NCBI RefSeq assembly: GCF_001477625.1
Contig: NZ_CP013692.1
Location: 4,588,001 to 4,652,000 of the forward strand
Direction: 5' to 3'
Length of the DNA: 64,000 bases
Source of the DNA: Paucibacter sp. KCTC 42545
GTDB lineage: Bacteria > Pseudomonadota > Gammaproteobacteria > Burkholderiales > Burkholderiaceae_C
Positions 1-64,000 of this stretch are shown here, one piece after another. How positions within the stretch are numbered: the first letter of the stretch is position 1; every line of letters starts with the position of its first letter. A program made the translations under genes and the position numbers. The notes beneath the pieces were generated by a model. The model searched no databases, was not told the DNA's origin, and saw nothing but the letters and a program-made list of their open reading frames with translations.

Positions 1-740
1 TCACCTTCGCGTTTGCCCATCTTCACGGTTGCGATGGTCTCGGAAACCACGCTGAAGCGGAGCTTCAAGTCAGGGGCCGCTTCGCCAGTGGCCGGGATGA
101 AGAGGCTCGAGGCGAGACCGAGGAGAGCGAAGCCCAGGAGAGCGATGAACAGCCATAGGGGGTTGATCGTCATAGCAGCAATGACGCCAGCCGCCAGCGT
201 GCCCATGAGGATGCTGAGGAACGTGCCCATCTCCAGCAGGCCGTTTCCGCCGGTCAGCTCCTCCTTGGCCAGGACCTTCGGGAGCAGCGAATACTTGACC
301 GGGCCGAAGAAGGCGGAGTGGCACCCCATCGCGAAGATGGAAGAGAGCAACACCGGCAGGCTTTTCATGTAGAAGCCTACGCTGGCTATCACCATGATGG
401 CGACCTCGGCGGTCTTCACGGCGCGGATGACCCTGGCCTTGTCGAACCGGTCGGCTAGCTGGCCAGCGTAGGCCGAGAAAAGCACGAACGGAAGGATGAA
501 AAAACCGGCCGCCATGTTCGCGACCAGCCCGGCGGACAGCGTCGTGTACTCGGTGGCGTGGAACGTTACCAGCAGGATGACCAATTGCTTCAGGAACGCG
601 TCGTTGAACGCTCCAGTCAGTTGAGTCGCGAAGAACGGCCCGAACCTGCGCTGACCGAGCAGGCGGAACTGGGATGGCGATGCTCCGTCGTTCGAAGTGT
701 GGTGGTTCATGTCCGGCCCGTTCATGTTGTTGTGGCTCAT
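1..740 (-). CDS. MFS transporter, LplT-like, 3' end outside window
   Basis: Reading leftward from an ATG at 738-740 the frame stays open to base 1, giving about 246 residues of the N-terminal half of a major facilitator. Visible signatures are the loop 2-3 motif AGQLADRFDKA, the stretch FGPVKYSLLP and ELTGGNGLLEMGTF, all shared with the MFS gene upstream (737..1984) and with lysophospholipid transporter LplT/Aas-type MFS domains. Its start overlaps the stop of the upstream gene (ATGA), suggesting translational coupling. It is similar to but clearly diverged from its neighbour, so this is a paralogue or an acquired second copy. Substrate is inferred only from family resemblance. Confidence 0.75.
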   Translation of the reverse strand, partial: MSHNNMNGPDMNHHTSNDGASPSQFRLLGQRRFGPFFATQLTGAFNDAFLKQLVILLVTFHATEYTTLSAGLVANMAAGFFILPFVLFSAYAGQLADRFDKARVIRAVKTAEVAIMVIASVGFYMKSLPVLLSSIFAMGCHSAFFGPVKYSLLPKVLAKEELTGGNGLLEMGTFLSILMGTLAAGVIAAMTINPLWLFIALLGFALLGLASSLFIPATGEAAPDLKLRFSVVSETIATVKMGKREG

Positions 741-1984
741 GCGAAGCTTGGACGCGCTGCGTTGAAGCCCTGCGCCGTGAACAACTTGACCCGATATAAG
801 AGGATGTTGTTGGCGGCAATGATGCGGGCGCGGTGTGAGGGTTGCGAGCGCAGCTGGATCAGCGCGTACATGGGCACGCTGTAAAGCCCGGCGGACAAGG
901 CCAGCATGCCCAGGTCCAGCAGCACGCGCCAATGGGCGGGTAGGCTGAGGAACTCGGCCACGCCCAGCAGCGGCGCGGCGGGCAGGCCGCGCGAAGCGAA
1001 GTAGAGGTCCACCGCAAACACCGTCATGCCCAGCGCGCCCAGCGGCGCCAGGCCGATCTCCACATGGCGGCGCGAGAGCAGCTCGCACAGCAGCGCGCCA
1101 ATGCCCACGCCCACCGAAAACACCACCATCAGCAGCGAGGCCACGGCGCTCTGGCCGTGCAACACCTCTTTGGCAAAACTGGGGAAGTTGGCCAGGAACA
1201 CGACGCCGAAGAACCACATCCACGAAATGCCCACCAGCGAGCGGAATACCACCTTGTCCTGGTAGGCCAGCTTGAGGTTGTTCCAGGTCTCGGTGAAGGG
1301 GTTCCAGTTGATGCGCAGCTGGGGGTCGGTGGCGGGGCTGTGAGGCACGAACTGCGCGGCGATGCGGCCGGCCACGGCCACCGCCAGGCAGGCCAGGCCG
1401 GTGGCGATGGCGCCCACCTCGGGCAGGCCAATCAGCAGGCCGCCCAGCACATTGCCCAGGATGATGGCCACAAACGTGCCCATCTCCACCATGCCGTTGC
1501 CGCCGGTGAGTTCACGCTCGCTCAGCTGCTGCGGCAGATAGGCAAACTTGACCGGGCCGAACAAGGTGGAATGCATGCCCATCATGAACACGCAGGCCAG
1601 CAGCAGCGGCACTTGCGCATGCCAGAAGCCCCACAGGGCCAGGGCCATGATGGCGATCTCGAAGTTTTTCACCAGGCGCATCAGGCCGCCTTTTTCGAAC
1701 TTGTCGGCCAGCTGCCCGCTGGTGGCTGAGAACAGCACAAAGGGCAGGATGAACAGCGCCGCGATGACGACCCCGGCCTGCGCCGCCGGCAACCACTGCA
1801 GCTGCAGCTGGTAGGTCACCATCACAGTCAGCGCGAATTTGGAGATATTGTCATTCGCCGCGCCGAGGAACTGAGTCCAGAAGAAAGGCGCGAAGCGGCG
1901 CTGCTTGAGCAGGCCGAACTGGCTGGTGTGCTGGCTTGGGGGATTCACCGCGGGGGCTTTCTTGTCATGGAATGTGGACGGCAT
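737..1984 (-). CDS. MFS transporter, LplT-like, with replaced C-terminus
   Basis: 415 residues with about ten hydrophobic segments, the MFS loop SGQLADKFEKG near residue 85 and FGPVKFAYLPQQ near 145. The family is associated with lysophospholipid flipping (LplT and the MFS part of Aas/PlsC fusions). After the conserved RIIAANNIL motif, where relatives continue with two more membrane helices, the sequence switches to about 20 polar residues (LYRVKLFTAQGF...) and stops. The protein therefore looks C-terminally truncated, with the junction near position 795. The stop overlaps the start of the next MFS gene. It may be non-functional. Confidence 0.7.
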   Translation of the reverse strand: MPSTFHDKKAPAVNPPSQHTSQFGLLKQRRFAPFFWTQFLGAANDNISKFALTVMVTYQLQLQWLPAAQAGVVIAALFILPFVLFSATSGQLADKFEKGGLMRLVKNFEIAIMALALWGFWHAQVPLLLACVFMMGMHSTLFGPVKFAYLPQQLSERELTGGNGMVEMGTFVAIILGNVLGGLLIGLPEVGAIATGLACLAVAVAGRIAAQFVPHSPATDPQLRINWNPFTETWNNLKLAYQDKVVFRSLVGISWMWFFGVVFLANFPSFAKEVLHGQSAVASLLMVVFSVGVGIGALLCELLSRRHVEIGLAPLGALGMTVFAVDLYFASRGLPAAPLLGVAEFLSLPAHWRVLLDLGMLALSAGLYSVPMYALIQLRSQPSHRARIIAANNILLYRVKLFTAQGFNAARPSFA

Positions 1985-2053
1985 TCTGGCTGAATGAAGC
2001 CGCTGGGCGGTTTGCCGGGTTCCAGCGTGCCGAGGGTCAGGACTTGCCTTGGT

Positions 2054-2740
2054 TCACCAGAATTGCCATTGCCCGGTCTGCACCACCCAAATCCCCAGTG
2101 CGCCGTTGGTGACGGCATGCGCAATCACGGCGGTCCAGAGTTTGCCGGTGCGCCGGTAGAGATCGGCATAGGCCAGGCCGGCCACGATGGCCGCCAGCCA
2201 CAAGGTGTGGGCCAGCATGAAGACAAAGGTGGACAGCACGATGGCCTTGACGCCAACCCGCTGCGGGTCCACGGTTTCGAACTGGGGCGACTCGATCCAG
2301 CGCATCAGGAAAGCGCGCCAGAACAGCTCTTCCATGATGGGCACCAGGAGGGCCGCGCCTATCAAGCGCAGGGCGATCAAGGGCCAGATCTTTTGGCCTT
2401 GCAGGTCCAGGGGCAGGAAGCTGGCGGTGGGCTCGCCGATCTGCATCCAGGGTGCGTCGAGCTGAATCCACAGGCCGAAGACCAGCAGGCCGACGGCGCA
2501 GCTCAACAAGGTTTCGCGTGCGTTGGGCAGGTTCTGCCGCGCCAACTCACCGTAGCCGCGCCAATACCAAACCAGCGCGCCGCCCACCACCAGCACCGAG
2601 ACGCCGTAGATCCAGCGCGCGTCCACGCCCGCGCCGCTGGGCAGGTAGCCGCGCAAGGCCAGCATCAGCATGAACAGCGCAAAAGGCACGCAGCGGGCAA
2701 GGGCGGCTGGGCTTAGGCCCAGAATCGGGTTCAGCTTCAT
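2054..2740 (-). CDS. CPBP (CAAX protease-related) intramembrane metalloprotease
   Basis: About 228 residues, largely hydrophobic. The three signature motifs of the CPBP/ABI family are present: EELFWR (EExxxR), FMLAH (FxxxH) and HAVTN near the C-terminus. It resembles the exosortase-linked CAAX protease-related proteins, but no exosortase is visible here. ATG at 2740 is chosen; an in-frame GTG at 2761 would add seven residues. Membrane endopeptidase activity is a family inference and the substrate is unknown. Confidence 0.8.
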   Translation of the reverse strand: MKLNPILGLSPAALARCVPFALFMLMLALRGYLPSGAGVDARWIYGVSVLVVGGALVWYWRGYGELARQNLPNARETLLSCAVGLLVFGLWIQLDAPWMQIGEPTASFLPLDLQGQKIWPLIALRLIGAALLVPIMEELFWRAFLMRWIESPQFETVDPQRVGVKAIVLSTFVFMLAHTLWLAAIVAGLAYADLYRRTGKLWTAVIAHAVTNGALGIWVVQTGQWQFW

Positions 2741-2881
2741 GAGGCGGTGAATGGCGGCCACAGGACCAAGTCAGGAAGGCTTGCAGCGTAACCTGAAATG
2801 GTGACTGTCTTGGCCGCGGCCACCCCCACTTCATGGGCCCAGCCATGGTGGCGGGCCAGGGCGGTGACGGCGTGCGCCGGT

Positions 2882-3745
2882 TTAGCTCGCGCGCTGTTCC
2901 AGGAGGAAGTTGGCGCCGTCGTACAGGCCCAGCTTCTCAACCAGATAGGGCAGGCATTCCTGCAACTCGTCGTGCAGGGTGAAGGGCGGGTTGATGATGA
3001 ACATGCCGCTGCCCAGCATGCCGATGCCGCGGGTGTTTTCCTGTTGCGCCACGGTCAGGCGCACATGCAACCAGCCCTTTTTGGCGCCTTCGCCCGCATC
3101 GGCGGCGGCCTTCAGGCGCTGGGGCAGTTGGGCCGATTCCAGCAATTGCAGCTGCGGGTACCAGACCATGAAGACGCCGTCCTTGAAGCGCTCCAAGCCT
3201 TCGCGCGCGGCGGTGATGACCTTGCCGTAGTCGCTCTTGATTTCGTAGCTGGGGTCCATCAGCACCACGCCGCGGCGCGAGGGCGGCGGCAACTCGCCGC
3301 GCAGCGAGGCGAAACCGTCTTTGTCGCTGACAAAGGTGTTGGGGCGGGTGGAGAGGTAAGTCTGCAGGATGCGGTAGTCGGTCGGGTGCAACTCGAAGCA
3401 GCGCAGCCGGTCTTCTGCGCGCAGTAGCAAGTTGGCAATCGCCGGGGAGCCGGGGTATTGGCGCAGTTGGCCGCCGGGGTTGAAGGCGCGCACCGGTTCC
3501 AGGTAGCGCGCCAGCGGCGCGGGCAAATCTTTGGCGTCCCACAGGCGGGAGACGCCGTGCACATACTCGCCTTTTTTCTGCGCGTACTGGCCTTCGATGG
3601 AATAGCCGCCGGCACCCGCGTGGGTGTCGACCAAGGTATAGGGTTTGTCTTTTTCCGCCATATAGCGGAGCACCTCGGTCAGGACCAGGTGCTTGAGAAC
3701 ATCGGCATGGTTGCCGGCGTGGAAGGCGTGTCGATAGGCGAGCAT
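2882..3745 (-). CDS. rlmJ: 23S rRNA (adenine(2030)-N6)-methyltransferase
   Basis: 287 residues matching RlmJ (YhiR) from end to end: start MLAYRHAFHAGNHADVLKH, SAM-binding DTHAGAGGYS near residue 40, and the N6-adenine methyltransferase motif IV as DPSYE near 165 (a DPPY variant typical of this family). The enzyme methylates A2030 of 23S rRNA using S-adenosylmethionine in the cytoplasm. It appears monocistronic. Length and start agree with the family. Confidence 0.93.
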   Translation of the reverse strand: MLAYRHAFHAGNHADVLKHLVLTEVLRYMAEKDKPYTLVDTHAGAGGYSIEGQYAQKKGEYVHGVSRLWDAKDLPAPLARYLEPVRAFNPGGQLRQYPGSPAIANLLLRAEDRLRCFELHPTDYRILQTYLSTRPNTFVSDKDGFASLRGELPPPSRRGVVLMDPSYEIKSDYGKVITAAREGLERFKDGVFMVWYPQLQLLESAQLPQRLKAAADAGEGAKKGWLHVRLTVAQQENTRGIGMLGSGMFIINPPFTLHDELQECLPYLVEKLGLYDGANFLLEQRAS

Positions 3746-3793
3746 AGGTCGAACTGTACCTTCCTAGCCTTGCAAGCGGCGCTCCGGCCCGGT

Positions 3794-5011
3794 TTATGGG
3801 AACTGGAAAGCGCCCGGATGGCTCGCCGGCGCCGTCAGCTTCAGCGTGCCGCGCGGTGCCAGGAACTGGGCGACGGGGCGCAGGCTGAGCCCGTCCACCT
3901 CACCGGGGTCGACCGCCTTGCCGCGCACTTTGGCCCCGGGCTTGAGCAGATAGTTGTCGCGGTTGGCCTGGACGAAGACGTCGTAGTCCACCGCCAAATT
4001 GCCGCCCTGCTGCCAATCGGCCTGCTCGGGCAGCTTGGGGTTGCCGACCCAGAGGTTGTTGAACAGCCGCACTTTTACTTGCGCTGCGCCCTGGGCGGGG
4101 CTTACACGCAGGAATATCCCACCGCTGGGCCGCCCGTCCACCACTGTGTTGTTGATCAGATGCAGTTCTTGGCGGGGCCAGGTGTAGCCCTCGGCGCCAA
4201 AGGAGATCATGTGCGGGTTCTCGGAGGTGGCGCTTTGTGCGATCACATTGCCCACCACCAGGCATTGGCCGCCGTTGGGGAATTCCAGCTCGTAGCTGGA
4301 CTGGCCGCCGATTTCGTCGGTCAGCCGGTTGTAGAAGATGTGATTGATGGCGGCCCGGCTTTTCAGCAAGTGGCCGGCCTGGCCGTGGTGGAAGTAGCAG
4401 CCCTCGGCGCGGAAGTAGGCAATCGCGCCGACATAAATATTGTGGTTCTTGCCCTGGTGGCGCACGATGGTGCCGAACTCGCAGTTCTCGACCTCCAGGC
4501 GCACGCTGTTGTCATTGCTGGTCAAGACACCGTTCTCGTTGTCCTTGAAGCTGCAGTCGCGCAGTTTCAGCGAGCCGGCCTCCAGGCGAATGCCGGCGCC
4601 GTTTTGGTCTGGCACCACGGCGCCGAAGAAATCGAAGCCTTCGATGCTGATGTCGCGCCCGGTGGTGACGAAGATGCCCTTGTTTTGCATGCTCATGCCG
4701 GCCGCCCGCAACACCACTCGCCCGCCCACGGCCTTGAGCGTGATGCCGTTCTGGCTCCACAAGGCCACATCGCCCAGGTAGTCGCCAGCGTCAACCTCGA
4801 TCAACATACCGTCTTTGGCCTCACGCGACGCGGCGGACAGGCTGCGGATCTCGCGCTTGGGGCCGACCTTGAGTGTGGCGCGGGGCTGGGCTTGAGCCTG
4901 AGCTTGCACCGGAGCCGCACAGAACCCGGAAGGCAAGGCGAGCCAGGACGCAGCAGCGGCCGCGCCCTGCAGGGCCAGGCGGCGTTGGGGGTTGAGCGCG
5001 CTATCCTTCAT
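3794..5011 (-). CDS. Secreted right-handed parallel beta-helix protein (Tat signal)
   Basis: About 405 residues. The N-terminus carries NPQRRLALQG followed by an Ala-rich hydrophobic stretch, a twin-arginine-like signal, and a probable cleavage site near AAPVQAQ. The body is built of repeated short strands with N- and G-rich turns (for example LRDCSF, VENCEF, LINNTVVDG, LFNNLWVG), as in pectate-lyase-like beta-helix proteins. ATG at 5011 has AAGGA upstream; an in-frame ATG at 5041 is an alternative. A carbohydrate or polyuronate ligand is plausible, but no catalytic residues can be assigned. Confidence 0.75.
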   Translation of the reverse strand: MKDSALNPQRRLALQGAAAAASWLALPSGFCAAPVQAQAQAQPRATLKVGPKREIRSLSAASREAKDGMLIEVDAGDYLGDVALWSQNGITLKAVGGRVVLRAAGMSMQNKGIFVTTGRDISIEGFDFFGAVVPDQNGAGIRLEAGSLKLRDCSFKDNENGVLTSNDNSVRLEVENCEFGTIVRHQGKNHNIYVGAIAYFRAEGCYFHHGQAGHLLKSRAAINHIFYNRLTDEIGGQSSYELEFPNGGQCLVVGNVIAQSATSENPHMISFGAEGYTWPRQELHLINNTVVDGRPSGGIFLRVSPAQGAAQVKVRLFNNLWVGNPKLPEQADWQQGGNLAVDYDVFVQANRDNYLLKPGAKVRGKAVDPGEVDGLSLRPVAQFLAPRGTLKLTAPASHPGAFQFP

Positions 5012-5117
5012 GCCATCGTCCTTGTTTGATCTGTCCGTCATCAAGAAAACTGCCTTGCCAGCGCGTGACAGTCTAAGCGCGCCGTGTGAACCCACCGTTA
5101 ATCTGAAGCCCGCCACC

Positions 5118-6191
5118 ATGCCCAATCTTTTTGACCCGATACAGATCGGTGACCTCGCCCTCGCCAACCGCATCGTCATGGCGCCGCTGACGCGCAGCCG
5201 CTCGCGCGGCTTGCTGCCCGGTGAGATGGCAGTCGAGTACTACCGCCAACGCGCCAGCGCCGGCCTGATCATCAGCGAAGGCACGCAGATCTGCGCCGAA
5301 GGTCAAGGTTATCTGGACACCCCGGGCATCCACACGCCCGAGCAGATCACCGCCTGGCGCCGCGTCACCGACGCCGTACATGCCGAGGGCGGCAAGATCG
5401 TGGCGCAGCTCTGGCATGTGGGCCGCGTCTCGCATGTGCAGTTCCAACCCGAGGGGCGCGCGCCGGTGTCCTCCACCGCGCGTTCGGCCGGCGGCAAGAC
5501 TTACACGGCCGAGGGCTTTGTCGAGGTGTCCACCCCGCGCGCGCTGAGCGTGGCCGAGATCCCCGGCGTCATCGCCACCTTCGCCCGCGCGGCCGAAAAC
5601 GCCTTGGCGGCCGGCTTCGACGGGGTGGAAGTGCACGGTGCCAACGGCTACCTGCTGGACCAGTTTTTGCGCGACAGCATCAATGACCGCAGTGATGAGT
5701 ACGGCGGCAGCATCGCCAACCGCGCCCGCCTGACGGTGGAGGTGATGAGCGCGATTGCCAAGGCCATCGGCCCCGGCCGCGCCGGCTTGCGCCTGAGCCC
5801 CGTCACGCCGGTCAATGGCGCGGGTCAGGACAGCGCCGCGCAAGACTTGTTCAATCACCTGGCCGGTGCGCTGGCGCCGCTCAAGCTGGCTTTCTTGCAT
5901 GTCATCGAAGGGCAGACCGGCGGCGCGCGCGATATCGCCCCGTTTGACTACCAGGCCATGCGCGCTCACTTCGGCGGCGGCCCTTGGATGGTCAATAACG
6001 GTTACACCCGTGCCATGGCCCTGCAGGCGGTGGCCGAGGGCCAGGCTGATCTGGTGGCCTTTGGCCGCGACTTCATTGCTAACCCTGATTTGGTGCGGCG
6101 CCTGCGCCTGAATGCCGCCCTGAACCCGCTGGACAAGGCGACGCTCTACGGCGGCGATGCGCGGGGCTATACCGACTACCCCAGCCTGTAG
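5118..6191 (+). CDS. Old yellow enzyme family ene-reductase (NemA-like)
   Basis: 357 residues with the whole OYE TIM-barrel pattern: start NLFDPIQIGDLALANRI, MAPLTRSR, the QLWHVGR segment near residue 100, the active-site HGANGYLLDQFLRD (His-x-x-Asn) near 180, and FGRDFIANPDL near 315. The family are FMN-dependent NAD(P)H ene-reductases acting on N-ethylmaleimide, nitrate esters or enones. Divergent from the beta-helix gene and convergent with the VOC gene. Physiological substrate unknown. Confidence 0.9.
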   Translation: MPNLFDPIQIGDLALANRIVMAPLTRSRSRGLLPGEMAVEYYRQRASAGLIISEGTQICAEGQGYLDTPGIHTPEQITAWRRVTDAVHAEGGKIVAQLWHVGRVSHVQFQPEGRAPVSSTARSAGGKTYTAEGFVEVSTPRALSVAEIPGVIATFARAAENALAAGFDGVEVHGANGYLLDQFLRDSINDRSDEYGGSIANRARLTVEVMSAIAKAIGPGRAGLRLSPVTPVNGAGQDSAAQDLFNHLAGALAPLKLAFLHVIEGQTGGARDIAPFDYQAMRAHFGGGPWMVNNGYTRAMALQAVAEGQADLVAFGRDFIANPDLVRRLRLNAALNPLDKATLYGGDARGYTDYPSL

Positions 6192-6216
6192 TCGCAAAGC
6201 GGCAGCCTTCGCCGCC

Positions 6217-6609
6217 TCACTGCCCGGCAGGCGGCTGCCACAGCTCGACCTTATTGCCCTCGGGGTCGATGACCCAGCCGAACTTGCCGTAGCCGGCGTC
6301 TTCGTCAATGCGCTGGTCGAGCACCTGGCAGCCCTCGGCTTGCAGCTGGGCCAGCAGGCCCGCAAGATCGTCAACCCGGTAGTTGATGACGAAATTGCTG
6401 GCGCTGTTGGCAAACTGCTCGCCGTCCTGCGGCGCCACGCACCAGATGGTGCTGCCGCCCACGGGCTGGCCCGCTGCATCGGCCCAGCGGAAGGCCGCGC
6501 CGCCCCAGGCCTGCACATCGATGCCGAGGTGACGCTGGTACCAAGCCTGTAAGGCCGGGGCGTCTTTGGCCTTGAAGAAGATGCCGCCAATACCAGTCAC
6601 GCGTTTCAT
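6217..6609 (-). CDS. VOC superfamily (glyoxalase-like) protein
   Basis: 130 residues with one beta-alpha-beta-beta-beta repeat pair typical of the VOC fold: FKAKDAPALQAWYQRHLGI at the N-terminus and GKFGWVIDPEGNKVELWQPP at the C-terminus, where the Glu of KVELW is the usual metal ligand position. Members are small metal-dependent lyases, dioxygenases or binding proteins; the exact activity cannot be read. It ends 25 bp from the convergent ene-reductase gene. Confidence 0.85.
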   Translation of the reverse strand: MKRVTGIGGIFFKAKDAPALQAWYQRHLGIDVQAWGGAAFRWADAAGQPVGGSTIWCVAPQDGEQFANSASNFVINYRVDDLAGLLAQLQAEGCQVLDQRIDEDAGYGKFGWVIDPEGNKVELWQPPAGQ

Positions 6610-6654
6610 AGGGAACTCCGTTGGTGGGCCGGCTTGAGCAATCCGGCTGGAGAC

Positions 6655-7239
6655 TTAGGCCCGGAACTTGGCTCTGAACAATTCCGCAATGCTGACTTCG
6701 CGCGGCCCCGGCTGCAGCTCAAAGGCCTGGCCGGCCTGCAGCGTGCCCGGCGCTTTCACCGCCAGGTAAAAGCCGCACCAGCCGCTCTGGCCCATCATCT
6801 TCACGGCCTGGTTGAAGCCCATCACCGCGTTGAACTTGAAGCAGGGGAAGCGGGGTTCGCTGACGACCAGGCTGCAGTCGGGGAAGGCCAGCACATCGCC
6901 AACCCAGACCTGCGATTCCAGCAGGCCGCTGATAGTGAGGTTCTCGCCCATCGCGCCATGCGGCAGTGCTTCTTGCCAGGCCGCCACCTTGGCCTGGGCG
7001 CGCACCGTTTGCCAGAAAGGGTAATGCTCCACCGGGTAGGCGTAGATGGCCTTGCTCAAGCCGCCGTGCACACTCAGATCGGCCTGCTCATCGCCTTCAA
7101 GCCCGAGCGGGCGCACGGCCAGGGCCTGCGCCTTGGGCGTTTTGCGGATCGCGCTGCTGACGGTCTGGCCGCCAGGGACGAGCAGGGCTTGGGCGAGGGC
7201 GGTGTTGAGGCTGAGAAGGCTAAGAGGTTTAGGCTGCAT
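6655..7239 (-). CDS. MOSC domain protein (YiiM-like)
   Basis: 194 residues. The MOSC core is seen as GLEGDEQADLSVHGGLSKAIYAYP, MGENLTISGL and VWVGDVL, with the conserved cysteine in SEPRFPCFKF near residue 133. MOSC proteins bind sulfur or molybdenum-cofactor ligands; YiiM-type members take part in N-hydroxylated compound reduction or Moco handling. It lies next to the operon encoding the molybdoenzyme NasA but is separated from cobA by about 50 bp, so a link to that operon is only suggested. Confidence 0.85.
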   Translation of the reverse strand: MQPKPLSLLSLNTALAQALLVPGGQTVSSAIRKTPKAQALAVRPLGLEGDEQADLSVHGGLSKAIYAYPVEHYPFWQTVRAQAKVAAWQEALPHGAMGENLTISGLLESQVWVGDVLAFPDCSLVVSEPRFPCFKFNAVMGFNQAVKMMGQSGWCGFYLAVKAPGTLQAGQAFELQPGPREVSIAELFRAKFRA

Positions 7240-7287
7240 GGGCGCAGTTTAGAACTTGCCGGTTGATGGCCGCCTGCCGGCCCGCGC

Positions 7288-8091
7288 TTAAGCGCAGCGC
7301 ATCTGCGCGCTCATCGCGCCGTCCAGGTCCAGGCTTTGCACATAGGCCAGGCTCACCACCGTCCCGATCACCAGAATGGCGGGGCTGCTGATGCGCTCGC
7401 TGTGCAGCTGCGTGGCCAGCGTGCCCAAGCTGCAGATCGTGGCGCGCTGCTGCGGCGTGTGTGCCGCGGCGATGGCCGCCGCCGGCGTGCCCGCCGCCAG
7501 CCCGCCGGCGCGCAGGGCCGCCACCAGCTGCTCCACCCGGGCCAGGCCCATGTAAATCACCAGGGTCAGGCCGCTGCGGGCCAGGGCCTGCCAGTCGGGG
7601 TTGACGCCCGCCCCGCCGTCCTCGCGCGCATGGCCGGTGACGAAGGCAACGCCGGGGGCGTGGCGGCGGTCGGTGACCGGGATGCCGATGCTGGCAGGCG
7701 CGGCAATGCCGGCGGTGATGCCGCTGACCACCTCGACCGTGATGCCGGCCGCGCGCAGGGCGTCCATCTCCTCGCCGCCACGGCCGAACACAAAGGGATC
7801 ACCGCCCTTGAGCCTCACCACCTTCAGGCCGGCGCCGGCTTCCCGAATCATCAGTTCGTGAATAAAACGCTGCTCGGTCGACACACAGCCGCCGCGCTTG
7901 CCAACATGGATCAGCCGCGCGCCGGGCTTCATCAAGGCCAGTACGCGGGCATCGACCAGATCGTCGCTCAGCACCACGTCGGCGGCTTCGATGCGGCGCA
8001 GGGCGCGCAGGGTCAGCAGCTCCGGGTCGCCGGGGCCAGCGCCGACCAGGCTGATGCTAGGCGCGGTGTTGTGAGGGCGCTGATTCATCAT
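7288..8091 (-). CDS. cobA: Uroporphyrinogen-III C-methyltransferase
   Basis: 267 residues, single-domain SUMT. Motifs: VGAGPGDPELLTLRAL at the N-terminus, SDDLVD near 42, RLKGGDPFVFGRGGEE near 98 and YMGLAR near 170. It converts uroporphyrinogen III to precorrin-2 with two SAM molecules, the first step to siroheme. Its start overlaps the nasA stop by 4 bp, making it the last gene of the nitrate-assimilation operon, where it would supply siroheme for NirB. No fused CysG dehydrogenase/ferrochelatase part is present, so that step must lie elsewhere. Confidence 0.93.
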   Translation of the reverse strand: MMNQRPHNTAPSISLVGAGPGDPELLTLRALRRIEAADVVLSDDLVDARVLALMKPGARLIHVGKRGGCVSTEQRFIHELMIREAGAGLKVVRLKGGDPFVFGRGGEEMDALRAAGITVEVVSGITAGIAAPASIGIPVTDRRHAPGVAFVTGHAREDGGAGVNPDWQALARSGLTLVIYMGLARVEQLVAALRAGGLAAGTPAAAIAAAHTPQQRATICSLGTLATQLHSERISSPAILVIGTVVSLAYVQSLDLDGAMSAQMRCA

Positions 8092-10916
8092 GATGTGAGG
8101 ACCTCTTCAAGAAAGGGTGTTTGTGCTTCCAGCCGCCGCAAGCTGGGCAGGCAGGAGCCGCATTGGCTGCCGCAGCGCAAGCTGGTTTGAAGGCCTTGCA
8201 AGCGCTCTTGCGGCGTGCCGGCCAAGCTTTGCAGCTGCGCACAGATACGAGCTTCCGACACATCCAGGCAGTTGCAGACCTGCGGGCTGCGCGGCGTTTG
8301 TGCCTGGCCCGGCAGCACCGGCTTGGGGCTCAGCAGCTGAGCGCCCAGGGCGGCTACCGGCGCGGCCTCGCGCCACAGCGTCAGCAGCCAGGCGCTGGCT
8401 GCGCGCTCATCCTGTTCGGCCCCGCCGACCAGCAGCAAGGCACGCAGGCGCGCCTCCGCGCCCAAACGGTCCAAACCCAGCAGGCGGCTGCGCTGGCGAT
8501 GGCTGTCGGCATAACTCAGCACTTGAGCGCCGTGCAAACCCAGCAGCGCGCGCAGCTGGGCCAGCAGCGCGGAGGCCGGGGGCGTGGCCGCCGCAGCGTC
8601 AAAGCACCAGCCGGTTTGCTCGGGCGTGGCGCCGGCCACCGGCAGGCAACTGGCGTAGTCGAACTCGCTCATCAGCGCGCGCAAGCTGGCGCGCAGCGGC
8701 ACGGCCTCGGCGGGCGTGCACCAAATCGCCGCGCTGAGCCGCCAGGGCAGCGCCACCGACTTGACCTGGATGGCGGCGAATTTCAGTTCCGGTTGCTGCG
8801 AGTCGGGGCAGCATTGCTTGCCCAGCAAGGCATTGACGCCGGGCCAGACCGGGCCATCTTCATTGCCGCTGCCGGTTCCGTCGCGACTACGGCCGGACAC
8901 AAATTCTTCGCCCCAGTGCATGGCCAGATAGGCCTGGGCCGGGCGCATCAGCGGGTCGGCGCGTACCGGCAGGATGAGCTGGCCGTGGCGCGAGCTGATC
9001 AGGGCCAGCTCGCCATCTTTGAGCCCGCGCAGGGGCAGGTCTTGCGGATGCAGGCGCAGGGCCGGTGCGGGTTCGTGGCCGAACAGGCGCGGCAGCAGGC
9101 CGCTGCGGCTCATGCCATGCCATTGGTCGCGCAGGCGGCCGGTGGTGAGGGCCAGAGGGAAGCGGGCGTCGAGCTTGTCGACAGGCGGACGGTAAGGCTG
9201 GCTGATGAAGCGGGCTCGCCCGTTTCCGCTGGGGAATTGCCCGTCCAGATAGAGCCGGGCCTGGCCTTGGCTGGCGCCGGCCGGGTAGGGCCATTGCTGC
9301 GGGCCGTCGCGGTCCAGAATGGCCCAGCTGAGGCCGCCGATGTCGAGGTCGCGTCCGACGGTGGCGGCGCGGTGCTCCAGCCACAGGTCTTCGGCACAGG
9401 CATAAGGCAAGCGATCGGGCTGGCCCAGCAAGGGGGCGAGCTGGCGGGCCAGATCGCGCACGATTTGCCAGTCGGGCCGGGCCTCGCCTGGCGGCGCAAT
9501 CGCGGCGCGCACGCGGCTGATGCGGCGTTCGCTATTGGTGACCGTGCCCTCCTTTTCGCCCCAGGAGGCTGCCGGCAGCAGCACGTCGGCAAAGGCGGCG
9601 GTGGCGGTGTCGGCAAAGGCCTCTTGCAGGATCACCAGCTCGCAACGCGCCAGCGCACGCCGCACCAGGGCCTGGTCGGGCATGGACTGCGCGGGGTTGG
9701 TGCAAGCGATCCACAGCACCTTGATCTCGCCATTGGCGGCGGCCTCGAACAGCTCCACCGCCGTCTTGCCCGGCGTTTCGGGCAAGGCGTCCACGCCCCA
9801 CAGGCGGGCGATCTCGGCCCGGTGCGCGGCATTGCCTGGGTCGCGGTGGCCCGGCAGCAGGCTGGCCATGCCGCCGACCTCGCGCCCGCCCATGGCATTG
9901 GGTTGGCCGGTGAGCGAAAACGGCCCGGCGCCGGGCCGGCCGATCTGGCCGCAGGCCAGGTGCAGATTGATCAGCGCGGTGTTCTTGGCCGTGCCGCTGC
10001 TGCTTTGGTTGAGGCCCTGGCAATACAGCGACAAGGTGGCGGGCGACTGCGCGAACCAGCGCGCGGCGGTCAAGAGATCGGCCTCCTTGATGCCGCAAAT
10101 GCGTGCCGCTTCCTTGGGCGTGCTGCTGCGAACCAGGGCTTTGAGCTCATCAAAGCCCTGGGTGTGGCGGGCCATGAAGTCGGTGTCCAGCCAGCCCTCC
10201 CAGATACAGGCGTGCAGCAGGCCGTGCATCAGGGCCACATCGGTGCCGGGCAGGATCTGCAGATGCAGATCGGCCAGCTCGGCGCTTTCGGTGCGCCGTG
10301 GATCAACGACGATGAGCTTGAGCGCCGGCCGCTGCGCCTTGGCGTCTTCAAGCCGGCGGAACAAGATGGGGTGGGCCCAGGCGGGGTTGGCGCCGCTGAT
10401 GAAAACGCAGTCGGCCAGCTCGATGTCTTGGTAGCAGGCGGGCGGCGCGTCCGCACCCAAGGCTTGCTTGTAACCGGCCACCGCCGAGCTCATGCACAGG
10501 CGCGAGTTGCTGTCGATATTGTTGGTGCCCAGCAGGCCGCGCGCCAGCTTGTTGAAGGCCTGGTAGTCCTCGGTCAGCAGCTGGCCGGAGATGTAGAGGC
10601 CGATGGCGTCGGGGCCATGTTCGGCACGCACGGCGGCGATGCGCTGGGCCAGGCGCTGGTTGAGGGCGTCCCAGCTCAGCGCCTCGGGCGCGGCGCCTCG
10701 GCTCGGCCGCCAGGCTGGTTGCAAGAGGCGCTGGGTCTGGCGGATCAGCGGCGTGGCCGTGAGGTGCAGGGTGCTGCCCTTGCTGCACAGGCGGCCGAAG
10801 TTGGCGGGGTGGGCTGGGTCGCCTTTGACGCCGGTGATTTCACCCGCGCTGCTTTCGATGATCACCCCGCAGCCGACGCCGCAATAAGGGCAGGTGGAGC
10901 GAGTCTCGGTGCTCAT
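8088..10916 (-). CDS. nasA: Assimilatory nitrate reductase, catalytic subunit (molybdoenzyme)
   Basis: 942 residues. The N-terminus CPYCGVGCGVII with a later LCSKG gives the four cysteines of a [4Fe-4S] cluster; molybdopterin-binding segments follow (SRLCMSSAVAGYK, GANPAWAHPI, GQPNAMGGREVGG). The C-terminal 60 residues form a BFD-type [2Fe-2S] domain with CNCLDVSEARIC and CGSQCGSC. This is the NasA architecture that reduces nitrate to nitrite in the cytoplasm. It sits 28 bp after nirD and overlaps cobA. No separate NADH-oxidising NasB/NasC is seen in the window, so the electron donor is unresolved. Confidence 0.95.
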   Translation of the reverse strand: MSTETRSTCPYCGVGCGVIIESSAGEITGVKGDPAHPANFGRLCSKGSTLHLTATPLIRQTQRLLQPAWRPSRGAAPEALSWDALNQRLAQRIAAVRAEHGPDAIGLYISGQLLTEDYQAFNKLARGLLGTNNIDSNSRLCMSSAVAGYKQALGADAPPACYQDIELADCVFISGANPAWAHPILFRRLEDAKAQRPALKLIVVDPRRTESAELADLHLQILPGTDVALMHGLLHACIWEGWLDTDFMARHTQGFDELKALVRSSTPKEAARICGIKEADLLTAARWFAQSPATLSLYCQGLNQSSSGTAKNTALINLHLACGQIGRPGAGPFSLTGQPNAMGGREVGGMASLLPGHRDPGNAAHRAEIARLWGVDALPETPGKTAVELFEAAANGEIKVLWIACTNPAQSMPDQALVRRALARCELVILQEAFADTATAAFADVLLPAASWGEKEGTVTNSERRISRVRAAIAPPGEARPDWQIVRDLARQLAPLLGQPDRLPYACAEDLWLEHRAATVGRDLDIGGLSWAILDRDGPQQWPYPAGASQGQARLYLDGQFPSGNGRARFISQPYRPPVDKLDARFPLALTTGRLRDQWHGMSRSGLLPRLFGHEPAPALRLHPQDLPLRGLKDGELALISSRHGQLILPVRADPLMRPAQAYLAMHWGEEFVSGRSRDGTGSGNEDGPVWPGVNALLGKQCCPDSQQPELKFAAIQVKSVALPWRLSAAIWCTPAEAVPLRASLRALMSEFDYASCLPVAGATPEQTGWCFDAAAATPPASALLAQLRALLGLHGAQVLSYADSHRQRSRLLGLDRLGAEARLRALLLVGGAEQDERAASAWLLTLWREAAPVAALGAQLLSPKPVLPGQAQTPRSPQVCNCLDVSEARICAQLQSLAGTPQERLQGLQTSLRCGSQCGSCLPSLRRLEAQTPFLEEVLTS

Positions 10917-10944
10917 GGCGCGCTGCTCTTGCTCATGCCCATGC

Positions 10945-11325
10945 TCAGGCGGCCTTGGCGCAAGGGCCGGCCTTCAGTGGCGCGAACTGCAGGCCCACGG
11001 TGTCCAGCTCGGTTTGGTCGAGCTGCACCTGGCCGTCCAGCACGCGCACCTGGAAGCGCGCGGCGCAGCCCTCGTCCGGCGCGATGGCCTGGCCGCTGTC
11101 CAGTGCAATCGTCCAGCTGTGCAGCGGGCAGGCGACCGAATGGCCGAAGACCAGGCCCTGGCTCAAGGGCCCGCCCTTGTGGGGGCAGCGGTCCAGCAGG
11201 GCGAAGACTTGGTTGTCTTCGGTGCGGAAGATGGCCACTTGCGGGCCCTGCGCGCGGGCCACGCGGCGGGCGCCAAGCACGGGGATGTCGGCCAGGGCGC
11301 AGATGGTTTTCCAGCTTGGTGTCAT
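10945..11325 (-). CDS. nirD: Nitrite reductase (NADH) small subunit
   Basis: 126 residues with a Rieske-type fold: CPHKGGPL near residue 43 and CPLHSW near 62. This is a complete pair of Cys-x-His motifs, whereas some NirD proteins have lost the cluster ligands. The subunit partners NirB in NADH-dependent reduction of nitrite to ammonium. ATG at 11325 is chosen because the protein then begins at the usual MTPSWKTIC; the frame extends upstream inside nirB without family similarity. It lies 41 bp after nirB in the same operon. Confidence 0.92.
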   Translation of the reverse strand: MTPSWKTICALADIPVLGARRVARAQGPQVAIFRTEDNQVFALLDRCPHKGGPLSQGLVFGHSVACPLHSWTIALDSGQAIAPDEGCAARFQVRVLDGQVQLDQTELDTVGLQFAPLKAGPCAKAA

Positions 11326-11366
11326 GGCTGTGTCTCTATCTATCTCTGTCGGTGGGATGGCGGGGT

Positions 11367-13799
11367 TCAGAGCGGCTCGAACTGGCGCAAATCGACCTTG
11401 GCCTTGGCGAAGTCGAACCAGGGGTCGGGCTCGCCGGCCAGCGCGAATTGCAGCTCGGCCCAGAGCGTGCGGCGGCCGTCGTGGTCGTCCAGAATGCGGC
11501 GCTTCACATAGTCCATGCCGACGCGGGCCAGGTAATGCACCGTGCGCTCCAGATACCAGCCTTCGGTCCGATAGAGCTGCATGAAGGCGCCGGTGACTTC
11601 CATCACTTCTTCGGGCGTTTTGACCTTGACGAAGAACTGCGCCACCTCGGTCTTGATGCCGCCGTTGCCGCCGATATAAAGCTCCCAGCCGCTGTCCACG
11701 CCGATGATGCCGACGTCCTTGATGCCGGCTTCGGCGCAGTTGCGCGGGCAGCCCGAGACGGCGAACTTGACCTTGTGCGGCGCATACATGCCCACAAAAG
11801 CGCGCTCCAGGTCCTTGCCCATCTGGGTGCTGTCTTGCGTGCCCATGCGGCACCACTCGCTGCCCACACAGGTCTTCACCGTGCGCAAGGCCTTGGCATA
11901 GGCGTGGCCCGAGGGCATGCCGATATCGGCCCAGACTTGCGGCAGGTCTTCCTTCTTCACGCCCAGCAGGTCGATGCGCTGGCCGCCGGTGACCTTGACC
12001 GTGGGGATCTTGTACTTGTCCACCGCATTGGCGATGCGGCGCAGCTCGTCGGCCGTGGTCTCGCCGCCCCACATGCGCGGGATCACCGAGTAGCTGCCGT
12101 CCTTCTGGATATTGGCGTGGCTGCGCTCGTTGATGGGGCGCGACTGCGGGTCGTCCTCGGCCTCTTTGGGCCAGGTGGAGGTGAGGTAGTAGTTCAGCGC
12201 GGGGCGGCAGGTGGCGCAGCCATTGGGGCTGCGCCAGGCCAGGGCGTTGTAGAGCTGGGGCAGGCTGATCAGATGCTGCTGGCGGATGGCATCGCGCACG
12301 TCCTGGTGGCACAGCTCGGTGCAGGCGCAAACTGCTTTCTTCTTCGGCGTGGCCGAATAGTCGCCGCCGGCACTGAACATCAGCAGCTGCTCCACCAGGC
12401 CGGTGCAGGAGCCGCAGCTGGCGCTGGCCTTGGTGTGCTTGCGCACCTCGTCCAGGGTGAACAAGCCCTTGTCTTTGATGGCTTTGCAGATGGTGCCCTT
12501 GTTGACGCCGTTGCAGCCGCAGACCTCGTCGCTATCCAGCATGGCGGCGGCCTTGCTGTGGCCTTGGTGGCCGACGTCGCCGATATTGCTTTCGCCGAAC
12601 ATCAGCTTGTCGCGGATGTCGGCCACCTTGCGGCCTTCGCGCAAGAGCTTGAAGTACCAGCTGCCGTCCACCGTGTCGCCGTAGAGGCAGGCGCCAATCA
12701 GGCGGTCGTCCTTGATCACCAGCTTTTTGTAGACGCCGGCGAAGGGGTCGCTCATCACAATTTCTTCGCTGCCTTCACCGCCCATGAAGTCCCCGGCCGA
12801 GAACAGGTCGATGCCGGTGACCTTGAGCTTGGTCGAGGTCTGCGAGCCCTGGTAGCGGCCGATGCCGAACTGCGCCAGATGGGTGGCGCAAACCTTGGCC
12901 TGCTCGAACAGCGGCGCCACCAGGCCGTAGGCAATGCCGCGGTGGGCCGCGCATTCGCCCACCGAGTAGATGCGCGGGTCGGTGGCGGTTTGCAAGGTGT
13001 CGCTGACGACGATGCCGCGCTGGCACAGCAGGCCGGCACTTTCCGCTAATGCCGTATTCGGGCGGATGCCGGCGGCCATCACCACCAGGTCGGCGGGGAT
13101 TTCGCTGCCGTCCTTGAATTGCACAGCCATCACCCTTCCGTCCTTGCCGCCGATCAAGGCTTGGGTCTGCGCGCCCAGCATGAAGCGCAGGCCGCGCGCT
13201 TGCAGGCTTTGGCGCAGCAAGTCGCCGGCCACATCGTCGAGCTGGCGCTCCATCAGCCAGTCGCCCAGGTGCACCACCGTCACCTGCATGCCGCGCAGCA
13301 TCAGGCCGTTGGCGGCCTCCAGGCCCAGCAGGCCGCCGCCGATGACGACGGCGTGTTGATAGCGGGTGGCGGCGTCGATCATCGCGTTGGTGTCGGCGAT
13401 GTCGCGGTAGGCGATCACGCCGTCCAGGTCTTTGCCGGGCACGGGCAGGATGAAGGGGCTGGAGCCGGTGGCGATCAGCAGGCGGTCGTAGTCGGCCTCA
13501 GTGCCGTCGGCGGCCACCACCTTGCGGCGTTGCCGGTCGATTTGCGTCACCGTCTTGCCCAGGTGCAGGGTGATGCCGTGCAGGGCATACCAGTCCAGCG
13601 GGTTGAGTACGATCTCGTCCAGCGTCTGCTCGCCCGCCAGCACCGGGCTCAGCAGGATGCGGTTGTAGTTGGGGTGGGGCTCGGCGCCGAAGACGGTGAT
13701 GTCGTAGAGATCGGGCGCGATTTTGAGCAGCTCTTCCAGCGTGCGCACGCCGGCCATGCCATTGCCGATCAGCACCAGCTTGAGTTTCTTGGTCTTCAT
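11367..13799 (-). CDS. nirB: Nitrite reductase (NADH) large subunit
   Basis: 810 residues. N-terminal FAD/NADH-binding oxidoreductase with VLIGNGMAGVRTLE at residue 7 and VVIGGGLLGLEAANGL near 150; a BFD-like [2Fe-2S] region with CGCNGVNKGTIC near 420 and CGSC near 457; then the siroheme/[4Fe-4S] domain with CVGSEWCRMG near 635 and SGCPRNCAEAG near 680. It reduces nitrite to ammonium with NADH in the cytoplasm. Its start overlaps the nrtD stop by 4 bp. Slightly shorter than many NirB proteins (about 830-850) but all cofactor motifs are present. Confidence 0.95.
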   Translation of the reverse strand: MKTKKLKLVLIGNGMAGVRTLEELLKIAPDLYDITVFGAEPHPNYNRILLSPVLAGEQTLDEIVLNPLDWYALHGITLHLGKTVTQIDRQRRKVVAADGTEADYDRLLIATGSSPFILPVPGKDLDGVIAYRDIADTNAMIDAATRYQHAVVIGGGLLGLEAANGLMLRGMQVTVVHLGDWLMERQLDDVAGDLLRQSLQARGLRFMLGAQTQALIGGKDGRVMAVQFKDGSEIPADLVVMAAGIRPNTALAESAGLLCQRGIVVSDTLQTATDPRIYSVGECAAHRGIAYGLVAPLFEQAKVCATHLAQFGIGRYQGSQTSTKLKVTGIDLFSAGDFMGGEGSEEIVMSDPFAGVYKKLVIKDDRLIGACLYGDTVDGSWYFKLLREGRKVADIRDKLMFGESNIGDVGHQGHSKAAAMLDSDEVCGCNGVNKGTICKAIKDKGLFTLDEVRKHTKASASCGSCTGLVEQLLMFSAGGDYSATPKKKAVCACTELCHQDVRDAIRQQHLISLPQLYNALAWRSPNGCATCRPALNYYLTSTWPKEAEDDPQSRPINERSHANIQKDGSYSVIPRMWGGETTADELRRIANAVDKYKIPTVKVTGGQRIDLLGVKKEDLPQVWADIGMPSGHAYAKALRTVKTCVGSEWCRMGTQDSTQMGKDLERAFVGMYAPHKVKFAVSGCPRNCAEAGIKDVGIIGVDSGWELYIGGNGGIKTEVAQFFVKVKTPEEVMEVTGAFMQLYRTEGWYLERTVHYLARVGMDYVKRRILDDHDGRRTLWAELQFALAGEPDPWFDFAKAKVDLRQFEPL

Positions 13800-14596
13800 G
13801 CGGCCACCTCGCTGCGGGCATGTCGGGTGTAGAGGAAGTCGATCACCGCCTTGCGGCAGCTGAGGTAATGGCTGTCCTCGGCCAGCGCGACGCGCTCGCG
13901 TGGCCGGGCCAGGTCCACGCGCAGGATCTCGCCGATGGTGGCGGCAGGGCCGTTGGTCATCATCACGATGCGGTCGCTCAGCAGCACGGCCTCGTCCACA
14001 TCGTGGGTCACCATCACCACGGTGCTCTGGGTGCGGGCCACGATCTTCAGCAACTCGTCTTGCAAATGGGCGCGGGTCAGGGCGTCCAGCGCGCCAAAGG
14101 GCTCGTCCATCAGCAAGACCTTGGGCTCCATGGCCAGGGCGCGGGCGATGCCCACGCGCTGCTTCATGCCGCCGGAGATTTCATGCGGGCGCTTGGCGCT
14201 GGCGTGGGCCATGCCCACCAGCTCCAGCGCGGCCTGGGTGCGCTCTTGCAGCCGGGGCTTGGGCTCGCTGGCGCCGAACACCGACTCCACGCCCAGGTAG
14301 ACGTTGTCAAAGCAACTCAGCCAGGGCAGCAGGGAATGGTTTTGGAACACCACGGCGCGTTCCGGCCCGGGCGCATTGATCTCGCGCCGGTCGCACAGCA
14401 GCACGCCCTGGCTGGCCTGCAGCAGGCCGGCGATCAGGTTGAGCAAGGTGGACTTGCCGCAGCCGGAATGGCCGATCAGGGTAATGAACTCGCCCTTTTC
14501 GATTTGCAGATGGATGTCGCGCAGGGCGTGGAACTGGCCTTTGCGGGTGCTGAATACCATTTCAGCGCCCTGGACTTCGATGAATGCTTGGCTCAT
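13796..14596 (-). CDS. nrtD: Nitrate ABC transporter ATP-binding protein
   Basis: 266 residues, one ABC ATPase domain: Walker A GHSGCGKST near residue 43, signature SGGMKQR near 145, Walker B VLLMDEPFGALD near 165 and the H-loop VTHDVDEA near 198. The closest pattern is the NrtD/SsuB/TauB group. Position between nrtB and nirB in one operon supports nitrate import. No NrtC (ATPase fused to a substrate-binding domain) is present, so this subunit presumably forms a homodimer. Confidence 0.92.
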   Translation of the reverse strand: MSQAFIEVQGAEMVFSTRKGQFHALRDIHLQIEKGEFITLIGHSGCGKSTLLNLIAGLLQASQGVLLCDRREINAPGPERAVVFQNHSLLPWLSCFDNVYLGVESVFGASEPKPRLQERTQAALELVGMAHASAKRPHEISGGMKQRVGIARALAMEPKVLLMDEPFGALDALTRAHLQDELLKIVARTQSTVVMVTHDVDEAVLLSDRIVMMTNGPAATIGEILRVDLARPRERVALAEDSHYLSCRKAVIDFLYTRHARSEVAA

Positions 14597-14619
14597 GGGG
14601 AAACTCCTTCAGCTTAGGT

Positions 14620-15531
14620 TCAGTCCTCAAACGAGAAGCGCCGGGCCACGCTCATCAGCAGCCATTCGAGCAAGAGCCCGACGATGCCGATGACGAAGAT
14701 GGCGATGATGATGTGGGCCACATTGAGGTTGTTCCACTCATCCCAGACCCAAAAGCCAATGCCCACACCGCCGGTCAGCATTTCCGCCGCCACGATCACC
14801 AGCCAGGCGGTGCCGACCGAGAGCCGCACGCCGGTGAGGATGTAGGGCAGCACGGCGGGCAGCAGGATGCGGGTGATGACCTTCCACTCCGACAGCTTGA
14901 GCACCCGCGCCACGTTCAGATAGTCCTGCGGCACCCGCTGCACGCCGACGGCGGTGTTCACCACCATGGGCCAGATCGAGCAGATGAAGATGGTCCAGAT
15001 CGCCGCTGGGTTGGCGCTCTTGAACACCAGCAGGCCAATCGGCAGCCAAGCCAGCGGCGAGACCGGCTTGAGCAAGCTGATCAGCGGCGACACCATGCGG
15101 CCGATGAACTCGAAGCGCCCGATCACAAAACCCAGCGGTATGCCCACCGCAGCGGCCAAGCCAAAGCCCAGGGCCACGCGTTGCAGCGAGGCCAGGATGT
15201 TCCAGCCAATGCCTTGGTCATTGGGGCCGCGGCGGTAGAAGGGGTCGGCAAACAGCTGCACGGCCGAGTCCCAAGTGGCCGCCGGCGTGGGGATGCCGCT
15301 GCTGGTCTTGAGGGTGAACAAGGCCCACAGCCCGGTCATCAAGGCCAGGCCCAGCACGGGCGGCAGCAGCTTCATCCACAGGCCATGCCAGTCGAAGCCT
15401 GGCCGGCTGTGGGCGGGCTGGGGCTTGGCCCCGGGCTTGCGGGCCGGGCCGGCCGCCAGTGGCGCTGGCACGGCCGGGGCAAGAACTTCATCATCATCGC
15501 CACGCGGCGAATGGAACACGGCGCTCACCAT
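14620..15531 (-). CDS. nrtB: Nitrate ABC transporter permease
   Basis: 303 residues with a long proline/alanine-rich cytoplasmic N-terminus (about 60 residues), then five to six membrane helices of the BPD_transp_1 fold. The EAA loop is visible around NVARVLKLSEWKVITRILLPAVLPYI (given here only as its landmark positions 200-225). It is the membrane subunit of the NrtABD nitrate importer, 8 bp after nrtA and 23 bp before nrtD. Confidence 0.92.
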   Translation of the reverse strand: MVSAVFHSPRGDDDEVLAPAVPAPLAAGPARKPGAKPQPAHSRPGFDWHGLWMKLLPPVLGLALMTGLWALFTLKTSSGIPTPAATWDSAVQLFADPFYRRGPNDQGIGWNILASLQRVALGFGLAAAVGIPLGFVIGRFEFIGRMVSPLISLLKPVSPLAWLPIGLLVFKSANPAAIWTIFICSIWPMVVNTAVGVQRVPQDYLNVARVLKLSEWKVITRILLPAVLPYILTGVRLSVGTAWLVIVAAEMLTGGVGIGFWVWDEWNNLNVAHIIIAIFVIGIVGLLLEWLLMSVARRFSFED

Positions 15532-15539
15532 GATGGGCC

Positions 15540-16802
15540 TCAGGCTTTCAGCTTGAAACTATCGGCGTACTTGGCCGGCGACTTGCCGTCCCACACCACC
15601 CCGTCCAGCAGCTTGGCGCTGCGCAGCGCCTCCTTGGGCACGGCGATCTTGAGCTGGCTGGCGGCCTGCTTGTAGAGCTCGATCTGGTTGATCTGCGTGG
15701 CCACGGTCAGATAGTCCGGGTGCTCCTTGAGCAAGCCCCAGCGCTTGTGCTGGGTGAGGAACCACATGCCGTCGCTCAGGTAGGGGAAGTTGACCGCGCC
15801 CTCGTTGAAGAACTTCATCGCGTTCGGGTCGTCCCAGGTCTTGCCCAGGCCGTTCTGGTAGCGGCCCAGGATGCGCTGGTTGATCGCATCGGCGCTGGTG
15901 TTGACGTAGGCCTTGTCGGCAATGGTGTCGGCCATCTTCAGCTTGTTCTGCAGATTGGCGTCGATCCAGCGGCTGGCCTCCAGCACCGCCATGATGACGG
16001 CGCGCGCGGTGTTGGGGTTCTTCTTGGCGAAGTCGCCGCTGCAGGCCAGCACCTTCTCGGGGTGGTCGGGCCAGATGTCTTGGGTGGTGGCCGCGGTGAT
16101 GCCGATGCCGTCCATGATGGCGCGGTGGTTCCAGGGCTCGCCCACACAAAAGCCGTCCATATTGCCGACCCGCATATTCGCCACCATCTGCGGCGGCGGC
16201 ACGGTGATGACCTTGCTGTCCTTCAGCGGGTGAACGCCATGCGCGGCCAGCCAGTAATACAACCACATGGCGTGCGTGCCGGTGGGGAAGGTCTGGGCGA
16301 AGGTGTACTCGCGCTTGTCCTGGCGCATCAGCTTGGCCAGCGAGGCACCGTCCACCGCGCCTTGGTCGGCCAGCTTCTTGGCCAGGGTGATGGCCTGGCC
16401 ATTGTTGTTGAGCGTCATCAGCACGGCCATGTCCTTTTTGGGCCCGGCTACGCCCAGATGGACGCCGTAGACCAAGCCGTAGAGGGCATGCGCCATGTCC
16501 AGCTCGCCGTTGACCAGCTTGTCGCGCACACCGGCCCAGGAGGCCTCCTTGCTGGCGACGATCTTGATGCCGTACTTCTTATCAAAGCCCAGCACCGAGG
16601 CCATCACCACCGAGGCGCAGTCGGTCAGCGGGATGAAGCCGATGCGCACTTCTTCTTTCTCGGGCTTGTCCGAGCCGGCGGCCCAGGCGCCTGTTGATAC
16701 CGCGGACGCGGCGGGCAGGGCGGCCGCAGCGGCGGCGCCCAGCAGCAGTTTTCGACGTGGTTCGCTCATCAAACCCTCCATGGCGTGCTTGACCTTGTGC
16801 AT
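15540..16802 (-). CDS. nrtA: Nitrate ABC transporter substrate-binding protein (Tat-exported)
   Basis: About 420 residues. A twin-arginine signal (PRRKLLLGAAAAAALP) is followed by an NMT1/NrtA-type binding domain: VRIGFIPLTDCASVV, ASWAGVRDKL, GTHAMWLYYWLA and NMDGFCVGEPWN, the last being part of the nitrate-binding pocket in NrtA/CmpA proteins. ATG at 16802 is chosen because GGAGG lies 10 nt upstream. It is the first gene after the ANTAR leader and the head of the nrt-nir-nas operon. The signal peptide argues that this is the transport protein and not the cytoplasmic sensor NasS. Confidence 0.93.
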   Translation of the reverse strand: MHKVKHAMEGLMSEPRRKLLLGAAAAAALPAASAVSTGAWAAGSDKPEKEEVRIGFIPLTDCASVVMASVLGFDKKYGIKIVASKEASWAGVRDKLVNGELDMAHALYGLVYGVHLGVAGPKKDMAVLMTLNNNGQAITLAKKLADQGAVDGASLAKLMRQDKREYTFAQTFPTGTHAMWLYYWLAAHGVHPLKDSKVITVPPPQMVANMRVGNMDGFCVGEPWNHRAIMDGIGITAATTQDIWPDHPEKVLACSGDFAKKNPNTARAVIMAVLEASRWIDANLQNKLKMADTIADKAYVNTSADAINQRILGRYQNGLGKTWDDPNAMKFFNEGAVNFPYLSDGMWFLTQHKRWGLLKEHPDYLTVATQINQIELYKQAASQLKIAVPKEALRSAKLLDGVVWDGKSPAKYADSFKLKA

Positions 16803-16827
16803 GAATGAAAACCTCCAAGACAAAACG

Positions 16828-16894
16828 AAAAAAGGCGTCGCGACCTTCAAGCCCGGCGCCAAGAAATGGCGGGGTTGAACGGTCGGACGCCTTT
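16828..16894 (-). terminator. Leader attenuator (intrinsic terminator) before nrtA
   Basis: On the minus strand AAAGGCGTCCGACC is matched by GGTCG-C-GACGCCTTT, a 9-bp plus 5-bp stem with one bulged C, followed by a run of six T. It lies 25 nt before the nrtA start. The 5' arm is shared with the second ANTAR hairpin, so the two structures exclude each other, as required for antitermination control. Confidence 0.85.
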
Positions 16895-16954
16895 GCCCGA
16901 AAGAAGAATGCGGTACGGAAAATTCAGTCTTGCCGGCCCACGTCGTTGCGGGCC
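16883..16954 (-). promoter_or_regulatory. ANTAR two-hairpin antiterminator target in nrtA leader RNA
   Basis: Two stem-loops with hexaloops occur on the minus strand. P1 (16954 to 16935) is GGCCCGC-AACGAC-GTGGGCC, 7 bp including one G-U pair. P2 (16900 to 16883) is TCGGGC-AAAGGC-GTCCGA, 6 bp including one G-U pair. Both loops have A at position 1 and G at position 4, the residues recognised by ANTAR proteins. P2 contains the 5' arm of the terminator. The nasT gene upstream encodes the matching ANTAR protein. Confidence 0.88.
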
Positions 16955-16967
16955 GCAGGCTTCATTC

Positions 16968-16983
16968 AGCAGGAAGCGTGCCA
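16968..16983 (-). promoter_or_regulatory. Sigma-54 promoter of the nitrate operon
   Basis: The minus strand reads TGGCACGCTTCCTGCT, matching TGGCACG-N4-TTGCW at all -24 positions and 4 of 5 at -12, with the obligatory GG-N10-GC spacing and the preferred C before it. The predicted start, near 16957, lies three bases before hairpin P1, so the leader RNA would begin almost exactly with the antiterminator. This implies NtrC-type nitrogen control. Confidence 0.82.
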
Positions 16984-17011
16984 GCGTTTTTCCCGGGCGG
17001 GCGGCCCCTGA

Positions 17012-17028
17012 TGCACGCATTGCGGGCA
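17012..17028 (-). promoter_or_regulatory. Possible NtrC-binding site
   Basis: The minus strand reads TGCCCGCAATGCGTGCA, compared with the NtrC pattern TGCAC-N7-GTGCA: nine of ten core bases match. It is centred about 63 bp upstream of the predicted sigma-54 transcript start, closer than many enhancer sites. It lies just after the nasT stop. Tentative. Confidence 0.4.
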
Positions 17029-17069
17029 CTTCTGAGTGGCCGGGCGTGCCAGCTTGGTGCGCTGCAGCA

Positions 17070-17687
17070 TCAAATCGGGCGCAAGAGGCTGTGTGCGTCG
17101 ATGATGCGGTCGGCCAGTTCCACCAGCGGCATGCCGCGGTCCATGGCCATGCGGCGCATCTGGCGATAGGCGCCGTCTTCGTCCAGCGTGAGCTCGCGCA
17201 TCAGGATGCCTTTGGCCTTTTCAATGCACTTGCGCCCGGCCAGCTGGGCCTGGGCGCGGCCCAGTTCCTGGCGCAGGGCCAGATCTTGCTCGAAGCGGGC
17301 AATCGCCACCTGCATCACGCCGGCCAGACGCCCGCTTTGCAGGCCCGCCACCACATAGGCGCTGACGCCGGCCTTGAGGGCATGGCGCATTGGGTCATCG
17401 TGACTGCTTTCCGAGAACACCAGCACCGGGCGCGGCATGCGTTCGTTGAGGGTGGCCAGGTTCTCCAGGGTGTCCCGCGAGGGCGAGGCGCTGTCCACAA
17501 TCACCACATCGGGCTGCAGGCGCAGCACGCAGTCGTGAATCAAGGTGGCCTCGGCAATCACCCCCACCACCTCGCAGCCCTGCGCCGCCAGCTCTTGCTG
17601 GATCAGCTGCAGGTGGTGGGCGCCGTCGTTGATCAACAGCACGCGCAGCACCGGGGTGTCGGGTGGCAGGCTTGGCATGGTGGCCAA
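17070..17687 (-). CDS. nasT: NasT-type ANTAR antitermination regulator
   Basis: 205 residues. N-terminal receiver-like domain with VLLINDG and the putative phospho-acceptor Asp in VVIVDSASP near residue 58; C-terminal ANTAR domain from about 145 (RKCIEKAKGILMREL, YRQMRRMAMDRGMPLVELAD). ANTAR proteins bind paired hexaloop hairpins and prevent termination. The target hairpins lie directly downstream, before nrtA. NasT is usually held inactive by the nitrate sensor NasS, which is not in the window. 40 bp separate it from the kinase gene upstream. Confidence 0.92.
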   Translation of the reverse strand: MATMPSLPPDTPVLRVLLINDGAHHLQLIQQELAAQGCEVVGVIAEATLIHDCVLRLQPDVVIVDSASPSRDTLENLATLNERMPRPVLVFSESSHDDPMRHALKAGVSAYVVAGLQSGRLAGVMQVAIARFEQDLALRQELGRAQAQLAGRKCIEKAKGILMRELTLDEDGAYRQMRRMAMDRGMPLVELADRIIDAHSLLRPI

Positions 17688-17727
17688 GGCGATGCAACTT
17701 CCGTACCTGTGGGCCTAGGGTGTCAAC

Positions 17728-19002
17728 TCAAAAACTCAGCACAAAGGCCGCGCCACCTTCCAGCGGCCGCACATGCCGCACCCGGCCGCCCATGCCGTTG
17801 ACGAGCTGGCGCACGACGGTCAGGCCTATGCCTTGTCCTGCTTGGCCGGCTTGACCTTCCTGGCCGGCCCTTCCCTCAGCCTCGGCGCCCTGCTCGCGCG
17901 CGCTGAAAAAGGGCAGAAAGATTTGTCGCTCCAGGCCGGCGGGCACACCGGCGCCGTTGTCGCGCACGCTGATCAGCAGCCGCCCGCCGCGCCCTTGCGC
18001 GCACTTGACCCAGAGCCGTGGCGCGGCCAGTCCCCAGGTGGCTTGCTCGGCATTGCGCAGCAGGGCCAGGAGGGCTTGCTCCAGTTGTCCGGCATCGGCC
18101 TGCAAGCGCAGGCCCGCCGTGGCCAGCTCGAAGCTGACGGCCCCGCCGCGCGCCAGCCAGGCGGGGCCCACGGCCTGCTGCAAGCGCGCCATCAGGGCGC
18201 CCAAGTCCACCGGCGCCAGTTGCGGCGCCGGCCATTGGCTGACGCGCCGGTAGTTGCGCACAAAGCTGGACAAGCTCTGCGCCCGCAAGGCAATCGCTTG
18301 CAGCGCCTGGCGCATCTCGGCGCGGCTGTCTGTGCTCGAACTGACGGGATGCGCGGCCGGGCCCTCGTCTTGCTCATCCAGCAGGAGCAGGGTGGTCTGG
18401 CTGAGGCTTTGAATCGGTGTGAGCGAGTTCATGATCTCATGCGTCAGCACCTGCACCAGTTGCTGCCAGGCCAGCAGCGACTCACTCTCCAGCGCTTGCT
18501 CCAGCGGCACCAGCACCAGCAGCACCTGGGCTTGGCCGTCCAGCGCCAAGGGCTGGCGGCGCAGCTGCCAACGTTCATCGCTGCCGCGCTCGGTGTCCAG
18601 CAGCACCGGCCCGCTATGCGTTTGGGTGAGCAAGAGCTGCTGCAGTGCCGCCACATCGCGCACGCCGCCGGGCGCTTGCAGGCGGCGGGCGCGGCTGCTC
18701 AAGGGCTTGAGCTGGCTCTCACCCGTTTGCAGCCAGGCAGCCACGGGCAGGTGTTCCAGCTGGGCCAGCGCGATGGCCAGGCTTTGTTGGGCCACGGCGG
18801 TGGCGGCGGCACTGGGCTGGGGCTCGGGCAAGGCTGGTGGCGGCAAGCCGCGCCGCCAGGCCAGGGCCAGCGCTGCTGTACTCAGCAGGGCCGGGCCGAC
18901 CCAGCCGCGCGCTGTGCCGTCAGCACCATGGGCCAGTGCTCCGGCGGCCGCGAGCAGCAGCGCGGCGGCGCCCAGCCGGGCCGGTGCGGAGTTAAAGCCC
19001 AT
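17728..19002 (-). CDS. Sensor histidine kinase (NtrY-like core)
   Basis: 424 residues. Two short N-terminal hydrophobic segments (about residues 10-25 and 34-50) and no large periplasmic domain; a small PAS-like region; H-box LTHEIMNSLTPIQSL; N-box LLRNAEQAT; and G-boxes DNGAGVP and GQGIGLTVV. The H-box type resembles NtrY kinases. It overlaps the response regulator gene (stop of 18992..19588) by 11 bp, so the two form an operon. The divergent efflux operon is the likely regulon. Signal unknown; intramembrane sensing of envelope stress is possible given the small sensor. Confidence 0.88.
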   Translation of the reverse strand: MGFNSAPARLGAAALLLAAAGALAHGADGTARGWVGPALLSTAALALAWRRGLPPPALPEPQPSAAATAVAQQSLAIALAQLEHLPVAAWLQTGESQLKPLSSRARRLQAPGGVRDVAALQQLLLTQTHSGPVLLDTERGSDERWQLRRQPLALDGQAQVLLVLVPLEQALESESLLAWQQLVQVLTHEIMNSLTPIQSLSQTTLLLLDEQDEGPAAHPVSSSTDSRAEMRQALQAIALRAQSLSSFVRNYRRVSQWPAPQLAPVDLGALMARLQQAVGPAWLARGGAVSFELATAGLRLQADAGQLEQALLALLRNAEQATWGLAAPRLWVKCAQGRGGRLLISVRDNGAGVPAGLERQIFLPFFSAREQGAEAEGRAGQEGQAGQAGQGIGLTVVRQLVNGMGGRVRHVRPLEGGAAFVLSF

Positions 19003-19588
19003 GTTTATCCAGGCGACGGTAGAGCGCTGCGCGTGACAAGCCCAGCAAGCGCGCGGCGGCGCTCAGATTGCCCTCGGCCTGTGCCATGGCCGCCAGCACG
19101 GCGGCGCGTTCCTGCGCCGCCAGGGAGCGCGGGGCTTCTTGCTCCGGCGCGGGCGGCGTCAAGGACCTGGGCGGCTCAGTGCTGGCTGTTGCGCCCTGCG
19201 CCAGCGCTTCGCGGCAAGTGGCGATCAGGCGCACATTGTCCCAAGGCTTGGTGAGGAAGTCGTAAGCGCCCTTGCGCAGGGCTTGCACGGCCAGGTCGAT
19301 GTCGGCGTAAGCCGTCAACACGACGACCAGTGGCGGATCGGCCAGGGCTTGCACCTCGGCCAGCAGGCGCAGGCCTTGGGCGCCGTCGCTGCGGCCGGGG
19401 CCGAAGTTGAGGTCCAGCAGCAGCAGGGCGGGGCGCAGGCGGTTGATGGCCGGCAGCAGCTCGGCCGGGCGGCGCAAGCAGGTCAGCGGCGCTACCCGGC
19501 GCTGCAGCAAGAGCTGCGCGGCCAGACCCACATCGGGGTCGTCGTCGAGCAGCAAGATGGTGGGGGAAAGCAGTTCAGCGGCGGGCAT
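18992..19588 (-). CDS. Response regulator with receiver and Fis-type HTH, no AAA+ domain
   Basis: 198 residues. Receiver with TILLLDDDPDVG, phospho-acceptor Asp in LLLLDLNFGPG near residue 58, Thr in VVLTAYAD near 91 and Lys in FLTKPWDN near 113. A proline-rich linker is followed by a C-terminal Fis/NtrC-type helix-turn-helix (GNLSAAARLLGLSRAALYRRLDKHG). The sigma-54 ATPase domain of NtrC regulators is absent, as in RegA/ActR/PrrA, so it should act through ordinary promoters. The palindrome at 19630..19651 is the obvious candidate operator. Confidence 0.9.
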   Translation of the reverse strand: MPAAELLSPTILLLDDDPDVGLAAQLLLQRRVAPLTCLRRPAELLPAINRLRPALLLLDLNFGPGRSDGAQGLRLLAEVQALADPPLVVVLTAYADIDLAVQALRKGAYDFLTKPWDNVRLIATCREALAQGATASTEPPRSLTPPAPEQEAPRSLAAQERAAVLAAMAQAEGNLSAAARLLGLSRAALYRRLDKHGL

Positions 19589-19629
19589 AGGCGCCTATCT
19601 TCGCAGCCGCGCGCGCGAGCTCGCCAGAG

Positions 19630-19651
19630 CCCTGTCCGAAAGCGGACAGGG
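19630..19651. promoter_or_regulatory. Perfect 22-bp palindromic operator candidate between divergent operons
   Basis: Arms CCCTGTCCG and CGGACAGGG (9 bp each, exact) flank a 4-bp centre AAAG. It lies 41 bp before the response regulator start and 42 bp before the membrane fusion protein start. Fis-type HTH domains bind such dyads as dimers, so autoregulation and control of the exporter operon are likely. The symmetry also allows a short RNA hairpin, but no T-run follows. Confidence 0.7.
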
Positions 19652-19693
19652 GGCTTGGCCGGCGCTTGCCGCGCCGCGATGCTGCACAGCAAG

Positions 19694-20962
19694 ATGTTGT
19701 TAAAACCTGTTCCCCAAACCCTGCCCCCCAGCGGTGCCGCGATGGACCGCAGCCTGCCGCGGCCACCTCTTTGGCGGCGCGCGCGGGTGATTGCGGCGGC
19801 GGCTGTTGCCGCGCTGGCGCTTGGCGGCGCTTGGCTGTGGTCGGTGCGCGCCACGCCGGCCCAGCCGCTAGGTCATATGCAGCTGGCTACCGTTCGCCTG
19901 GGTGAGTTCCGCGATGAGTTGGCGCTGCGCGCTCGCGTTGAGCCGCTGCGCTCGGTGCAGCTGGATGCGGCCGAGGCCGGGCGGGTAGAGGCGGTGCTCG
20001 CGGCCGACGGCGACAAGGTGCAGGCAGGTGCGCCGCTGTACCGCCTGCTCAGCCCCGAGCAGGAGCAGCTTTTGATGCAGCGCAGCGCCGAGGTGGCGCA
20101 GCAGATGGCTAACGTCTCGGTCCAGCGCAGTGCGCAAGCGGCCAGCCTGGCCCAGAACCGCCGTGAACTGGCCCAGCTGCAAGCCGGCCAGCAGCAGGCC
20201 GACAACGAGCTGCAGCGTGCCAGCCAGCTGGCGCAAGACGGATTTCTGTCGGCCGCCGCTCTGGAGCAAGCGCAACGCCAGCAGCGCCTGGCCACACAGC
20301 TGCTGCAGCAAGCGCGCCAGGATCAGGCGCTGGAGGCGCAGACGCGCCAGCAATCCCTTGATGAGATGGCCCGCGCCGTGCAGGGCTTGCAGCGCGGCCT
20401 GCAGTTGCTGGAGCGCGCGCGCGACCGGCTGTTGCAGCGCGCGCCCATTGCCGGCCAGCTCAGTGGCTTTGCTCTGCAACCCGGCACCAGCGTGCGGCTG
20501 GGCGACCGCCTGGGCCGCATCGATGACCCGGCCGGTGGCATGCAGCTAACGGCCGAAGTGGACGAATACTATTTGCCTCGCCTGCAAGCCGGCCAGAGCG
20601 CCCATAGCGAGGGCAAGGGCGTGCTGAGCCTGGCGCAGATCCTGCCGCAAGTGCAGGGCGGCAAGCTGCGCGTGCTGCTGCGCTGGCCCGCCGGCCAGGC
20701 GCCCGCCGACTTGCGCCCCGGTCAGGCGGTGGAGTTGCGCCTGGCCCTGGCCCAGCCCGCGCCAGCCTTGCTCTTGCCCGACGGGCCCGGCGTGCAGAGC
20801 CAGCTGTTTGTGCGTCAGGGTGGCGAGTTACGTCGCCGCGCGGTGCAGCTGGGCCGGCGTGCGGCCGGCCAGGTGGAAGTTTTGTCCGGCTTGGTGGCCG
20901 GCGATGAAGTGCTGGTGTCCCAACCTCCCTCTTTTGATCTTGAAAGGCTGACTCTCCCATGA
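19694..20962 (+). CDS. HlyD/MacA-type membrane fusion protein of an ABC exporter
   Basis: About 422 residues (ATG 19694; ATG 19742 is an alternative just before the basic DRSLPRPPLWRRAR segment). One N-terminal membrane helix (VIAAAAVAALALGGAWLW) is followed by a biotinyl-lipoyl-like hairpin half (ELALRARVEPLRSVQLDAAE), a long Gln/Leu-rich coiled coil about residues 115-245, the second lipoyl half and a beta-barrel domain. It bridges the inner-membrane transporter to an outer-membrane channel. Stop and next start overlap as ATGA. Confidence 0.88.
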   Translation: MLLKPVPQTLPPSGAAMDRSLPRPPLWRRARVIAAAAVAALALGGAWLWSVRATPAQPLGHMQLATVRLGEFRDELALRARVEPLRSVQLDAAEAGRVEAVLAADGDKVQAGAPLYRLLSPEQEQLLMQRSAEVAQQMANVSVQRSAQAASLAQNRRELAQLQAGQQQADNELQRASQLAQDGFLSAAALEQAQRQQRLATQLLQQARQDQALEAQTRQQSLDEMARAVQGLQRGLQLLERARDRLLQRAPIAGQLSGFALQPGTSVRLGDRLGRIDDPAGGMQLTAEVDEYYLPRLQAGQSAHSEGKGVLSLAQILPQVQGGKLRVLLRWPAGQAPADLRPGQAVELRLALAQPAPALLLPDGPGVQSQLFVRQGGELRRRAVQLGRRAAGQVEVLSGLVAGDEVLVSQPPSFDLERLTLP

Positions 20963-21645
20963 TCGAACTCAAAGCCGTGAGCAAACGCCACCGCGCCGGT
21001 GATATCGAAACCACCGCGCTCGACGCCATCGACCTGCACATCGAGGCGGGCGAATATGTCGCCATCACCGGCCCCTCGGGCTGCGGCAAGTCCACCTTGC
21101 TGGGCCTGCTGGGCTTGCTGGATCTGCCCAGCAGCGGGCAGTACCGTTTGCTGGGACAGGACGTCACGGCGCTGCGCCCGCGCGATTTGGCGGCCCTGCG
21201 GCGCGGCCGCATCGGCTTTGTGTTCCAGAGCTTCAATCTGGTTGATGAAATGAGCGTGGCCGACAACGTGCAACTGGCCCTGCGTTACGGCCCCATGCCC
21301 GAGCAGGCGCAGCGCCAGCGCGTGGCCGAGGTGCTGGGGCGCCTGGGCCTGAGCCACCGCGCTGCCCACCACCCCAGCCAGCTCAGCGGTGGCCAGCAGC
21401 AGCGGGTGGCGATTGCCCGCGCCATCGCGGCTCGCCCGGCCCTGCTGTTGGCGGATGAGCCCACCGGCAATCTCGACAGCGGCCATGGCCAGGAGGTGAT
21501 GCAGCTGCTGCGCGAACTCAATGACGAAGGCACGACCTTGGTGATGGTGACCCACAGCGCCGAACACGCCGCGCTGGCCTCGCGCACCGTGCGCTTGCTG
21601 GACGGGCGGGTGCTGGTGGATGCCTGCGCCGAGGTCGCGGCATGA
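20959..21645 (+). CDS. MacB/LolD-type ABC transporter ATPase
   Basis: 228 residues, single ATPase domain: Walker A GPSGCGKST near residue 38, signature LSGGQQQR near 142, Walker B LLLADEPTGNLDS near 162 and H-loop VTHSAEHA near 198. The TGNLDS form is characteristic of the MacB/LolD/FtsE group. It overlaps both the fusion-protein gene and the permease gene by 4 bp, so it is translationally coupled to both. Confidence 0.92.
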   Translation: MIELKAVSKRHRAGDIETTALDAIDLHIEAGEYVAITGPSGCGKSTLLGLLGLLDLPSSGQYRLLGQDVTALRPRDLAALRRGRIGFVFQSFNLVDEMSVADNVQLALRYGPMPEQAQRQRVAEVLGRLGLSHRAAHHPSQLSGGQQQRVAIARAIAARPALLLADEPTGNLDSGHGQEVMQLLRELNDEGTTLVMVTHSAEHAALASRTVRLLDGRVLVDACAEVAA

Positions 21646-24134
21646 GTACCTGGTTCACGCTCATGCGCGACGCCTGCCGTGGCCTGCGCGCCCGGCCCTG
21701 GGCCACGGCCGTGGCGGTGGGTGGGCTGATGCTGGCGCAGGCGGCCTGTGTGCTGGTGGCTTTGCTGGCGGTGGCTTTGTCTGACCCCGATCCGGCCATT
21801 CCGGCGCCTGAGCGCGTGGTGCTGCTGGACTTCAAGGGCAATCTGCCGGGCGAGCAAAACTTCTGGTTCAGCGCCTCGCCGCTCGTGTTCGCTGAGATGT
21901 TGAAGGAGCGCAAGGTCCCGCTGGAGTTGATCAGCCGGGCCAGTGGCGGCGGCTTGGACATCAAGATCGACGGCCGCCTGCAAGCCAGCTATTTGCTGCT
22001 GGCCGACCCCGATCTGGTGCCGCTGCTGCAACTGCCCTCCCTGCAGGGCGACCTGCGCGCCAGCCTGGCGCGGCATGATGGCATCGCCATCAATATTGAT
22101 CTGCTGCGCAAGCTGTGGGGCGAGCTGCCGCCCGAACAGGCGCTGGGCCGCCGCATCGAGGCGGGGGGCAAGACCTACACCGTCAGCGCGGTGATGCCCA
22201 ATATCGATGCCCGCAACCCGCTGGCCAATCCGGGCGCGCTGGCTTCGGTGGGCGAAGCCATGGCCATGGTGGGCTATGACTCGCAAGCCAATACCCGCAC
22301 GCCGGCGCAGCGGGAGGCGCTATTCGTCATCAACGGCCGGGTGTTTGCTCGCCTGGCACCGGGGGCCACGGCGGCGCAGGTGGGCGGCTGGATGCGCGCC
22401 GCCTTCATGGCCAACCCGCAGTATGCAAAGCTGCCGGCCGAGTGGAAGGCCAATGGCCGCGAGGCCGCCTTCTTCCGTGGCCTGCCGCTGACCGAGCTGC
22501 CGTTTGAGGCGCGTGGCGTGGAGCTGCGCTGGCAGCTGCTGGGTGCGGTCGGTCTGGCCTGCTTGGTGCTGCTGCTGCTGGCGGCCTTCAACACCATGAA
22601 TCTGCACACCGCCAGCCTGCTGCAACGCCAGCGCGAAACCGCCTTGCGCCGCAGCTTGGGTGCGGATGGCCCGCGCCTGCTACAGCTGTGGGGTTTGGAG
22701 GTCTTGCTGCCGCTGCTGCTGGCCGCCGCCGGCGCGCTGTTGTTGGCTTGGTGGCTGGCGCCCGCGCTGGCGCAGTGGATGGGCTTGTCCGCGCAGCACC
22801 CGGTGGCTGATCCGCTGCCCGGCCGGGTCTTGCTGGGCTTGGGCTTGAGCGTCTTGCTGCTGTGGCCGCTGACCCTGGCTTTGCCGGCCTGGGCCGCCTT
22901 GCAACGCGCCCCGGCCCCGGCCTTGCAAGGCCGCACGGCCAGCGAAGGGCCTTGGGGCCGCCGCCTGCGCCAAGGCTTGCTGACGCTGCAGCTGTGCGGC
23001 TCGATGGCGCTGCTAGGCTTGGCCGGGGTGCTGGCCCTGCAGCAGCAACATCTGCTGCATCTGGACCGAGGCTTTGATACCCACAACCGGCTCTGGCTGG
23101 GCATTGTGATGAACCCCGACGAGGTGCCGCAGATGGCGCCGCTGATCGCTGCGCTGCGCTCACATCCGGCCATTCAACACTGGGCCTTCAGCGGCATGCG
23201 CCCGGCGCGAGACACCGAGGGTGAGATCGATCTGCACGTCAGCGCCAGCCAGCACAAACAGGTGCTGCGCGTCAGCACCGTGTCCAGTGGTTTTTTCGAA
23301 ACCTACGGCATGACCGTGTTGGCGGGTGACCCCAAGCTGGGTTCGAGCACCGCGCTGAGTTCTGCTGCGAATGCCGCGGGCGAGGACGGCGAGGCCAAAT
23401 TGGTGATCGATGCCAAGGCGGCAAGACTCTTGGGCTTCGCCAGCCCGCAGGCGGCCGTCGGCGCCCAACTGCGCGCGGGCGGCGGCTTTTTGCAAGAAGG
23501 CAAGGCGCTGCGCCGGGTGGTGGCGGTGGTGAAAGATGTGCGCCTGGAGTCGGCCCGCGACGCCGCCCGGCCGCAAGCCTTCTTGCTCAGCGAGGCGCCG
23601 CAGTGGGATTTAACGGTGCACGGCCCCGACCCGGTGGCCTTGCGCCGGGCGCTGGACGAGATCTGGGCCGCCCACGGCCCGGCCGTGCGGCACGAAATTC
23701 AGGCCGCCGACGAGCAGCTGGCCGAGGTCTACCGCCAGGAGCAGCAAATCACCAGCCTCCTGAGTGCCATCGCCCTGCTGGCGGTGGGCGTGGCCATGCT
23801 GGGGGCTTATGCCCTGGTGGCCGACACCCTGCGCCGCCGCCGCACCGAGTTGGTCTTGCGCCATCTGCACGGCGCCAGCCCGCTGCAGATCGCGCTCAGC
23901 GTGGGGCGCGAATTCGCCTGGCCATTGCTCGGCGCCGCAGCCTTGGGCCTGCCCCTGGCCGGCTGGCTGGGCTGGCAATACCTGGCAGGCTTTGAAGAGC
24001 GCATCGCGCTGGCGCCTGGCCTCGGTTGGCCGCTGGCCACGGCAGCACTGCTGACCCTGGGCGTGAGCACGCTGGCGGCAGCGCGGCACTTGCGCCTGGC
24101 GATGGGCTTGCGGCCGGTGGAGGCTTTGGGCTGA
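21642..24134 (+). CDS. FtsX/MacB-like ABC transporter permease, two MacB-type halves
   Basis: 830 residues with one N-terminal helix, a large periplasmic domain (MacB_PCD-like, about 50-270), a helix group near 280-420 (LVLLLLAAFNTMNLHTASLLQRQRE region), a second periplasmic domain (about 450-690) and a C-terminal group of three helices. RRSLGADGPRLL and RHLHGASPLQIA are the paired FtsX coupling-helix motifs. This full-length duplicated form is typical of stress-responsive exporters acting as mechanotransmission pumps. Substrate is unknown; an antimicrobial peptide or lipophilic toxin would fit the neighbouring two-component system. Confidence 0.88.
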   Translation: MSTWFTLMRDACRGLRARPWATAVAVGGLMLAQAACVLVALLAVALSDPDPAIPAPERVVLLDFKGNLPGEQNFWFSASPLVFAEMLKERKVPLELISRASGGGLDIKIDGRLQASYLLLADPDLVPLLQLPSLQGDLRASLARHDGIAINIDLLRKLWGELPPEQALGRRIEAGGKTYTVSAVMPNIDARNPLANPGALASVGEAMAMVGYDSQANTRTPAQREALFVINGRVFARLAPGATAAQVGGWMRAAFMANPQYAKLPAEWKANGREAAFFRGLPLTELPFEARGVELRWQLLGAVGLACLVLLLLAAFNTMNLHTASLLQRQRETALRRSLGADGPRLLQLWGLEVLLPLLLAAAGALLLAWWLAPALAQWMGLSAQHPVADPLPGRVLLGLGLSVLLLWPLTLALPAWAALQRAPAPALQGRTASEGPWGRRLRQGLLTLQLCGSMALLGLAGVLALQQQHLLHLDRGFDTHNRLWLGIVMNPDEVPQMAPLIAALRSHPAIQHWAFSGMRPARDTEGEIDLHVSASQHKQVLRVSTVSSGFFETYGMTVLAGDPKLGSSTALSSAANAAGEDGEAKLVIDAKAARLLGFASPQAAVGAQLRAGGGFLQEGKALRRVVAVVKDVRLESARDAARPQAFLLSEAPQWDLTVHGPDPVALRRALDEIWAAHGPAVRHEIQAADEQLAEVYRQEQQITSLLSAIALLAVGVAMLGAYALVADTLRRRRTELVLRHLHGASPLQIALSVGREFAWPLLGAAALGLPLAGWLGWQYLAGFEERIALAPGLGWPLATAALLTLGVSTLAAARHLRLAMGLRPVEALG

Positions 24135-24263
24135 GCTGAAATCAGGAGCGAGGGGGCTGCACGGCGCCGGGGCGGGAGGGGTGGGGCGTTTGCTGGCGCC
24201 ATAGCCGCCCCTATTCCCGCCGCGGTCCTTGGGGAAATCAACGCTGCGAGACAATCCCCCGCT

Positions 24264-24449
24264 ATGTCTTCCCCTGCCGTTTCCGAACCCGATCCCATGC
24301 CTTTGCCACCCCCGCAGCCCGACCTAGACGCCTGCTGCGGCAATGGCTGCGATCCCTGCGTCTTTGATCTCTACGACCTGGAGATGGACCGCTACCGCCA
24401 GGCCTTGCGGGCATGGCGGGCCCGACTGTCGAAAACCATTCATCTCTGA
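24264..24449 (+). CDS. Small oxidoreductase-like (PF09791-type) protein, 3' end altered by transposon
   Basis: 61 residues with a proline-rich N-terminus and the family core CCGNGCDPCVFDLYDLEMDR, a cysteine cluster seen in the short oxidoreductase-like domain proteins. The Tn7-like element begins at 24427, so the last eight residues (LSKTIHL and the codon before) are encoded by the transposon end. Joining 24426 to 54855 restores a 57-residue protein ending R-H-P-E with a stop at 54863-54865. The core is untouched, so the hybrid may still work. Confidence 0.8.
   Translation: MSSPAVSEPDPMPLPPPQPDLDACCGNGCDPCVFDLYDLEMDRYRQALRAWRARLSKTIHL
24422..24426. repeat. Target-site duplication, left copy (CCGAC)
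   Basis: CCGAC immediately precedes the left transposon end and is repeated at 54850..54854 directly after the right end. A 5-bp duplication is what Tn7 and Tn5053-type elements produce. Confidence 0.95.
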
Positions 24450-24566
24450 ACTGCATCTGTAGATAGAACAAGCACTTAGGAAATGTTTGCTCCGGCATGT
24501 CTGAACCGTTTACTCATCCATGTCTGAACTTTTACGAATTCCGCTCGTTCATGTCTGAACTATTAC
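24427..24566 (+). repeat. Left transposon end with four TnsB-type repeats
   Basis: The terminal repeat contains CATCTCTGAAC (24440..24451). Three related copies CATGTCTGAAC follow at 24496..24506, 24519..24529 and 24550..24560, the latter two extended to CTTTTACGA or CTATTACGA. Irregularly spaced direct repeats of this kind are the transposase-binding sites of Tn7-like ends. No gene is credible between 24450 and 24590. Confidence 0.85.
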
Positions 24567-24591
24567 GACGGACCCCGGCGTACTCGGCGAT

Positions 24592-24789
24592 ATGTCGTTA
24601 CAGGAGTCCCAGTTGCTGGCAGCACCTTTTGCTAGGCTTGATGGGGCGTCTGGGCCGAAGAAGCTGGCTTCACAATTGAAGATCACACGGGATATCAGCG
24701 TTTCAGCGATGCTGATGGACCAGCAAGCCACGGACGCGGCATACGTAGCGGCGGGGTGGCCACCGGCGCGCAGACGTTCGGCTCCCTGA
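24592..24789 (+). pseudogene. Partial duplicate of the 164-residue protein gene downstream
   Basis: A 65-codon frame. Its residues KKLASQLKITRDISVSAML and the following part align with RKLASKLKIARDISVPAML and what follows it in the gene at 24844..25338. The N-terminal two thirds are missing. DNA identity across about 130 bases is plain. It is best read as a relic of a local duplication near the left transposon end. Confidence 0.6.
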
Positions 24790-24843
24790 ATTGCACTAAA
24801 AGTTGGAAAACAGCTGAATCGCCATTGAGACTCCGCGCGGACA

Positions 24844-25338
24844 ATGCGGCTCATGGAAACGCCGGTTGATCAAAATGACACCGCACGACTTGCACCAACG
24901 GCGCTCCGTGCGGCCCTGGTGGAGTTGGCACAGTCAGCTAGCACGAGCTACAGCGTCATTCTCCCGCCAGAGGTGTTGGAAAGTGCTTTGCGCTCGGGCG
25001 TGGTCCCTGAGGACTTCGCGCCGCACATAGGCACGCTGCTTAAGGATGCCCCACGGCCTACGCTTGCCTGGGTGGGCGCGCAGATCATCGCTGAAGCAGG
25101 TCTGCCGTATGGGCGGACCTGGTCCAACATGCGAAAGCTGGCTTCAAAGTTAAAGATCGCACGGGATATCAGCGTGCCAGCGATGCTAATGGAGGTTCAG
25201 GCCAAGGACGAGGCAGATGTCGCGGCCGGACGGAGATCGGCGCGCAGCCTCTGGGCGGTTCAGAGTGGCGATCTTGATGGTTATACGTTCACGCCAAATC
25301 CGAACTCGGAGTTCGACAAGCCCGGCGAAGACTGGTAA
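24844..25338 (+). CDS. Hypothetical protein of the transposon left cargo
   Basis: 164 residues (ATG 24844; ATG 24853 possible). Mixed helical composition and no membrane segment. A motif WSNMRKLASKLKIARDISVPAML near residues 97-120 is duplicated in the pseudogene just upstream, and the C-terminus is acidic (GYTFTPNPNSEFDKPGEDW). I recognise no family. It is the first intact gene inside the transposon and is convergent with the STAND-glycosyltransferase gene. Confidence 0.55.
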   Translation: MRLMETPVDQNDTARLAPTALRAALVELAQSASTSYSVILPPEVLESALRSGVVPEDFAPHIGTLLKDAPRPTLAWVGAQIIAEAGLPYGRTWSNMRKLASKLKIARDISVPAMLMEVQAKDEADVAAGRRSARSLWAVQSGDLDGYTFTPNPNSEFDKPGEDW

Positions 25339-25694
25339 TGCCAAAGAAGCGATGCCAACTCTGATGCGAGCGGGCGTTGTTTGGACAAAGCTAGTTTATC
25401 GAGGAAGGATAGGCCCTTGCTCAGCTCCAAGACTAGCAAGCGCCGCTTGCTAGGCCCGATGGGTTCGTCGGGGTCCAGGATACGTTGCGCTCGCAAGCAC
25501 TACTCCGGTCAGTTCGTAGAACATGATCAGAGAACTTGTTGGACGGCAGGTAAGCAGCGGTTGCCGTCATTGGCGATCAGCCGCCGAATTTACGCTGCCT
25601 GGCATGAAACATTCGCCGGCGCATCTGACGGTCTAAACGACTGGTCTCGAGGGCATTGCGGTTAACCCATACCGACTTCATCGTCTAGCGAGGA
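25339..25694. other. Non-coding gap
   Basis: About 355 bp between two convergent genes. Short frames here have no family resemblance or ribosome-binding site. I see no clear terminator or RNA. Confidence 0.5.
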
Positions 25695-28600
25695 TCAATG
25701 CCGATCTTCTAGTGCCGCTGCTATAAGTCCGGCAGACGCTGTCTCCCACGTGTCGCCGGCTAGCAATTCCTTGAGGCTCATGGTCCGGTCGAAAGCGGCC
25801 TTCCGATCTCGAAGAACGAAATCGATCGACTTGCACCATTCATCAGCGGAATCATTGGCGTCATCCACGGTTCTGACAACGTACTGCTGCAGGTTGCTCG
25901 CAGCCAGAATTTTGGTCTTGAGGTACTCGGCAAATCCACTCTTGTTGCTCACCAGGATCGGGATCCCCAGTTGAAGTGCCTCAAGAGCCACGAGGCCGAA
26001 CCCCTCACGCCTTGACGGCATTAACAGCACTGCTGCTCGCCGCAAGTCATTCTCGATGGCGTCCACATCGGCAGAATACTCCTTGACGCGGATCGGGAGG
26101 TCGCTGGGGTAGATCAGACCCCGCAGCTGCTCTCGCAACGCCGTGCCGGTGTTGATCGGCGCTCCACGAATAACCAGCTCAGGCTGAGTTTCAAACTCAG
26201 ACCCTGATTCCAGCAGCTTGGCCATGGCCAAGGCCGCGATATCCAAGCCCTTCAATTCCAGGTCTTCTGCGCGGCCTAGGACGAGGCAGAAGTTGCCGGG
26301 CGCGGGGTTGCCAACATTGGCGGAGCGGATGCCCGGAATGAATTGATGGACGGGGATGGGAGGTAGCAGCGTAGACAGCAGATTGCTGAACTCCAGGTGT
26401 AGGCGCGGCCCCACGGCAGCTACGAGGTTCGCACCTTTGCAAAGCCCCCGCTCAATCTGTTCTCTGGCCTCTGCGGTCTGGGCGGCATCTTCTTTTCCCT
26501 TGTACCACTCGATCTCCCCAGGTGCCATGTGAACGAAGTGGATGCGCTTGGCGCGAGGGTAAGAATCTTCCTGCTGCGCCTTGGCTGCGTGGCCCGTGAC
26601 GCGACCGTGTCCGATGATGACGTCTGGCGCGAACCCGTCCAATGGAAGCTTGCGAAGCAGCCCATCCAGCGGACCACCGACGCTCACGGGGGATGCGGCT
26701 ACAAGCCTGACGCCTGCGTCTTTTGCAGACTGCAGTTCATCGTCAAGGATAACCGGCACAACGCACACCACCTCGTGATTGAGCTTGGCCAGCGAACAGC
26801 AGAGTTCCCTGTTGAAAGTAGACAGCCCACCTTGCCGAGCGATCCACTCCGTTGCCATGACAAGGATATTCTTGCTTGGGGATTCCTTCTTCGGTTGCGG
26901 CTTCGCCTGCTGCATTTCCGATGCTGGCTCCCGGAAGGGGCGGGAAGGCTCCATGGTGGTCACTGCCAACTCTGCCGATCCTGCGTTGTTGGCTCCTACC
27001 ACGCGCTGAATCTCACGTAGCGCGGTGGTGTCGGCTTCGTCAAACGCGTTCTCTGCCGCAGTTTGGCGAAGCAGCTCTGCAGCTTCGGCAGCGCGTCCTT
27101 GCTTGATCAACGCCTGTGACAACGCCCTGGCGATGGAGATGAGTTCGTGCTTCGGCGGAATCCGCTGAAGTCCTTCCTTCAGCAGGCCAATCGCCGTGTC
27201 CGGCCGATGCTGTTCCTGATAGATATCAGCAGCCTTGAGGTACAGGGCCGCGAGGTTCTTCTCTGCAGGAACGTTGAGGATGCCCTCCTGCAGTAGGAGC
27301 AGGGCGTCCTCCGCTTTTTTTGCGCCCACCAAGAGGCCGGCGCCAAAGTGATACAGCGCGAATCTCTTATCCTGAGACGGCACCGAGTCAAGCGCCTTGT
27401 AGACGACGTCGATGGCTCCGGACCTTTTGCCCGCCTGGTCGAGAAGTTGCGCCAGGAGTACCCAATGGTCAGCTGGCGCCCTGCGGCTCGATGTGGCCTT
27501 GCGCGCATGGGCAATTGAGGTCTGCAAATCTCCAGCGCCTTTGCGAGCCCGAAGACATCTCGCAAGGAAGTAGTGCAGCCCGCCAGGACCACCGTCTTCC
27601 AGGAGTATGGTGAGGATGCCAATGCGTTCGTTCAGAACCTCGGGGTGATCGGGCACCGGCGCATTGCCGCCAAGGTCACGCGCCACGTCCAGCATCTGGA
27701 TTAGCAGTTGTCTCAAATCATCAACACGTCCTGCATGGAAGAGGTGATAGCGAGCCTCTGCGAATGAGTTGACCAGGCGCGAGTTGAAGCCGCTAGCGTC
27801 CACCGACTTCAGCGGGCGCGCGTAGTAGTCCGCAGCTCGCGAGTGTGCTTGCCTGAAATCGACCTCATGCTCCTTGAGATGTGCTAGGCCAATCTCGCGC
27901 ACGACGGGCTGAACCGAGTACCAGCCCGCTGTTTGCTTCAGAAGGAAATGTGAGACAAGGGCGTGAGCGAGATGCCTGCTCTCGGTGCGCTTGCCGTCAA
28001 AAAGCAACTGGAAAACGGCTTGCTCGAAGTTCTTCCGGTGAACGCTCAACATCAGCAAGCGCCTGTAGTGCTCGGCGCTGAGGCGAGAGATCGAACGCTC
28101 CAGGAGGTCCGCCTCCAGCTTCTTCAGGAAGTCCCGCGACACGCTGCGATCTTCGACGGACCAGAAGCCAGGGTGCCGTCCAATCACCTCATCGAGTGAT
28201 TCGAAAGCGAGTGACGAGACTAGGGTCTCGATCGCGCGTGGATTTCGGCCAAGCGCTTGCACCAGATCGGACTTCCGCTCATCGTTGACGGCCTCAGGAA
28301 GCCCGGCCTCGGCCAATCGATCGTCGAGCAGAGATACCGCCTCTTCGACGTCCAGCTCATCGAGCTTTTTGATCGGGATCTCGGCCGACCAACGACCTTC
28401 AACCAGCAGCCGGTCGCTGAGCAGCAATAGCCGGCCTACGTGGCCCCGTCGCGATCCTATCGACGAGAGGACGGCTGCCAGCTCGTCGGTTGGCTCACCG
28501 GAGTCAGGCTTGAACAGCCTCTGTATGTCATCTATGACGATGAGAACTTTATTTCTCAACGCCCGGTCCAAAGCCTTGGGCAGACTCATTTCCTCGCCAA

Positions 28601-28886
28601 GCAACATTGCCTCCATCTCTGGTTGATGGCAATGGCTGCTCAGATTGGCGGCGAGATCGATGAACAGATCTGTCAGTGACGGGTCAAGACGGTTTGAGAC
28701 CTCTTCGAAACAGGACTGAAGGCTGAACTTCTCTCTAGCTGCTTCACAGAGGTCACCTGCTAGGGCAGTCTTCCCTACGCCTGGAAATCCCTCAATGAAG
28801 CAGATCGGGGGACCACCCGGAAGCCAGGTGCAAGTCAGCCACTCCAGAAGCTTCTGCCGCTGCGCACCAAATGCCTTCTTGTACAT
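25695..28886 (-). CDS. STAND-type NTPase fused to TPR region and GT4 glycosyltransferase
   Basis: 1063 residues. N-terminal P-loop NTPase: Walker A GFPGVGKT (33-40), Walker B KVLIVIDD (113-120), sensor-like GRLLLLSDR near 155 and a GxP motif GRNPRAIE near 217, as in STAND/NB-ARC ATPases. A winged-helix-like segment follows, then helical repeats (about 370-620) with TPR-like pairs. From about 665 a GT-B fold glycosyltransferase: QGGLSTFNRELC, FVLGRAEDLELKG-like donor region near 880 and the EX7E motif EGFGLVALE near 985. Receptor-NTPase plus repeats plus C-terminal enzyme is the layout of NLR-like defence proteins. The anti-phage role and the sugar target are inference. It is a standalone leftward gene in transposon cargo. 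Confidence 0.82.
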   Translation of the reverse strand: MYKKAFGAQRQKLLEWLTCTWLPGGPPICFIEGFPGVGKTALAGDLCEAAREKFSLQSCFEEVSNRLDPSLTDLFIDLAANLSSHCHQPEMEAMLLGEEMSLPKALDRALRNKVLIVIDDIQRLFKPDSGEPTDELAAVLSSIGSRRGHVGRLLLLSDRLLVEGRWSAEIPIKKLDELDVEEAVSLLDDRLAEAGLPEAVNDERKSDLVQALGRNPRAIETLVSSLAFESLDEVIGRHPGFWSVEDRSVSRDFLKKLEADLLERSISRLSAEHYRRLLMLSVHRKNFEQAVFQLLFDGKRTESRHLAHALVSHFLLKQTAGWYSVQPVVREIGLAHLKEHEVDFRQAHSRAADYYARPLKSVDASGFNSRLVNSFAEARYHLFHAGRVDDLRQLLIQMLDVARDLGGNAPVPDHPEVLNERIGILTILLEDGGPGGLHYFLARCLRARKGAGDLQTSIAHARKATSSRRAPADHWVLLAQLLDQAGKRSGAIDVVYKALDSVPSQDKRFALYHFGAGLLVGAKKAEDALLLLQEGILNVPAEKNLAALYLKAADIYQEQHRPDTAIGLLKEGLQRIPPKHELISIARALSQALIKQGRAAEAAELLRQTAAENAFDEADTTALREIQRVVGANNAGSAELAVTTMEPSRPFREPASEMQQAKPQPKKESPSKNILVMATEWIARQGGLSTFNRELCCSLAKLNHEVVCVVPVILDDELQSAKDAGVRLVAASPVSVGGPLDGLLRKLPLDGFAPDVIIGHGRVTGHAAKAQQEDSYPRAKRIHFVHMAPGEIEWYKGKEDAAQTAEAREQIERGLCKGANLVAAVGPRLHLEFSNLLSTLLPPIPVHQFIPGIRSANVGNPAPGNFCLVLGRAEDLELKGLDIAALAMAKLLESGSEFETQPELVIRGAPINTGTALREQLRGLIYPSDLPIRVKEYSADVDAIENDLRRAAVLLMPSRREGFGLVALEALQLGIPILVSNKSGFAEYLKTKILAASNLQQYVVRTVDDANDSADEWCKSIDFVLRDRKAAFDRTMSLKELLAGDTWETASAGLIAAALEDRH

Positions 28887-29103
28887 GCTTCACTTTCTTA
28901 GTCCCTGAACTGATCAAAAATAATAACTTATTATCTACAGTGACTCTCCGCTTGCTGATGCTGTCGCGGCAGCAATAGCGGGTCGTCGCTTGTACCCTGA
29001 CGTTCAAGGATGTAAGGGGCGAGCGCTTCTTTCTTTAGCGACTGGTTCGGTTGGCGATGCGGCCAGTCAGGCGTTGCGACCCCGAGTAGCCTAGGCCAAA
29101 GTC
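28887..29103. other. Non-coding region upstream of the STAND gene
   Basis: About 215 bp, AT-rich near 28905..28940. It should hold the promoter of the leftward STAND-glycosyltransferase gene; no convincing -35/-10 pair could be assigned. Confidence 0.4.
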
Positions 29104-29319
29104 CTAGGCATTCTCCGGCAGTGAGTCAATCCAATCGCGCCACTCTTCGATGAACGCGGCGTCACCAACGCTGGCGATGATCCAGCGGACGCGTCGATGG
29201 GCCGTTTGCTCCCACCCCAAATCCCGCCAGGGTTGAGGTACTTCGGCCATGAGGACGTATCCAGTTCCCAGCGGCGTTCGGTGAACGGGTATCGCCTCCA
29301 GAACATCTAAATTGGACAT
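29104..29319 (-). CDS. Hypothetical small protein
   Basis: 71 residues from ATG 29319 (an in-frame TTG at 29325 is an alternative). The sequence is Trp-rich (PWRDLGWEQ, VRWIIAS, EEWRDWIDSLPEN), soluble and acidic at the C-terminus. No family recognised. Same strand as the STAND gene but about 220 bp upstream of it, so an independent unit is likely. Competing frames on the same strand are less protein-like. Confidence 0.45.
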   Translation of the reverse strand: MSNLDVLEAIPVHRTPLGTGYVLMAEVPQPWRDLGWEQTAHRRVRWIIASVGDAAFIEEWRDWIDSLPENA

Positions 29320-29655
29320 GGGCAAATCTCTTGACTTTGAGTATGCCGTGCACCAAGCAAAAGATCGCCACTCTCAATCGGAAACTTCTGCTGAAGTCTT
29401 GAGTTTGCCTGCGCCGAATCCCCTCTCAGGCCATATATGAAACGTAGGCCTACCAGTGCTGGATTGAAATCATAAAGGCTCGATGCATGATAAACCATGT
29501 TGATAAAATGGTTTTGCAGCATTTGGCGACTCTATACATCGACTTTTGCAGATTCTGATTGATGCCAAGTTATTGATATGCCAAGCAGTCCCAATTTCGG
29601 GCTGAGCGAGAATTTTCGAAAAGTATATTAAATAATGAACTAAAAGTACACGTGA
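29320..29655. other. AT-rich non-coding region
   Basis: About 335 bp, markedly AT-rich from 29460 on, between divergent genes. It must carry promoters for the hypothetical gene to the left and the HTH/tns genes to the right. No further feature can be supported. Confidence 0.45.
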
Positions 29656-29706
29656 GTGAATAAGGGTTGGTAACTTCGAACGCCCCCATTAACATCCCTT
29701 ATTCAC
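29656..29706. promoter_or_regulatory. Inverted-repeat operator candidate before the HTH regulator
   Basis: GTGAATAAGGG (29656..29666) and CCCTTATTCAC (29696..29706) are exact 11-bp inverted arms separated by 29 bp. They end 11 bp before the ATG of the HTH gene. The arrangement fits autorepression by that regulator or looping between two half sites. Confidence 0.55.
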
Positions 29707-29717
29707 CCATATTTGCT

Positions 29718-29984
29718 ATGTCAAGCCAAGACAGTTCACGAAAGTCCGCTCTCCAGCAGGAACTCATGCGAATTCGCGAAGACTTCTATCAAAGAGGAGA
29801 GTCAGTCGCGGAATGGTCTCGCCATCATGGCTTTCGCCCAGGCGCTGTCTATCGAGTTCTAAGTGGGCAATCACTTGCGGCGAGAGGTAATTCTCATAGG
29901 ATTGCTGTAGCACTGGGCGTCAAGGGAAGATCAATGCAATCAGAACTGACGCAGCCCCTGGCAGGGAAGGAGGATTCCATGTAA
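29718..29984 (+). CDS. HTH DNA-binding protein, BcepMu gp16-like
   Basis: 88 residues from ATG 29718. The segment VAEWSRHHGFRPGAVYRVLSG then RGNSHRIAVALGVKGR matches the pattern of the phage-associated BcepMu gp16-type family, small HTH proteins of transposable phages. It lies immediately upstream of tnsA in the same direction, so it is probably the transposition regulator. Inverted repeats at 29656..29706 are its likely operator. Confidence 0.7.
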   Translation: MSSQDSSRKSALQQELMRIREDFYQRGESVAEWSRHHGFRPGAVYRVLSGQSLAARGNSHRIAVALGVKGRSMQSELTQPLAGKEDSM

Positions 29985-30010
29985 CCGCCAACCTGAAGTA
30001 ACAGGCGCGC

Positions 30011-30048
30011 AAAAAAACGCCGACCACCCCGGGAAGGGTGATCGGCGT
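30011..30048 (-). terminator. Intrinsic terminator on the minus strand before tnsA
   Basis: ACGCCGACCACCC (30017..30029) pairs with GGGTGATCGGCGT (30036..30048) with one mismatch. Read on the minus strand it is followed by seven T. It would stop leftward antisense transcription entering the HTH gene. On the plus strand it forms a strong hairpin in the tnsA leader without a T-run. Confidence 0.6.
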
Positions 30049-30152
30049 CCGGGAGCTTGAAGCTACCGCAAGAACCTTTAGTTTCATACTCCCCGCGCAA
30101 AAAGTCAATCCCCGGCAACCACCGGGGCTGGATAACTATTGCCTTTCGGGAT

Positions 30153-30830
30153 ATGAAACCAGTTCGAAAAGTAATCACTCGTGCGCCGCACCGCAGTGTG
30201 GGCGCTATTCACGAGCCATGGTTCCAAGCTGAGCCGATTCATCACGAATCCCAGCTGGAGAAATACTGCATCGAGGTGCTGCTTCTGACGCCGAGCGTCG
30301 TGAGGATCGAGCATCAGCCGCTGACCATTCAATATGAAATTGGCGGGAAGAAGCTGGAGTACACGCCCGACCTTCGAATCACCCTGCACGACGGGAGTCG
30401 CGCGCTGGTGGAAGCCAAAGGTCAGCCTTACGAAAACCGCTTTCGGGAACTTCTCGAAGGAGGGTTGCACGAACGCCTGCGTCTCCTCGAGATGCCGCTT
30501 TACCTTGTGCCAGGCAGGCTGGTCGACCAGAGGCACAGGTCCCAAGTCTCGGATCTGAGATCCATGGCGCGGCGCACGCCGCCGGACGGCACGATCGATG
30601 CACTGCTCCGGTGGGCGTCACGAAGTGCCGGAGCGTCCATCGGAGACGCCGAAACAGCGGGGCATCCGCTCGCGCACATTGGCTACGCCGTTGGCCGGCG
30701 ATTGCTGTCCGTTGGCCCGGCCTTCGATCTTTCCCCCAATCAGTCGCTTCAACTCGGGAGCAAGCATGAGCACGTACACATTGACCATTGGCTTGGTTAT
30801 CCGGGAAGGGCTGAGGACGTGGCGGCTTGA
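30153..30830 (+). CDS. tnsA: TnsA-like transposon endonuclease
   Basis: 225 residues from ATG 30153 (MKPVRKVITRAPHRSVG). The nuclease core carries the PD-(D/E)xK pattern: Glu in HHESQLEKY, Asp in YTPDLRI and the pair in VEAK, near residues 33, 75 and 90. TnsA cleaves the 5' ends of the element in cut-and-paste Tn7 transposition, while TnsB cuts 3' ends. Its presence distinguishes this element from classical replicative Tn5053/Tn402 elements. The 3' end overlaps the tniA start by 65 bp. Confidence 0.85.
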   Translation: MKPVRKVITRAPHRSVGAIHEPWFQAEPIHHESQLEKYCIEVLLLTPSVVRIEHQPLTIQYEIGGKKLEYTPDLRITLHDGSRALVEAKGQPYENRFRELLEGGLHERLRLLEMPLYLVPGRLVDQRHRSQVSDLRSMARRTPPDGTIDALLRWASRSAGASIGDAETAGHPLAHIGYAVGRRLLSVGPAFDLSPNQSLQLGSKHEHVHIDHWLGYPGRAEDVAA

Positions 30831-32763
30831 TCGTACGCTTCCCGACTCACAACTGTCCTTCCTTGATCAGTCGACCGGTGCGCTAAAGACCATTTCTGTC
30901 GCCAAGCTGCAGCGTGATCTGGAGGCGGACCGGATCCAAGTCGTCCAGGAATACCCAGTGGCCCTCTCCAGCGCCACGGATTCCAAACTTCGTCTCGTAA
31001 AGACAGTCGAAAGCCTGCCGATTCGGGAACAGGTTGGTTTGCGGCTTCGGTTGGGTTTCGTCAAGCATATGTTGCGACGAGGCCTGCGCAAGGGGATGAG
31101 GGGGGCGATTCAGGCTGAACTGGATAGTCTGGATGGTCAACTGCCTTTTGGCGTGCCGCCTGCGGATGTTGCCAACGCGCGGATTTCCACCAAGCCCCGT
31201 GCGTCTGCGGTCATGGCTTGGATGCGTATTTTTGACGCGTCAGGTGGCAATCCGATGTCGCTCATCAGCGGCATCTGCTTCCGCAAGATGCCTCGACGGC
31301 TAATTCCCCTGGTGGAGGAAATCGCACGTCGAAAAATCAGAGACTACTACTGCACAAGGCAGCGCCCATCGGCCGACAAAACGAAGGTGCTGATCAATCG
31401 AGAACTTGAGCAACAGGTCTCCAAAGGGCGAATTGAGCCAGAAAACGCGGAGATCAGTACTAGCACGCTGCGCCGTCTGATCCTAGACGTCTCGCCCTAT
31501 GACCGGTGCGTTGCAAGATACGGTCCCAACTACGCCCGCAACAAGTGGCGATACAGCCTTGGTGGCATCGATGCTGCACGGCCGCTGGCAAGGTATGAGA
31601 TTGATCACACCATTCTCGACATCGTCGTTGTCGATGATCTGACGGGGCTACCCATGGGACGGCCAACCATAACGGTGGTCGTAGATGCATTCAGCGGATA
31701 CATCGCCGGGTTTTACGTCAGCTTTTGGAGTGCGGGCCTTGCGAGCGCCCTGTCAGCCTTCAAGGTGGCCATCCGTCCCAAGGATCCTCTGTGGGAAATC
31801 GCTGGCTTGAAGAACAAGTGGCTGAGCTGCGGAATCCCTGACCTCATGGTCGTCGACAACGGCCTGGAATTTCACTCGCTCCGATTTCACTCCGTCGCTG
31901 CACATTTGGCGACCGACGTTCTGCACTGTGCAGTTCGACAGCCCTGGCTCAAGCCCCTCGTCGAGAGGGTAATTGGCGAGATCAATCGATCTCTTTCGCA
32001 CCACGGCCGGGTTGAGAAGCAGCTGACCAATTACATCCCAGACAAGCCTGAGAAGTCAGCCTGCATCACCTTCAGCGCCCTTTGCAAGGGGCTGTTGAAG
32101 TTTGTGGTTGACGTTCATCCTTTTGAGATCAACGAGAGACGGCTCGATCGCGCGTACGACCTTTACGCCGAGGGCTTTGCAACACAACTGCCACCTCGGC
32201 TCCCCACGAGCATGGATGCACTGGACATCATCATGGCTGACTCAAAAACCCTCACCGTCGGGAACGAGGGCGTTCTTCATCAGTACCTTCGCTACAACTC
32301 GCCCGAGCTTCAAGAAATGCGCCGAGGAATTGCTCTGACGTTCCAGGCGGAGATCAAGGTCAATCACGAAGACCTTGACCAGATTTGGCTGAAGAACCCC
32401 CGGGACAACGCATGGATGCGAGTCCCATCGTGCTACCCGCAGTACACAGCAGGCCTCTCCACAGTTCAGCACAAAGCCATTAGGGCTCGAAAAAAAAGTA
32501 CCTTGAACCACCGCAATGCTGAGGAGGTGCTGATCCAGTCCAAGCTGGAGCTGATCGATCTCTGGAATACCTCAGCTCGCGCGGGTAAGCGTGCCAAGCG
32601 CCAGGAGCTCCTGGCGCTGGAGGGTCTGGCCTCTACCAGAGTGTTTTCAGCTGCTGGCAAGCCCAAACAGGACAACACCCCTGAGGTGCAACGCCAGATC
32701 CCCATCTCCAAAGATGACTTGTTAGCCATCCCAAAGGAATACGAGACCTATGCATTTGACTAA
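30766..32763 (+). CDS. tniA: DDE transposase TniA/TnsB
   Basis: 665 residues from ATG 30766 with GGGAG 6 nt upstream. The retroviral-type integrase core is visible: first Asp in ARYEIDHTILD near residue 279, second Asp in MVVDNGLEFHS near 361, Glu in KPLVERVIGEINRS near 401; then a beta-barrel (Mu-type) C-terminal region with VPSCYPQYTAG. It binds the end repeats and catalyses strand transfer. It starts inside tnsA and ends 14 bp inside tniB, so all three are translationally coupled. Confidence 0.9.
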   Translation: MSTYTLTIGLVIREGLRTWRLDRTLPDSQLSFLDQSTGALKTISVAKLQRDLEADRIQVVQEYPVALSSATDSKLRLVKTVESLPIREQVGLRLRLGFVKHMLRRGLRKGMRGAIQAELDSLDGQLPFGVPPADVANARISTKPRASAVMAWMRIFDASGGNPMSLISGICFRKMPRRLIPLVEEIARRKIRDYYCTRQRPSADKTKVLINRELEQQVSKGRIEPENAEISTSTLRRLILDVSPYDRCVARYGPNYARNKWRYSLGGIDAARPLARYEIDHTILDIVVVDDLTGLPMGRPTITVVVDAFSGYIAGFYVSFWSAGLASALSAFKVAIRPKDPLWEIAGLKNKWLSCGIPDLMVVDNGLEFHSLRFHSVAAHLATDVLHCAVRQPWLKPLVERVIGEINRSLSHHGRVEKQLTNYIPDKPEKSACITFSALCKGLLKFVVDVHPFEINERRLDRAYDLYAEGFATQLPPRLPTSMDALDIIMADSKTLTVGNEGVLHQYLRYNSPELQEMRRGIALTFQAEIKVNHEDLDQIWLKNPRDNAWMRVPSCYPQYTAGLSTVQHKAIRARKKSTLNHRNAEEVLIQSKLELIDLWNTSARAGKRAKRQELLALEGLASTRVFSAAGKPKQDNTPEVQRQIPISKDDLLAIPKEYETYAFD

Positions 32764-33322
32764 CAGAGAGTTCCGGCTCGCGGAGCCGGAAGAACTTGAA
32801 ATCGAGGCGACCCAGCGCAGAGCACGCGAGCGTTGGTTGAGCACCTACTCCGCCAAAGCAATCAAGCAAGGCGCGGGCATAGACAACGCCCTAGTCAAGC
32901 ACACGAGGTTCCAGGAGCTTGTCGGCGACCTTGAGCGGATGTTCTTGCTGGGCAAGGAATTACGGCAGCCTGTGGGCGGGGTCATCAATGGCGGCGCAGG
33001 GGTTGGCAAGAGTACCTTGTGCCGCTACTTCATGGACACCTTGCCCCTGCATAACCTGACCGAAAGCGGGTCTGGCGTGTTGTACCTCCGTCTGCGACGC
33101 GGGCGATCGTTGGCCGCCGTGGTGCAGCAGATCCTTGGCCAATTGCAGTACCCACTGTTTAAGGTCAATGATGCGAACCTGGATGCCAAGCGCTCTTTGA
33201 CCTTGGATGCCTTGCGCCGCCACAAGATCAGGCTCTTGTTGATCGATGAAGCGCACCAAGTCATCACCCGAAACTCGGCCAAGCGAGACGATGGCTCATG
33301 GGCGGCGACACATTCCGTTTGA
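32750..33322 (+). pseudogene. tniB: TniB/TnsC-like AAA+ ATPase, C-terminally truncated
   Basis: 190 residues. Walker A NGGAGVGKST near residue 86 and Walker B IRLLLIDEAHQV near 162 are intact. After RNSAKRD the usual 110-130 residues with sensor motifs and the lid are missing, and the frame ends within 11 residues (DGSWAATHSV). The next tniQ frame starts within this region, so a deletion seems to have joined the tniB middle to a point inside the tniQ 5' end. TniB/TnsC selects targets and activates the transposase, so this loss should abolish transposition. Confidence 0.7.
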
Positions 33323-34115
33323 GGGGGCTGCCGCCTTTTCCCAGCTGACTGGCGTTCCACAGGCATGGTTTGAGCACCGGTTGCCTCGTTGGCTTGATCG
33401 AGATCGGTGGCGCGAGATCGAACTTTTCGGCCAGGCATGGCGCGACGACTGGACTCTTCGAGGAACGCATCAACAGGTCTGCACTCTGTGTCTGTCAGAA
33501 CAGGGATTTGCCCGGGCCGAATGGGACTTGAACGCATACGCGGCCTGCCATCTGCACGGGACAATTCTGCTCGATCACTGCGGCTATTGCGGTCGAGGGA
33601 TTTCGCCAGATCGACCGGCCGTGGACATCTGCAGTTGTGGCCACTACATCGCAGCCGAGATGATGCCTGCAGACTCGGCCGTAGTTCGATGGTCCGCAAT
33701 GTGCGCTGATGCGGTAGGCGCAGGTGCCGGCATTTGCGCCACGGACCTTGGTGGCTTGAGCCTGCTGCAAGGCCTGAGCGCCGACGGTGCTTATCGAGTT
33801 CTGTTGGCATTCGGAGGGGGGCAACCAGCGCTGCGGGGCCGAGTGCTCAATAGTGTTGAGTCATGGCTGACCAGTGCGGCCATGCATGAGGTGCTCGCGA
33901 CGGCGATTCGTAGGATGGCCGAGCCAACTGGGTTCATGTGGGGCTCTCGAAGTGAGGTCCAACGATGCACTAGCAGTTTGGCTGAGCAGCAGCTTCGCGG
34001 CGTGACGCCCTTTGATCGGACTGCCGCCGGGCACCTTCGAAATGCCATGGGTCTACCTGCCCGCTGGCGTAACAGGCGCCCTGCCTTTCACCATCAACTC
34101 GATTTATTCACCTAG
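33291..34115 (+). CDS. tniQ: TniQ/TnsD-like target-selection protein, N-terminus probably lost
   Basis: About 275 residues. AFSQLTGVPQAWFEHRLPRW is followed by a TniQ-type zinc finger: CTLC at about 63-66, ACHLHG and DHCGYCG, and later ICSCGHY. C-terminal HTH-like repeats are weak. Family members usually begin with a conserved P-DE-SW-R block, which is absent or disturbed here. The upstream part of the frame (from 33246) is only tniB DNA read in another phase. The start is therefore uncertain. Confidence 0.65.
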   Translation: MAHGRRHIPFEGAAAFSQLTGVPQAWFEHRLPRWLDRDRWREIELFGQAWRDDWTLRGTHQQVCTLCLSEQGFARAEWDLNAYAACHLHGTILLDHCGYCGRGISPDRPAVDICSCGHYIAAEMMPADSAVVRWSAMCADAVGAGAGICATDLGGLSLLQGLSADGAYRVLLAFGGGQPALRGRVLNSVESWLTSAAMHEVLATAIRRMAEPTGFMWGSRSEVQRCTSSLAEQQLRGVTPFDRTAAGHLRNAMGLPARWRNRRPAFHHQLDLFT

Positions 34116-34169
34116 GTTTCTTGTGCGTTCTCGAGGCCACAACATGTTGAACCGACACCCATTCTTGCT

Positions 34170-34904
34170 ATGCCTTTTCGCTGGACCATTCCAATCCTTC
34201 GACATTTCGACGCTCGGTTGGCGGCGCTCGCCAACGTCCCTTTTGCGCAGCCACACGAGGCGCCGAATTCCTGGTTCACCCGTGCCGCAGCGATGCAAGG
34301 GTGCACGGCCAAGGAATTCGCGACCTATTTGGGGTTCTCATTCCGACAAGACTTCGACAGCTTCTATTACTTTGCTTTCCGAAAAGTAAGGGCTACCTCG
34401 CCCCAGGTTCAAGGGCTTGAAGCAGGGCGCATCTATTTTGATTTTTCTAGGAAGAAGAAAGAGTTCGGATATACGCTGCCCAACCCTTACTACCGACGCG
34501 GTAGGTATCGTTTCTGCCCGCTTTGCCTTCAGACAGCGAGGGTTCCTTGCATCCATATGTACGCTCGCATGCGAGAGCTAGTCTTCTGTCCTTGGCATCG
34601 ATGTTTACTTGAGGAGCAATGCCCGCATTGTCAAGTGCCTATCGAATTAGTGCAGGACATGATCCAGCCCGCTAAAGGCAAACCTGGGGTGGAGGATCTA
34701 AGTTTGTGTATGCAGTGTCAACAGCCATTGCATGCAGTGGTAGCGTTGCGCATCGACTATCGGATGCTGAATGCCATGCCACTCTGGCTACAGAATTGGG
34801 GGCGCAATGGGCCTGGGCCGATTGAGGGGCGAGGCATCAGCAGCGAACGCTACACGGAGTTCAGTGAACGACGGGCCAAAGCAAGGGAAGCGACCGAAGT
34901 CTAG
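34170..34904 (+). CDS. Second TniQ-like protein
   Basis: 244 residues. N-terminal PHEAPNSWFTRAAAMQGCTAKEFA resembles the TniQ entry motif. A central zinc-finger region has FCPLC, FCPWHRC, CPHC and CMQC. It is 55 bp after the first tniQ. Two TniQ/TnsD proteins in one element often separate attachment-site insertion from other targeting. Lysine- and arginine-rich C-terminus. Confidence 0.7.
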   Translation: MPFRWTIPILRHFDARLAALANVPFAQPHEAPNSWFTRAAAMQGCTAKEFATYLGFSFRQDFDSFYYFAFRKVRATSPQVQGLEAGRIYFDFSRKKKEFGYTLPNPYYRRGRYRFCPLCLQTARVPCIHMYARMRELVFCPWHRCLLEEQCPHCQVPIELVQDMIQPAKGKPGVEDLSLCMQCQQPLHAVVALRIDYRMLNAMPLWLQNWGRNGPGPIEGRGISSERYTEFSERRAKAREATEV

Positions 34905-35298
34905 CCAGGTTCGCACTGCTGAGAGCCGCTTGATCTTGCAGGCTCGACCAATTCATCTACGGTATCGAATTCGAAAACTAGGAACCAGCAACATGATCGG
35001 GAAACTGCTGCGCCTCATCACCTGAACTAATCCAAGAATCGCTACTTCAACAATCGGCCCCAGTATGCATTTGACCCCGCAAGTGCCCGCGCCAGCTGGC
35101 TGTTATTGCGACAGAACCGTAAATAGTCCTAGCACAGAGTCCGGTGGGTTGCTACCCCTGCAAGATGGGGGAGTGCGAGTTCGTGATTTTGCCGTTAGAT
35201 TTGTCACACGGTCAGCAGTTCATGAGCAAAGTCATGGAGTGCCAGCAAAGTTGCTTCGGCTTCTTTGCGATCAGGACAAGGCTCATACCCAAATGGGG
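34905..35298. other. Non-coding region before the riboswitch
   Basis: About 395 bp without a credible gene. It should contain the promoter of the riboswitch transcript; I could not choose a convincing promoter. This is the boundary between transposition genes and bacteriocin cargo. Confidence 0.45.
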
Positions 35299-35406
35299 AG
35301 GGCCTGAATCGCAAACCCGGCGCGAGCCGGCGACGCAAAGCCTCCGGTGTTGGAGGGTTCCGTTTTAAACACGGGACCTTCGCAAGATAGCGGGGTTGCC
35401 GGTCTG
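35299..35406 (+). ncRNA. Cyclic di-GMP-I (GEMM-I) riboswitch
   Basis: Landmarks of the class in order: GCAAACC (35311..35317); a 5-bp hairpin CCGGC-GCGA-GCCGG with GNRA tetraloop (35317..35330); GACGCAAAGCC (35332..35342); a long second stem pairing GAGGGTTCCGT with ACGGGACCTTC; then AGCGGGGTTGCC (35389..35400). GGCC at 35301 can pair with GGTC at 35401 to close P1. This matches the Vc2-type aptamer closely. The first downstream gene, a bacteriocin membrane fusion protein, starts 70 nt later. No T-run follows, so control may be translational. Confidence 0.9.
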
Positions 35407-35476
35407 AGTTCCTCAGGTCGTCATCAAGCTCAGCGTTAGTCGGCCCGCCTTCGAATCCTTTGAGGGTTCAGAGAGC

Positions 35477-36805
35477 ATGGCTTTGACGCAAGCGTTGTTC
35501 AGGCAAGAAGTGATGCAGGCCAGCCAAGCTCAATGGCTCGGCAGTATTCGCATTGGCCGGCCACCCAGTTTTGCATGGGTCACCGGTATCTCGCTGAGCA
35601 TGGCGTTGGCCTTGGTTACCTTTGCCATCTGTGGTGAAGTTACCCGCAAGGCCAAGCTGCCGGGCTTGTTGATGCCGACGGCCGGGATGCTGACCGTCAG
35701 CGCCCCACAAGTCGGGGTTGTGACTGAGTTGCTGGTCAAGGAAGGCGATCTGGTCGCAGCGGGTCAGCCGGTGATGCGGTTGCGAAGCGAGCGCACAACA
35801 TCGCTTGGTGATGCAGCAATCCTCAACGCCCAGGCCTTGGCTCAGCGCCGGCAAACGCTAGAAACCGAGCGGATGCTGACGCAACAGCAGCAACGTCAAC
35901 GACAGCAAGCCCTCAATGATCGACTGCGCAGCTTGGCCGCCGAAGAGCGTCAGGCTCAGGCTGAGTTGGAAACCAACCGTTTGCGAGCTGGCTTGGCGGC
36001 CAAGAGTCTGACCCGCTACGTCGAATTAGAGAAAGACAGCTTTGTTTCGGCCGTGCAACTGCAGCAGAAGCAAGAAGAGCTGCTGGACGTGCAACTGCGG
36101 GAGCGCAACGCCGAGCGAAGCTTGGCAGCCCTGCAGCGCGACATTCAAGCGGCAAAAGCAGAACTGCTCAACAACGAAACCAGTAGCAGCACCAGCCTGG
36201 CTCAAATTGATCGTGGGCTGGCTAGCCTCAGCCAGGAATTCACCGAAAACGATGCTCGCGGCGGATTGACGCTCACCGCACCCCAGGCAGGCCGGGTGAG
36301 CGCCATCACCATTCATCTGGGTCAGCCGGTGCAGGCTGGGCAGACACTTGTGAACTTGATACCAGAAAGTGCGCAGCAAGGCGCCTCAACCTTGGAGGCG
36401 CAACTCTACGCGCCGAGCCGAACAGCGGGTTTCGTCAAACCCGGCCAGGTTGTCTGGCTGCGCTATGCGGCCTACCCCTATCAGAAGTTCGGCATGGCTG
36501 AGGGCGAAGTGCAAAGCATCAGCCAGACCCCTATTGCTGCTCAGGATTTACCTGTCGGGCAGGGACAGGCCTTGCTCGCCGCTGCGCAGGCCAATGAACC
36601 CCTATACCGAATTAGTGTGAAGTTAAAAAAGCAGGACGTCACCACCTATGGCAATACGCAAGCGTTGAAGGCGGGAATGGCGCTTGATGCTGATGTCATG
36701 CAGGACCGCCGGGCAATATGGGAATGGTTGTTCGAACCCGTATTTGCCGCTTCGAGTCTTTTCAAAGATCTCGGAGGTGGAAATAGGTTCAGCCATAGCG
36801 AATGA
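35477..36805 (+). CDS. HlyD/CvaA-like membrane fusion protein of a bacteriocin exporter
   Basis: 442 residues. Short cytoplasmic N-terminus, one membrane helix (FAWVTGISLSMALALVTFAI, about 31-50), lipoyl half LPGLLMPTAGMLTVSAP, a long Gln/Arg-rich coiled coil about 115-260, second lipoyl half LTAPQAGRVSAITIHLGQPV and a beta-barrel. It pairs with peptidase-containing ABC exporters in class II bacteriocin/microcin secretion. It is the first gene behind the c-di-GMP riboswitch. Its C-terminal 160 residues are nearly repeated in the chimeric gene 38552..40255. Confidence 0.88.
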   Translation: MALTQALFRQEVMQASQAQWLGSIRIGRPPSFAWVTGISLSMALALVTFAICGEVTRKAKLPGLLMPTAGMLTVSAPQVGVVTELLVKEGDLVAAGQPVMRLRSERTTSLGDAAILNAQALAQRRQTLETERMLTQQQQRQRQQALNDRLRSLAAEERQAQAELETNRLRAGLAAKSLTRYVELEKDSFVSAVQLQQKQEELLDVQLRERNAERSLAALQRDIQAAKAELLNNETSSSTSLAQIDRGLASLSQEFTENDARGGLTLTAPQAGRVSAITIHLGQPVQAGQTLVNLIPESAQQGASTLEAQLYAPSRTAGFVKPGQVVWLRYAAYPYQKFGMAEGEVQSISQTPIAAQDLPVGQGQALLAAAQANEPLYRISVKLKKQDVTTYGNTQALKAGMALDADVMQDRRAIWEWLFEPVFAASSLFKDLGGGNRFSHSE

Positions 36806-36865
36806 TTTTCTCAAAGCGCCAAAACGAAACAGCCGAAGATATTTTGATTGAATCAAGGAGTTTTG

Positions 36866-37030
36866 ATTAAAAAATTCTACTGATTTAGTTAATGCAGAGT
36901 AAATGACGGCTGAAAATTTTTATGTGTTTTTCTGGCGGCCACTGGGGTCACGATTGCAATCTCCTCGGGCCAGTCTAGGGTGCGGTTGGCGGCAGATGTA
37001 CTGTGCCGGAAAAGTATGCGACAGTCGATT
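36866..37030 (+). pseudogene. Decayed copy of the bacteriocin precursor at 40315
   Basis: DNA from about 36866 aligns with the gene at 40315: leader-coding bases ending in AATGACGGC correspond to AATGGCGGC, and CACGATTGCAATCT and CCAGTCT are shared further on. The ATG has become ATT and there are indels and stops in the leader part. The spacing from the upstream fusion-protein gene is the same as in the intact copy. Confidence 0.75.
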
Positions 37031-37340
37031 CTGAGTAACGAATAGACTAAATTGAATTTTTCTTAGGGATCGATAAATTTAATCCCAATCTCTGCCTCGA
37101 TATATTTGGGTTTTTGAGTATCAAGGTACCGCTGCTGAGGCAGGCTGTGGCTTTTGAATGGGGTCCGGCATAAAGTCGTTGGTTGTTTTGTGGCTGGCTA
37201 TTGGGGCTGGCTAAAAATTCTTGAGAGAGACATTGGAAGTTGACGAAAATGTCGAAAAGCATTTGGCCAAAGTGGCTGGATTGTTGGTTGAAATTGAGGG
37301 ATTTCAATTGGCAAATAAATCCTCAAAAAAAAGGGTGTAT
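37031..37340. other. AT-rich non-coding stretch
   Basis: About 310 bp with many stops, between the decayed peptide gene and the next precursor. No structure recognised beyond a general fall in GC. Confidence 0.45.
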
Positions 37341-37547
37341 ATGCGTATTTTGCAAAACGAAGAATTGAATTTGGCGTCAGGTGGAGATAGTTGGGCTGGT
37401 ACTCCAGAAGGTCGAGCACCGTATGTGTCGCCATTTACTCAGTGCATGGTTGACTCTGTCGGATGGTCGCAGGCAAATGCAGTGATCGCTGGCCTCTATT
37501 GCGGCGGCAAGAAGGTTCTTCAAATGCTTTCCAGTGACAACCCGTAA
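37341..37547 (+). CDS. Bacteriocin precursor with double-glycine leader
   Basis: 68 residues from ATG 37341. Leader MRILQNEELNLASGG has the ELxxxxGG ending recognised by C39 peptidases; the mature part would be 53 residues beginning DSWAGTPEG, with two cysteines (FTQCMVD and LYCGGKK) that could form a disulfide, and a small-residue core SQANAVIAGLYCGG. An upstream in-frame extension to 37221 has no leader features. The antibacterial role is inferred from leader and exporter context. Confidence 0.78.
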   Translation: MRILQNEELNLASGGDSWAGTPEGRAPYVSPFTQCMVDSVGWSQANAVIAGLYCGGKKVLQMLSSDNP

Positions 37548-37612
37548 GTAAATTTTAGAAGTGCTTTAGAACAAGGCCGGAGTGCATTGCATTCCGGCTT
37601 TTAAAAAATCAA

Positions 37613-38392
37613 ATGAATAAAGCCAGAGCGTTTTTTGAAAATTTCTTGCTGCTAATTGTTTTGGCGGCCGCCTGTCAAATTATTGGTTCATTATTGAAGC
37701 ATCTATTTTTTGGGTTCGTTGGTTCGCGTGAATGGTTGACTGAGAATTTTTTATTATCAATTTTCTTTCTGGTTGAAGCTGCAATTTTGGCGGTCGTTCT
37801 CGCGAGAGTCAACAGGGGTATCTCGATTGGGGACTTGCTTAAACCTTTTTGGCTTGAGACGTTGTTAATTTCTTTTGTATATTCGAGTGCTATTCTTGTT
37901 GTTGCAGTGGCCTGTAGTGGCAAAAATGTTGCGGAAATTTCACCGAATCTCATTAATCCATTCAATCCGGTTTCAGAATATTGGTGGGCCTCTTTTGTTG
38001 GTTTGTTGATTAAAGCCTTTCAAGAGGAGTTGCTGAATCGAGGCGTACTGCAGCCTTTGATGGGGGAAATGTTTTCTAGCGAAGTAATTGGCTTGGTTGT
38101 TGTTGCGGTTTTGTTCACGTTGGGGCACCCTACGGATAATTTCATGATAGTTTTTCCTGGGGCTGTGGCGCTGGGGGTTGTATTTTTAATAACTAAATCA
38201 GTATTGTCATGCTCGATTCTGCATATTTGCATGAATATTTCTTTTGATATTTTATTTGGGTCAAATTTCACTGTCTCGCCTTTGTTGGATTCGGCCGTTC
38301 TAGAGAATGTGCGCCCAGTATTCTTTCTTGTTGTAATGGCGATGGCTTTTGTTCATTTGTATTTGAAAAAATATCACCATAGTATGACTTAA
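37613..38392 (+). CDS. CPBP-family membrane protease, possible bacteriocin immunity protein
   Basis: 259 residues with seven to eight hydrophobic segments. CPBP signatures: EELLNRG (EExxxR) near 141, VLFTLGHPTDN near 167 and HICMNI near 203. Membrane proteins of this family next to class II bacteriocin genes commonly act as immunity proteins (Abi family) or process peptides. It starts 66 bp after the precursor stop, and codon use is AT-rich compared with the flanking chromosome. Confidence 0.82.
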   Translation: MNKARAFFENFLLLIVLAAACQIIGSLLKHLFFGFVGSREWLTENFLLSIFFLVEAAILAVVLARVNRGISIGDLLKPFWLETLLISFVYSSAILVVAVACSGKNVAEISPNLINPFNPVSEYWWASFVGLLIKAFQEELLNRGVLQPLMGEMFSSEVIGLVVVAVLFTLGHPTDNFMIVFPGAVALGVVFLITKSVLSCSILHICMNISFDILFGSNFTVSPLLDSAVLENVRPVFFLVVMAMAFVHLYLKKYHHSMT

Positions 38393-38551
38393 AGGTTGAG
38401 TTGTTGATTAATTATGAAGAATATATGGCCTTCAAGAGTTGGAGTCAGAGCGTTCCAAATGCCTGATCAGTGGTGCATTGTTTTTGGCTTCAATGGTAGT
38501 CACGAGGTCGCATTTGATTGAAAGAATGTGGCGTTATATTTGTCGACAACA

Positions 38552-40255
38552 ATGAGAATTGTTCTCCAATCTGAGTCTGCGGAATGTGGGCTAGCTAGTT
38601 TGTCTATGGTTTGCAGTGCCCATGGCCTGCATCATGAATTGGCAGATCTGCGCCGGCGCTTCCCTGTCAGCCTCAAAGGCGCAACCCTTCAGCACTTGAT
38701 TGCGCATGCCGCAGCCCTTGGTTTTTCTTCGCGCCCATTGCGCCTTGAGTTGCATGAGCTTGGCGAATTGCAGGTCCCCTGCATCCTCCACTGGGATCTG
38801 AATCATTTCATCGTTCTCAAGAAAGTCCTTCACGGCGGCAAGGCCGCAGTGATCCTCGATCCGGCTGTTGGCGAACGACGCTTGTCGATGGGCGAGATAT
38901 CTCGCCATTTCACCGGCGTGGCTTTGGAGTTGAGCCCCAATGCGGAGTTCAAATCCCAAGCCCCGGCGCCAAAGGTGTCATTGCGAGCCTTGACTGGCAA
39001 GGTCATGGGCCTTAAACGTTCGCTCCTGCAAATCTTTGCCGTGGCCGTGGTGCTGGAGTTGTTTGCTGTTCTTGCACCCTTGTTCAACCAGATGGTGGTG
39101 GATGATGTGCTGACCTCAGGAGACCGCGATCTGTTGTCAGTGCTGGTGATCGGCTTCGGCTTGCTGTTGGTGGTGCAGACTGCCGTCGGCCTGGCTCGGT
39201 CTTGGATGGTGATGGTCTTGGGCCAGACCTTGTCCTTGCAATGGATGGGCAACGTGTTCGCCCATCTGGTGCGCTTGCCGGTGGACTTTCTTGAGAAGCG
39301 GCACTTGGGCGACATCACCTCGCGCTTCGGCGCCGTCAGTGCCATTCAAAAGACTTTGACCACGGCCGCCATTGAGGCGGTGCTGGATGGCCTGATGGCC
39401 GTGGCCGCGCTGGTGATGATGCTGATCTATGCGCCTACGCTTTGCGCGGTCACCGTCACAGCCGTCGCAGCCTACGGCCTCCTGCGCTGGGTGGCCTACC
39501 GACCCTTCCGCGATGCCGCGGCCGAGCGCTTGGTGGTGGCCGCCAAAGAGAACACCCATTTCCTGGAAACCCTGCGTGCCATCACGCCGCTTAAGTTGTT
39601 CGGCCGGGAAGAAGAGCGCCGTGCCCGTTGGCAGAACCTGATCGTGGATGTGCAAAACCGCGATGTGCGCACGGCCAAGATGAGCATTGGCTTCACCACC
39701 GCCAACACCTTCATCTTCGGGCTGGAGAACTTGCTTGTGCTGTGGCTGGGCGCCAAGCTCATCATGACGGGGCAGCCGGTGCAGGCCGGGCAGACGCTCG
39801 TGAACTTGATTCCCGAAACTGCGCAGCAAGGCGCCTCAACCTTGGAGGCGCAACTCTACGCGCCGAGCCGAACAGCGGGTTTCGTCAAACCTGGCCAGGT
39901 TGTCTGGCTGCGCTATGCGGCCTACCCCTATCAAAAGTTCGGCATGGCTGAGGGCGAGGTGCAAACCATCAGCCAAACGCCTATTGCTGCGCAGGATTTG
40001 CCGGTCGGTCAGGGGCAGGCATTACTCACTGCGGCGCAGGCCAATGAACCCCTCTACCGGGTTAGTGTGAAGTTGAAAAAGCAGGCGATCACCACCTATG
40101 GCAACACGCAGTTGCTGAAGGCCGGCATGGCACTGGATGCCGACGTAATGCAGTACCGTCGGACAGTTTGGGAATGGGTGTTTGAGCCCATCTTTGCCAC
40201 TTCTAGTTTTTTCAAAGAACTTGGAGGCAGACGTTCGTTCGCACATAGCGAATGA
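38552..40255 (+). CDS. Chimeric gene: C39 peptidase + ABC membrane domain fused to MFP C-terminus
   Basis: 567 residues (GTG 38528 is an alternative start). Residues 1-130 are a C39 peptidase (SAECGLAS with the Cys, HWDLNHF with the His, ILDPAVG with the Asp) and 150-405 the exporter membrane domain, almost identical to PCAT 42346..44466. At LIMTGQ the sequence switches to PVQAGQTLVNL, the C-terminal 160 residues of the membrane fusion protein. The nucleotide-binding domain and the MFP anchor are both lost. A recombination at the shared GGGCAG / GGTCAGC bases explains it. It cannot be an ATP-driven exporter by itself; a leader peptidase remnant is possible. Confidence 0.85.
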   Translation: MRIVLQSESAECGLASLSMVCSAHGLHHELADLRRRFPVSLKGATLQHLIAHAAALGFSSRPLRLELHELGELQVPCILHWDLNHFIVLKKVLHGGKAAVILDPAVGERRLSMGEISRHFTGVALELSPNAEFKSQAPAPKVSLRALTGKVMGLKRSLLQIFAVAVVLELFAVLAPLFNQMVVDDVLTSGDRDLLSVLVIGFGLLLVVQTAVGLARSWMVMVLGQTLSLQWMGNVFAHLVRLPVDFLEKRHLGDITSRFGAVSAIQKTLTTAAIEAVLDGLMAVAALVMMLIYAPTLCAVTVTAVAAYGLLRWVAYRPFRDAAAERLVVAAKENTHFLETLRAITPLKLFGREEERRARWQNLIVDVQNRDVRTAKMSIGFTTANTFIFGLENLLVLWLGAKLIMTGQPVQAGQTLVNLIPETAQQGASTLEAQLYAPSRTAGFVKPGQVVWLRYAAYPYQKFGMAEGEVQTISQTPIAAQDLPVGQGQALLTAAQANEPLYRVSVKLKKQAITTYGNTQLLKAGMALDADVMQYRRTVWEWVFEPIFATSSFFKELGGRRSFAHSE

Positions 40256-40314
40256 ACTTCAAAGCTCCAGAACGGAACGATCGACCGTCTTTTCGATTGA
40301 ATTAAGGAACTTAA

Positions 40315-40566
40315 ATGAAAGAACTCTCTATTGATCAGGTTGCAGCAGTCAATGGCGGCGCAAACAATGGCTGGGGATTTGCGGGAGCTGTTCTAGCCGT
40401 AGCCGGCGGCACGATTGCAATCTGCACTGCCCCAGTCTGGGGTGCAGTTGGTGGCGTGTTGGCAATTGCTGCAGTCGGAGCAAATGCTCTCTCGTCTTAC
40501 TCTTCGAGTGGCGGCACTTGCGGTGGTGGCCGCCAGCAAAACATGCAAGTAGTTGTTTCAGAGTGA
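40315..40566 (+). CDS. Class IIb-like bacteriocin precursor with double-glycine leader
   Basis: 83 residues. Leader MKELSIDQVAAVNGG, then a 68-residue glycine/alanine-rich hydrophobic peptide with GxxxG-type spacing (GWGFAGAVLAVAGG, GAVGGVLAIAAVGA) and two cysteines. This is typical of pore-forming class II bacteriocins/microcins exported by C39-containing ABC transporters. A decayed duplicate exists at 36866. It lies 59 bp after the chimeric transporter gene. Confidence 0.85.
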   Translation: MKELSIDQVAAVNGGANNGWGFAGAVLAVAGGTIAICTAPVWGAVGGVLAIAAVGANALSSYSSSGGTCGGGRQQNMQVVVSE

Positions 40567-40726
40567 CGATTCAGCTAAGTGGAACTTAGTTAGGATTTAA
40601 TGAGTTTGACTCTCGTTGTTGCGCCAAAAATTTTGCGGCGCAGCGATGTTCCTGAAAAATAATCAGGCAGACAAACAACTCTCAAAAAACATCTACAAAA
40701 TTTCAGCCAATCGAAACTGGGCACTC

Positions 40727-41092
40727 ATGCGTAACGAAGAATTCCGTAGGCGACTATCGGCTTCCTTGGTCATTTTGCAAAAAAACAATATAAGCGAATC
40801 ATCATATTCGCCACCAATGTATAAGTTATATTGGAAAATTGGCTTCCGCCTGCCGCCTCCACATTTTTTGGGATTTTTTTCCAATATGTTAATTTCCGGG
40901 CTTCCACTAGGAATTTCCGCGGTTGGACTTTATATGATGGGCCACGAGAATTCAAGTGTGTTTATCCTGCAAATGATGCTGGAAATGCTAGTCGTCGCAC
41001 TGTTTTTCACCGTGGCGTGGGGATCTGTCGTCGCGATGTTCTATGAAAGAGATCGCAAGCGGCACCAACTTCCGCGATGGAGTTCAATATAA
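40727..41092 (+). CDS. DUF6404-like small membrane protein, possible immunity protein
   Basis: 121 residues from ATG 40727. N-terminal soluble helix (RRRLSASLVILQKNNISES), then the conserved-looking YSPPMYKLYWKIGFRLPPPHFL and two to three membrane helices (NMLISGLPLGISAVGLYMM, MMLEMLVVALFFTVAWGSV). The pattern resembles the DUF6404 family. Its position directly after the precursor suggests immunity, which is inference only. The frame is open further upstream to 40616 but without a better start. Confidence 0.65.
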   Translation: MRNEEFRRRLSASLVILQKNNISESSYSPPMYKLYWKIGFRLPPPHFLGFFSNMLISGLPLGISAVGLYMMGHENSSVFILQMMLEMLVVALFFTVAWGSVVAMFYERDRKRHQLPRWSSI

Positions 41093-41341
41093 ATCATAGA
41101 GGTTGTTGATTTTTTGGATTTGAAGAATGCTTTTAAAAGCATATTTTACTTGCGAGATTTTACGCCAGTAATTGCGATTGAAATTAAATAGTCCATATGG
41201 TTATCTTCATGAAGAATACCAAATAATTTACAAATACAGTCCGACATGAATCATTACACGCGCGCAGCCCGGTAATTTTTGACAAGCTTCTTGCACTCTG
41301 AAGCCAGTTGTTCATATTTTTTAACATTAAGAAGAAAATTT

Positions 41342-41482
41342 ATGAGGCCTGCCTTTCTTGCAATGGCGGTTGCACTTCTATCCCTTGTTGGAATTCTAGC
41401 GAAATACAAATTGGTGCGTTGGTTAACCTTGGCGACATCTGGTTTGCTAGTCGTGTCGGTTGTGCTGGGATTGCTAGGGTGA
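41342..41482 (+). CDS. Very small two-helix membrane protein
   Basis: 46 residues: FLAMAVALLSLVGILAKY, then a basic turn and WLTLATSGLLVVSVVLGLLG. ATG at 41342 follows AGAAGAAAA. Size and position between a precursor and its exporter suit an accessory or immunity peptide, but no family is recognised. Confidence 0.45.
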   Translation: MRPAFLAMAVALLSLVGILAKYKLVRWLTLATSGLLVVSVVLGLLG

Positions 41483-41598
41483 TTTTCTGAATGTGGACTC
41501 CAACCCAATCCGAAGCATTTCGAATGCGCCCTCGCTTCCATCGCGATGATTTGCGGCGCCCACGGCTCGTATATAATGGGTGTTATAAGTGTGACATC

Positions 41599-41837
41599 AT
41601 GGGCTGTTATCTATTTATATTCATTGCGCCATTTTTTATAATTACTGGGCTGCTCGCAAGAAAAGTATAAGGAAATCCATCCTAGTAGGTTGTGTTACTT
41701 GGGTTGTTGGTGCTTCAGGCCTGATTCTGGGGGGGGGTGATGCGCCAGGAATATTGCTTATAAAGTTTATTGCTCTTGCTGTTTCATGCTTCGCAGTCAT
41801 TGCCTTTGGGGCCTGGTCCAGAAAGAATAAAATCTGA
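41599..41837 (+). pseudogene. Frameshifted small membrane protein
   Basis: ATG 41599 opens a 23-residue frame (MGCYLFIFIAPFFIITGLLAR) stopped at 41670 after an AAAA run. Adding one A there continues into an open frame to 41837 encoding two more hydrophobic segments (ILVGCVTWVVGASGLILG, LIKFIALAVSCFAVIAFGA). This suggests a three-helix protein broken by a single-base change. A run of nine G lies at 41729..41737. Confidence 0.5.
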
Positions 41838-42088
41838 GCAGCTCTGTGGTAATAAGTCGATTGAATTTTGCCATTAAATTTCTTTATGTTTATTTATTTG
41901 CTAGATTGAAGTTGTCTACAGAAAGTTAATTTACATTAATTGCATGCGTTGCGCCGACGAAACGTGCATTTTTTGCTGCGGCAATTTCTCGCGCTTGGAA
42001 GAAGTGCGGGTCGAGTGCTTTACAGTTTTAAATCGGCAGCACGTCTTGATTCTGATGTAGATAAATCAAAGAAGGATGTGAAATTTTG

Positions 42089-42331
42089 GTGTTTGTATTA
42101 TTTGTGGTGGCAGGGTCATATTTTTTTTCCAAAACTGTTATTTCAGCCAAAGCAGGTAGGCGTCATGCGCCTTGGGTAAATGCTTGCCTGGCGTGCTTGG
42201 CCGCCGTGGGACAAAGGCTGACATTTCCAGATCCGAATCCAGAACAAGTCTTTTGGACTTTGGTCGGCAGTGCAGGCTTATCTTGGTTGGGCATTCGCGC
42301 TGGACGGGCCTTAGCCAAGAGAGGCGAGTAG
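42089..42331 (+). CDS. Possible small membrane protein before the PCAT gene
   Basis: About 80 residues from GTG 42089: an N-terminal helix VFVLFVVAGSYFF and a second weaker one near LVGSAGLSWLGIRAGRAL. It stops 14 bp before the exporter start. Start codon and reality are uncertain; no family recognised. Confidence 0.35.
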   Translation: MFVLFVVAGSYFFSKTVISAKAGRRHAPWVNACLACLAAVGQRLTFPDPNPEQVFWTLVGSAGLSWLGIRAGRALAKRGE

Positions 42332-42345
42332 ACCTTGACGCACAA

Positions 42346-44466
42346 ATGAAGCTATCGCTCCAATCTGAAGCTAGCGAATGTGCGCTTGCCTGCCTTGCAA
42401 TGATTGGCCGCGTCCATGGCCGGCATCAAGACTTAGCCGATCTACGACGTCGCTTCCCCGTCAGCCTCAAGGGGGCCACACTTCAGCAACTGATCTCGCA
42501 TGCTGGCGCGCTGGGCTTTTCTTCCCGCCCCTTGCGTCTTGAATTGCATGAACTCGGCGAACTGCAAACACCCTGCGTCCTCCACTGGGACTTGAACCAC
42601 TTCGTCGTTCTTAAGAAAGTTCTTCACGGCGGCAAGGCCGCAGTGATCCTCGATCCGGCAGTGGGCGAACGACGCTTGTCTATGAGCGAAATATCTCGCC
42701 ATTTCACCGGCGTGGCTTTGGAACTGAGCCCCAATGCGGAGTTCAAGTCCCAAGCATCGGCACCGAGGGTGTCGATGCGAGCGTTGACCGGCAAAGTGAT
42801 GGGGCTTAAGCGTTCGCTGTTGCAAATCTTTGCCGTGGCCGTGGTTCTGGAGATGTTCGCCATCGTGGCTCCCTTGTTCAACCAGATGGTTGTGGACGAC
42901 GTGCTCACCTCGGGAGACCGCGATCTGTTGTCAGTGTTGGTGATCGGCTTTGCATTGCTGCTTGTGGTGCAGACGTCGATTGGCTTGGCTCGATCTTGGA
43001 TGGTGATGGTCTTGGGTCAGACACTGTCCTTGCAATGGATGGGCAATGTGTTTGCTCATCTGGTGCGCCTACCGGTGGACTTCTTTGAGAAGCGCCACTT
43101 GGGCGACATCACTTCGCGCTTCGGCGCCGTCAGTGCCATTCAAAAGACTTTGACCACGGCCGCTATTGAAGCGGTGCTGGATGGCCTGATGGCCGTGGCC
43201 GCGCTGGTGATGATGCTGATCTACGCACCCACGCTTTGCGCGGTGACCGTCACAGCCGTCGTAGCTTACGGCCTCCTGCGCTGGGCGGCCTACCGACCCT
43301 TCCGCGATGCCGCAGCCGAGCGCTTGGTGGTGGCCGCTAAAGAAAACACCCATTTCCTGGAAACCCTGCGCGCCATCACGCCACTCAAACTGTTCGGCCG
43401 AGAAGAAGAGCGCCGTGCCCGCTGGCAGAACCTGATCGTGGATGTGCAAAACCGCGATGTGCGCACGGCCAAGATGAGCATTGGGTTTTCGACAGCCAAC
43501 ACCTTCATCTTCGGGCTGGAGAACTTGATGGTGCTGTGGCTGGGCGCCAAGCTCATCATGACCGGGCAGCAAGCGGGTGCGGTGACGATGACAGTGGGCA
43601 TGCTGTTTGCCTACCTCAGCTACAAGGGCCAGTTCACGGGCCGCGTGTCGGCCCTGATCAATTACGCCGTGGAACTCAAGATGTTGGGCCTGCATGCGGA
43701 GCGCCTGGCTGATATTGCCTTGGAGCCGCCCGAGAAGGACGACGTGCCGGCAAACGATTTGCAGCACCTCGTGCCCAGCATTGAACTCAGAGGCGTCAGT
43801 TTCCGCTACGGTGAGGGCGAGCCTTGGATTTTGCGTAACGCTAACTTCCGAATCGAAGCCGGCGAGAGCGTGGCCGTCACTGGCCCATCGGGGGCGGGCA
43901 AGACGACCTTGCTCAAGATTGCGTTAGGCCTGCTTAAACCCAGCGAGGGTGAGGTCTTGTTCGGTGGCATGCCGGTGCGCCAATTGGGCCTGCAGAACTA
44001 TCGCCGCCAGATCGGCACGGTGATGCAGGAGGATGCTTTGCTCACGGGCTCACTCAGCGACAACATCGCCTTCTTCGATGTGCAGCCCGATCAGGCCCGA
44101 ATTCAGGCCTGCGCGGAATTGGCGCAGTTGCACGCCGACATTTGCCGCATGCCCATGGGCTACCAAACTTTGGTGGGCGACTTGGGCTCGGGCCTGTCGG
44201 GTGGGCAGAAGCAGCGGCTCTTGCTGGCGCGAGCCTTGTACAGGATGCCGCGCATCTTGGCGCTGGACGAAGCGACGAGTCATTTGGATTTGCAAAACGA
44301 ACGCGCAGTCACCGCGGCCTTGAGCAACTTGCCGTTGACCCGTTTGATCATTGCCCATCGACCCGAAACGATTGCTGGGGCGCAGCGGGTGGTGATCGTG
44401 CGTGACGGGCAAGTGATGGAACTTGCCAGAGCCGTACCCGCCTTTGCTGAAAGTGAGCAGGCGTAG
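42346..44466 (+). CDS. Peptidase-containing ABC exporter (PCAT) for double-glycine peptides
   Basis: 706 residues from ATG 42346. C39 peptidase: Cys in SECALACLAMI (residue 14), His in LHWDLNHFVV near 88, Asp in ILDPAVG near 104. Six-helix exporter domain about 155-420. ATPase: Walker A GPSGAGKTT near 512, signature GLSGGQKQR near 620, Walker B ILALDEATSHLD near 640. It cleaves GG leaders and exports the mature peptides through the inner membrane with the fusion protein 35477..36805. It is the only complete exporter in the region. Confidence 0.93.
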   Translation: MKLSLQSEASECALACLAMIGRVHGRHQDLADLRRRFPVSLKGATLQQLISHAGALGFSSRPLRLELHELGELQTPCVLHWDLNHFVVLKKVLHGGKAAVILDPAVGERRLSMSEISRHFTGVALELSPNAEFKSQASAPRVSMRALTGKVMGLKRSLLQIFAVAVVLEMFAIVAPLFNQMVVDDVLTSGDRDLLSVLVIGFALLLVVQTSIGLARSWMVMVLGQTLSLQWMGNVFAHLVRLPVDFFEKRHLGDITSRFGAVSAIQKTLTTAAIEAVLDGLMAVAALVMMLIYAPTLCAVTVTAVVAYGLLRWAAYRPFRDAAAERLVVAAKENTHFLETLRAITPLKLFGREEERRARWQNLIVDVQNRDVRTAKMSIGFSTANTFIFGLENLMVLWLGAKLIMTGQQAGAVTMTVGMLFAYLSYKGQFTGRVSALINYAVELKMLGLHAERLADIALEPPEKDDVPANDLQHLVPSIELRGVSFRYGEGEPWILRNANFRIEAGESVAVTGPSGAGKTTLLKIALGLLKPSEGEVLFGGMPVRQLGLQNYRRQIGTVMQEDALLTGSLSDNIAFFDVQPDQARIQACAELAQLHADICRMPMGYQTLVGDLGSGLSGGQKQRLLLARALYRMPRILALDEATSHLDLQNERAVTAALSNLPLTRLIIAHRPETIAGAQRVVIVRDGQVMELARAVPAFAESEQA

Positions 44467-44543
44467 TTGAAAAGCCGGCGGCGAATTTTCAGAAAGTCAT
44501 TGGGGGGCGGGCACGCCCCGAAATCACTCACTTGGAGACTTAC

Positions 44544-47324
44544 GTGTATAACCAAAATAGATTTGCAACACTGGCGATTTTGACTAGCCTTCTCGCCACA
44601 AGTGTTTGGGCGCAGAACCCAAGCGCGCCGACGACGCCACTGGCGAACCGTGCTGCCGCGGCATCGACTGCTCGAGCTCCCGAGTTCGTGCGTGAGCTGG
44701 GAGGCATCGAAGAATACCGACTGGCCAACGGCCTCCAAGTATTGCTGTTGCCGGATGCGACGCAAACCACGACGACGGTCAATATCACTTATCGGGTGGG
44801 CAGTCGCCATGAGTCAGCCGGAGAGTACGGCATGGCCCATTTGCTGGAGCATTTGCTGTTTAAGGGAACAGAGAAGCAGCGTGATATTCCAGGTGCCATG
44901 GCTCAACGAGGCGTACGCTTCAACGGCACAACGACCGTGGATCGCACGAACTACTTTGCCAGCTTCAATGCGAACGCCGACACGCTGGGATTCCTGATCG
45001 ATTTAGAAGCTGACCGCATGGTCAACAGCCGCATAGCACAGGCTGACCTTGACACCGAAATGACTGTGGTGCGTAACGAGTTCGAGCGCGGTGAGAATCA
45101 TCCTTTTGCGGTCTTGAACCAACGCGTGAATGCGTCGGCCTACGCGTGGCATCCCTACGGTCACGCCACTATCGGCAGCAAGAGTGACATCGAGAATGTA
45201 CCCATCACCAAGCTGCAAGCGTTTTACAAGCGCTATTACCGCCCCGATAACGCGACGCTGCTAATTGCGGGGGCCTTAGACAAGCCCGCCACTCTGGCGA
45301 TGCTTGCGAAACACTTCGCCCCCCTGGTGAGTCCTTCCACGGCTGTGCCGCAGCCCTACACCGTCGAACCGGCCCAGGATGGCGAGCGAAGTGTCGTTGT
45401 TCGGCGCGTCGGGGGGCAGCCTATTTTGATGGCAAGTTACCACGTGCCGGCCATCACCCATCCAGATACGGCGCCGCTGCTGATTTACGGCTTGTTGATG
45501 AGCTTGCAGCCCAGTGGACAAATTTACAAGCAACTCGTCGAGCCCAAGCTGGCGGTTGCGGCTGGGCTATCTGGCGCCGGAGGGGTGGATCCTGGAACGA
45601 TGAGCGCTGTTGCGGTCTTGGCACCGGATGCGGACACGGCAAAAGTTGAGTCGACCTTGTTGGACCTGGCTGAGGGGCGAAATGCCCAGCCATTTGACGA
45701 ACGCGAGCTTGCACGGGTGCGTGAAATCGCGATCAATGGCTATCGCCAGCAAATGAAAGATCCTGAAGCACTCATTCAACAGATATCCAGCTTGATTGCA
45801 GCGGGTGACTGGCGGCTGCTGTTTCAACTGATGGATGAACTGCCGAAGGTCACCCTGGCTGATGTTGAGCGAGTGCGGGCGACCTATTTCCGTCCGGCTA
45901 ATCGGACGGTGGGCCGATACCTGCCGGCCAAGGTCGTAGAACGGGTTGAAATTCCGACCGCACCGCCGCTGGCGCAGCGCCTCTCCACGCTGCAACCACC
46001 GCCCAAGGTCGAGGAAGGAGAGCAACTCAACCCTGAGCCGGAAGTGTTGGAGTCACGCATGACCCGCAACACCTTGCCCAGTGGCATTGTGTTGCACACC
46101 CTCCGGAAGCAAACGCGAAGCAACTCGGTGCAGGTGCAGTTGCATATGCAATGGGGTGATCGAGACAGCACCTTTTCGCGTCGTGGCACAGACTTGATTG
46201 CCAGTCTTTTACCTGAGGGCAGTAGTAAGACCAGCAAGCAGTTGGTATTGGATACGCTCATCAAGCTTCGAGCAGGTTTTGTTGCCAATAGCGGTGATCA
46301 GGGCGTGACGATCAATTTGACAGCCGAGCGGGACACTTTAATGCCTGCTTTGACCCTCGTCGCTGAACTCATGCGCGATCCGGCGCTGCCCCAAGATGCC
46401 TTTGATCGACTCCAAAAAGGAACCATCGCTGGCTTGCAAGCTTCGCGGCAGGAGCCAGAAACTCTGCGCCGCGAGGCCGCTCGCGAGCATCTCAACACAG
46501 CGCGTGGCGTGAGCTTTGGGCATCCCGACTACCTCCCTAGTCTGGACGACAAAATCCATGAAGCTCAAATCGCGACGCTCAGCGATGTGAAGAGCTTCTA
46601 TTCCGACTACTGGTCGGCAAACACTATGCGTGTCAGCGCCGTAGGCGCTTTGCCTGACGGCCTTCCGGCTGAGATTGAGCGCTTGTTCGGCAACTGGAAA
46701 AACCCAAGGGCGGCGAAGTTCGTTCGCCATGTGCCCCAGTACCGGCCTGTGCCGGCGGCGCGCTTCGACGCTGTAGCGCGTGACAAGGCTAACGCCATTG
46801 TGCAACTGCAGGAGTTCTTTGCCATCAACAGTGAAGATCCCGAATACGCTGCGATGTCGTTGGCCGTCCACATCTTCGGTGGCGGCGGCCTCGAGAGCCG
46901 TTTGGCGGAACGCGTGCGTGTCAAAGAGGGTTTGAGCTACGGTGTCAGTGCTCAGCTCAAAGCGGGCTTCTATGGGGATGCCGGCAGCTTGACTATCCGA
47001 GGCACGTATGCCCCGGACAAGCGAGATCGTGTGATTGCGGTGGTACAGGAAGAAATCAAACGCATGAGCGAGGCCGGCATCACAGAAGCCGAACTGTCTC
47101 GTGCAAAGAAAGACCTCGCAGAGGCTCGTCGACAAGGTCGCACGGACATCGCCGCGCTGTCCGGCATGCTCAATGTCCTTGCTGAGCGGGGCGAGACTTG
47201 GGCAAAGGTTCAGGCCGAGGAAGCCGACCTTGCGGCAGTGACGGTGGACAGTGCCAATGCCGCCTGGCGCAAGTACTTACGTCCCGATGCCTTTGTGGTG
47301 TCTACCGCAGGGGACTTCAAGTAA
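44544..47324 (+). CDS. M16-family zinc metallopeptidase (pitrilysin-like), secreted
   Basis: About 926 residues from GTG 44544 with GGAG 8 nt upstream; a TTG at 44532 is also open. A signal peptide (FATLAILTSLLATSVWAQ) targets it to the periplasm. The first M16 domain has the inverted zinc motif HLLEH in GMAHLLEHLLFKG near residue 100 and the third ligand Glu in VVRNEFERGEN near 175. The second half is the inactive partner domain with a glycine-rich GGGGLESRL. It follows the exporter gene by 77 bp and may trim or degrade exported peptides; this role is inference. Confidence 0.88.
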   Translation: MYNQNRFATLAILTSLLATSVWAQNPSAPTTPLANRAAAASTARAPEFVRELGGIEEYRLANGLQVLLLPDATQTTTTVNITYRVGSRHESAGEYGMAHLLEHLLFKGTEKQRDIPGAMAQRGVRFNGTTTVDRTNYFASFNANADTLGFLIDLEADRMVNSRIAQADLDTEMTVVRNEFERGENHPFAVLNQRVNASAYAWHPYGHATIGSKSDIENVPITKLQAFYKRYYRPDNATLLIAGALDKPATLAMLAKHFAPLVSPSTAVPQPYTVEPAQDGERSVVVRRVGGQPILMASYHVPAITHPDTAPLLIYGLLMSLQPSGQIYKQLVEPKLAVAAGLSGAGGVDPGTMSAVAVLAPDADTAKVESTLLDLAEGRNAQPFDERELARVREIAINGYRQQMKDPEALIQQISSLIAAGDWRLLFQLMDELPKVTLADVERVRATYFRPANRTVGRYLPAKVVERVEIPTAPPLAQRLSTLQPPPKVEEGEQLNPEPEVLESRMTRNTLPSGIVLHTLRKQTRSNSVQVQLHMQWGDRDSTFSRRGTDLIASLLPEGSSKTSKQLVLDTLIKLRAGFVANSGDQGVTINLTAERDTLMPALTLVAELMRDPALPQDAFDRLQKGTIAGLQASRQEPETLRREAAREHLNTARGVSFGHPDYLPSLDDKIHEAQIATLSDVKSFYSDYWSANTMRVSAVGALPDGLPAEIERLFGNWKNPRAAKFVRHVPQYRPVPAARFDAVARDKANAIVQLQEFFAINSEDPEYAAMSLAVHIFGGGGLESRLAERVRVKEGLSYGVSAQLKAGFYGDAGSLTIRGTYAPDKRDRVIAVVQEEIKRMSEAGITEAELSRAKKDLAEARRQGRTDIAALSGMLNVLAERGETWAKVQAEEADLAAVTVDSANAAWRKYLRPDAFVVSTAGDFK

Positions 47325-47770
47325 GACGGGAACCTCCGCATGCCCAAGTCTGCTAGCCGCAACTCAAGGCACTTGGGCATATATCGCTGCGATTGTTCCT
47401 CAGTCCAAAACGCACGCGAGCTCGTCAGCTAACGACCAACTCGAGTCCAATCCCTGGGGCGGGCGTAGTGATGACAAGAAACTCATCATGTGCGGTCAGA
47501 TGATGAGGTCGGAGTTGAGTCAAGCCGCTAGCAACGACCTGAGATGGCGGACGCCGAATGGATATTGGCCCCAAAACCGTAACGGCTCTATCAGCTCAAA
47601 GGTGCTACAGTTTGATCAGTTTGCCGGACTGGCTGTTTAGGTTGGCTGGGTTATGCGCCATCCACTCATCTGGATCGGCAAGGCTATGACACGGCGAACC
47701 GTCATTTCTTTCTCGGCCAACCGCGCCATGCGACTGAGGCCCAATTGGCTAAAACGATAAAAGACTATCC
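47325..47770. other. Non-coding region
   Basis: About 445 bp between the M16 peptidase and RDD genes. Short open frames lack starts and family features. A small 8-bp GC dyad is all I see, no clear terminator. Confidence 0.45.
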
Positions 47771-48331
47771 ATGAACTACGCTAGCTTTTGGCAACGATTC
47801 CTCGCTGGAATCATTGATTTTCTCATTTTCTTGCCCATCATCTTCTTGCAGAATTGGCTAGAGGCTGACTCCAAGCTTGCCGGGTTTGTCCTTGCGCTAG
47901 CTACAGCGTTCGCTTTCTTTGCATACTCGCTGTGCTGTCACGCCAAGTACGGAAAGACGTTAGGGAAGCACATGGTTGGCATACGGGTAGTGACTGTGAG
48001 TGGGCAGCCTCTTGGTTGGCGCCGCGCGACGCTGAGGGTTTCCGTGGACGGCGTTCTTTCCATCCTTCAGGCCATTGCGACCATTTGGGCAATTGCGCAC
48101 ATACCGGATGCCCTCTACTACGGCGTAGGGTGGCAGGACCGAATTAAAAATCTTACGGCATATGAGCTCGCTTCTCTTTCATGGGTTGGTACGGCGACAC
48201 AGATTTGGTACTGGAGTGAGCTTGTAGTCATGTTGCTGGACGATAAGCGCCGCGCTTTGCACGACTACCTTGCCGGCAGTGTCGTTATCTCGGAGGGGAA
48301 GTCACAAAGCACAGTGGCGTCCAGTGTCTAG
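47771..48331 (+). CDS. RDD family membrane protein
   Basis: 186 residues. YASFWQRFLAGIIDFLIFLP carries the Arg and the Asp that name the family (in FxxRxxAxxxD form); KYGKTLGKHMVGIRVV is the second conserved block, and LLDDKRRALHDYLAGSVVI the third. Three to four membrane helices. RDD proteins are poorly characterised; some are transporters or accompany envelope systems. Its function as transposon cargo is unknown. Confidence 0.85.
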   Translation: MNYASFWQRFLAGIIDFLIFLPIIFLQNWLEADSKLAGFVLALATAFAFFAYSLCCHAKYGKTLGKHMVGIRVVTVSGQPLGWRRATLRVSVDGVLSILQAIATIWAIAHIPDALYYGVGWQDRIKNLTAYELASLSWVGTATQIWYWSELVVMLLDDKRRALHDYLAGSVVISEGKSQSTVASSV

Positions 48332-48499
48332 CCCTTCTACAAGTACAGCTTTTCGGTGCCACCTAAGATTGATAGCTAAACGAATATATGAACCTGTTGG
48401 AATACCTCGAACGGAATCTTGATGGACAAAAAAGTCGGTTGCTATTGGCTCGCTGAACAAGCCGTGGCGAGCCGACCTCCGAGCTGCCAAGAGGCATGC
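48332..48499. other. Short non-coding junction region
   Basis: 168 bp between the RDD stop and an IS3 remnant; the DNA near 48480 is where the insertion-sequence similarity breaks off. Confidence 0.4.
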
Positions 48500-48628
48500 T
48501 CACAGCGACTTGTAGAACGTGGCGTCGCTGAAGCCGCCTTGCCGGCACAGCTCCTTGATCGGCATGCCGGCCTCGGCCTGCTTCAGGAACCCAATGATTT
48601 GTTCCTCAGTGAATCTGCTCTTCTTCAT
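48500..48628 (-). pseudogene. Remnant of IS3-family transposase OrfA
   Basis: 42 residues from ATG 48628: MKKSRFTEEQIIGFLKQAEA followed by GMPIKELCRQGGFSDATFYK match the N-terminal HTH of IS3-family OrfA. The similarity ends at FYK, where complete proteins continue with W. The rest of OrfA and all of OrfB are missing, so this is an insertion-sequence scar. Confidence 0.8.
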
Positions 48629-48664
48629 GTCCATCATTCTCCTGGTTGATGGACTTCCTCTCCA

Positions 48665-49752
48665 TTACGCTGGTACGGCTGGGAGGGTGCAGGTCACTTC
48701 AAGCCTCTGGGCAACTTCGGGGATACGGTCCAGATTGCCCAGATCGTGGATGACAACCTGGCGGCGGCCGAGATCCTGCATGGCGTACCTGGCGGTGACG
48801 GCTACAACCGGGCCGATGTACTGCCGGTCCTTATCGCCCGACATCGGGCCTACGATAAAGCCCGCGTCCTCTAGCTTGGCCCTCAACTCGTGCAGCTCCT
48901 GCTGGTCAGGTGCCTTCGTTGCGCCCGCCGCTTCGGTCCCGGCCTCTGTGCCATCCCGATCAATCCCGTGCGTCCAGCCTGGCACGTTGACGTAATAACG
49001 GATCGCCTTGGCGGCGCCGTGGCTCCATAGCTGCCCGGCCTCAACCATCTCAGCAAGATCACGCGAGGCAGTGGCGCGGGAAATACCAGTCAGCTTCATG
49101 TATTTGTCGGCGTTCAGGCCGCCAAGGAAGCCGCCGTTGCCATCATCCAAGAGCCGCTGCAGAACCTTGCGCTTTCGGTCCGGCAGTCCTTTACTGAGCG
49201 CTTCCCAGAACTGCCGCTTCTCGATGGCCCGGTCAATGATCTGACTGGTCTGCTCGTAGGCTGCCGAACACTGGGTAGCAAACCACTGCACCCACTTGGT
49301 CACGTCGCCGTCGCCACGCTGTTCATGATTGAGTGCGTCGTAGTAAGCGCCGCGGTTCTTCTCAAGCTGCGTGGACAGGCTGATCAGTCGCACGGGCTGA
49401 CGAAGGTGCTGCATCATGGCCATATCGACAATGGCTCGGCCCAAGCGTCCGTTGCCATCCTCGAACGGGTGGATGCTCTCGAACCAAACATGAGCAATGG
49501 CTGCTCGCGCCAAGGCATCGATGCGCCGGCCACCTGCGCCGCCTGCAGGGGAAGGTGCCGTTGCGTTGAACCAGTTCAGGAAGCGCTGCATGTGCTCCGG
49601 CACGTCCTTGGACGGCGGGGCTTCGTAGTGAACCTTCCCGTGTTCCATCGTGCCGCTGACGATCTGCATCGGGTCTGGATGGTTGCGGTAGCGACCGACG
49701 ACGATGCTTCGGATTCTTGTGGTGCTTCCCGGAAACAGCGCCGATTGCCAGC
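48665..49752 (-). pseudogene. Fic-domain protein, 3' part, separated by IS21 insertion
   Basis: This part encodes the Fic core HPFEDGNGRLGR, with the catalytic His and the Asn-Gly-Arg loop for AMP transfer, and a C-terminal winged-helix region (KYMKLTGISRATASRDLAEMVEAGQL). Reading upstream, native codons run to the IS end at 49753. Joined to 52484..52841 with one duplicate removed, the frame is continuous (RLCRW then QSALFPGS), giving an intact 481-residue DUF4172-Fic-wHTH protein. As it stands the gene is broken. Confidence 0.9.
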
Positions 49753-49936
49753 TGCGTATTCCACGCCATGGCGGACACCATTCCACGTTGATGGCGGACA
49801 GCATTCCAGCGTCATCGCGGACACCATTCCACGCTGATGGCGGACAGCGTTCCATTTTGATGGCGGACACTTTGGCTGTGTCCTGAGTGACTCCAACGAG
49901 GCATAGGCTGCCCGGTCTTTTCACCGGAACCCAGCG

Positions 49937-51481
49937 ATGCCCACACCGAGAGTCACCATGAGCAAGATTCGACACACTTTGCAACTGCTGCACAGCGGCA
50001 AACTCAGCCAGCGCCAAATTGGCACCTCGCTGGGCATCTCCAAATCCACGGTCAGTGAGATCGCCAGTTATGCCCGCGTCGCCAGGCTGGACTGGAACGC
50101 CGCTCAGGCTTTGAGCGACGCCGAACTGCAGGGCCGGCTTTACCGGCCCGCTGTGGCACGCCAGTCCCGCCACCTGGAGCCCGACTACGCCACACTTCAC
50201 ATCGAACTCAAACGCCCCGGCGTCACCTTGCAGCTGCTCTGGGAGGAATACCAAGCACAACACCAGGGCCAGGCCTACAAGTACAGCGCCTTTTGCGAGA
50301 AGTACCAGCAATGGGCCCAGCGCTTGAGGCGCTCCATGCGCCAGACCCATGAGGCCGGCGACAAGCTCTTCGTGGACTATGCCGGGCAGACCGTGCCCAT
50401 GGTGGATGCCGCCACTGGCGAGATCACCCAGGCGCAGGTGTTCGTGGCCGTGCTGGGCGCATCGAACTACACCTATGCCTGCGCCACGCCGGCCCAGAAG
50501 GCCGCCGACTGGGTCGCCTGCATCATCGCCACGCTGGAGTTCATCGGCGGGGTGCCCCGTCTGCTCGTGCCTGACCAGCCGCGTGCGCTCATGATCCGGC
50601 CCGACCGCTACGAGCCCACCAGCCACCGCTTGCTGGATGAGCTCTCCCACCACTACGGCCTGGCCGTGCTGCCAGCCCGACCGGCCAAGCCGCGCGACAA
50701 GCCTAAGGTCGAGGTGGCCGTGCAGGTGGTCGAGCGCTGGATTCTGGCGCGCCTGCGCCATCAACAATTCTTCAGCCTGGCCGCCTTGAACAAAGCCATT
50801 GCGGCCCTGCTGCAAGAGCTCAACCAACGCCCGTTCAAGAAACTGCCCGGCTGCCGTGCCAGCGCCTTTGCCAGCCTGGATCGGCCTCTCCTGGGGCCCT
50901 TGCCGGCGACGCGCATGGCCATCGCTCGCTTCAAGCCCGCGCGGGTCAACATCGACTATCACGTTGAACTCGATGGGCATTACTACTCCGCCCCCCACCG
51001 CCTGGTGGGCCGGCGGGTGGAGCTGCGCATCACGGCCACCACGCTGGAGGTGCTGGAGGGCCAGGCCCGCGTGGCTGTCCATGCCCTGAGCCCGCACCGA
51101 GGGGCCCACTCCACCGCGCCCGAGCACATGCCACCCTCGCACCGGGCGCACCTGCAATGGACGCCGGACAAGCTCATCACCTGGGCCGAGGGCATCGGTG
51201 CGGCCACTGCCGCCGTGGTGCGCTGGCAGATGGAGCGCCGCGCCCATCCCGAGCAGGGCTACCGATCCTGCCTGGGCCTCATGCGCCTGGGCCGGGAGTA
51301 CGGCCATGAACGACTGGAGGCCGCGTGCGCGCGTGCCCAGTCGATTCGTGCGCCAAACTACAAAAGCGTCGCCTCCATCTTGCAGTGCGGCCTGGATCAG
51401 CGTCCCATCGATGCGCCGCTGCCCACCCAAACCAGTTTGCCCCTGCACGCAAACCTGCGCGGCCCCGACTACTACCACTGA
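49937..51481 (+). CDS. istA: IS21-family transposase IstA
   Basis: 514 residues. N-terminal HTH (SGKLSQRQIGTSLGISKSTVSE) and a DDE core: Asp in KLFVDYAGQTV near 147, Asp in LLVPDQPRAL near 213 and Glu in KPKVEVAVQVVERW near 256. C-terminal beta-rich region ends RGPDYYH. It starts 184 bp inside the left end. Intact. Confidence 0.95.
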   Translation: MPTPRVTMSKIRHTLQLLHSGKLSQRQIGTSLGISKSTVSEIASYARVARLDWNAAQALSDAELQGRLYRPAVARQSRHLEPDYATLHIELKRPGVTLQLLWEEYQAQHQGQAYKYSAFCEKYQQWAQRLRRSMRQTHEAGDKLFVDYAGQTVPMVDAATGEITQAQVFVAVLGASNYTYACATPAQKAADWVACIIATLEFIGGVPRLLVPDQPRALMIRPDRYEPTSHRLLDELSHHYGLAVLPARPAKPRDKPKVEVAVQVVERWILARLRHQQFFSLAALNKAIAALLQELNQRPFKKLPGCRASAFASLDRPLLGPLPATRMAIARFKPARVNIDYHVELDGHYYSAPHRLVGRRVELRITATTLEVLEGQARVAVHALSPHRGAHSTAPEHMPPSHRAHLQWTPDKLITWAEGIGAATAAVVRWQMERRAHPEQGYRSCLGLMRLGREYGHERLEAACARAQSIRAPNYKSVASILQCGLDQRPIDAPLPTQTSLPLHANLRGPDYYH

Positions 51482-51584
51482 GGCCGGACACAAGGCCCGG
51501 CAGGGGCCTGTGTTTATCGAAGAACCCGATTCATAACGTCTAACTAAGACGCCAAACAAAACACCGATTCAACAAGGAATCAAC

Positions 51585-52322
51585 ATGCTCAACGAACACA
51601 CACTGCAACAACTCAGAACGCTGCGCCTAGACGGCATGGCAGCAGCCCTGACGGATCCTGCCAACCAGATCCACGTTGCCGAACTCCCCTTTGACCAACG
51701 CCTTGCGTTGCTGGTACAGCGGGAGCTGGACTGGCGCGACGGCAAACGCCAGGAGCGGCTGCTCAAAGCCGCCCGGCTGAAGGTCTCCACAGCCTGCCTG
51801 GAAGACATCGATTGGCGCAGCAACCGCGGACTCAGCCGCGACACCATCCAAACACTGGCTGGCGGAGACTGGCTACGCCACGGGCATAACGTTTTACTCA
51901 CAGGTGCCACCGGTTGCGGCAAAACCTGGCTGTCCTGCGCGCTGGGCCAGCAAGCTGCACGATTGGGCTTCTCGGTTTACTACGCCCGCGCCCCGCGCCT
52001 GCTGGAGGAACTGCATGTGGCGCACGGGGACGGCAGCTTCACCCGTCGGCTGGCTCAACTGGCCAAACTGGACCTACTGATTCTTGACGACTTTGCCATT
52101 GCCCCCATTGCCGCACACGAGCGCAATGACCTGCTGGAGTTGCTGGATGACCGCGTGGGCAGCCGCGCCACACTCATCACCAGCCAATTGCCGGTGACGG
52201 CCTGGCACACCTGGCTGGATGATCCCACCTTGGCTGACGCCATCCTGGACCGCATCGTGCATGGCTCACACAAACTGGCCCTCAAAGGGGAGTCCATGAG
52301 GAAGCTGGCCAACGGGCGTTGA
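51585..52322 (+). CDS. istB: IS21-family ATPase IstB
   Basis: 245 residues: DnaC/IstB-type AAA+ protein with Walker [12 protein letters not shown] near residue 105 and Walker [12 protein letters not shown] near 167. It assembles with IstA to drive target capture. It follows istA by 103 bp, and no frame damage is seen, so the insertion sequence is probably active or recent. Confidence 0.95.
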
Positions 52323-52477
52323 TGCCCCTGCGCCACCCGGCCACTAAACGCTCATCTGAGGTCTGTGCGTTACCATCCCCGCCGTCACTCAGGATCCCAG
52401 TCCGGGGTGTCCGCCATCGCGTGGAACACTGTCCGCGATGAGCGTGGAATCGGTGTCCGCGATCAATGGAATACGCA

Positions 52478-52841
52478 GCCAGCGGCACAGGCGCTCCTCG
52501 GTGAGAGCCTGATCATGGACCATCATGGCATCACTGATCACGTCCACCAGACCGTCAACGTGGCGGTCGCTGGAACCTGTGTTGGCCAATCCGAGTCGAC
52601 GTAAGACCGAAGACCGTACCGAATCGGCGTTGAGCCGCTCGCCTTCGATAGCGGCCGTGGAAAGCACTTCGGCGGTCAACACATCGAGCGCAATTTGGCT
52701 GGTGCTGCCCAGGCCGATTGCAGAGGCCTTGCCTGATACCAGGCCGTGCATGGTGTAAGCCTCGGCCAGCTCGGGCGCAGCGAGTGCGGCGTCGTAGACT
52801 AGACGAGGCCAGTTCGGTTGTACCCAGATCCAAGTGCTCAT
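52478..52841 (-). pseudogene. Fic-domain protein, 5' part (DUF4172)
   Basis: Starts at ATG 52841 with STWIWVQPNWPRLVYD, the DUF4172 opening. It contains TAAIEGERL, which fits the Fic inhibitory motif (S/T)xxxE(G/N) that blocks ATP positioning in cis. Native codons stop at RLCRW where the IS21 element begins. The N-terminal inhibitory helix is thus physically separated from the Fic core. Confidence 0.9.
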
Positions 52842-52901
52842 GAGGCGAATCGTACGTCGTTCGCCTCATTTTGTGAGGCAATTCAACAGGGATTTGCCTC
52901 A
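52841..52901. promoter_or_regulatory. Double inverted-repeat operator at the Fic gene start
   Basis: TGAGGCGAA (52841..52849) with TTCGCCTCA (52860..52868), and TGAGGCAA (52874..52881) with TTGCCTCA (52894..52901): four copies of one half-site in two dyads, the first touching the start codon. The winged-helix end of the Fic protein is a natural candidate for binding them, giving autoregulation. Confidence 0.6.
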
Positions 52902-53179
52902 ACGGCATTGCCTTATCCATATGCCAGCCCATTGCTGGCGTCGCAAGCGCTTGAAGCACCGACGACGATGATCCGTTCGGTTCGAACCAGTGCTGGCACC
53001 GACCTAGACAAGCCTCGTTTTCACTTCCGCATTTCGTGCTGGCCCCCCCTTGGCCAGCAAGGGTCATACGGCCCTCCAGGCTTTCGCTTTGCGTTTAAGT
53101 TGGAATCGCCAAGTAAGGTATAGGCCTGAAGGCGCTCTTTGCGCCCTTGTTCGAACTATCGGATTACCTCCGGCTCTGC
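52902..53179. other. Non-coding region between Fic and Shedu genes
   Basis: About 280 bp holding the Fic promoter region on one side and the 3' flank of the Shedu gene on the other; nothing else recognised. Confidence 0.4.
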
Positions 53180-54634
53180 TCAAAACAGATCAGTGCTCTC
53201 GTCGCCGCCCTCGGTCGCATCGGGCGAAGGCGGCGCCACGTCCAGCGGCGGAGGTGCAGGCTGAGCGGCCAGGGCCTCGTATAAATACTGAAGCCGCAGT
53301 AGCAATTCGTCGAATGTGATCACGGCGACGTCCTTCACGACGTTCCTAAAGGCTTCGAACGCTTCCCGTTCTGCCTTGGCCGTCGGCGTCTTGCCGATCA
53401 AAACGACGGCCTGCGGCGAGTACAACTCGGCGTTTGACAGCGCCCCATTGTCCTCGCCCTTGAGGTTGTGCCAACCAGTGGTGAGCCGCCGACGCTGACC
53501 CAGCACCTGGGTGATAGAGCCCACCAGCTCCGTGGATGGGCACGGCTGCTCGGCGCGATACGCCGTCAGCAGATCCGTCTCCGGCGACTTGATCTCAATG
53601 AGCGCAACATTGCCGGTGCCTTGCCCACGCATGAGGAAGTCAGAAAATCTGCCGCCCTTGCCGTCGACCCTCTTTCCGTGCACATATGGCGTCTCCTGCA
53701 CGAACACCGTAGGTACCGTGAACACGAGCGAGAGGATGAAGGTGTTCGCCTCGAAGAAGCGCTGCCACTTAGTCTCTTTCAGACCCTTGGTCAGCATGTC
53801 CTCATACTTGGCGATCATCTCCTGCAGCGTCACGCGCTCGATCTTGGCAGCCAGCTCGTACAAGACATCCGGTGCATTTTTTGCGATGGCCTGAGCGTTC
53901 TCGGAGACCATTCCCACGACACTGCGCTGCGACGTCTTCGGGATGCCTGCGTAGTTTCGCCCGACCTGGACCAATTCGTACATGGCCTCGGGGCTGAGCT
54001 TCTTCTGGCGTGGCGGAAACTTATTTTCGTCCATCGCCGACAGCAGCGAGTTGTGGGCAAGAATCAGCTTCTCTGTTCTCGCCTGTCGCTGATGCCGCGA
54101 CGAAATTGATCTCATTCCACGCACAAGGCGCTTCAAGTACAGCTCGCTGATGACGTAGAGGTCATCTTTGAGATACGGCGGCTTGTCCCCGCCTTGGATG
54201 AAGATTAGTACTCCGCTTGCCGCGGCAGCGATGGACTGGGGGATCGACCGATCGAGACTGGTGAAGCCCAGCCCGTTCAGCGGATTGGTCTCCAACCCCT
54301 CGGGAAGGCGTTCGAGCAGGCTTTGCACGTCACCGTCGCCCTCCGGCTCTTCCCAGGCGTCATGGCGACGCCGGCCGATGACTATCCGATCGATGCCTTC
54401 ATATTTGGGTTCGTATCCGTTGACCGTGCTCTTGAACGGATAGATGGTGAGCAAGCCATCCGCCACGGTCATAAGTCGCCACCGGCGAACCATGTCCATA
54501 AGGTGGTTTGGCGGCGGCATCAGATGGAAATAGACGTCGGTTCCGCCTTCTGCGCACTTCTCGCAGTCGAAGGTGATTCGATCTGCCAACTGGTCCTGAA
54601 TGCCCAGCGCCTGCCAGACTGATTTTGTCGCCAT
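53180..54634 (-). CDS. sduA: Shedu-type (DUF4263) anti-phage nuclease
   Basis: 484 residues from ATG 54634 with AAGGGAG upstream. The C-terminal domain has the DUF4263 pattern: WQRFFEANTFILSLVF, then GGRFSDFLMRGQG and NVALIEIKSPET, where Asp and the Glu-x-Lys form the PD-(D/E)xK nuclease site near residues 330-355. The N-terminal 280 residues are a variable sensing region; a CEKC pair lies near residue 25. Shedu proteins act alone as phage-activated nucleases. It is the last gene before the right transposon end. Confidence 0.85.
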   Translation of the reverse strand: MATKSVWQALGIQDQLADRITFDCEKCAEGGTDVYFHLMPPPNHLMDMVRRWRLMTVADGLLTIYPFKSTVNGYEPKYEGIDRIVIGRRRHDAWEEPEGDGDVQSLLERLPEGLETNPLNGLGFTSLDRSIPQSIAAAASGVLIFIQGGDKPPYLKDDLYVISELYLKRLVRGMRSISSRHQRQARTEKLILAHNSLLSAMDENKFPPRQKKLSPEAMYELVQVGRNYAGIPKTSQRSVVGMVSENAQAIAKNAPDVLYELAAKIERVTLQEMIAKYEDMLTKGLKETKWQRFFEANTFILSLVFTVPTVFVQETPYVHGKRVDGKGGRFSDFLMRGQGTGNVALIEIKSPETDLLTAYRAEQPCPSTELVGSITQVLGQRRRLTTGWHNLKGEDNGALSNAELYSPQAVVLIGKTPTAKAEREAFEAFRNVVKDVAVITFDELLLRLQYLYEALAAQPAPPPLDVAPPSPDATEGGDESTDLF

Positions 54635-54803
54635 CGCCACACTCCCTTTTGGCGAATTCTGCGTCAAGGAGGAGGCACAGCTGGCGCGGCTCTGGTGGCT
54701 CTCACGCTAGGTAGGCCAGTTGAGGCGGTGAGCATCGGCAGCGCTCAGCGCGCTGGCCCACACTTATCTCCAAGACGCGCCCGCTAAGGCGCCCTCCGTA
54801 AAA

Positions 54804-54849
54804 GTTCAGACATGAACGAACAAAGTTCAGAGATGAATGGTTTTCGACA
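54804..54849 (-). repeat. Right transposon end with two TnsB-type repeats
   Basis: The inverted terminal repeat with GTTCAGAGATG (54825..54835) ends at 54849, and a second site GTTCAGACATG lies at 54804..54814. They are in the opposite orientation to the left-end repeats and 21 bp apart. The region 54635..54803 carries no gene. Confidence 0.85.
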
Positions 54850-54854
54850 CCGAC
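54850..54854. repeat. Target-site duplication, right copy (CCGAC)
   Basis: Identical to 24422..24426. It is followed by the original last codons of the PF09791-like gene, CAT-CCG-GAG-TGA when joined. Confidence 0.95.
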
Positions 54855-55190
54855 ATCCGGAGTGACCCGGTCAGCGTCACGTTCGCGCGCGAGCTGTGAG
54901 TTCTTGCATAGCTTCATTCGGCAAATGCATAAACCCGGGGTTTCGGCGAGTTACGGCATGGTTACATTGGGGTGACAATCACGTCTGTGCGAGCCCCAAC
55001 CGGGGCTCGTGCTGCTGCACCAGTCCGAACACCACCCTGCGTCGGCTTTTGCCACATCTCGCCAAAGCCTCCTATCGGGGCCGGCCTGTTGAACGGCATT
55101 GGGTCAGGCCCGACCCGCGGCACGCGCCATTAGGTGAGTGCTTGCTACCGAGCTTGACCCAATACTGATTTAACTTTGATTGGGAAAGCT
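54855..55190. other. Upstream region of pckG
   Basis: About 335 bp. The first 11 bp are the displaced 3' end of the PF09791-like gene. A dyad CGAGCCCC-AAC-GGGGCTCG occurs around 54990..55009 without a T-run. The pckG promoter must lie here; TTGACCC at 55151 is a possible -35, unproven. Confidence 0.45.
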
Positions 55191-57071
55191 ATGAACCAGC
55201 CCGTGATGGAAGGCCTGCGCTTGAATGTGCCGGCATACGTGAAACACCAGCGTTTGATCGCCTGGGTGGCCGAAGTCGCCGCGCTCACGCAAGCGCGTGA
55301 TGTGTACTGGTGCGACGGCAGCCAAGCCGAATACGACCGCCTGTGCGAGCAGTTGGTGGCCGCCGGTACCTTCAAGAAACTCAATCCGGCCCTGCGCCCC
55401 AATAGTTTCCTGGCTTGCAGCGACCCCAGCGACGTCGCCCGGGTTGAAGATCGCACCTATATCTGCTCCGCCAAGAAGGAAGACGCCGGCCCGACCAATA
55501 ACTGGATGGCACCGGCCGAGATGCGCGAACTGCTGCAGACCGGCGACAAGGCGCTGTTCAAGGGCGCCATGAAGGGCCGCACGCTCTACGTCGTGCCTTT
55601 CAGCATGGGCCCCATCGGCTCGCCGATCGCCCACATCGGCGTGGAACTGTCCGACAGCCCTTACGTTGCCGTGAATATGCGCACCATGACCCGCATGGGC
55701 CGGGCCGTGCTGGACGTGCTGGGTGATGACGGCGTGTTCGTGCCTTGCGTCCACACCGTGGCCGCACCGCTGGAAGCCGGTCAGGCCGATGTGAAGTGGC
55801 CTTGCAACCAGACCAAGTACATCGTCCATTTCCCCGAAACGCGCGAAATCTGGTCCTACGGCTCCGGCTACGGCGGTAACGCCTTGCTGGGCAAGAAGTG
55901 CTTCGCCCTGCGCATCGCCTCCACCATGGGCCGCGACCAAGGTTGGTTGGCCGAGCACATGCTGATCCTGGGCGTGACTTCGCCCGAGGGCAAGAAGTAC
56001 CACTTCGCTGCAGCCTTCCCCAGCGCTTGCGGCAAGACCAATTTCTCCATGCTGATCCCGCCGGCCGCCTTCGAGGGCTGGAAGGTCACCACCATCGGTG
56101 ATGACATCGCCTGGATCAAGCCTGCCGCCGATGGCCGCCTCTACGCCATCAACCCGGAAGCGGGTTACTTCGGCGTGGCGCCGGGCACCAACACGCTGAC
56201 CAACTTCAACTGCATGGCCAGCTTGAACAAGGACGTGATCTTCACCAACGTCGCACTTACCGACGACGGCGATGTGTGGTGGGAAGGCATGACCGACACG
56301 CCGCCCGCCCACCTGATCGACTGGCAAGGCAAGGACTGGACGCCCGCCATTGCCAAGGAAACCGGCGCCAAGGCCGCGCACCCGAACGCGCGCTTCACCG
56401 TCTCGGCCATCAACAACCCGGCGCTGGACTCCGAGTGGGACAACCCCGCCGGCGTGCCCATCGATGCCTTCATCTTCGGCGGCCGCCGCTCCACCACCGT
56501 GCCGCTGGTGACCGAGGCTCGCAACTGGGTGGAAGGCGTCTACATGGCCGCCACCATGGGTTCGGAAACCACCGCCGCTGCTGCTGGTCAGCAAGGCGTG
56601 GTGCGCCGCGACCCATTCGCCATGCTGCCTTTCATGGGCTACAACATGTCGGACTATTTCCAGCACTGGCTGGACATGGGCAAGAAGCTGCAAACCCTGT
56701 GCGCCACCACCGGTGCCAAGCTGCCGCAAATCTACTGCGTCAACTGGTTCCGCAAGGGCGCCGATGGCAAGTTCGTCTGGCCTGGCTACGGCGAGAACAT
56801 GCGCGTGCTGAAGTGGATGCTGGACCGCGTGGAAGGCACTGGCCAGGGCGAGGAACACGCGTTCGGCGTGACACCGCGCTACCAAGACATCAATTGGAAC
56901 GGCCTGAACTTCAGCCAAGAGCAGTTCAACATCACCACCCATATCGACAAGGCCGCCTGGGCCACCGAAATGAAGCTGCACGATGAGCTGTTTGCCCAGC
57001 TGGCCTACCACCTGCCGGTGGAACTGCCCGCCACCAAGGCGCTGATCGAGGCGCGCTTGCAGGCCGAGTAA
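55191..57071 (+). CDS. pckG: Phosphoenolpyruvate carboxykinase (GTP)
   Basis: 626 residues from ATG 55191. GTP-type PEPCK features: substrate region [17 protein letters not shown] near 145, [11 protein letters not shown] near 227, the kinase-1 P-loop [12 protein letters not shown] near 281 with the reactive Cys, metal-binding GDDIAWIKP near 305 and [16 protein letters not shown] near 450. It converts oxaloacetate and GTP to phosphoenolpyruvate in gluconeogenesis. Monocistronic, with a strong terminator after it. Confidence 0.97.
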
Positions 57072-57123
57072 GGTCCGCTCAGCGCCTGCCGTCGCTTTGC
57101 ACAGCAGCGGCGGCAAGTAAACC

Positions 57124-57150
57124 AGCCCGGCCTCGGCCGGGCTTCTTTTT
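57124..57150 (+). terminator. Terminator after pckG
   Basis: AGCCCGGC-CTCG-GCCGGGCT, an 8-bp GC stem with a tetraloop, followed by TCTTTTT. It lies 50 bp after the pckG stop and directly before the ChrA gene. Confidence 0.9.
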
Positions 57151-57170
57151 GCTTGTGCGATATTCGCCGG

Positions 57171-58541
57171 ATGTCGAATCTACCGCCCAGCATGGGGGAG
57201 GGCGCGAGCGCGCCCGACCCCGTCTCGCTTCGTGAGGCCTTTGTGTTCTGGCTCAAACTGGGCTTTGTTAGCTTCGGCGGGCCGGCTGGGCAGATCGCGC
57301 TGATGCACCAGGAACTGGTCGAGCGGCGCCGCTGGATTTCGGAGCGGCGCTTCCTGCATGCGCTCAATTACTGCATGGTCTTGCCCGGCCCGGAGGCGCA
57401 GCAGCTGGCCACCTATATTGGCTGGCTGATGCATCGCACGCCCGGCGGGCTGGTGGCGGGCGGGCTTTTCGTGCTGCCGTCCCTGTTCATTCTGATTGCG
57501 CTGTCCTGGGTCTATATGGCCTTTGGTCAGCAGCCGGCGGTGGCAGGGGTGTTGTATGGCATCAAACCTGCGGTGACGGCCATCGTGGTGTTCGCCGCTT
57601 ATCGCATCGGTTCGCGGGCTTTGAAAAATGGCTGGCTGTGGGGCATCGCCGTGGCCGCGTTTGTGGCCATCTTCGCCTTGCAGCTGCCCTTTCCGCTGAT
57701 CGTTTTGTGCGCTGGCGTCGCTGGGTATTTCGGCGGCCGTTATGCGCCGGACAAGTTCGCGGTCGGCGGCGGACATGGCGCAGCCAAGGCGTCTGGCGGC
57801 CCGGCCTTGATCGACGACGACACCCCCACGCCCGCGCATGCCGTGTTCAGCTGGCGGCATTTCCGCCGCGTGCTGGCCTTCTTTCTGGGGCTATGGTTCT
57901 TGGCCATCACCGGCCTGACGCTGGCCTTCGGCTGGGATGCGGTGCTGACGCAGATGGCCTGGTTCTTCACCAAAGCGGCTTTGCTGACTTTTGGCGGTGC
58001 GTATGCCGTGCTGCCCTATGTCTACCAAGGTGCGGTGGAGCATTTTCAGTGGCTCAATGCGGCGCAGATGATGGATGGACTAGCCCTGGGCGAAACCACG
58101 CCTGGCCCGCTGATCATGGTGGTCGCCTTCGTGGGTTTTGTCGGCGGCTGGAGCCGCGCCTTGTTGGGCCCGGACGCGTTGTTTCTGGCCGGCGCGGTGG
58201 CGGCGACCGTGGTCACCTGTGCCACCTTTTTGCCGTCCTTCATGTTCATCTTGCTGGGCGGCCCTTTCATCGAGACCACGCATGGCAATTTGAAACTCAC
58301 CGCGCCGCTGACGGGCGTCACCGCGGCGGTGGTGGGCGTGATCGTCAATCTGGCGCTGTTTTTTGCGTATCACGTGCTGTGGCCGCAGGGCCTGGCCGGG
58401 CCCTTCGATTGGCGCTCGGCGCTGATCGGCTTGGTGGCCGCCGTGGCCTTGTTTCGCTACCAGGTAAGTGTGATGACCGTGGTGCTGGGCGCGGCACTGG
58501 CGGGCTTGGCGCTCAGCATGGGCCGTTTGCTGCTTGCTTGA
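57171..58541 (+). CDS. chrA: ChrA-type chromate transporter (two-domain)
   Basis: 456 residues from ATG 57171. Two homologous halves, each with the CHR signature: FGGPAGQIALM near residue 35 with NYCMVLPGPEAQQLATYIG, and FGGAYAVLPYVYQ near 275 with DGLALGETTPGPLIMVVAFVGF. Ten to twelve membrane helices, with a polar linker near 205. Long-chain CHR proteins expel chromate; some family members have other anion roles, so the substrate is probable only. No chrB neighbour. Confidence 0.88.
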   Translation: MSNLPPSMGEGASAPDPVSLREAFVFWLKLGFVSFGGPAGQIALMHQELVERRRWISERRFLHALNYCMVLPGPEAQQLATYIGWLMHRTPGGLVAGGLFVLPSLFILIALSWVYMAFGQQPAVAGVLYGIKPAVTAIVVFAAYRIGSRALKNGWLWGIAVAAFVAIFALQLPFPLIVLCAGVAGYFGGRYAPDKFAVGGGHGAAKASGGPALIDDDTPTPAHAVFSWRHFRRVLAFFLGLWFLAITGLTLAFGWDAVLTQMAWFFTKAALLTFGGAYAVLPYVYQGAVEHFQWLNAAQMMDGLALGETTPGPLIMVVAFVGFVGGWSRALLGPDALFLAGAVAATVVTCATFLPSFMFILLGGPFIETTHGNLKLTAPLTGVTAAVVGVIVNLALFFAYHVLWPQGLAGPFDWRSALIGLVAAVALFRYQVSVMTVVLGAALAGLALSMGRLLLA

Positions 58542-58584
58542 GGCGTGGCTGGCATTGGCCGGCAACAAGCGGGCCACCAATGCA

Positions 58585-58606
58585 AAAAGGCCCCTAAGGG
58601 CCTTTT
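58585..58606. terminator. Bidirectional terminator between convergent genes
   Basis: AAAAGGCCC-CTAA-GGGCCTTTT: 9-bp stem with A and T flanks on both sides, so it works on either strand between chrA and the leftward small gene. Confidence 0.85.
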
Positions 58607-58631
58607 CTCTGGGCGAACCGATCTGCGCGGT

Positions 58632-58883
58632 TCAGCTGCGGCGGTTGTAAGCGGCGCGCAGTTCGGCGGCGAAGGAAGGCATGCTGGTCTCGTACTCTTG
58701 AGCCAGGGCCAGCAGTTCGCGGGAAGCGCGGGCTTCGGAGGCGGCGGCGATACGGGCCTTGACCTTGGCAGCCAGGTTCAACCAGACGCGGGCGCCGATG
58801 GCGGCGAAGGAACCGCTGTGGCGGACATTGAAATGCAGGCTGTGGCTCAGGGGACGGCCGAAGGTTTGGGTAGCGACGCTCAT
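58632..58883 (-). CDS. Conserved small hypothetical protein
   Basis: 83 residues: a basic N-terminal part (GRPLSHSLHFNVRHSGSFAAIGARVWLNLAAKVKARIAA region, residues 9-46) and an amphipathic C-terminal helix ending YNRRS. Good codon bias for the organism and a terminator behind it support expression. No function recognised. Divergent from the LysR gene across 193 bp. Confidence 0.6.
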   Translation of the reverse strand: MSVATQTFGRPLSHSLHFNVRHSGSFAAIGARVWLNLAAKVKARIAAASEARASRELLALAQEYETSMPSFAAELRAAYNRRS

Positions 58884-59015
58884 GGTATTTCCTAGATTTG
58901 GCAGTCGACGCTTCCGTTTTAACCGGTTGGTACCGAGGCGGACTGACTGCAGTGGGTGCTTCTTGTTGAAGCGATGAGCGAATTATGGGGTAAACCCTAG
59001 GCATGCCGCTAATGA

Positions 59016-59042
59016 ATTGTTTGAATCCGTTGTATAAACAAT
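59016..59042. promoter_or_regulatory. LysR-type operator candidate
   Basis: ATTGTTT-N13-AAACAAT, exact 7-bp arms, located 34 bp before the LysR start and in the shared intergenic region with the small hypothetical gene. The T-N11-A spacing of LysR boxes is contained in it. Confidence 0.5.
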
Positions 59043-59076
59043 TCGCATATCAATGCCTCAACCTTGATTCGCCGTC

Positions 59077-60045
59077 ATGAACTTCCTTAATCTGGATCTG
59101 AATCTGCTGCGCGTGTTCGACGCCGTGATGGCCGAACGCAACCTGACCCGCGCGGCGCAGCGCCTGGCCATGACCCAGCCCGCCGTCAGCCACGCGCTCA
59201 AGCGTTTGCGCGAGGCGCTGGGTGAGGAACTGTTTGTGCGACAGGCCTTTGGCATGAAGCCCACCTCCCGGGCCGAAGGTCTGTGGCCTGAGGTGAGGTT
59301 GATCCTCCAGCGCTTGCAAACCCTGCTGGTGCCGGGTGAATTTCAGCCCGAAAGCGAGGAATACACCTTCCGCATCGCCATGGCCGATGCCACCGCGGCG
59401 CTTCTTTTGCCGCCGCTGGTGGCGCAGTTGGAGGAGGCGCGGGCGCTGGCCAATGTGCATGTGTTGCCGCTGACCACCCGCGATCCGCGCGCCTTGCTGG
59501 AGCAGGGCGAGGTGGACTTTGCCGTGGGCTATTTCCCCAGCGCGGTGGCAGCGCTGCAGTCGCAGGGCAACCAGGCGGCAATCCGCCAGCACCGCTTGTA
59601 TGACAGCGAATACGTCTGCGTGATGCGCCGCGACCACCCCTTGGCCGACTTGCCTTTGGACCTGGACGCTTTTTGCGCGGCCCACCATTTGCTGGTGAGC
59701 TTTTCCGGCCGGGCGCATGGCTTTGTGGATCAAGCGCTGAACGCGTTGAACCGCAGCCGCCGCATCGTGTTGACGGTGAATCAGTTCTTCACCGCGGGGC
59801 GGGTGGTGTCGCAGTCAGACCTGCTGACCGTGCTGCCCACCCGCTTCATCGAAGCCACCGGCTTTCGCGACAAGCTGCTGGAGCGGCCGCTGCCGGTGCA
59901 GCTGTCCAAGGTCAATGTCGACATGCTGTGGCATCTGCGCAGCGAGGCGCGCAGCGCCCAGCGCTGGATGCGCGCTTGTTTGATCGCCGCGGCGGGGCGG
60001 GCGCAGTTGCCGGCTGTGGTGGCGGGCAGCTCGCCGCCGGGCTAG
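59077..60045 (+). CDS. LysR-family transcriptional regulator
   Basis: 322 residues. N-terminal winged HTH: LNLLRVFDAVMAERNLTRAA, then MTQPAVSHALKRLREALGEELFVR; the start MNFLNLDLNLL is of the NodD/LinR subgroup. Effector domain from about 95. Likely autoregulated through the dyad at 59016. Possible target is the divergent small gene; the ligand is unknown. Confidence 0.9.
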   Translation: MNFLNLDLNLLRVFDAVMAERNLTRAAQRLAMTQPAVSHALKRLREALGEELFVRQAFGMKPTSRAEGLWPEVRLILQRLQTLLVPGEFQPESEEYTFRIAMADATAALLLPPLVAQLEEARALANVHVLPLTTRDPRALLEQGEVDFAVGYFPSAVAALQSQGNQAAIRQHRLYDSEYVCVMRRDHPLADLPLDLDAFCAAHHLLVSFSGRAHGFVDQALNALNRSRRIVLTVNQFFTAGRVVSQSDLLTVLPTRFIEATGFRDKLLERPLPVQLSKVNVDMLWHLRSEARSAQRWMRACLIAAAGRAQLPAVVAGSSPPG

Positions 60046-60058
60046 TTTGCTGTCGCCC

Positions 60059-60250
60059 AATTCCGTTTGTTGGCTTCTGCGGCGACAAACCAGTTCGAGG
60101 TGAATTGAAGCAGGCATGAGCGTGCTGTTTGCCGCCGCCAATTCCGTTTGTTGGCTTCTGCGGCGACAAACCAGTTCGAGGTGAATTGAAGCAGGCATGA
60201 GCGTGCTGTTTGCCGCCGCCAATTCCGTTTGTTGGCTTCTGCGGCGACAA
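60059..60250 (+). repeat. 81-bp tandem repeat, 2.4 copies
   Basis: Units start at 60059, 60140 and 60221 (AATTCCGTTTGTTGGCTTCT and onward); the third stops after 30 bp at GACAA. The copies are essentially identical, so the duplication is recent. Each full unit contains an ATG (60116, 60197) opening a short frame [18 protein letters not shown]. The array ends 7 bp before the start of the SEC-C protein gene and so replaces its leader region. Confidence 0.9.
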
Positions 60251-60257
60251 TTGGCGC

Positions 60258-61043
60258 ATGAGCACCTCCGACCTGACCGAATCCGAATTCGCCGAACTCG
60301 ACGAATTGCTTGCCAACACGCCCGCGCCGCTGCAGCCGCTGGATGCCTCCATGCTGGACGGCTATCTCTGCGGTGTGCTGGTGCAACCGCGCCTGATCGA
60401 CATCGATGAGTGGCTGCCCAATATCTTCGATTACGACGGTGGCGTGCTGCCCGAGGAAGTCGACCAAACCTGGCTGGCCCGCATCCGCGAGCTGACCGAG
60501 CGCCGCCACACGGCACTCAACAAGGCCATGGTGGAAGACGGCTGGTTCGACCCCGTGGTGCTGGATCTGGACGAGCCGGCTGAGTCTGCTGAAGGTGCCG
60601 AGGCGGCTGCTGAGCAAGCGCCGGTCGACGAAGACCCCGAGCAGGCCGAAGCCCGCGCCACCTACAACAGCATGAGCCTGATCTCGCGCACCCTGATGCC
60701 CTGGGTCGCTGGCTTCCAACATGCCGCGTTGTGCTTCCCCGAGCTGTCGGAGATGGACAACGATGCCGTGATGGCTGCATTGGCCCGCCTCTACCGCCAC
60801 CTGCCGGCCGAAACGCCGGAGGAAAAGGAAGTGGTTGCCACCCTGGACCGCGAGCATCCGTTGAAGGATTTGGACGACGCCATCGAAGAGATGGTGGTGA
60901 CCGTGGCCGACCTGTGCGACCTGACGCAAGAGCAGCGCTATCGCGTTGAAACCCTGCGCCGCGAAGGCCCCAAGCTCGGCCGCAACGACCCCTGCCATTG
61001 CGGTTCGGGGCGCAAGTACAAGCAATGCCACGGCGCTAATTAA
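60258..61043 (+). CDS. UPF0149/YecA-like protein with C-terminal SEC-C zinc motif
   Basis: 261 residues from ATG 60258. N-terminal UPF0149 domain ([26 protein letters not shown]) with an acidic insert near 105-130. C-terminal SEC-C motif [19 protein letters not shown] with the CxCxSGxxxxxCC-like zinc ligands, as in SecA and YecA. SEC-C modules bind ribosomes; YecA associates with translation and Sec substrates. Exact role unproven. Confidence 0.88.
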
Positions 61044-61287
61044 GACTTTGCGGGACAGACCGCCCGAGCGCAGCGAGTAGCTCTGCTTGGCCGCTGGCAG
61101 GCGGCCAATCCTCCGCCAGGCGCCAATCAGGCCGCAGGGCCTGATTGGGTCCGGGCGAAGTCCCCAACTGACTAGACCTTGCGGGACAGACCGCCCTGTT
61201 GCAACACCGTGCAGCGAGCAGCTCCGAGCCCAAAGATCGAGCGGGTTCTTGCGGCACCGGCCGCCACCTGAGTCTTCATCCCGCCCC
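61044..61287. other. Intergenic region with short direct repeat and hairpin
   Basis: TTGCGGGACAGACCGCCC occurs at 61049..61066 and again at 61179..61196. Between them CAATCAGGCC (61124..61133) pairs with GGCCTGATTG (61138..61147). No T-run follows. No gene is supported before the phosphoesterase start at 61288. Confidence 0.6.
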
Positions 61288-62061
61288 ATGCGCCTCCAAC
61301 TCCTCTCCGACCTCCACCTCGAAACCGAAGCCTTCGAGCCCGAGCCTGCACCTGGCGCGGAGTTGTTGATCCTTGCCGGCGACATCGACAGCGGCTGGCA
61401 AGGCCTGCGCCGCTTTCAGAACTGGCCGGTGCCGGTGATCTTTGTGCCTGGCAATCATGAGTATGACCAGCGCGATTTCGACGCGGCGCGGGCCGGTTTG
61501 CAGGCCCTATCGGCCGAGCTGGGCTTCACCTTACTCGACAACAGCGCTTGCATCCGGCTTGATGATCAAGGCCGCCGCGTGCGCTTTCTGGGCAGCACGC
61601 GCTGGAGCGATTTCGATGTCTTCGGCGTGGCCCAGCGCGAGCGCGCTATGCGCGCCGCCGGCTACTTTCAGCGCGTGATGGCGGCCAGCCGCGACGGCCA
61701 GTCTTTTGATGCGGCCGCCGTGCGCGCCGAGGCCCTGCGCTGCCGCGACTGGTTGGCCGAGCAGTTGGCGCTGGGTGAGCAAAAAAGCGGTGAGTGGGAT
61801 GCCACCGTGGTCATCACCCATTTCGCACCGTCGCTGCGCAGTGCCGATCCGCGCTACGGCAAGCAGCCCGGCACGGCTAGCTTTTGCAATGACGACGAAG
61901 CCCTGCTGCCCTTGGCGCGCCTATGGCTGCATGGCCATCTGCATTGCCAGAACGACTACCGCTTGGGGGTGACCCGCGTCATCTGCAATGCCCGAGGACA
62001 TGCGCGCAAGAACGAGCCCGCGGGCTTTCTGGCAAACGCACACATCGAGGTTTTTGATTGA
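61288..62061 (+). CDS. Metallophosphoesterase (calcineurin-like)
   Basis: 257 residues from ATG 61288. The five metal motifs appear in order: SDLHLE (7-12), LAGDID near 31, GNHEYD near 54, ITHFAPS near 176 and HGHLHCQND near 215. Cytoplasmic dinuclear metal phosphoesterase of unknown substrate. The frame is open upstream to 61087 but only the part from RLQLLSDLHLE fits the family. Confidence 0.88.
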   Translation: MRLQLLSDLHLETEAFEPEPAPGAELLILAGDIDSGWQGLRRFQNWPVPVIFVPGNHEYDQRDFDAARAGLQALSAELGFTLLDNSACIRLDDQGRRVRFLGSTRWSDFDVFGVAQRERAMRAAGYFQRVMAASRDGQSFDAAAVRAEALRCRDWLAEQLALGEQKSGEWDATVVITHFAPSLRSADPRYGKQPGTASFCNDDEALLPLARLWLHGHLHCQNDYRLGVTRVICNARGHARKNEPAGFLANAHIEVFD

Positions 62062-62141
62062 CGAAGGTCAAGCAAAACGCCTGCTTTGCTGTCAGACTTT
62101 GAGTTGGATTTGTTGAGTACCTAACTCTTGGAGCACACACC

Positions 62142-62564
62142 ATGAAGATCTTGATCGCCGTCGATGGCAGCCCCTTTACCAAGCGCATGTTGGCCTATCT
62201 GGCGGCTCACGACGAATGGTTGAGCGAGACCAATGCCTACACCGTGATCCATGTGGTGCCGGCCGTGCCACCGCGTGCCGCTGCTGTGCTGGACAAGGAA
62301 GTGCTCAAGGGCTACTACGCCGACGAAGGCGAGAAGGTGCTCAAGACCCTGCGCACGTTCTTCGCTCGCAAGAAGGTCAAGGTCGACTACGTCAACAAGG
62401 TCGGCCCGGCCGCCGATGTGATCGCCAGCACCGCGGACAAGGGCGACTTCGACCTGCTGGTCCTGGGCTCGCACGGCCATGGCGCGCTGGGCAATCTGGT
62501 GATGGGCTCGGTCGCCACCAAGGTGATGGCGAACTGCCGCGTGCCCACCTTGCTGGTGCGCTGA
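62142..62564 (+). CDS. Universal stress protein (UspA family)
   Basis: 140 residues: KILIAVDGSPFTKRML at the start, a central alpha/beta fold and the ATP-binding G-2x-G-9x-G(S/T) block as GSHGHGALGNLVMGSVATKVM near 110. TTGGAG lies 8 nt upstream of the ATG. Single gene with a terminator behind it. Acts in general stress resistance; the specific role is unknown. Confidence 0.92.
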   Translation: MKILIAVDGSPFTKRMLAYLAAHDEWLSETNAYTVIHVVPAVPPRAAAVLDKEVLKGYYADEGEKVLKTLRTFFARKKVKVDYVNKVGPAADVIASTADKGDFDLLVLGSHGHGALGNLVMGSVATKVMANCRVPTLLVR

Positions 62565-62613
62565 GTTGAATTTTCTCGCGCCCTAGGCCATCTGGCCAGG
62601 CGCCAAGAAAACG

Positions 62614-62644
62614 ATGGGCCGCGTATTGCGGCCCATTTTTTTTG
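62614..62644 (+). terminator. Terminator after the universal stress gene
   Basis: ATGGGCCGC-GTATT-GCGGCCCAT hairpin followed by eight or more T. Confidence 0.9.
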
Positions 62645-62664
62645 GGCGTGCCGCTGAGGGTGAG

Positions 62665-62892
62665 TCAGTTGCTGCGTCTGGACAGCCAAGCCAGCGGTGA
62701 TTCCAGATGGCCGCCATTGCCAGCGGCGGCGCGCTGGGATTCCAGCTCCATCGGGGGCTGGCTGCTGCGGAAATCATCGCTGCCGTCCAGGCTGGCTTCC
62801 ATGCCGAAAGCAGTGCCCATATCGGCCGGGTCTTGCTCCAGGGGCGTGGCGGGGCTGCGGCGGAAAAAGCGCAATGCAGGTGCAAATCGCAT
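62665..62892 (-). CDS. Small hypothetical protein
   Basis: 75 residues starting MRFAPALRFFRRSPATPLEQDP, acidic and glycine-rich later, ending LAWLSRRSN. GAGG lies 7 nt before ATG 62892. No membrane segment and no recognised family; likely disordered. A longer frame in another phase is less protein-like. Confidence 0.5.
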   Translation of the reverse strand: MRFAPALRFFRRSPATPLEQDPADMGTAFGMEASLDGSDDFRSSQPPMELESQRAAAGNGGHLESPLAWLSRRSN

Positions 62893-62995
62893 ATCAAACC
62901 TCGCTTGTCTCTTCGTGTGGGCCGATTCAGATGGCGGCTTCGAGGCTGCTACTTAGGCGCTGCGTTCTTGTGCTTTGAGTGTGCGGCAGGCAGGC

Positions 62996-63020
62996 AAAAA
63001 ACGAACCCCCAAACTGGGGG
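62996..63020 (-). terminator. Terminator of the ArgP-type regulator gene
   Basis: On the minus strand CCCCCA-GTT-TGGGGG is followed by TTCG and six T. It lies 86 bp after the regulator stop. Confidence 0.75.
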
Positions 63021-63105
63021 TAAATATGTACTTAGTTGGGAAAAGGTGACTGTTGTCACGGCCGGGGCCGACCGGCGGCGGCAGCACTTGGCGCGCGCGC
63101 CACAG

Positions 63106-64000
63106 TCAGGCCAGGGCCAGCTTGGCGCCGGCCGCCAGGGCCTGGCCAATCTGATCCAGCAAGGCCACACGGGCCGGCGCTGCGGTCTGCTCGGTCAGCA
63201 GCTTCCACTGATGCCAGTAGAGCGTCACATCGACGCTGATCTCGGGCCGCAGCACTTGCAACTCGCCGCTTTGAATCAGCGGGCGCACTTGCAGCTCGGG
63301 TGCCACGCCGACGCCCCAGCCCATGCACACCGCCCGCACATAGGCTTCGCTGGAAGGCACATAGCGTTCTTGCAGGCGTGGCTGGCGCACGCCGAAGGCC
63401 TTGCTGACCCACAGGGCCTGGCTGTCGTCTTTGCGGTTGAACACCAAGAAGGGCGTGCTGGCGAAATTGCCTTCGAACAGCCCCTGGGGCAGGCGCTTGG
63501 CGCAAAAGGCCGGGCTGGCCACCGCCACATAGCGCATCACCCCCAGCGTCTGCACCGCGCAGCCGCGCAGGGCCTGGCGCACGGTGCTGACGCAGCCCAG
63601 CACCTCGCCCTGGCGCAACCAGTCGTGGGTGAAGTCCTGATCGTCCACCACCAATTCCAGGCCGAAGCCCTGATTCAGGCCGTCTTGCACCACCCGGTCC
63701 AGCGCCGGCAGCACCCAGGTGGCCAGGCTGTCGGCGTTAACGGCGATGGCAATGCGCTCGTCCATCGCCACCCGGCTGCCCAGTTCGCGTGCCATATCGG
63801 TGCGCATGGCTTGCAATTGGCGGGCGTAGCGCAGCAGCACTTTGCCGGGCTCGCTCAGGCGCAGCGGGCGCGAGCGCACCACCAGCAACTGGCCGACTTG
63901 CGACTCCAGGCTGCGCAGGCGCTGCGAGACAGCGCTTTGGGTGATGGCCAGGCGCTGGGCGGCGCGCTCGAAGCTGCGTTCATCTGCCAGGGCGGTGAGG
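63106..64000 (-). CDS. LysR regulator, ArgP (IciA)-like, 5' end outside window
   Basis: The frame continues to the window edge, giving about 298 residues. HTH: ERAAQRLAITQSAVSQRLRSLESQVG at the upstream end, then LLVVRSRPLRLSEPGKVLLRYARQ, the characteristic ArgP linker; effector domain with NADSLATWVLPAL and DDQDFTHDWLRQGEVLGCVS, the latter forming the basic amino-acid-binding region in ArgP. It usually controls arginine/lysine export (argO/lysE), which would lie beyond the window. Confidence 0.88.
   Translation of the reverse strand, partial: LTALADERSFERAAQRLAITQSAVSQRLRSLESQVGQLLVVRSRPLRLSEPGKVLLRYARQLQAMRTDMARELGSRVAMDERIAIAVNADSLATWVLPALDRVVQDGLNQGFGLELVVDDQDFTHDWLRQGEVLGCVSTVRQALRGCAVQTLGVMRYVAVASPAFCAKRLPQGLFEGNFASTPFLVFNRKDDSQALWVSKAFGVRQPRLQERYVPSSEAYVRAVCMGWGVGVAPELQVRPLIQSGELQVLRPEISVDVTLYWHQWKLLTEQTAAPARVALLDQIGQALAAGAKLALA

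Follow-up and report, generated by a model that had tools for sequence, protein, structure and literature searches.

Class II microcin loci, as described in the accessible part of PMC9746304, consist of a C39-peptidase ABC exporter, an HlyD protein and double-glycine peptides. In c-di-GMP-I (GEMM-I) aptamers, G11 of Cd1 is equivalent to G20 of Vc2, and this position is presented in the available portion of PMC9262584 as a selectivity factor, not a hard filter; the Cd1 mutants G11C and G11A are reported there to retain c-di-GMP binding with loss of some preformed structure. A G20A GEMM-I aptamer with bound cGAMP is a solved and simulated complex (PMC6274999, accessible part), and rare c-di-GMP-I variants sense c-AMP-GMP according to the accessible part of PMC7266159. 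No report linking a c-di-GMP riboswitch to bacteriocin, microcin, colicin V or C39 export was found in the open-access literature, a scope outside which most subscription journals fall. The riboswitch mentioned in the accessible part of PMC4947327 is a TPP riboswitch, not a c-di-GMP riboswitch.

Aptamer and exporter region in the window

The window, which is the whole 64-kb stretch of Paucibacter sp. KCTC 42545 DNA that was analysed, contains a single match to RF01051 (c-di-GMP-I) in an Rfam covariance scan. This match (35300-35403, + strand) covers the complete model (1-87) with 44.0 bits, above the gathering score of 35, and an E value of 2.5e-5 for the window, which bears out the riboswitch class proposed by the first-pass annotation. 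The landmarks named there were all located: CCGGC-GCGA-GCCGG at 35317-35330 is the GNRA hairpin, GACGCAAAGCC and AGCGGGGTTGCC are both present, and so are the conserved junction strands. Judged from its sequence, the element is regarded as a real c-di-GMP-I-class aptamer preceding a microcin-type exporter. The next gene encodes an HlyD-family fusion protein, as had been claimed, and starts 73 bases beyond the aptamer. The features of the region, all on the + strand, are as follows:

30057..34904, +, decayed Tn7-like block with tnsA, tnsB-like, truncated tnsC and two tniQ-like genes (Pfam)
35246..35267, +, inverted repeat CAAAGYTGC-N4-GCWKCTTTG, found 31-33 bases upstream of each of six aptamers
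35400..35420, +, hairpin rivalling the 3' strand of P1, candidate expression platform (predicted folds)
35477..36805, +, hlyD-type membrane fusion protein, 442 aa (PF13437, E 5.7e-16)
37341..37547, +, candidate microcin precursor, 68 aa, with the double-glycine-type leader MRILQNEELNLASGG (leader pattern)
37613..38392, +, CPBP-family membrane protein, possibly for immunity (PF02517, E 2.6e-14)
38528..40255, +, chimeric ORF, C39 and ABC membrane part joined in frame to an HlyD C-terminal part (Pfam, tblastn)
40315..40566, +, second candidate precursor, with the leader MKELSIDQVAAVNGG (leader pattern)
40616..41092, +, DUF6404 protein (PF19942, E 5.8e-25)
42229..44466, +, C39-peptidase ABC exporter, apparently intact (PF03412, PF00664, PF00005)

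Between hlyD and the first candidate precursor there are 535 bases. The chimeric ORF lacks an ATPase and would be explained most simply by tandem duplication of the unit from hlyD to the exporter, followed by deletion. The top solved-structure matches of the exporter at 42229..44466 are ABC-type bacteriocin transporters, and the exporter and fusion protein presumably resemble the CvaA/CvaB type of class II microcins. Both export components of such a locus, the C39-peptidase ABC transporter and the membrane fusion protein, are present in the window, together with two double-glycine-leader precursors recognized by pattern, neither of which matched a family in profile searches. The CPBP and DUF6404 proteins are only candidates for immunity. 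The region appears to fit a class II microcin-like layout. Of the bacteriocin export that had been annotated, the HlyD, C39-ABC and double-glycine-peptide arrangement downstream was upheld, but the peptides themselves match no family.

The first-pass annotation also placed the cassette on a mobile element. The tnsA-, tnsC- and two tniQ-like genes upstream exceed the Pfam cut-offs, which tnsB does not reach; with tnsC and the first tniQ incomplete, there is no intact tnsABC/tniQ set. A non-exhaustive search for terminal repeats between 28887-30060 and 34901-64000 returned only matches of at most 14 bases, and one local inverted repeat was seen in the search for Tn7-like ends. The copies of this cassette at 977 kb and 1.80 Mb have neighbouring ORFs that, by eye, resemble insertion-sequence genes and not tns genes. 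The decayed Tn7-like genes speak for the claim, but the incomplete set, the failure to find terminal repeats and the other copies without tns neighbours speak against it, and carriage of the cassette on a mobile element is weakly supported.

Elsewhere in the window, positions 1160-1281 (-) match Rfam Bcj11 (Burkholderia RNA 11) with 58.9 bits. A 415-aa open frame encloses this match in the same orientation, and the match may therefore be conserved coding sequence, not RNA.

Paralogous copies and relatives

Eight aptamers over the RF01051 cut-off were identified in the genome (5.17 Mb, one contig), the highest count among 299 family genomes; the next highest among the matches listed is six, in three genomes. 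Six of the eight are paralogues, located at 977, 982, 1798, 1802, 4581 and 4623 kb, the last being the window copy. Five paralogues precede hlyD, all at 73 bases, and this gene is intact at the window, 982 and 1802 kb and truncated or frameshifted at 977 and 1798 kb. The sixth (4.58 Mb), which carries A at the Vc2 G20 equivalent (A20), precedes an hlyD relic; next come a ShlB/FhaC-family gene and an adhesin-like ORF of very large size (the ORF by eye). At positions 14278-16748 (-) of the genome piece 4564000-4583900, this A20 aptamer and relic lie directly 5' of the ShlB/FhaC-family gene, and the A20 riboswitch may now head a two-partner-secretion operon. A further full hlyD at 1.82 Mb belongs to an intact cassette with a leader-type peptide and an exporter, has no aptamer leader, and has a transposase-like ORF upstream. 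A possible ninth, degenerate c-di-GMP-I aptamer was seen at genome positions 3802015-3802117 (-), with 18.7 bits in Rfam, below the cut-off, and 36.1 bits with model R1.

Five of the eight aptamers (three of six separate loci) have a same-strand C39 gene no more than 10 kb downstream of them. In crude random placement, at least three of six loci fell this close upstream of a C39 gene in 2 of 200,000 trials. The inverted-repeat pattern occurs at the six sites upstream of the paralogous aptamers and nowhere else in the genome, and a reversed-pattern control gave no site. For the repeat at 35246-35267, an operator, a leader hairpin and a duplication remnant are the options.

Identity between the window and 982 kb copies is 97% for the aptamer and 99% for the leader, compared with 55% at hlyD third codon positions and 53% in the DNA 81-130 bases upstream. 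The first 50 hlyD codons of this most diverged pair are also 93% identical, and recombination may therefore contribute to the conservation of aptamer and leader. The 1.80 Mb copies show 82-99% identity through hlyD segments. Against the 4.58 Mb relic copy, the whole aptamer of the window is 88%, the leader 90% and the upstream DNA 60-77% identical, and aptamer positions 5-54 differ at 1 of 50, namely selectivity position 20. Aptamer and leader are thus conserved beyond the flanks and hlyD synonymous sites, more than by chance, to which recombination may add. The paralogues are too alike for a compensatory-change test of P1 covariation; one copy has P1 pairs changed from G-U to A-U and from C-G to U-G, and in the 4.58 Mb copy P1 contains a C-U mismatch and the distal P3 is misaligned.

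Model R1 detected no convincing aptamer at 82 hlyD loci of relatives (29 from family genomes and 53 others), which are up to 81% identical, and 25 of these loci that were also scanned with Rfam gave no RF01051 match; some loci are short upstream (167 bases; 540 bases), so that a distant aptamer could escape. Weak R1 scores at four loci (14.5 bits, E 0.99; 14.4, E 1.1; 12.4, E 3.3; 6.8, E 2.5) were taken as chance, the window copy scoring 74.7 bits in the same searches. Among the loci with a named source, the highest identities are 81% for an uncultured Burkholderiales MAG and 77% for Paucibacter sp. DJ2R-2. These matches would place the host within the Burkholderiales, close to Roseateles and Paucibacter. 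A C39 exporter is present near hlyD in 11 of 13 relatives' loci examined, the other two being short or ending just past hlyD, and leader-type peptides adjoin hlyD in at least three. The exporter family is shared with the relatives and no aptamer was found at the 82 loci; therefore, the riboswitch-exporter link looks specific to the Paucibacter sp. KCTC 42545 lineage.

Searches of plasmid records gave nothing matching 35180-36805. In a class-wide set of 151 genomes, 27 besides KCTC 42545 contain 39 RF01051 matches (E up to 1e-4), 38 of them over the cut-off. Ten of the 27 also have a C39 match, in no case on the same contig, a weak result since the assemblies are fragmented. A survey of aptamers drawn from among the matches listed in family genomes comprised 159 rows (157 distinct). 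When the sequence downstream of all 159 aptamers (in most cases 1.5 or about 4 kb) was searched by tblastn, HlyD matched only the six of this genome, and the exporter gave two partial, ATPase-only matches. In another genome, two c-di-GMP-I aptamers are arranged in tandem with a spacing of 836 bases, and each stands before a gene resembling a curli-type subunit (by eye).

Position 20 and the expression platform

Window position 35310 (+), model position 11, is C where the RF01051 consensus is G, a point absent from the first-pass annotation. At this ligand-contact position, the equivalent of Vc2 G20, the window aptamer thus departs from the consensus; among the six paralogues, the base is C in five and A in the 4.58 Mb copy. 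Across the 157 distinct aptamers surveyed, among the matches listed, position 20 is G 135 times, C 18 times and A four times. The 18 C20 aptamers among these matches include the five exporter copies of this genome, 11 in 11 other genomes that precede subtilase-like genes, and two located before genes that by eye resemble chemoreceptors; all 18 retain CC at the 3' contact strand. Six of the 11 subtilase-like proteins were tested, all being Peptidase_S8, and five were assigned by eye. This natural C20 set, before subtilase-like genes in 11 other surveyed genomes, makes the role of position 20 in GEMM-I directly testable.

Class membership of the window aptamer is kept because position 20 acts as a selectivity factor and not a hard filter (PMC9262584, accessible part). 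The published G-to-C mutant still binds c-di-GMP according to the same portion of that source, and the window aptamer is therefore probably a working cyclic-dinucleotide sensor. Binding of c-di-GMP is expected by analogy, with selectivity less certain.

The hairpin at 35400-35420 appears in unconstrained folds of all six copies and is gone once P1 is forced. In the folding model, forcing P1 carries a penalty of 7-15 kcal/mol, and the relic copy requires one forced mismatch. No terminator was found 3' of the window aptamer; the sole terminator-like site falls within the aptamer itself, and chance alone predicts 0.8 such sites. A search of 34900-35500 for sigma-70-like promoters found none.

In the proposed mechanism, the c-di-GMP-I riboswitch would form the leader of hlyD and set expression of the membrane fusion protein by the level of a cyclic dinucleotide, most likely c-di-GMP. 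Ligand would stabilise P1, and when ligand is absent the 3' strand of P1 would instead be taken up in the 35400-35420 hairpin. Given that no terminator lies 3' of the aptamer, control would most likely act at translation. P1 formation would free CCUCA, the complement of UGAGG in the putative ribosome-binding site, although this pair is absent from the predicted folds; because of this complementarity, repression of hlyD by ligand is favoured slightly, at barely better than even chances. The ribosome-binding/start region is largely paired in both modelled states in the five copies before hlyD, and folding therefore does not give the sign of control. The leader may have been joined to the exporter within this lineage and then copied along with it, position 20 being mostly C and once A.

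Weighing of readings and comparison with known systems

A riboswitch-controlled hlyD of a class II microcin-like exporter is considered, with moderate confidence, the best explanation of the locus. The aptamer, the gene order, the copies, their conservation and the position-20 variants were observed directly, and ligand, mechanism, sign and peptide activity are inferred from them. It is preferred because RF01051 is matched over the cut-off and six paralogues exist, five before hlyD at 73 bases; because the aptamers sit upstream of C39 genes beyond random placement; because aptamer and leader are more conserved than flanks and hlyD synonymous sites; and because the C39-ABC exporter, HlyD and double-glycine peptides match the class II microcin layout (PMC9746304, accessible part). 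Retention of C20 aptamers before subtilase-like genes in 11 other genomes (among the matches listed) and c-di-GMP binding by Cd1 G11C and G11A (PMC9262584, accessible part) argue in the same direction. Against this explanation stand the non-consensus ligand-contact base, the 7-15 kcal/mol cost of P1, a start region that stays paired in both modelled states, the promoter search of 34900-35500 that found no sigma-70-like site, the broken hlyD behind two aptamers and the relic behind one, the leaderless intact cassette at 1.82 Mb, and a link common to none of the relatives examined (82 hlyD loci). Switch and exporter could also both work on peptides that are not bacteriocins, serving instead as signals, adhesion or matrix peptides. 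The candidate peptides match no family and other c-di-GMP-I targets of the genus resemble surface or secreted functions (by eye), but the combination of double-glycine leaders with a C39 exporter and HlyD agrees with class II microcin loci as given in part of PMC9746304, and the CPBP and DUF6404 membrane proteins adjoin as possible immunity; such cargo is doubtful, though a serious contender.

A shifted ligand preference of the C20/A20 paralogues, relaxed among cyclic dinucleotides or towards 3',3'-cGAMP for the A20 copy, is unlikely. Position 20 is the sole difference between the window and 4.58 Mb copies within aptamer positions 5-54, the G20A GEMM-I complex with cGAMP has been solved (PMC6274999, accessible part) and rare variants sense c-AMP-GMP (PMC7266159, likewise), whereas in the A20 copy the hlyD that follows is dead and P1 contains the C-U mismatch, C20 aptamers accompany ordinary c-di-GMP-type targets (among the matches listed), and Cd1 G11C retains c-di-GMP binding in the accessible part of PMC9262584. 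It is quite unlikely that the aptamers are passengers of duplicated, decaying exporter cassettes, without regulation that matters now: aptamer positions 5-54 differ from the relic copy at 1 of 50 while the flanks drop to 60-77%, and of the five hlyD genes led by an aptamer three are intact, even though several cassettes are broken, the near-identity of the leaders can stem from recombination (93% in hlyD codons 1-50 of the most diverged pair) and the intact 1.82 Mb cassette manages without an aptamer. The most far-reaching proposal, a long shot, is an amplified module in which a riboswitch-microcin exporter fusion spread through the genome and C20/A20 divergence lets the individual exporters, and a single two-partner-secretion operon, respond to distinct cyclic dinucleotides or at distinct thresholds. 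Should the aptamer of the preferred reading, the riboswitch-controlled exporter, bind, microcin-type export would be tied by an RNA switch directly to the sessile-motile messenger.

The region resembles a class II microcin locus (PMC9746304, accessible part) in its C39-peptidase ABC transporter, membrane fusion protein and short double-glycine-leader peptides, and differs in having several partly decayed cassettes per genome and a cyclic-dinucleotide-type riboswitch in the leader. The window aptamer is like RF01051 GEMM-I in its full-length model match, GNRA hairpin, junction strands and CC at the 3' contact strand. Unlike typical members, it has C at the Vc2 G20 equivalent and a microcin-type exporter as its target, and it is one of six paralogous aptamers within one genome. 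The change falls at the same selectivity position as in the 3',3'-cGAMP (c-AMP-GMP) GEMM-I variants; the 4.58 Mb copy has A20, whereas the window and four other copies carry C, not A.
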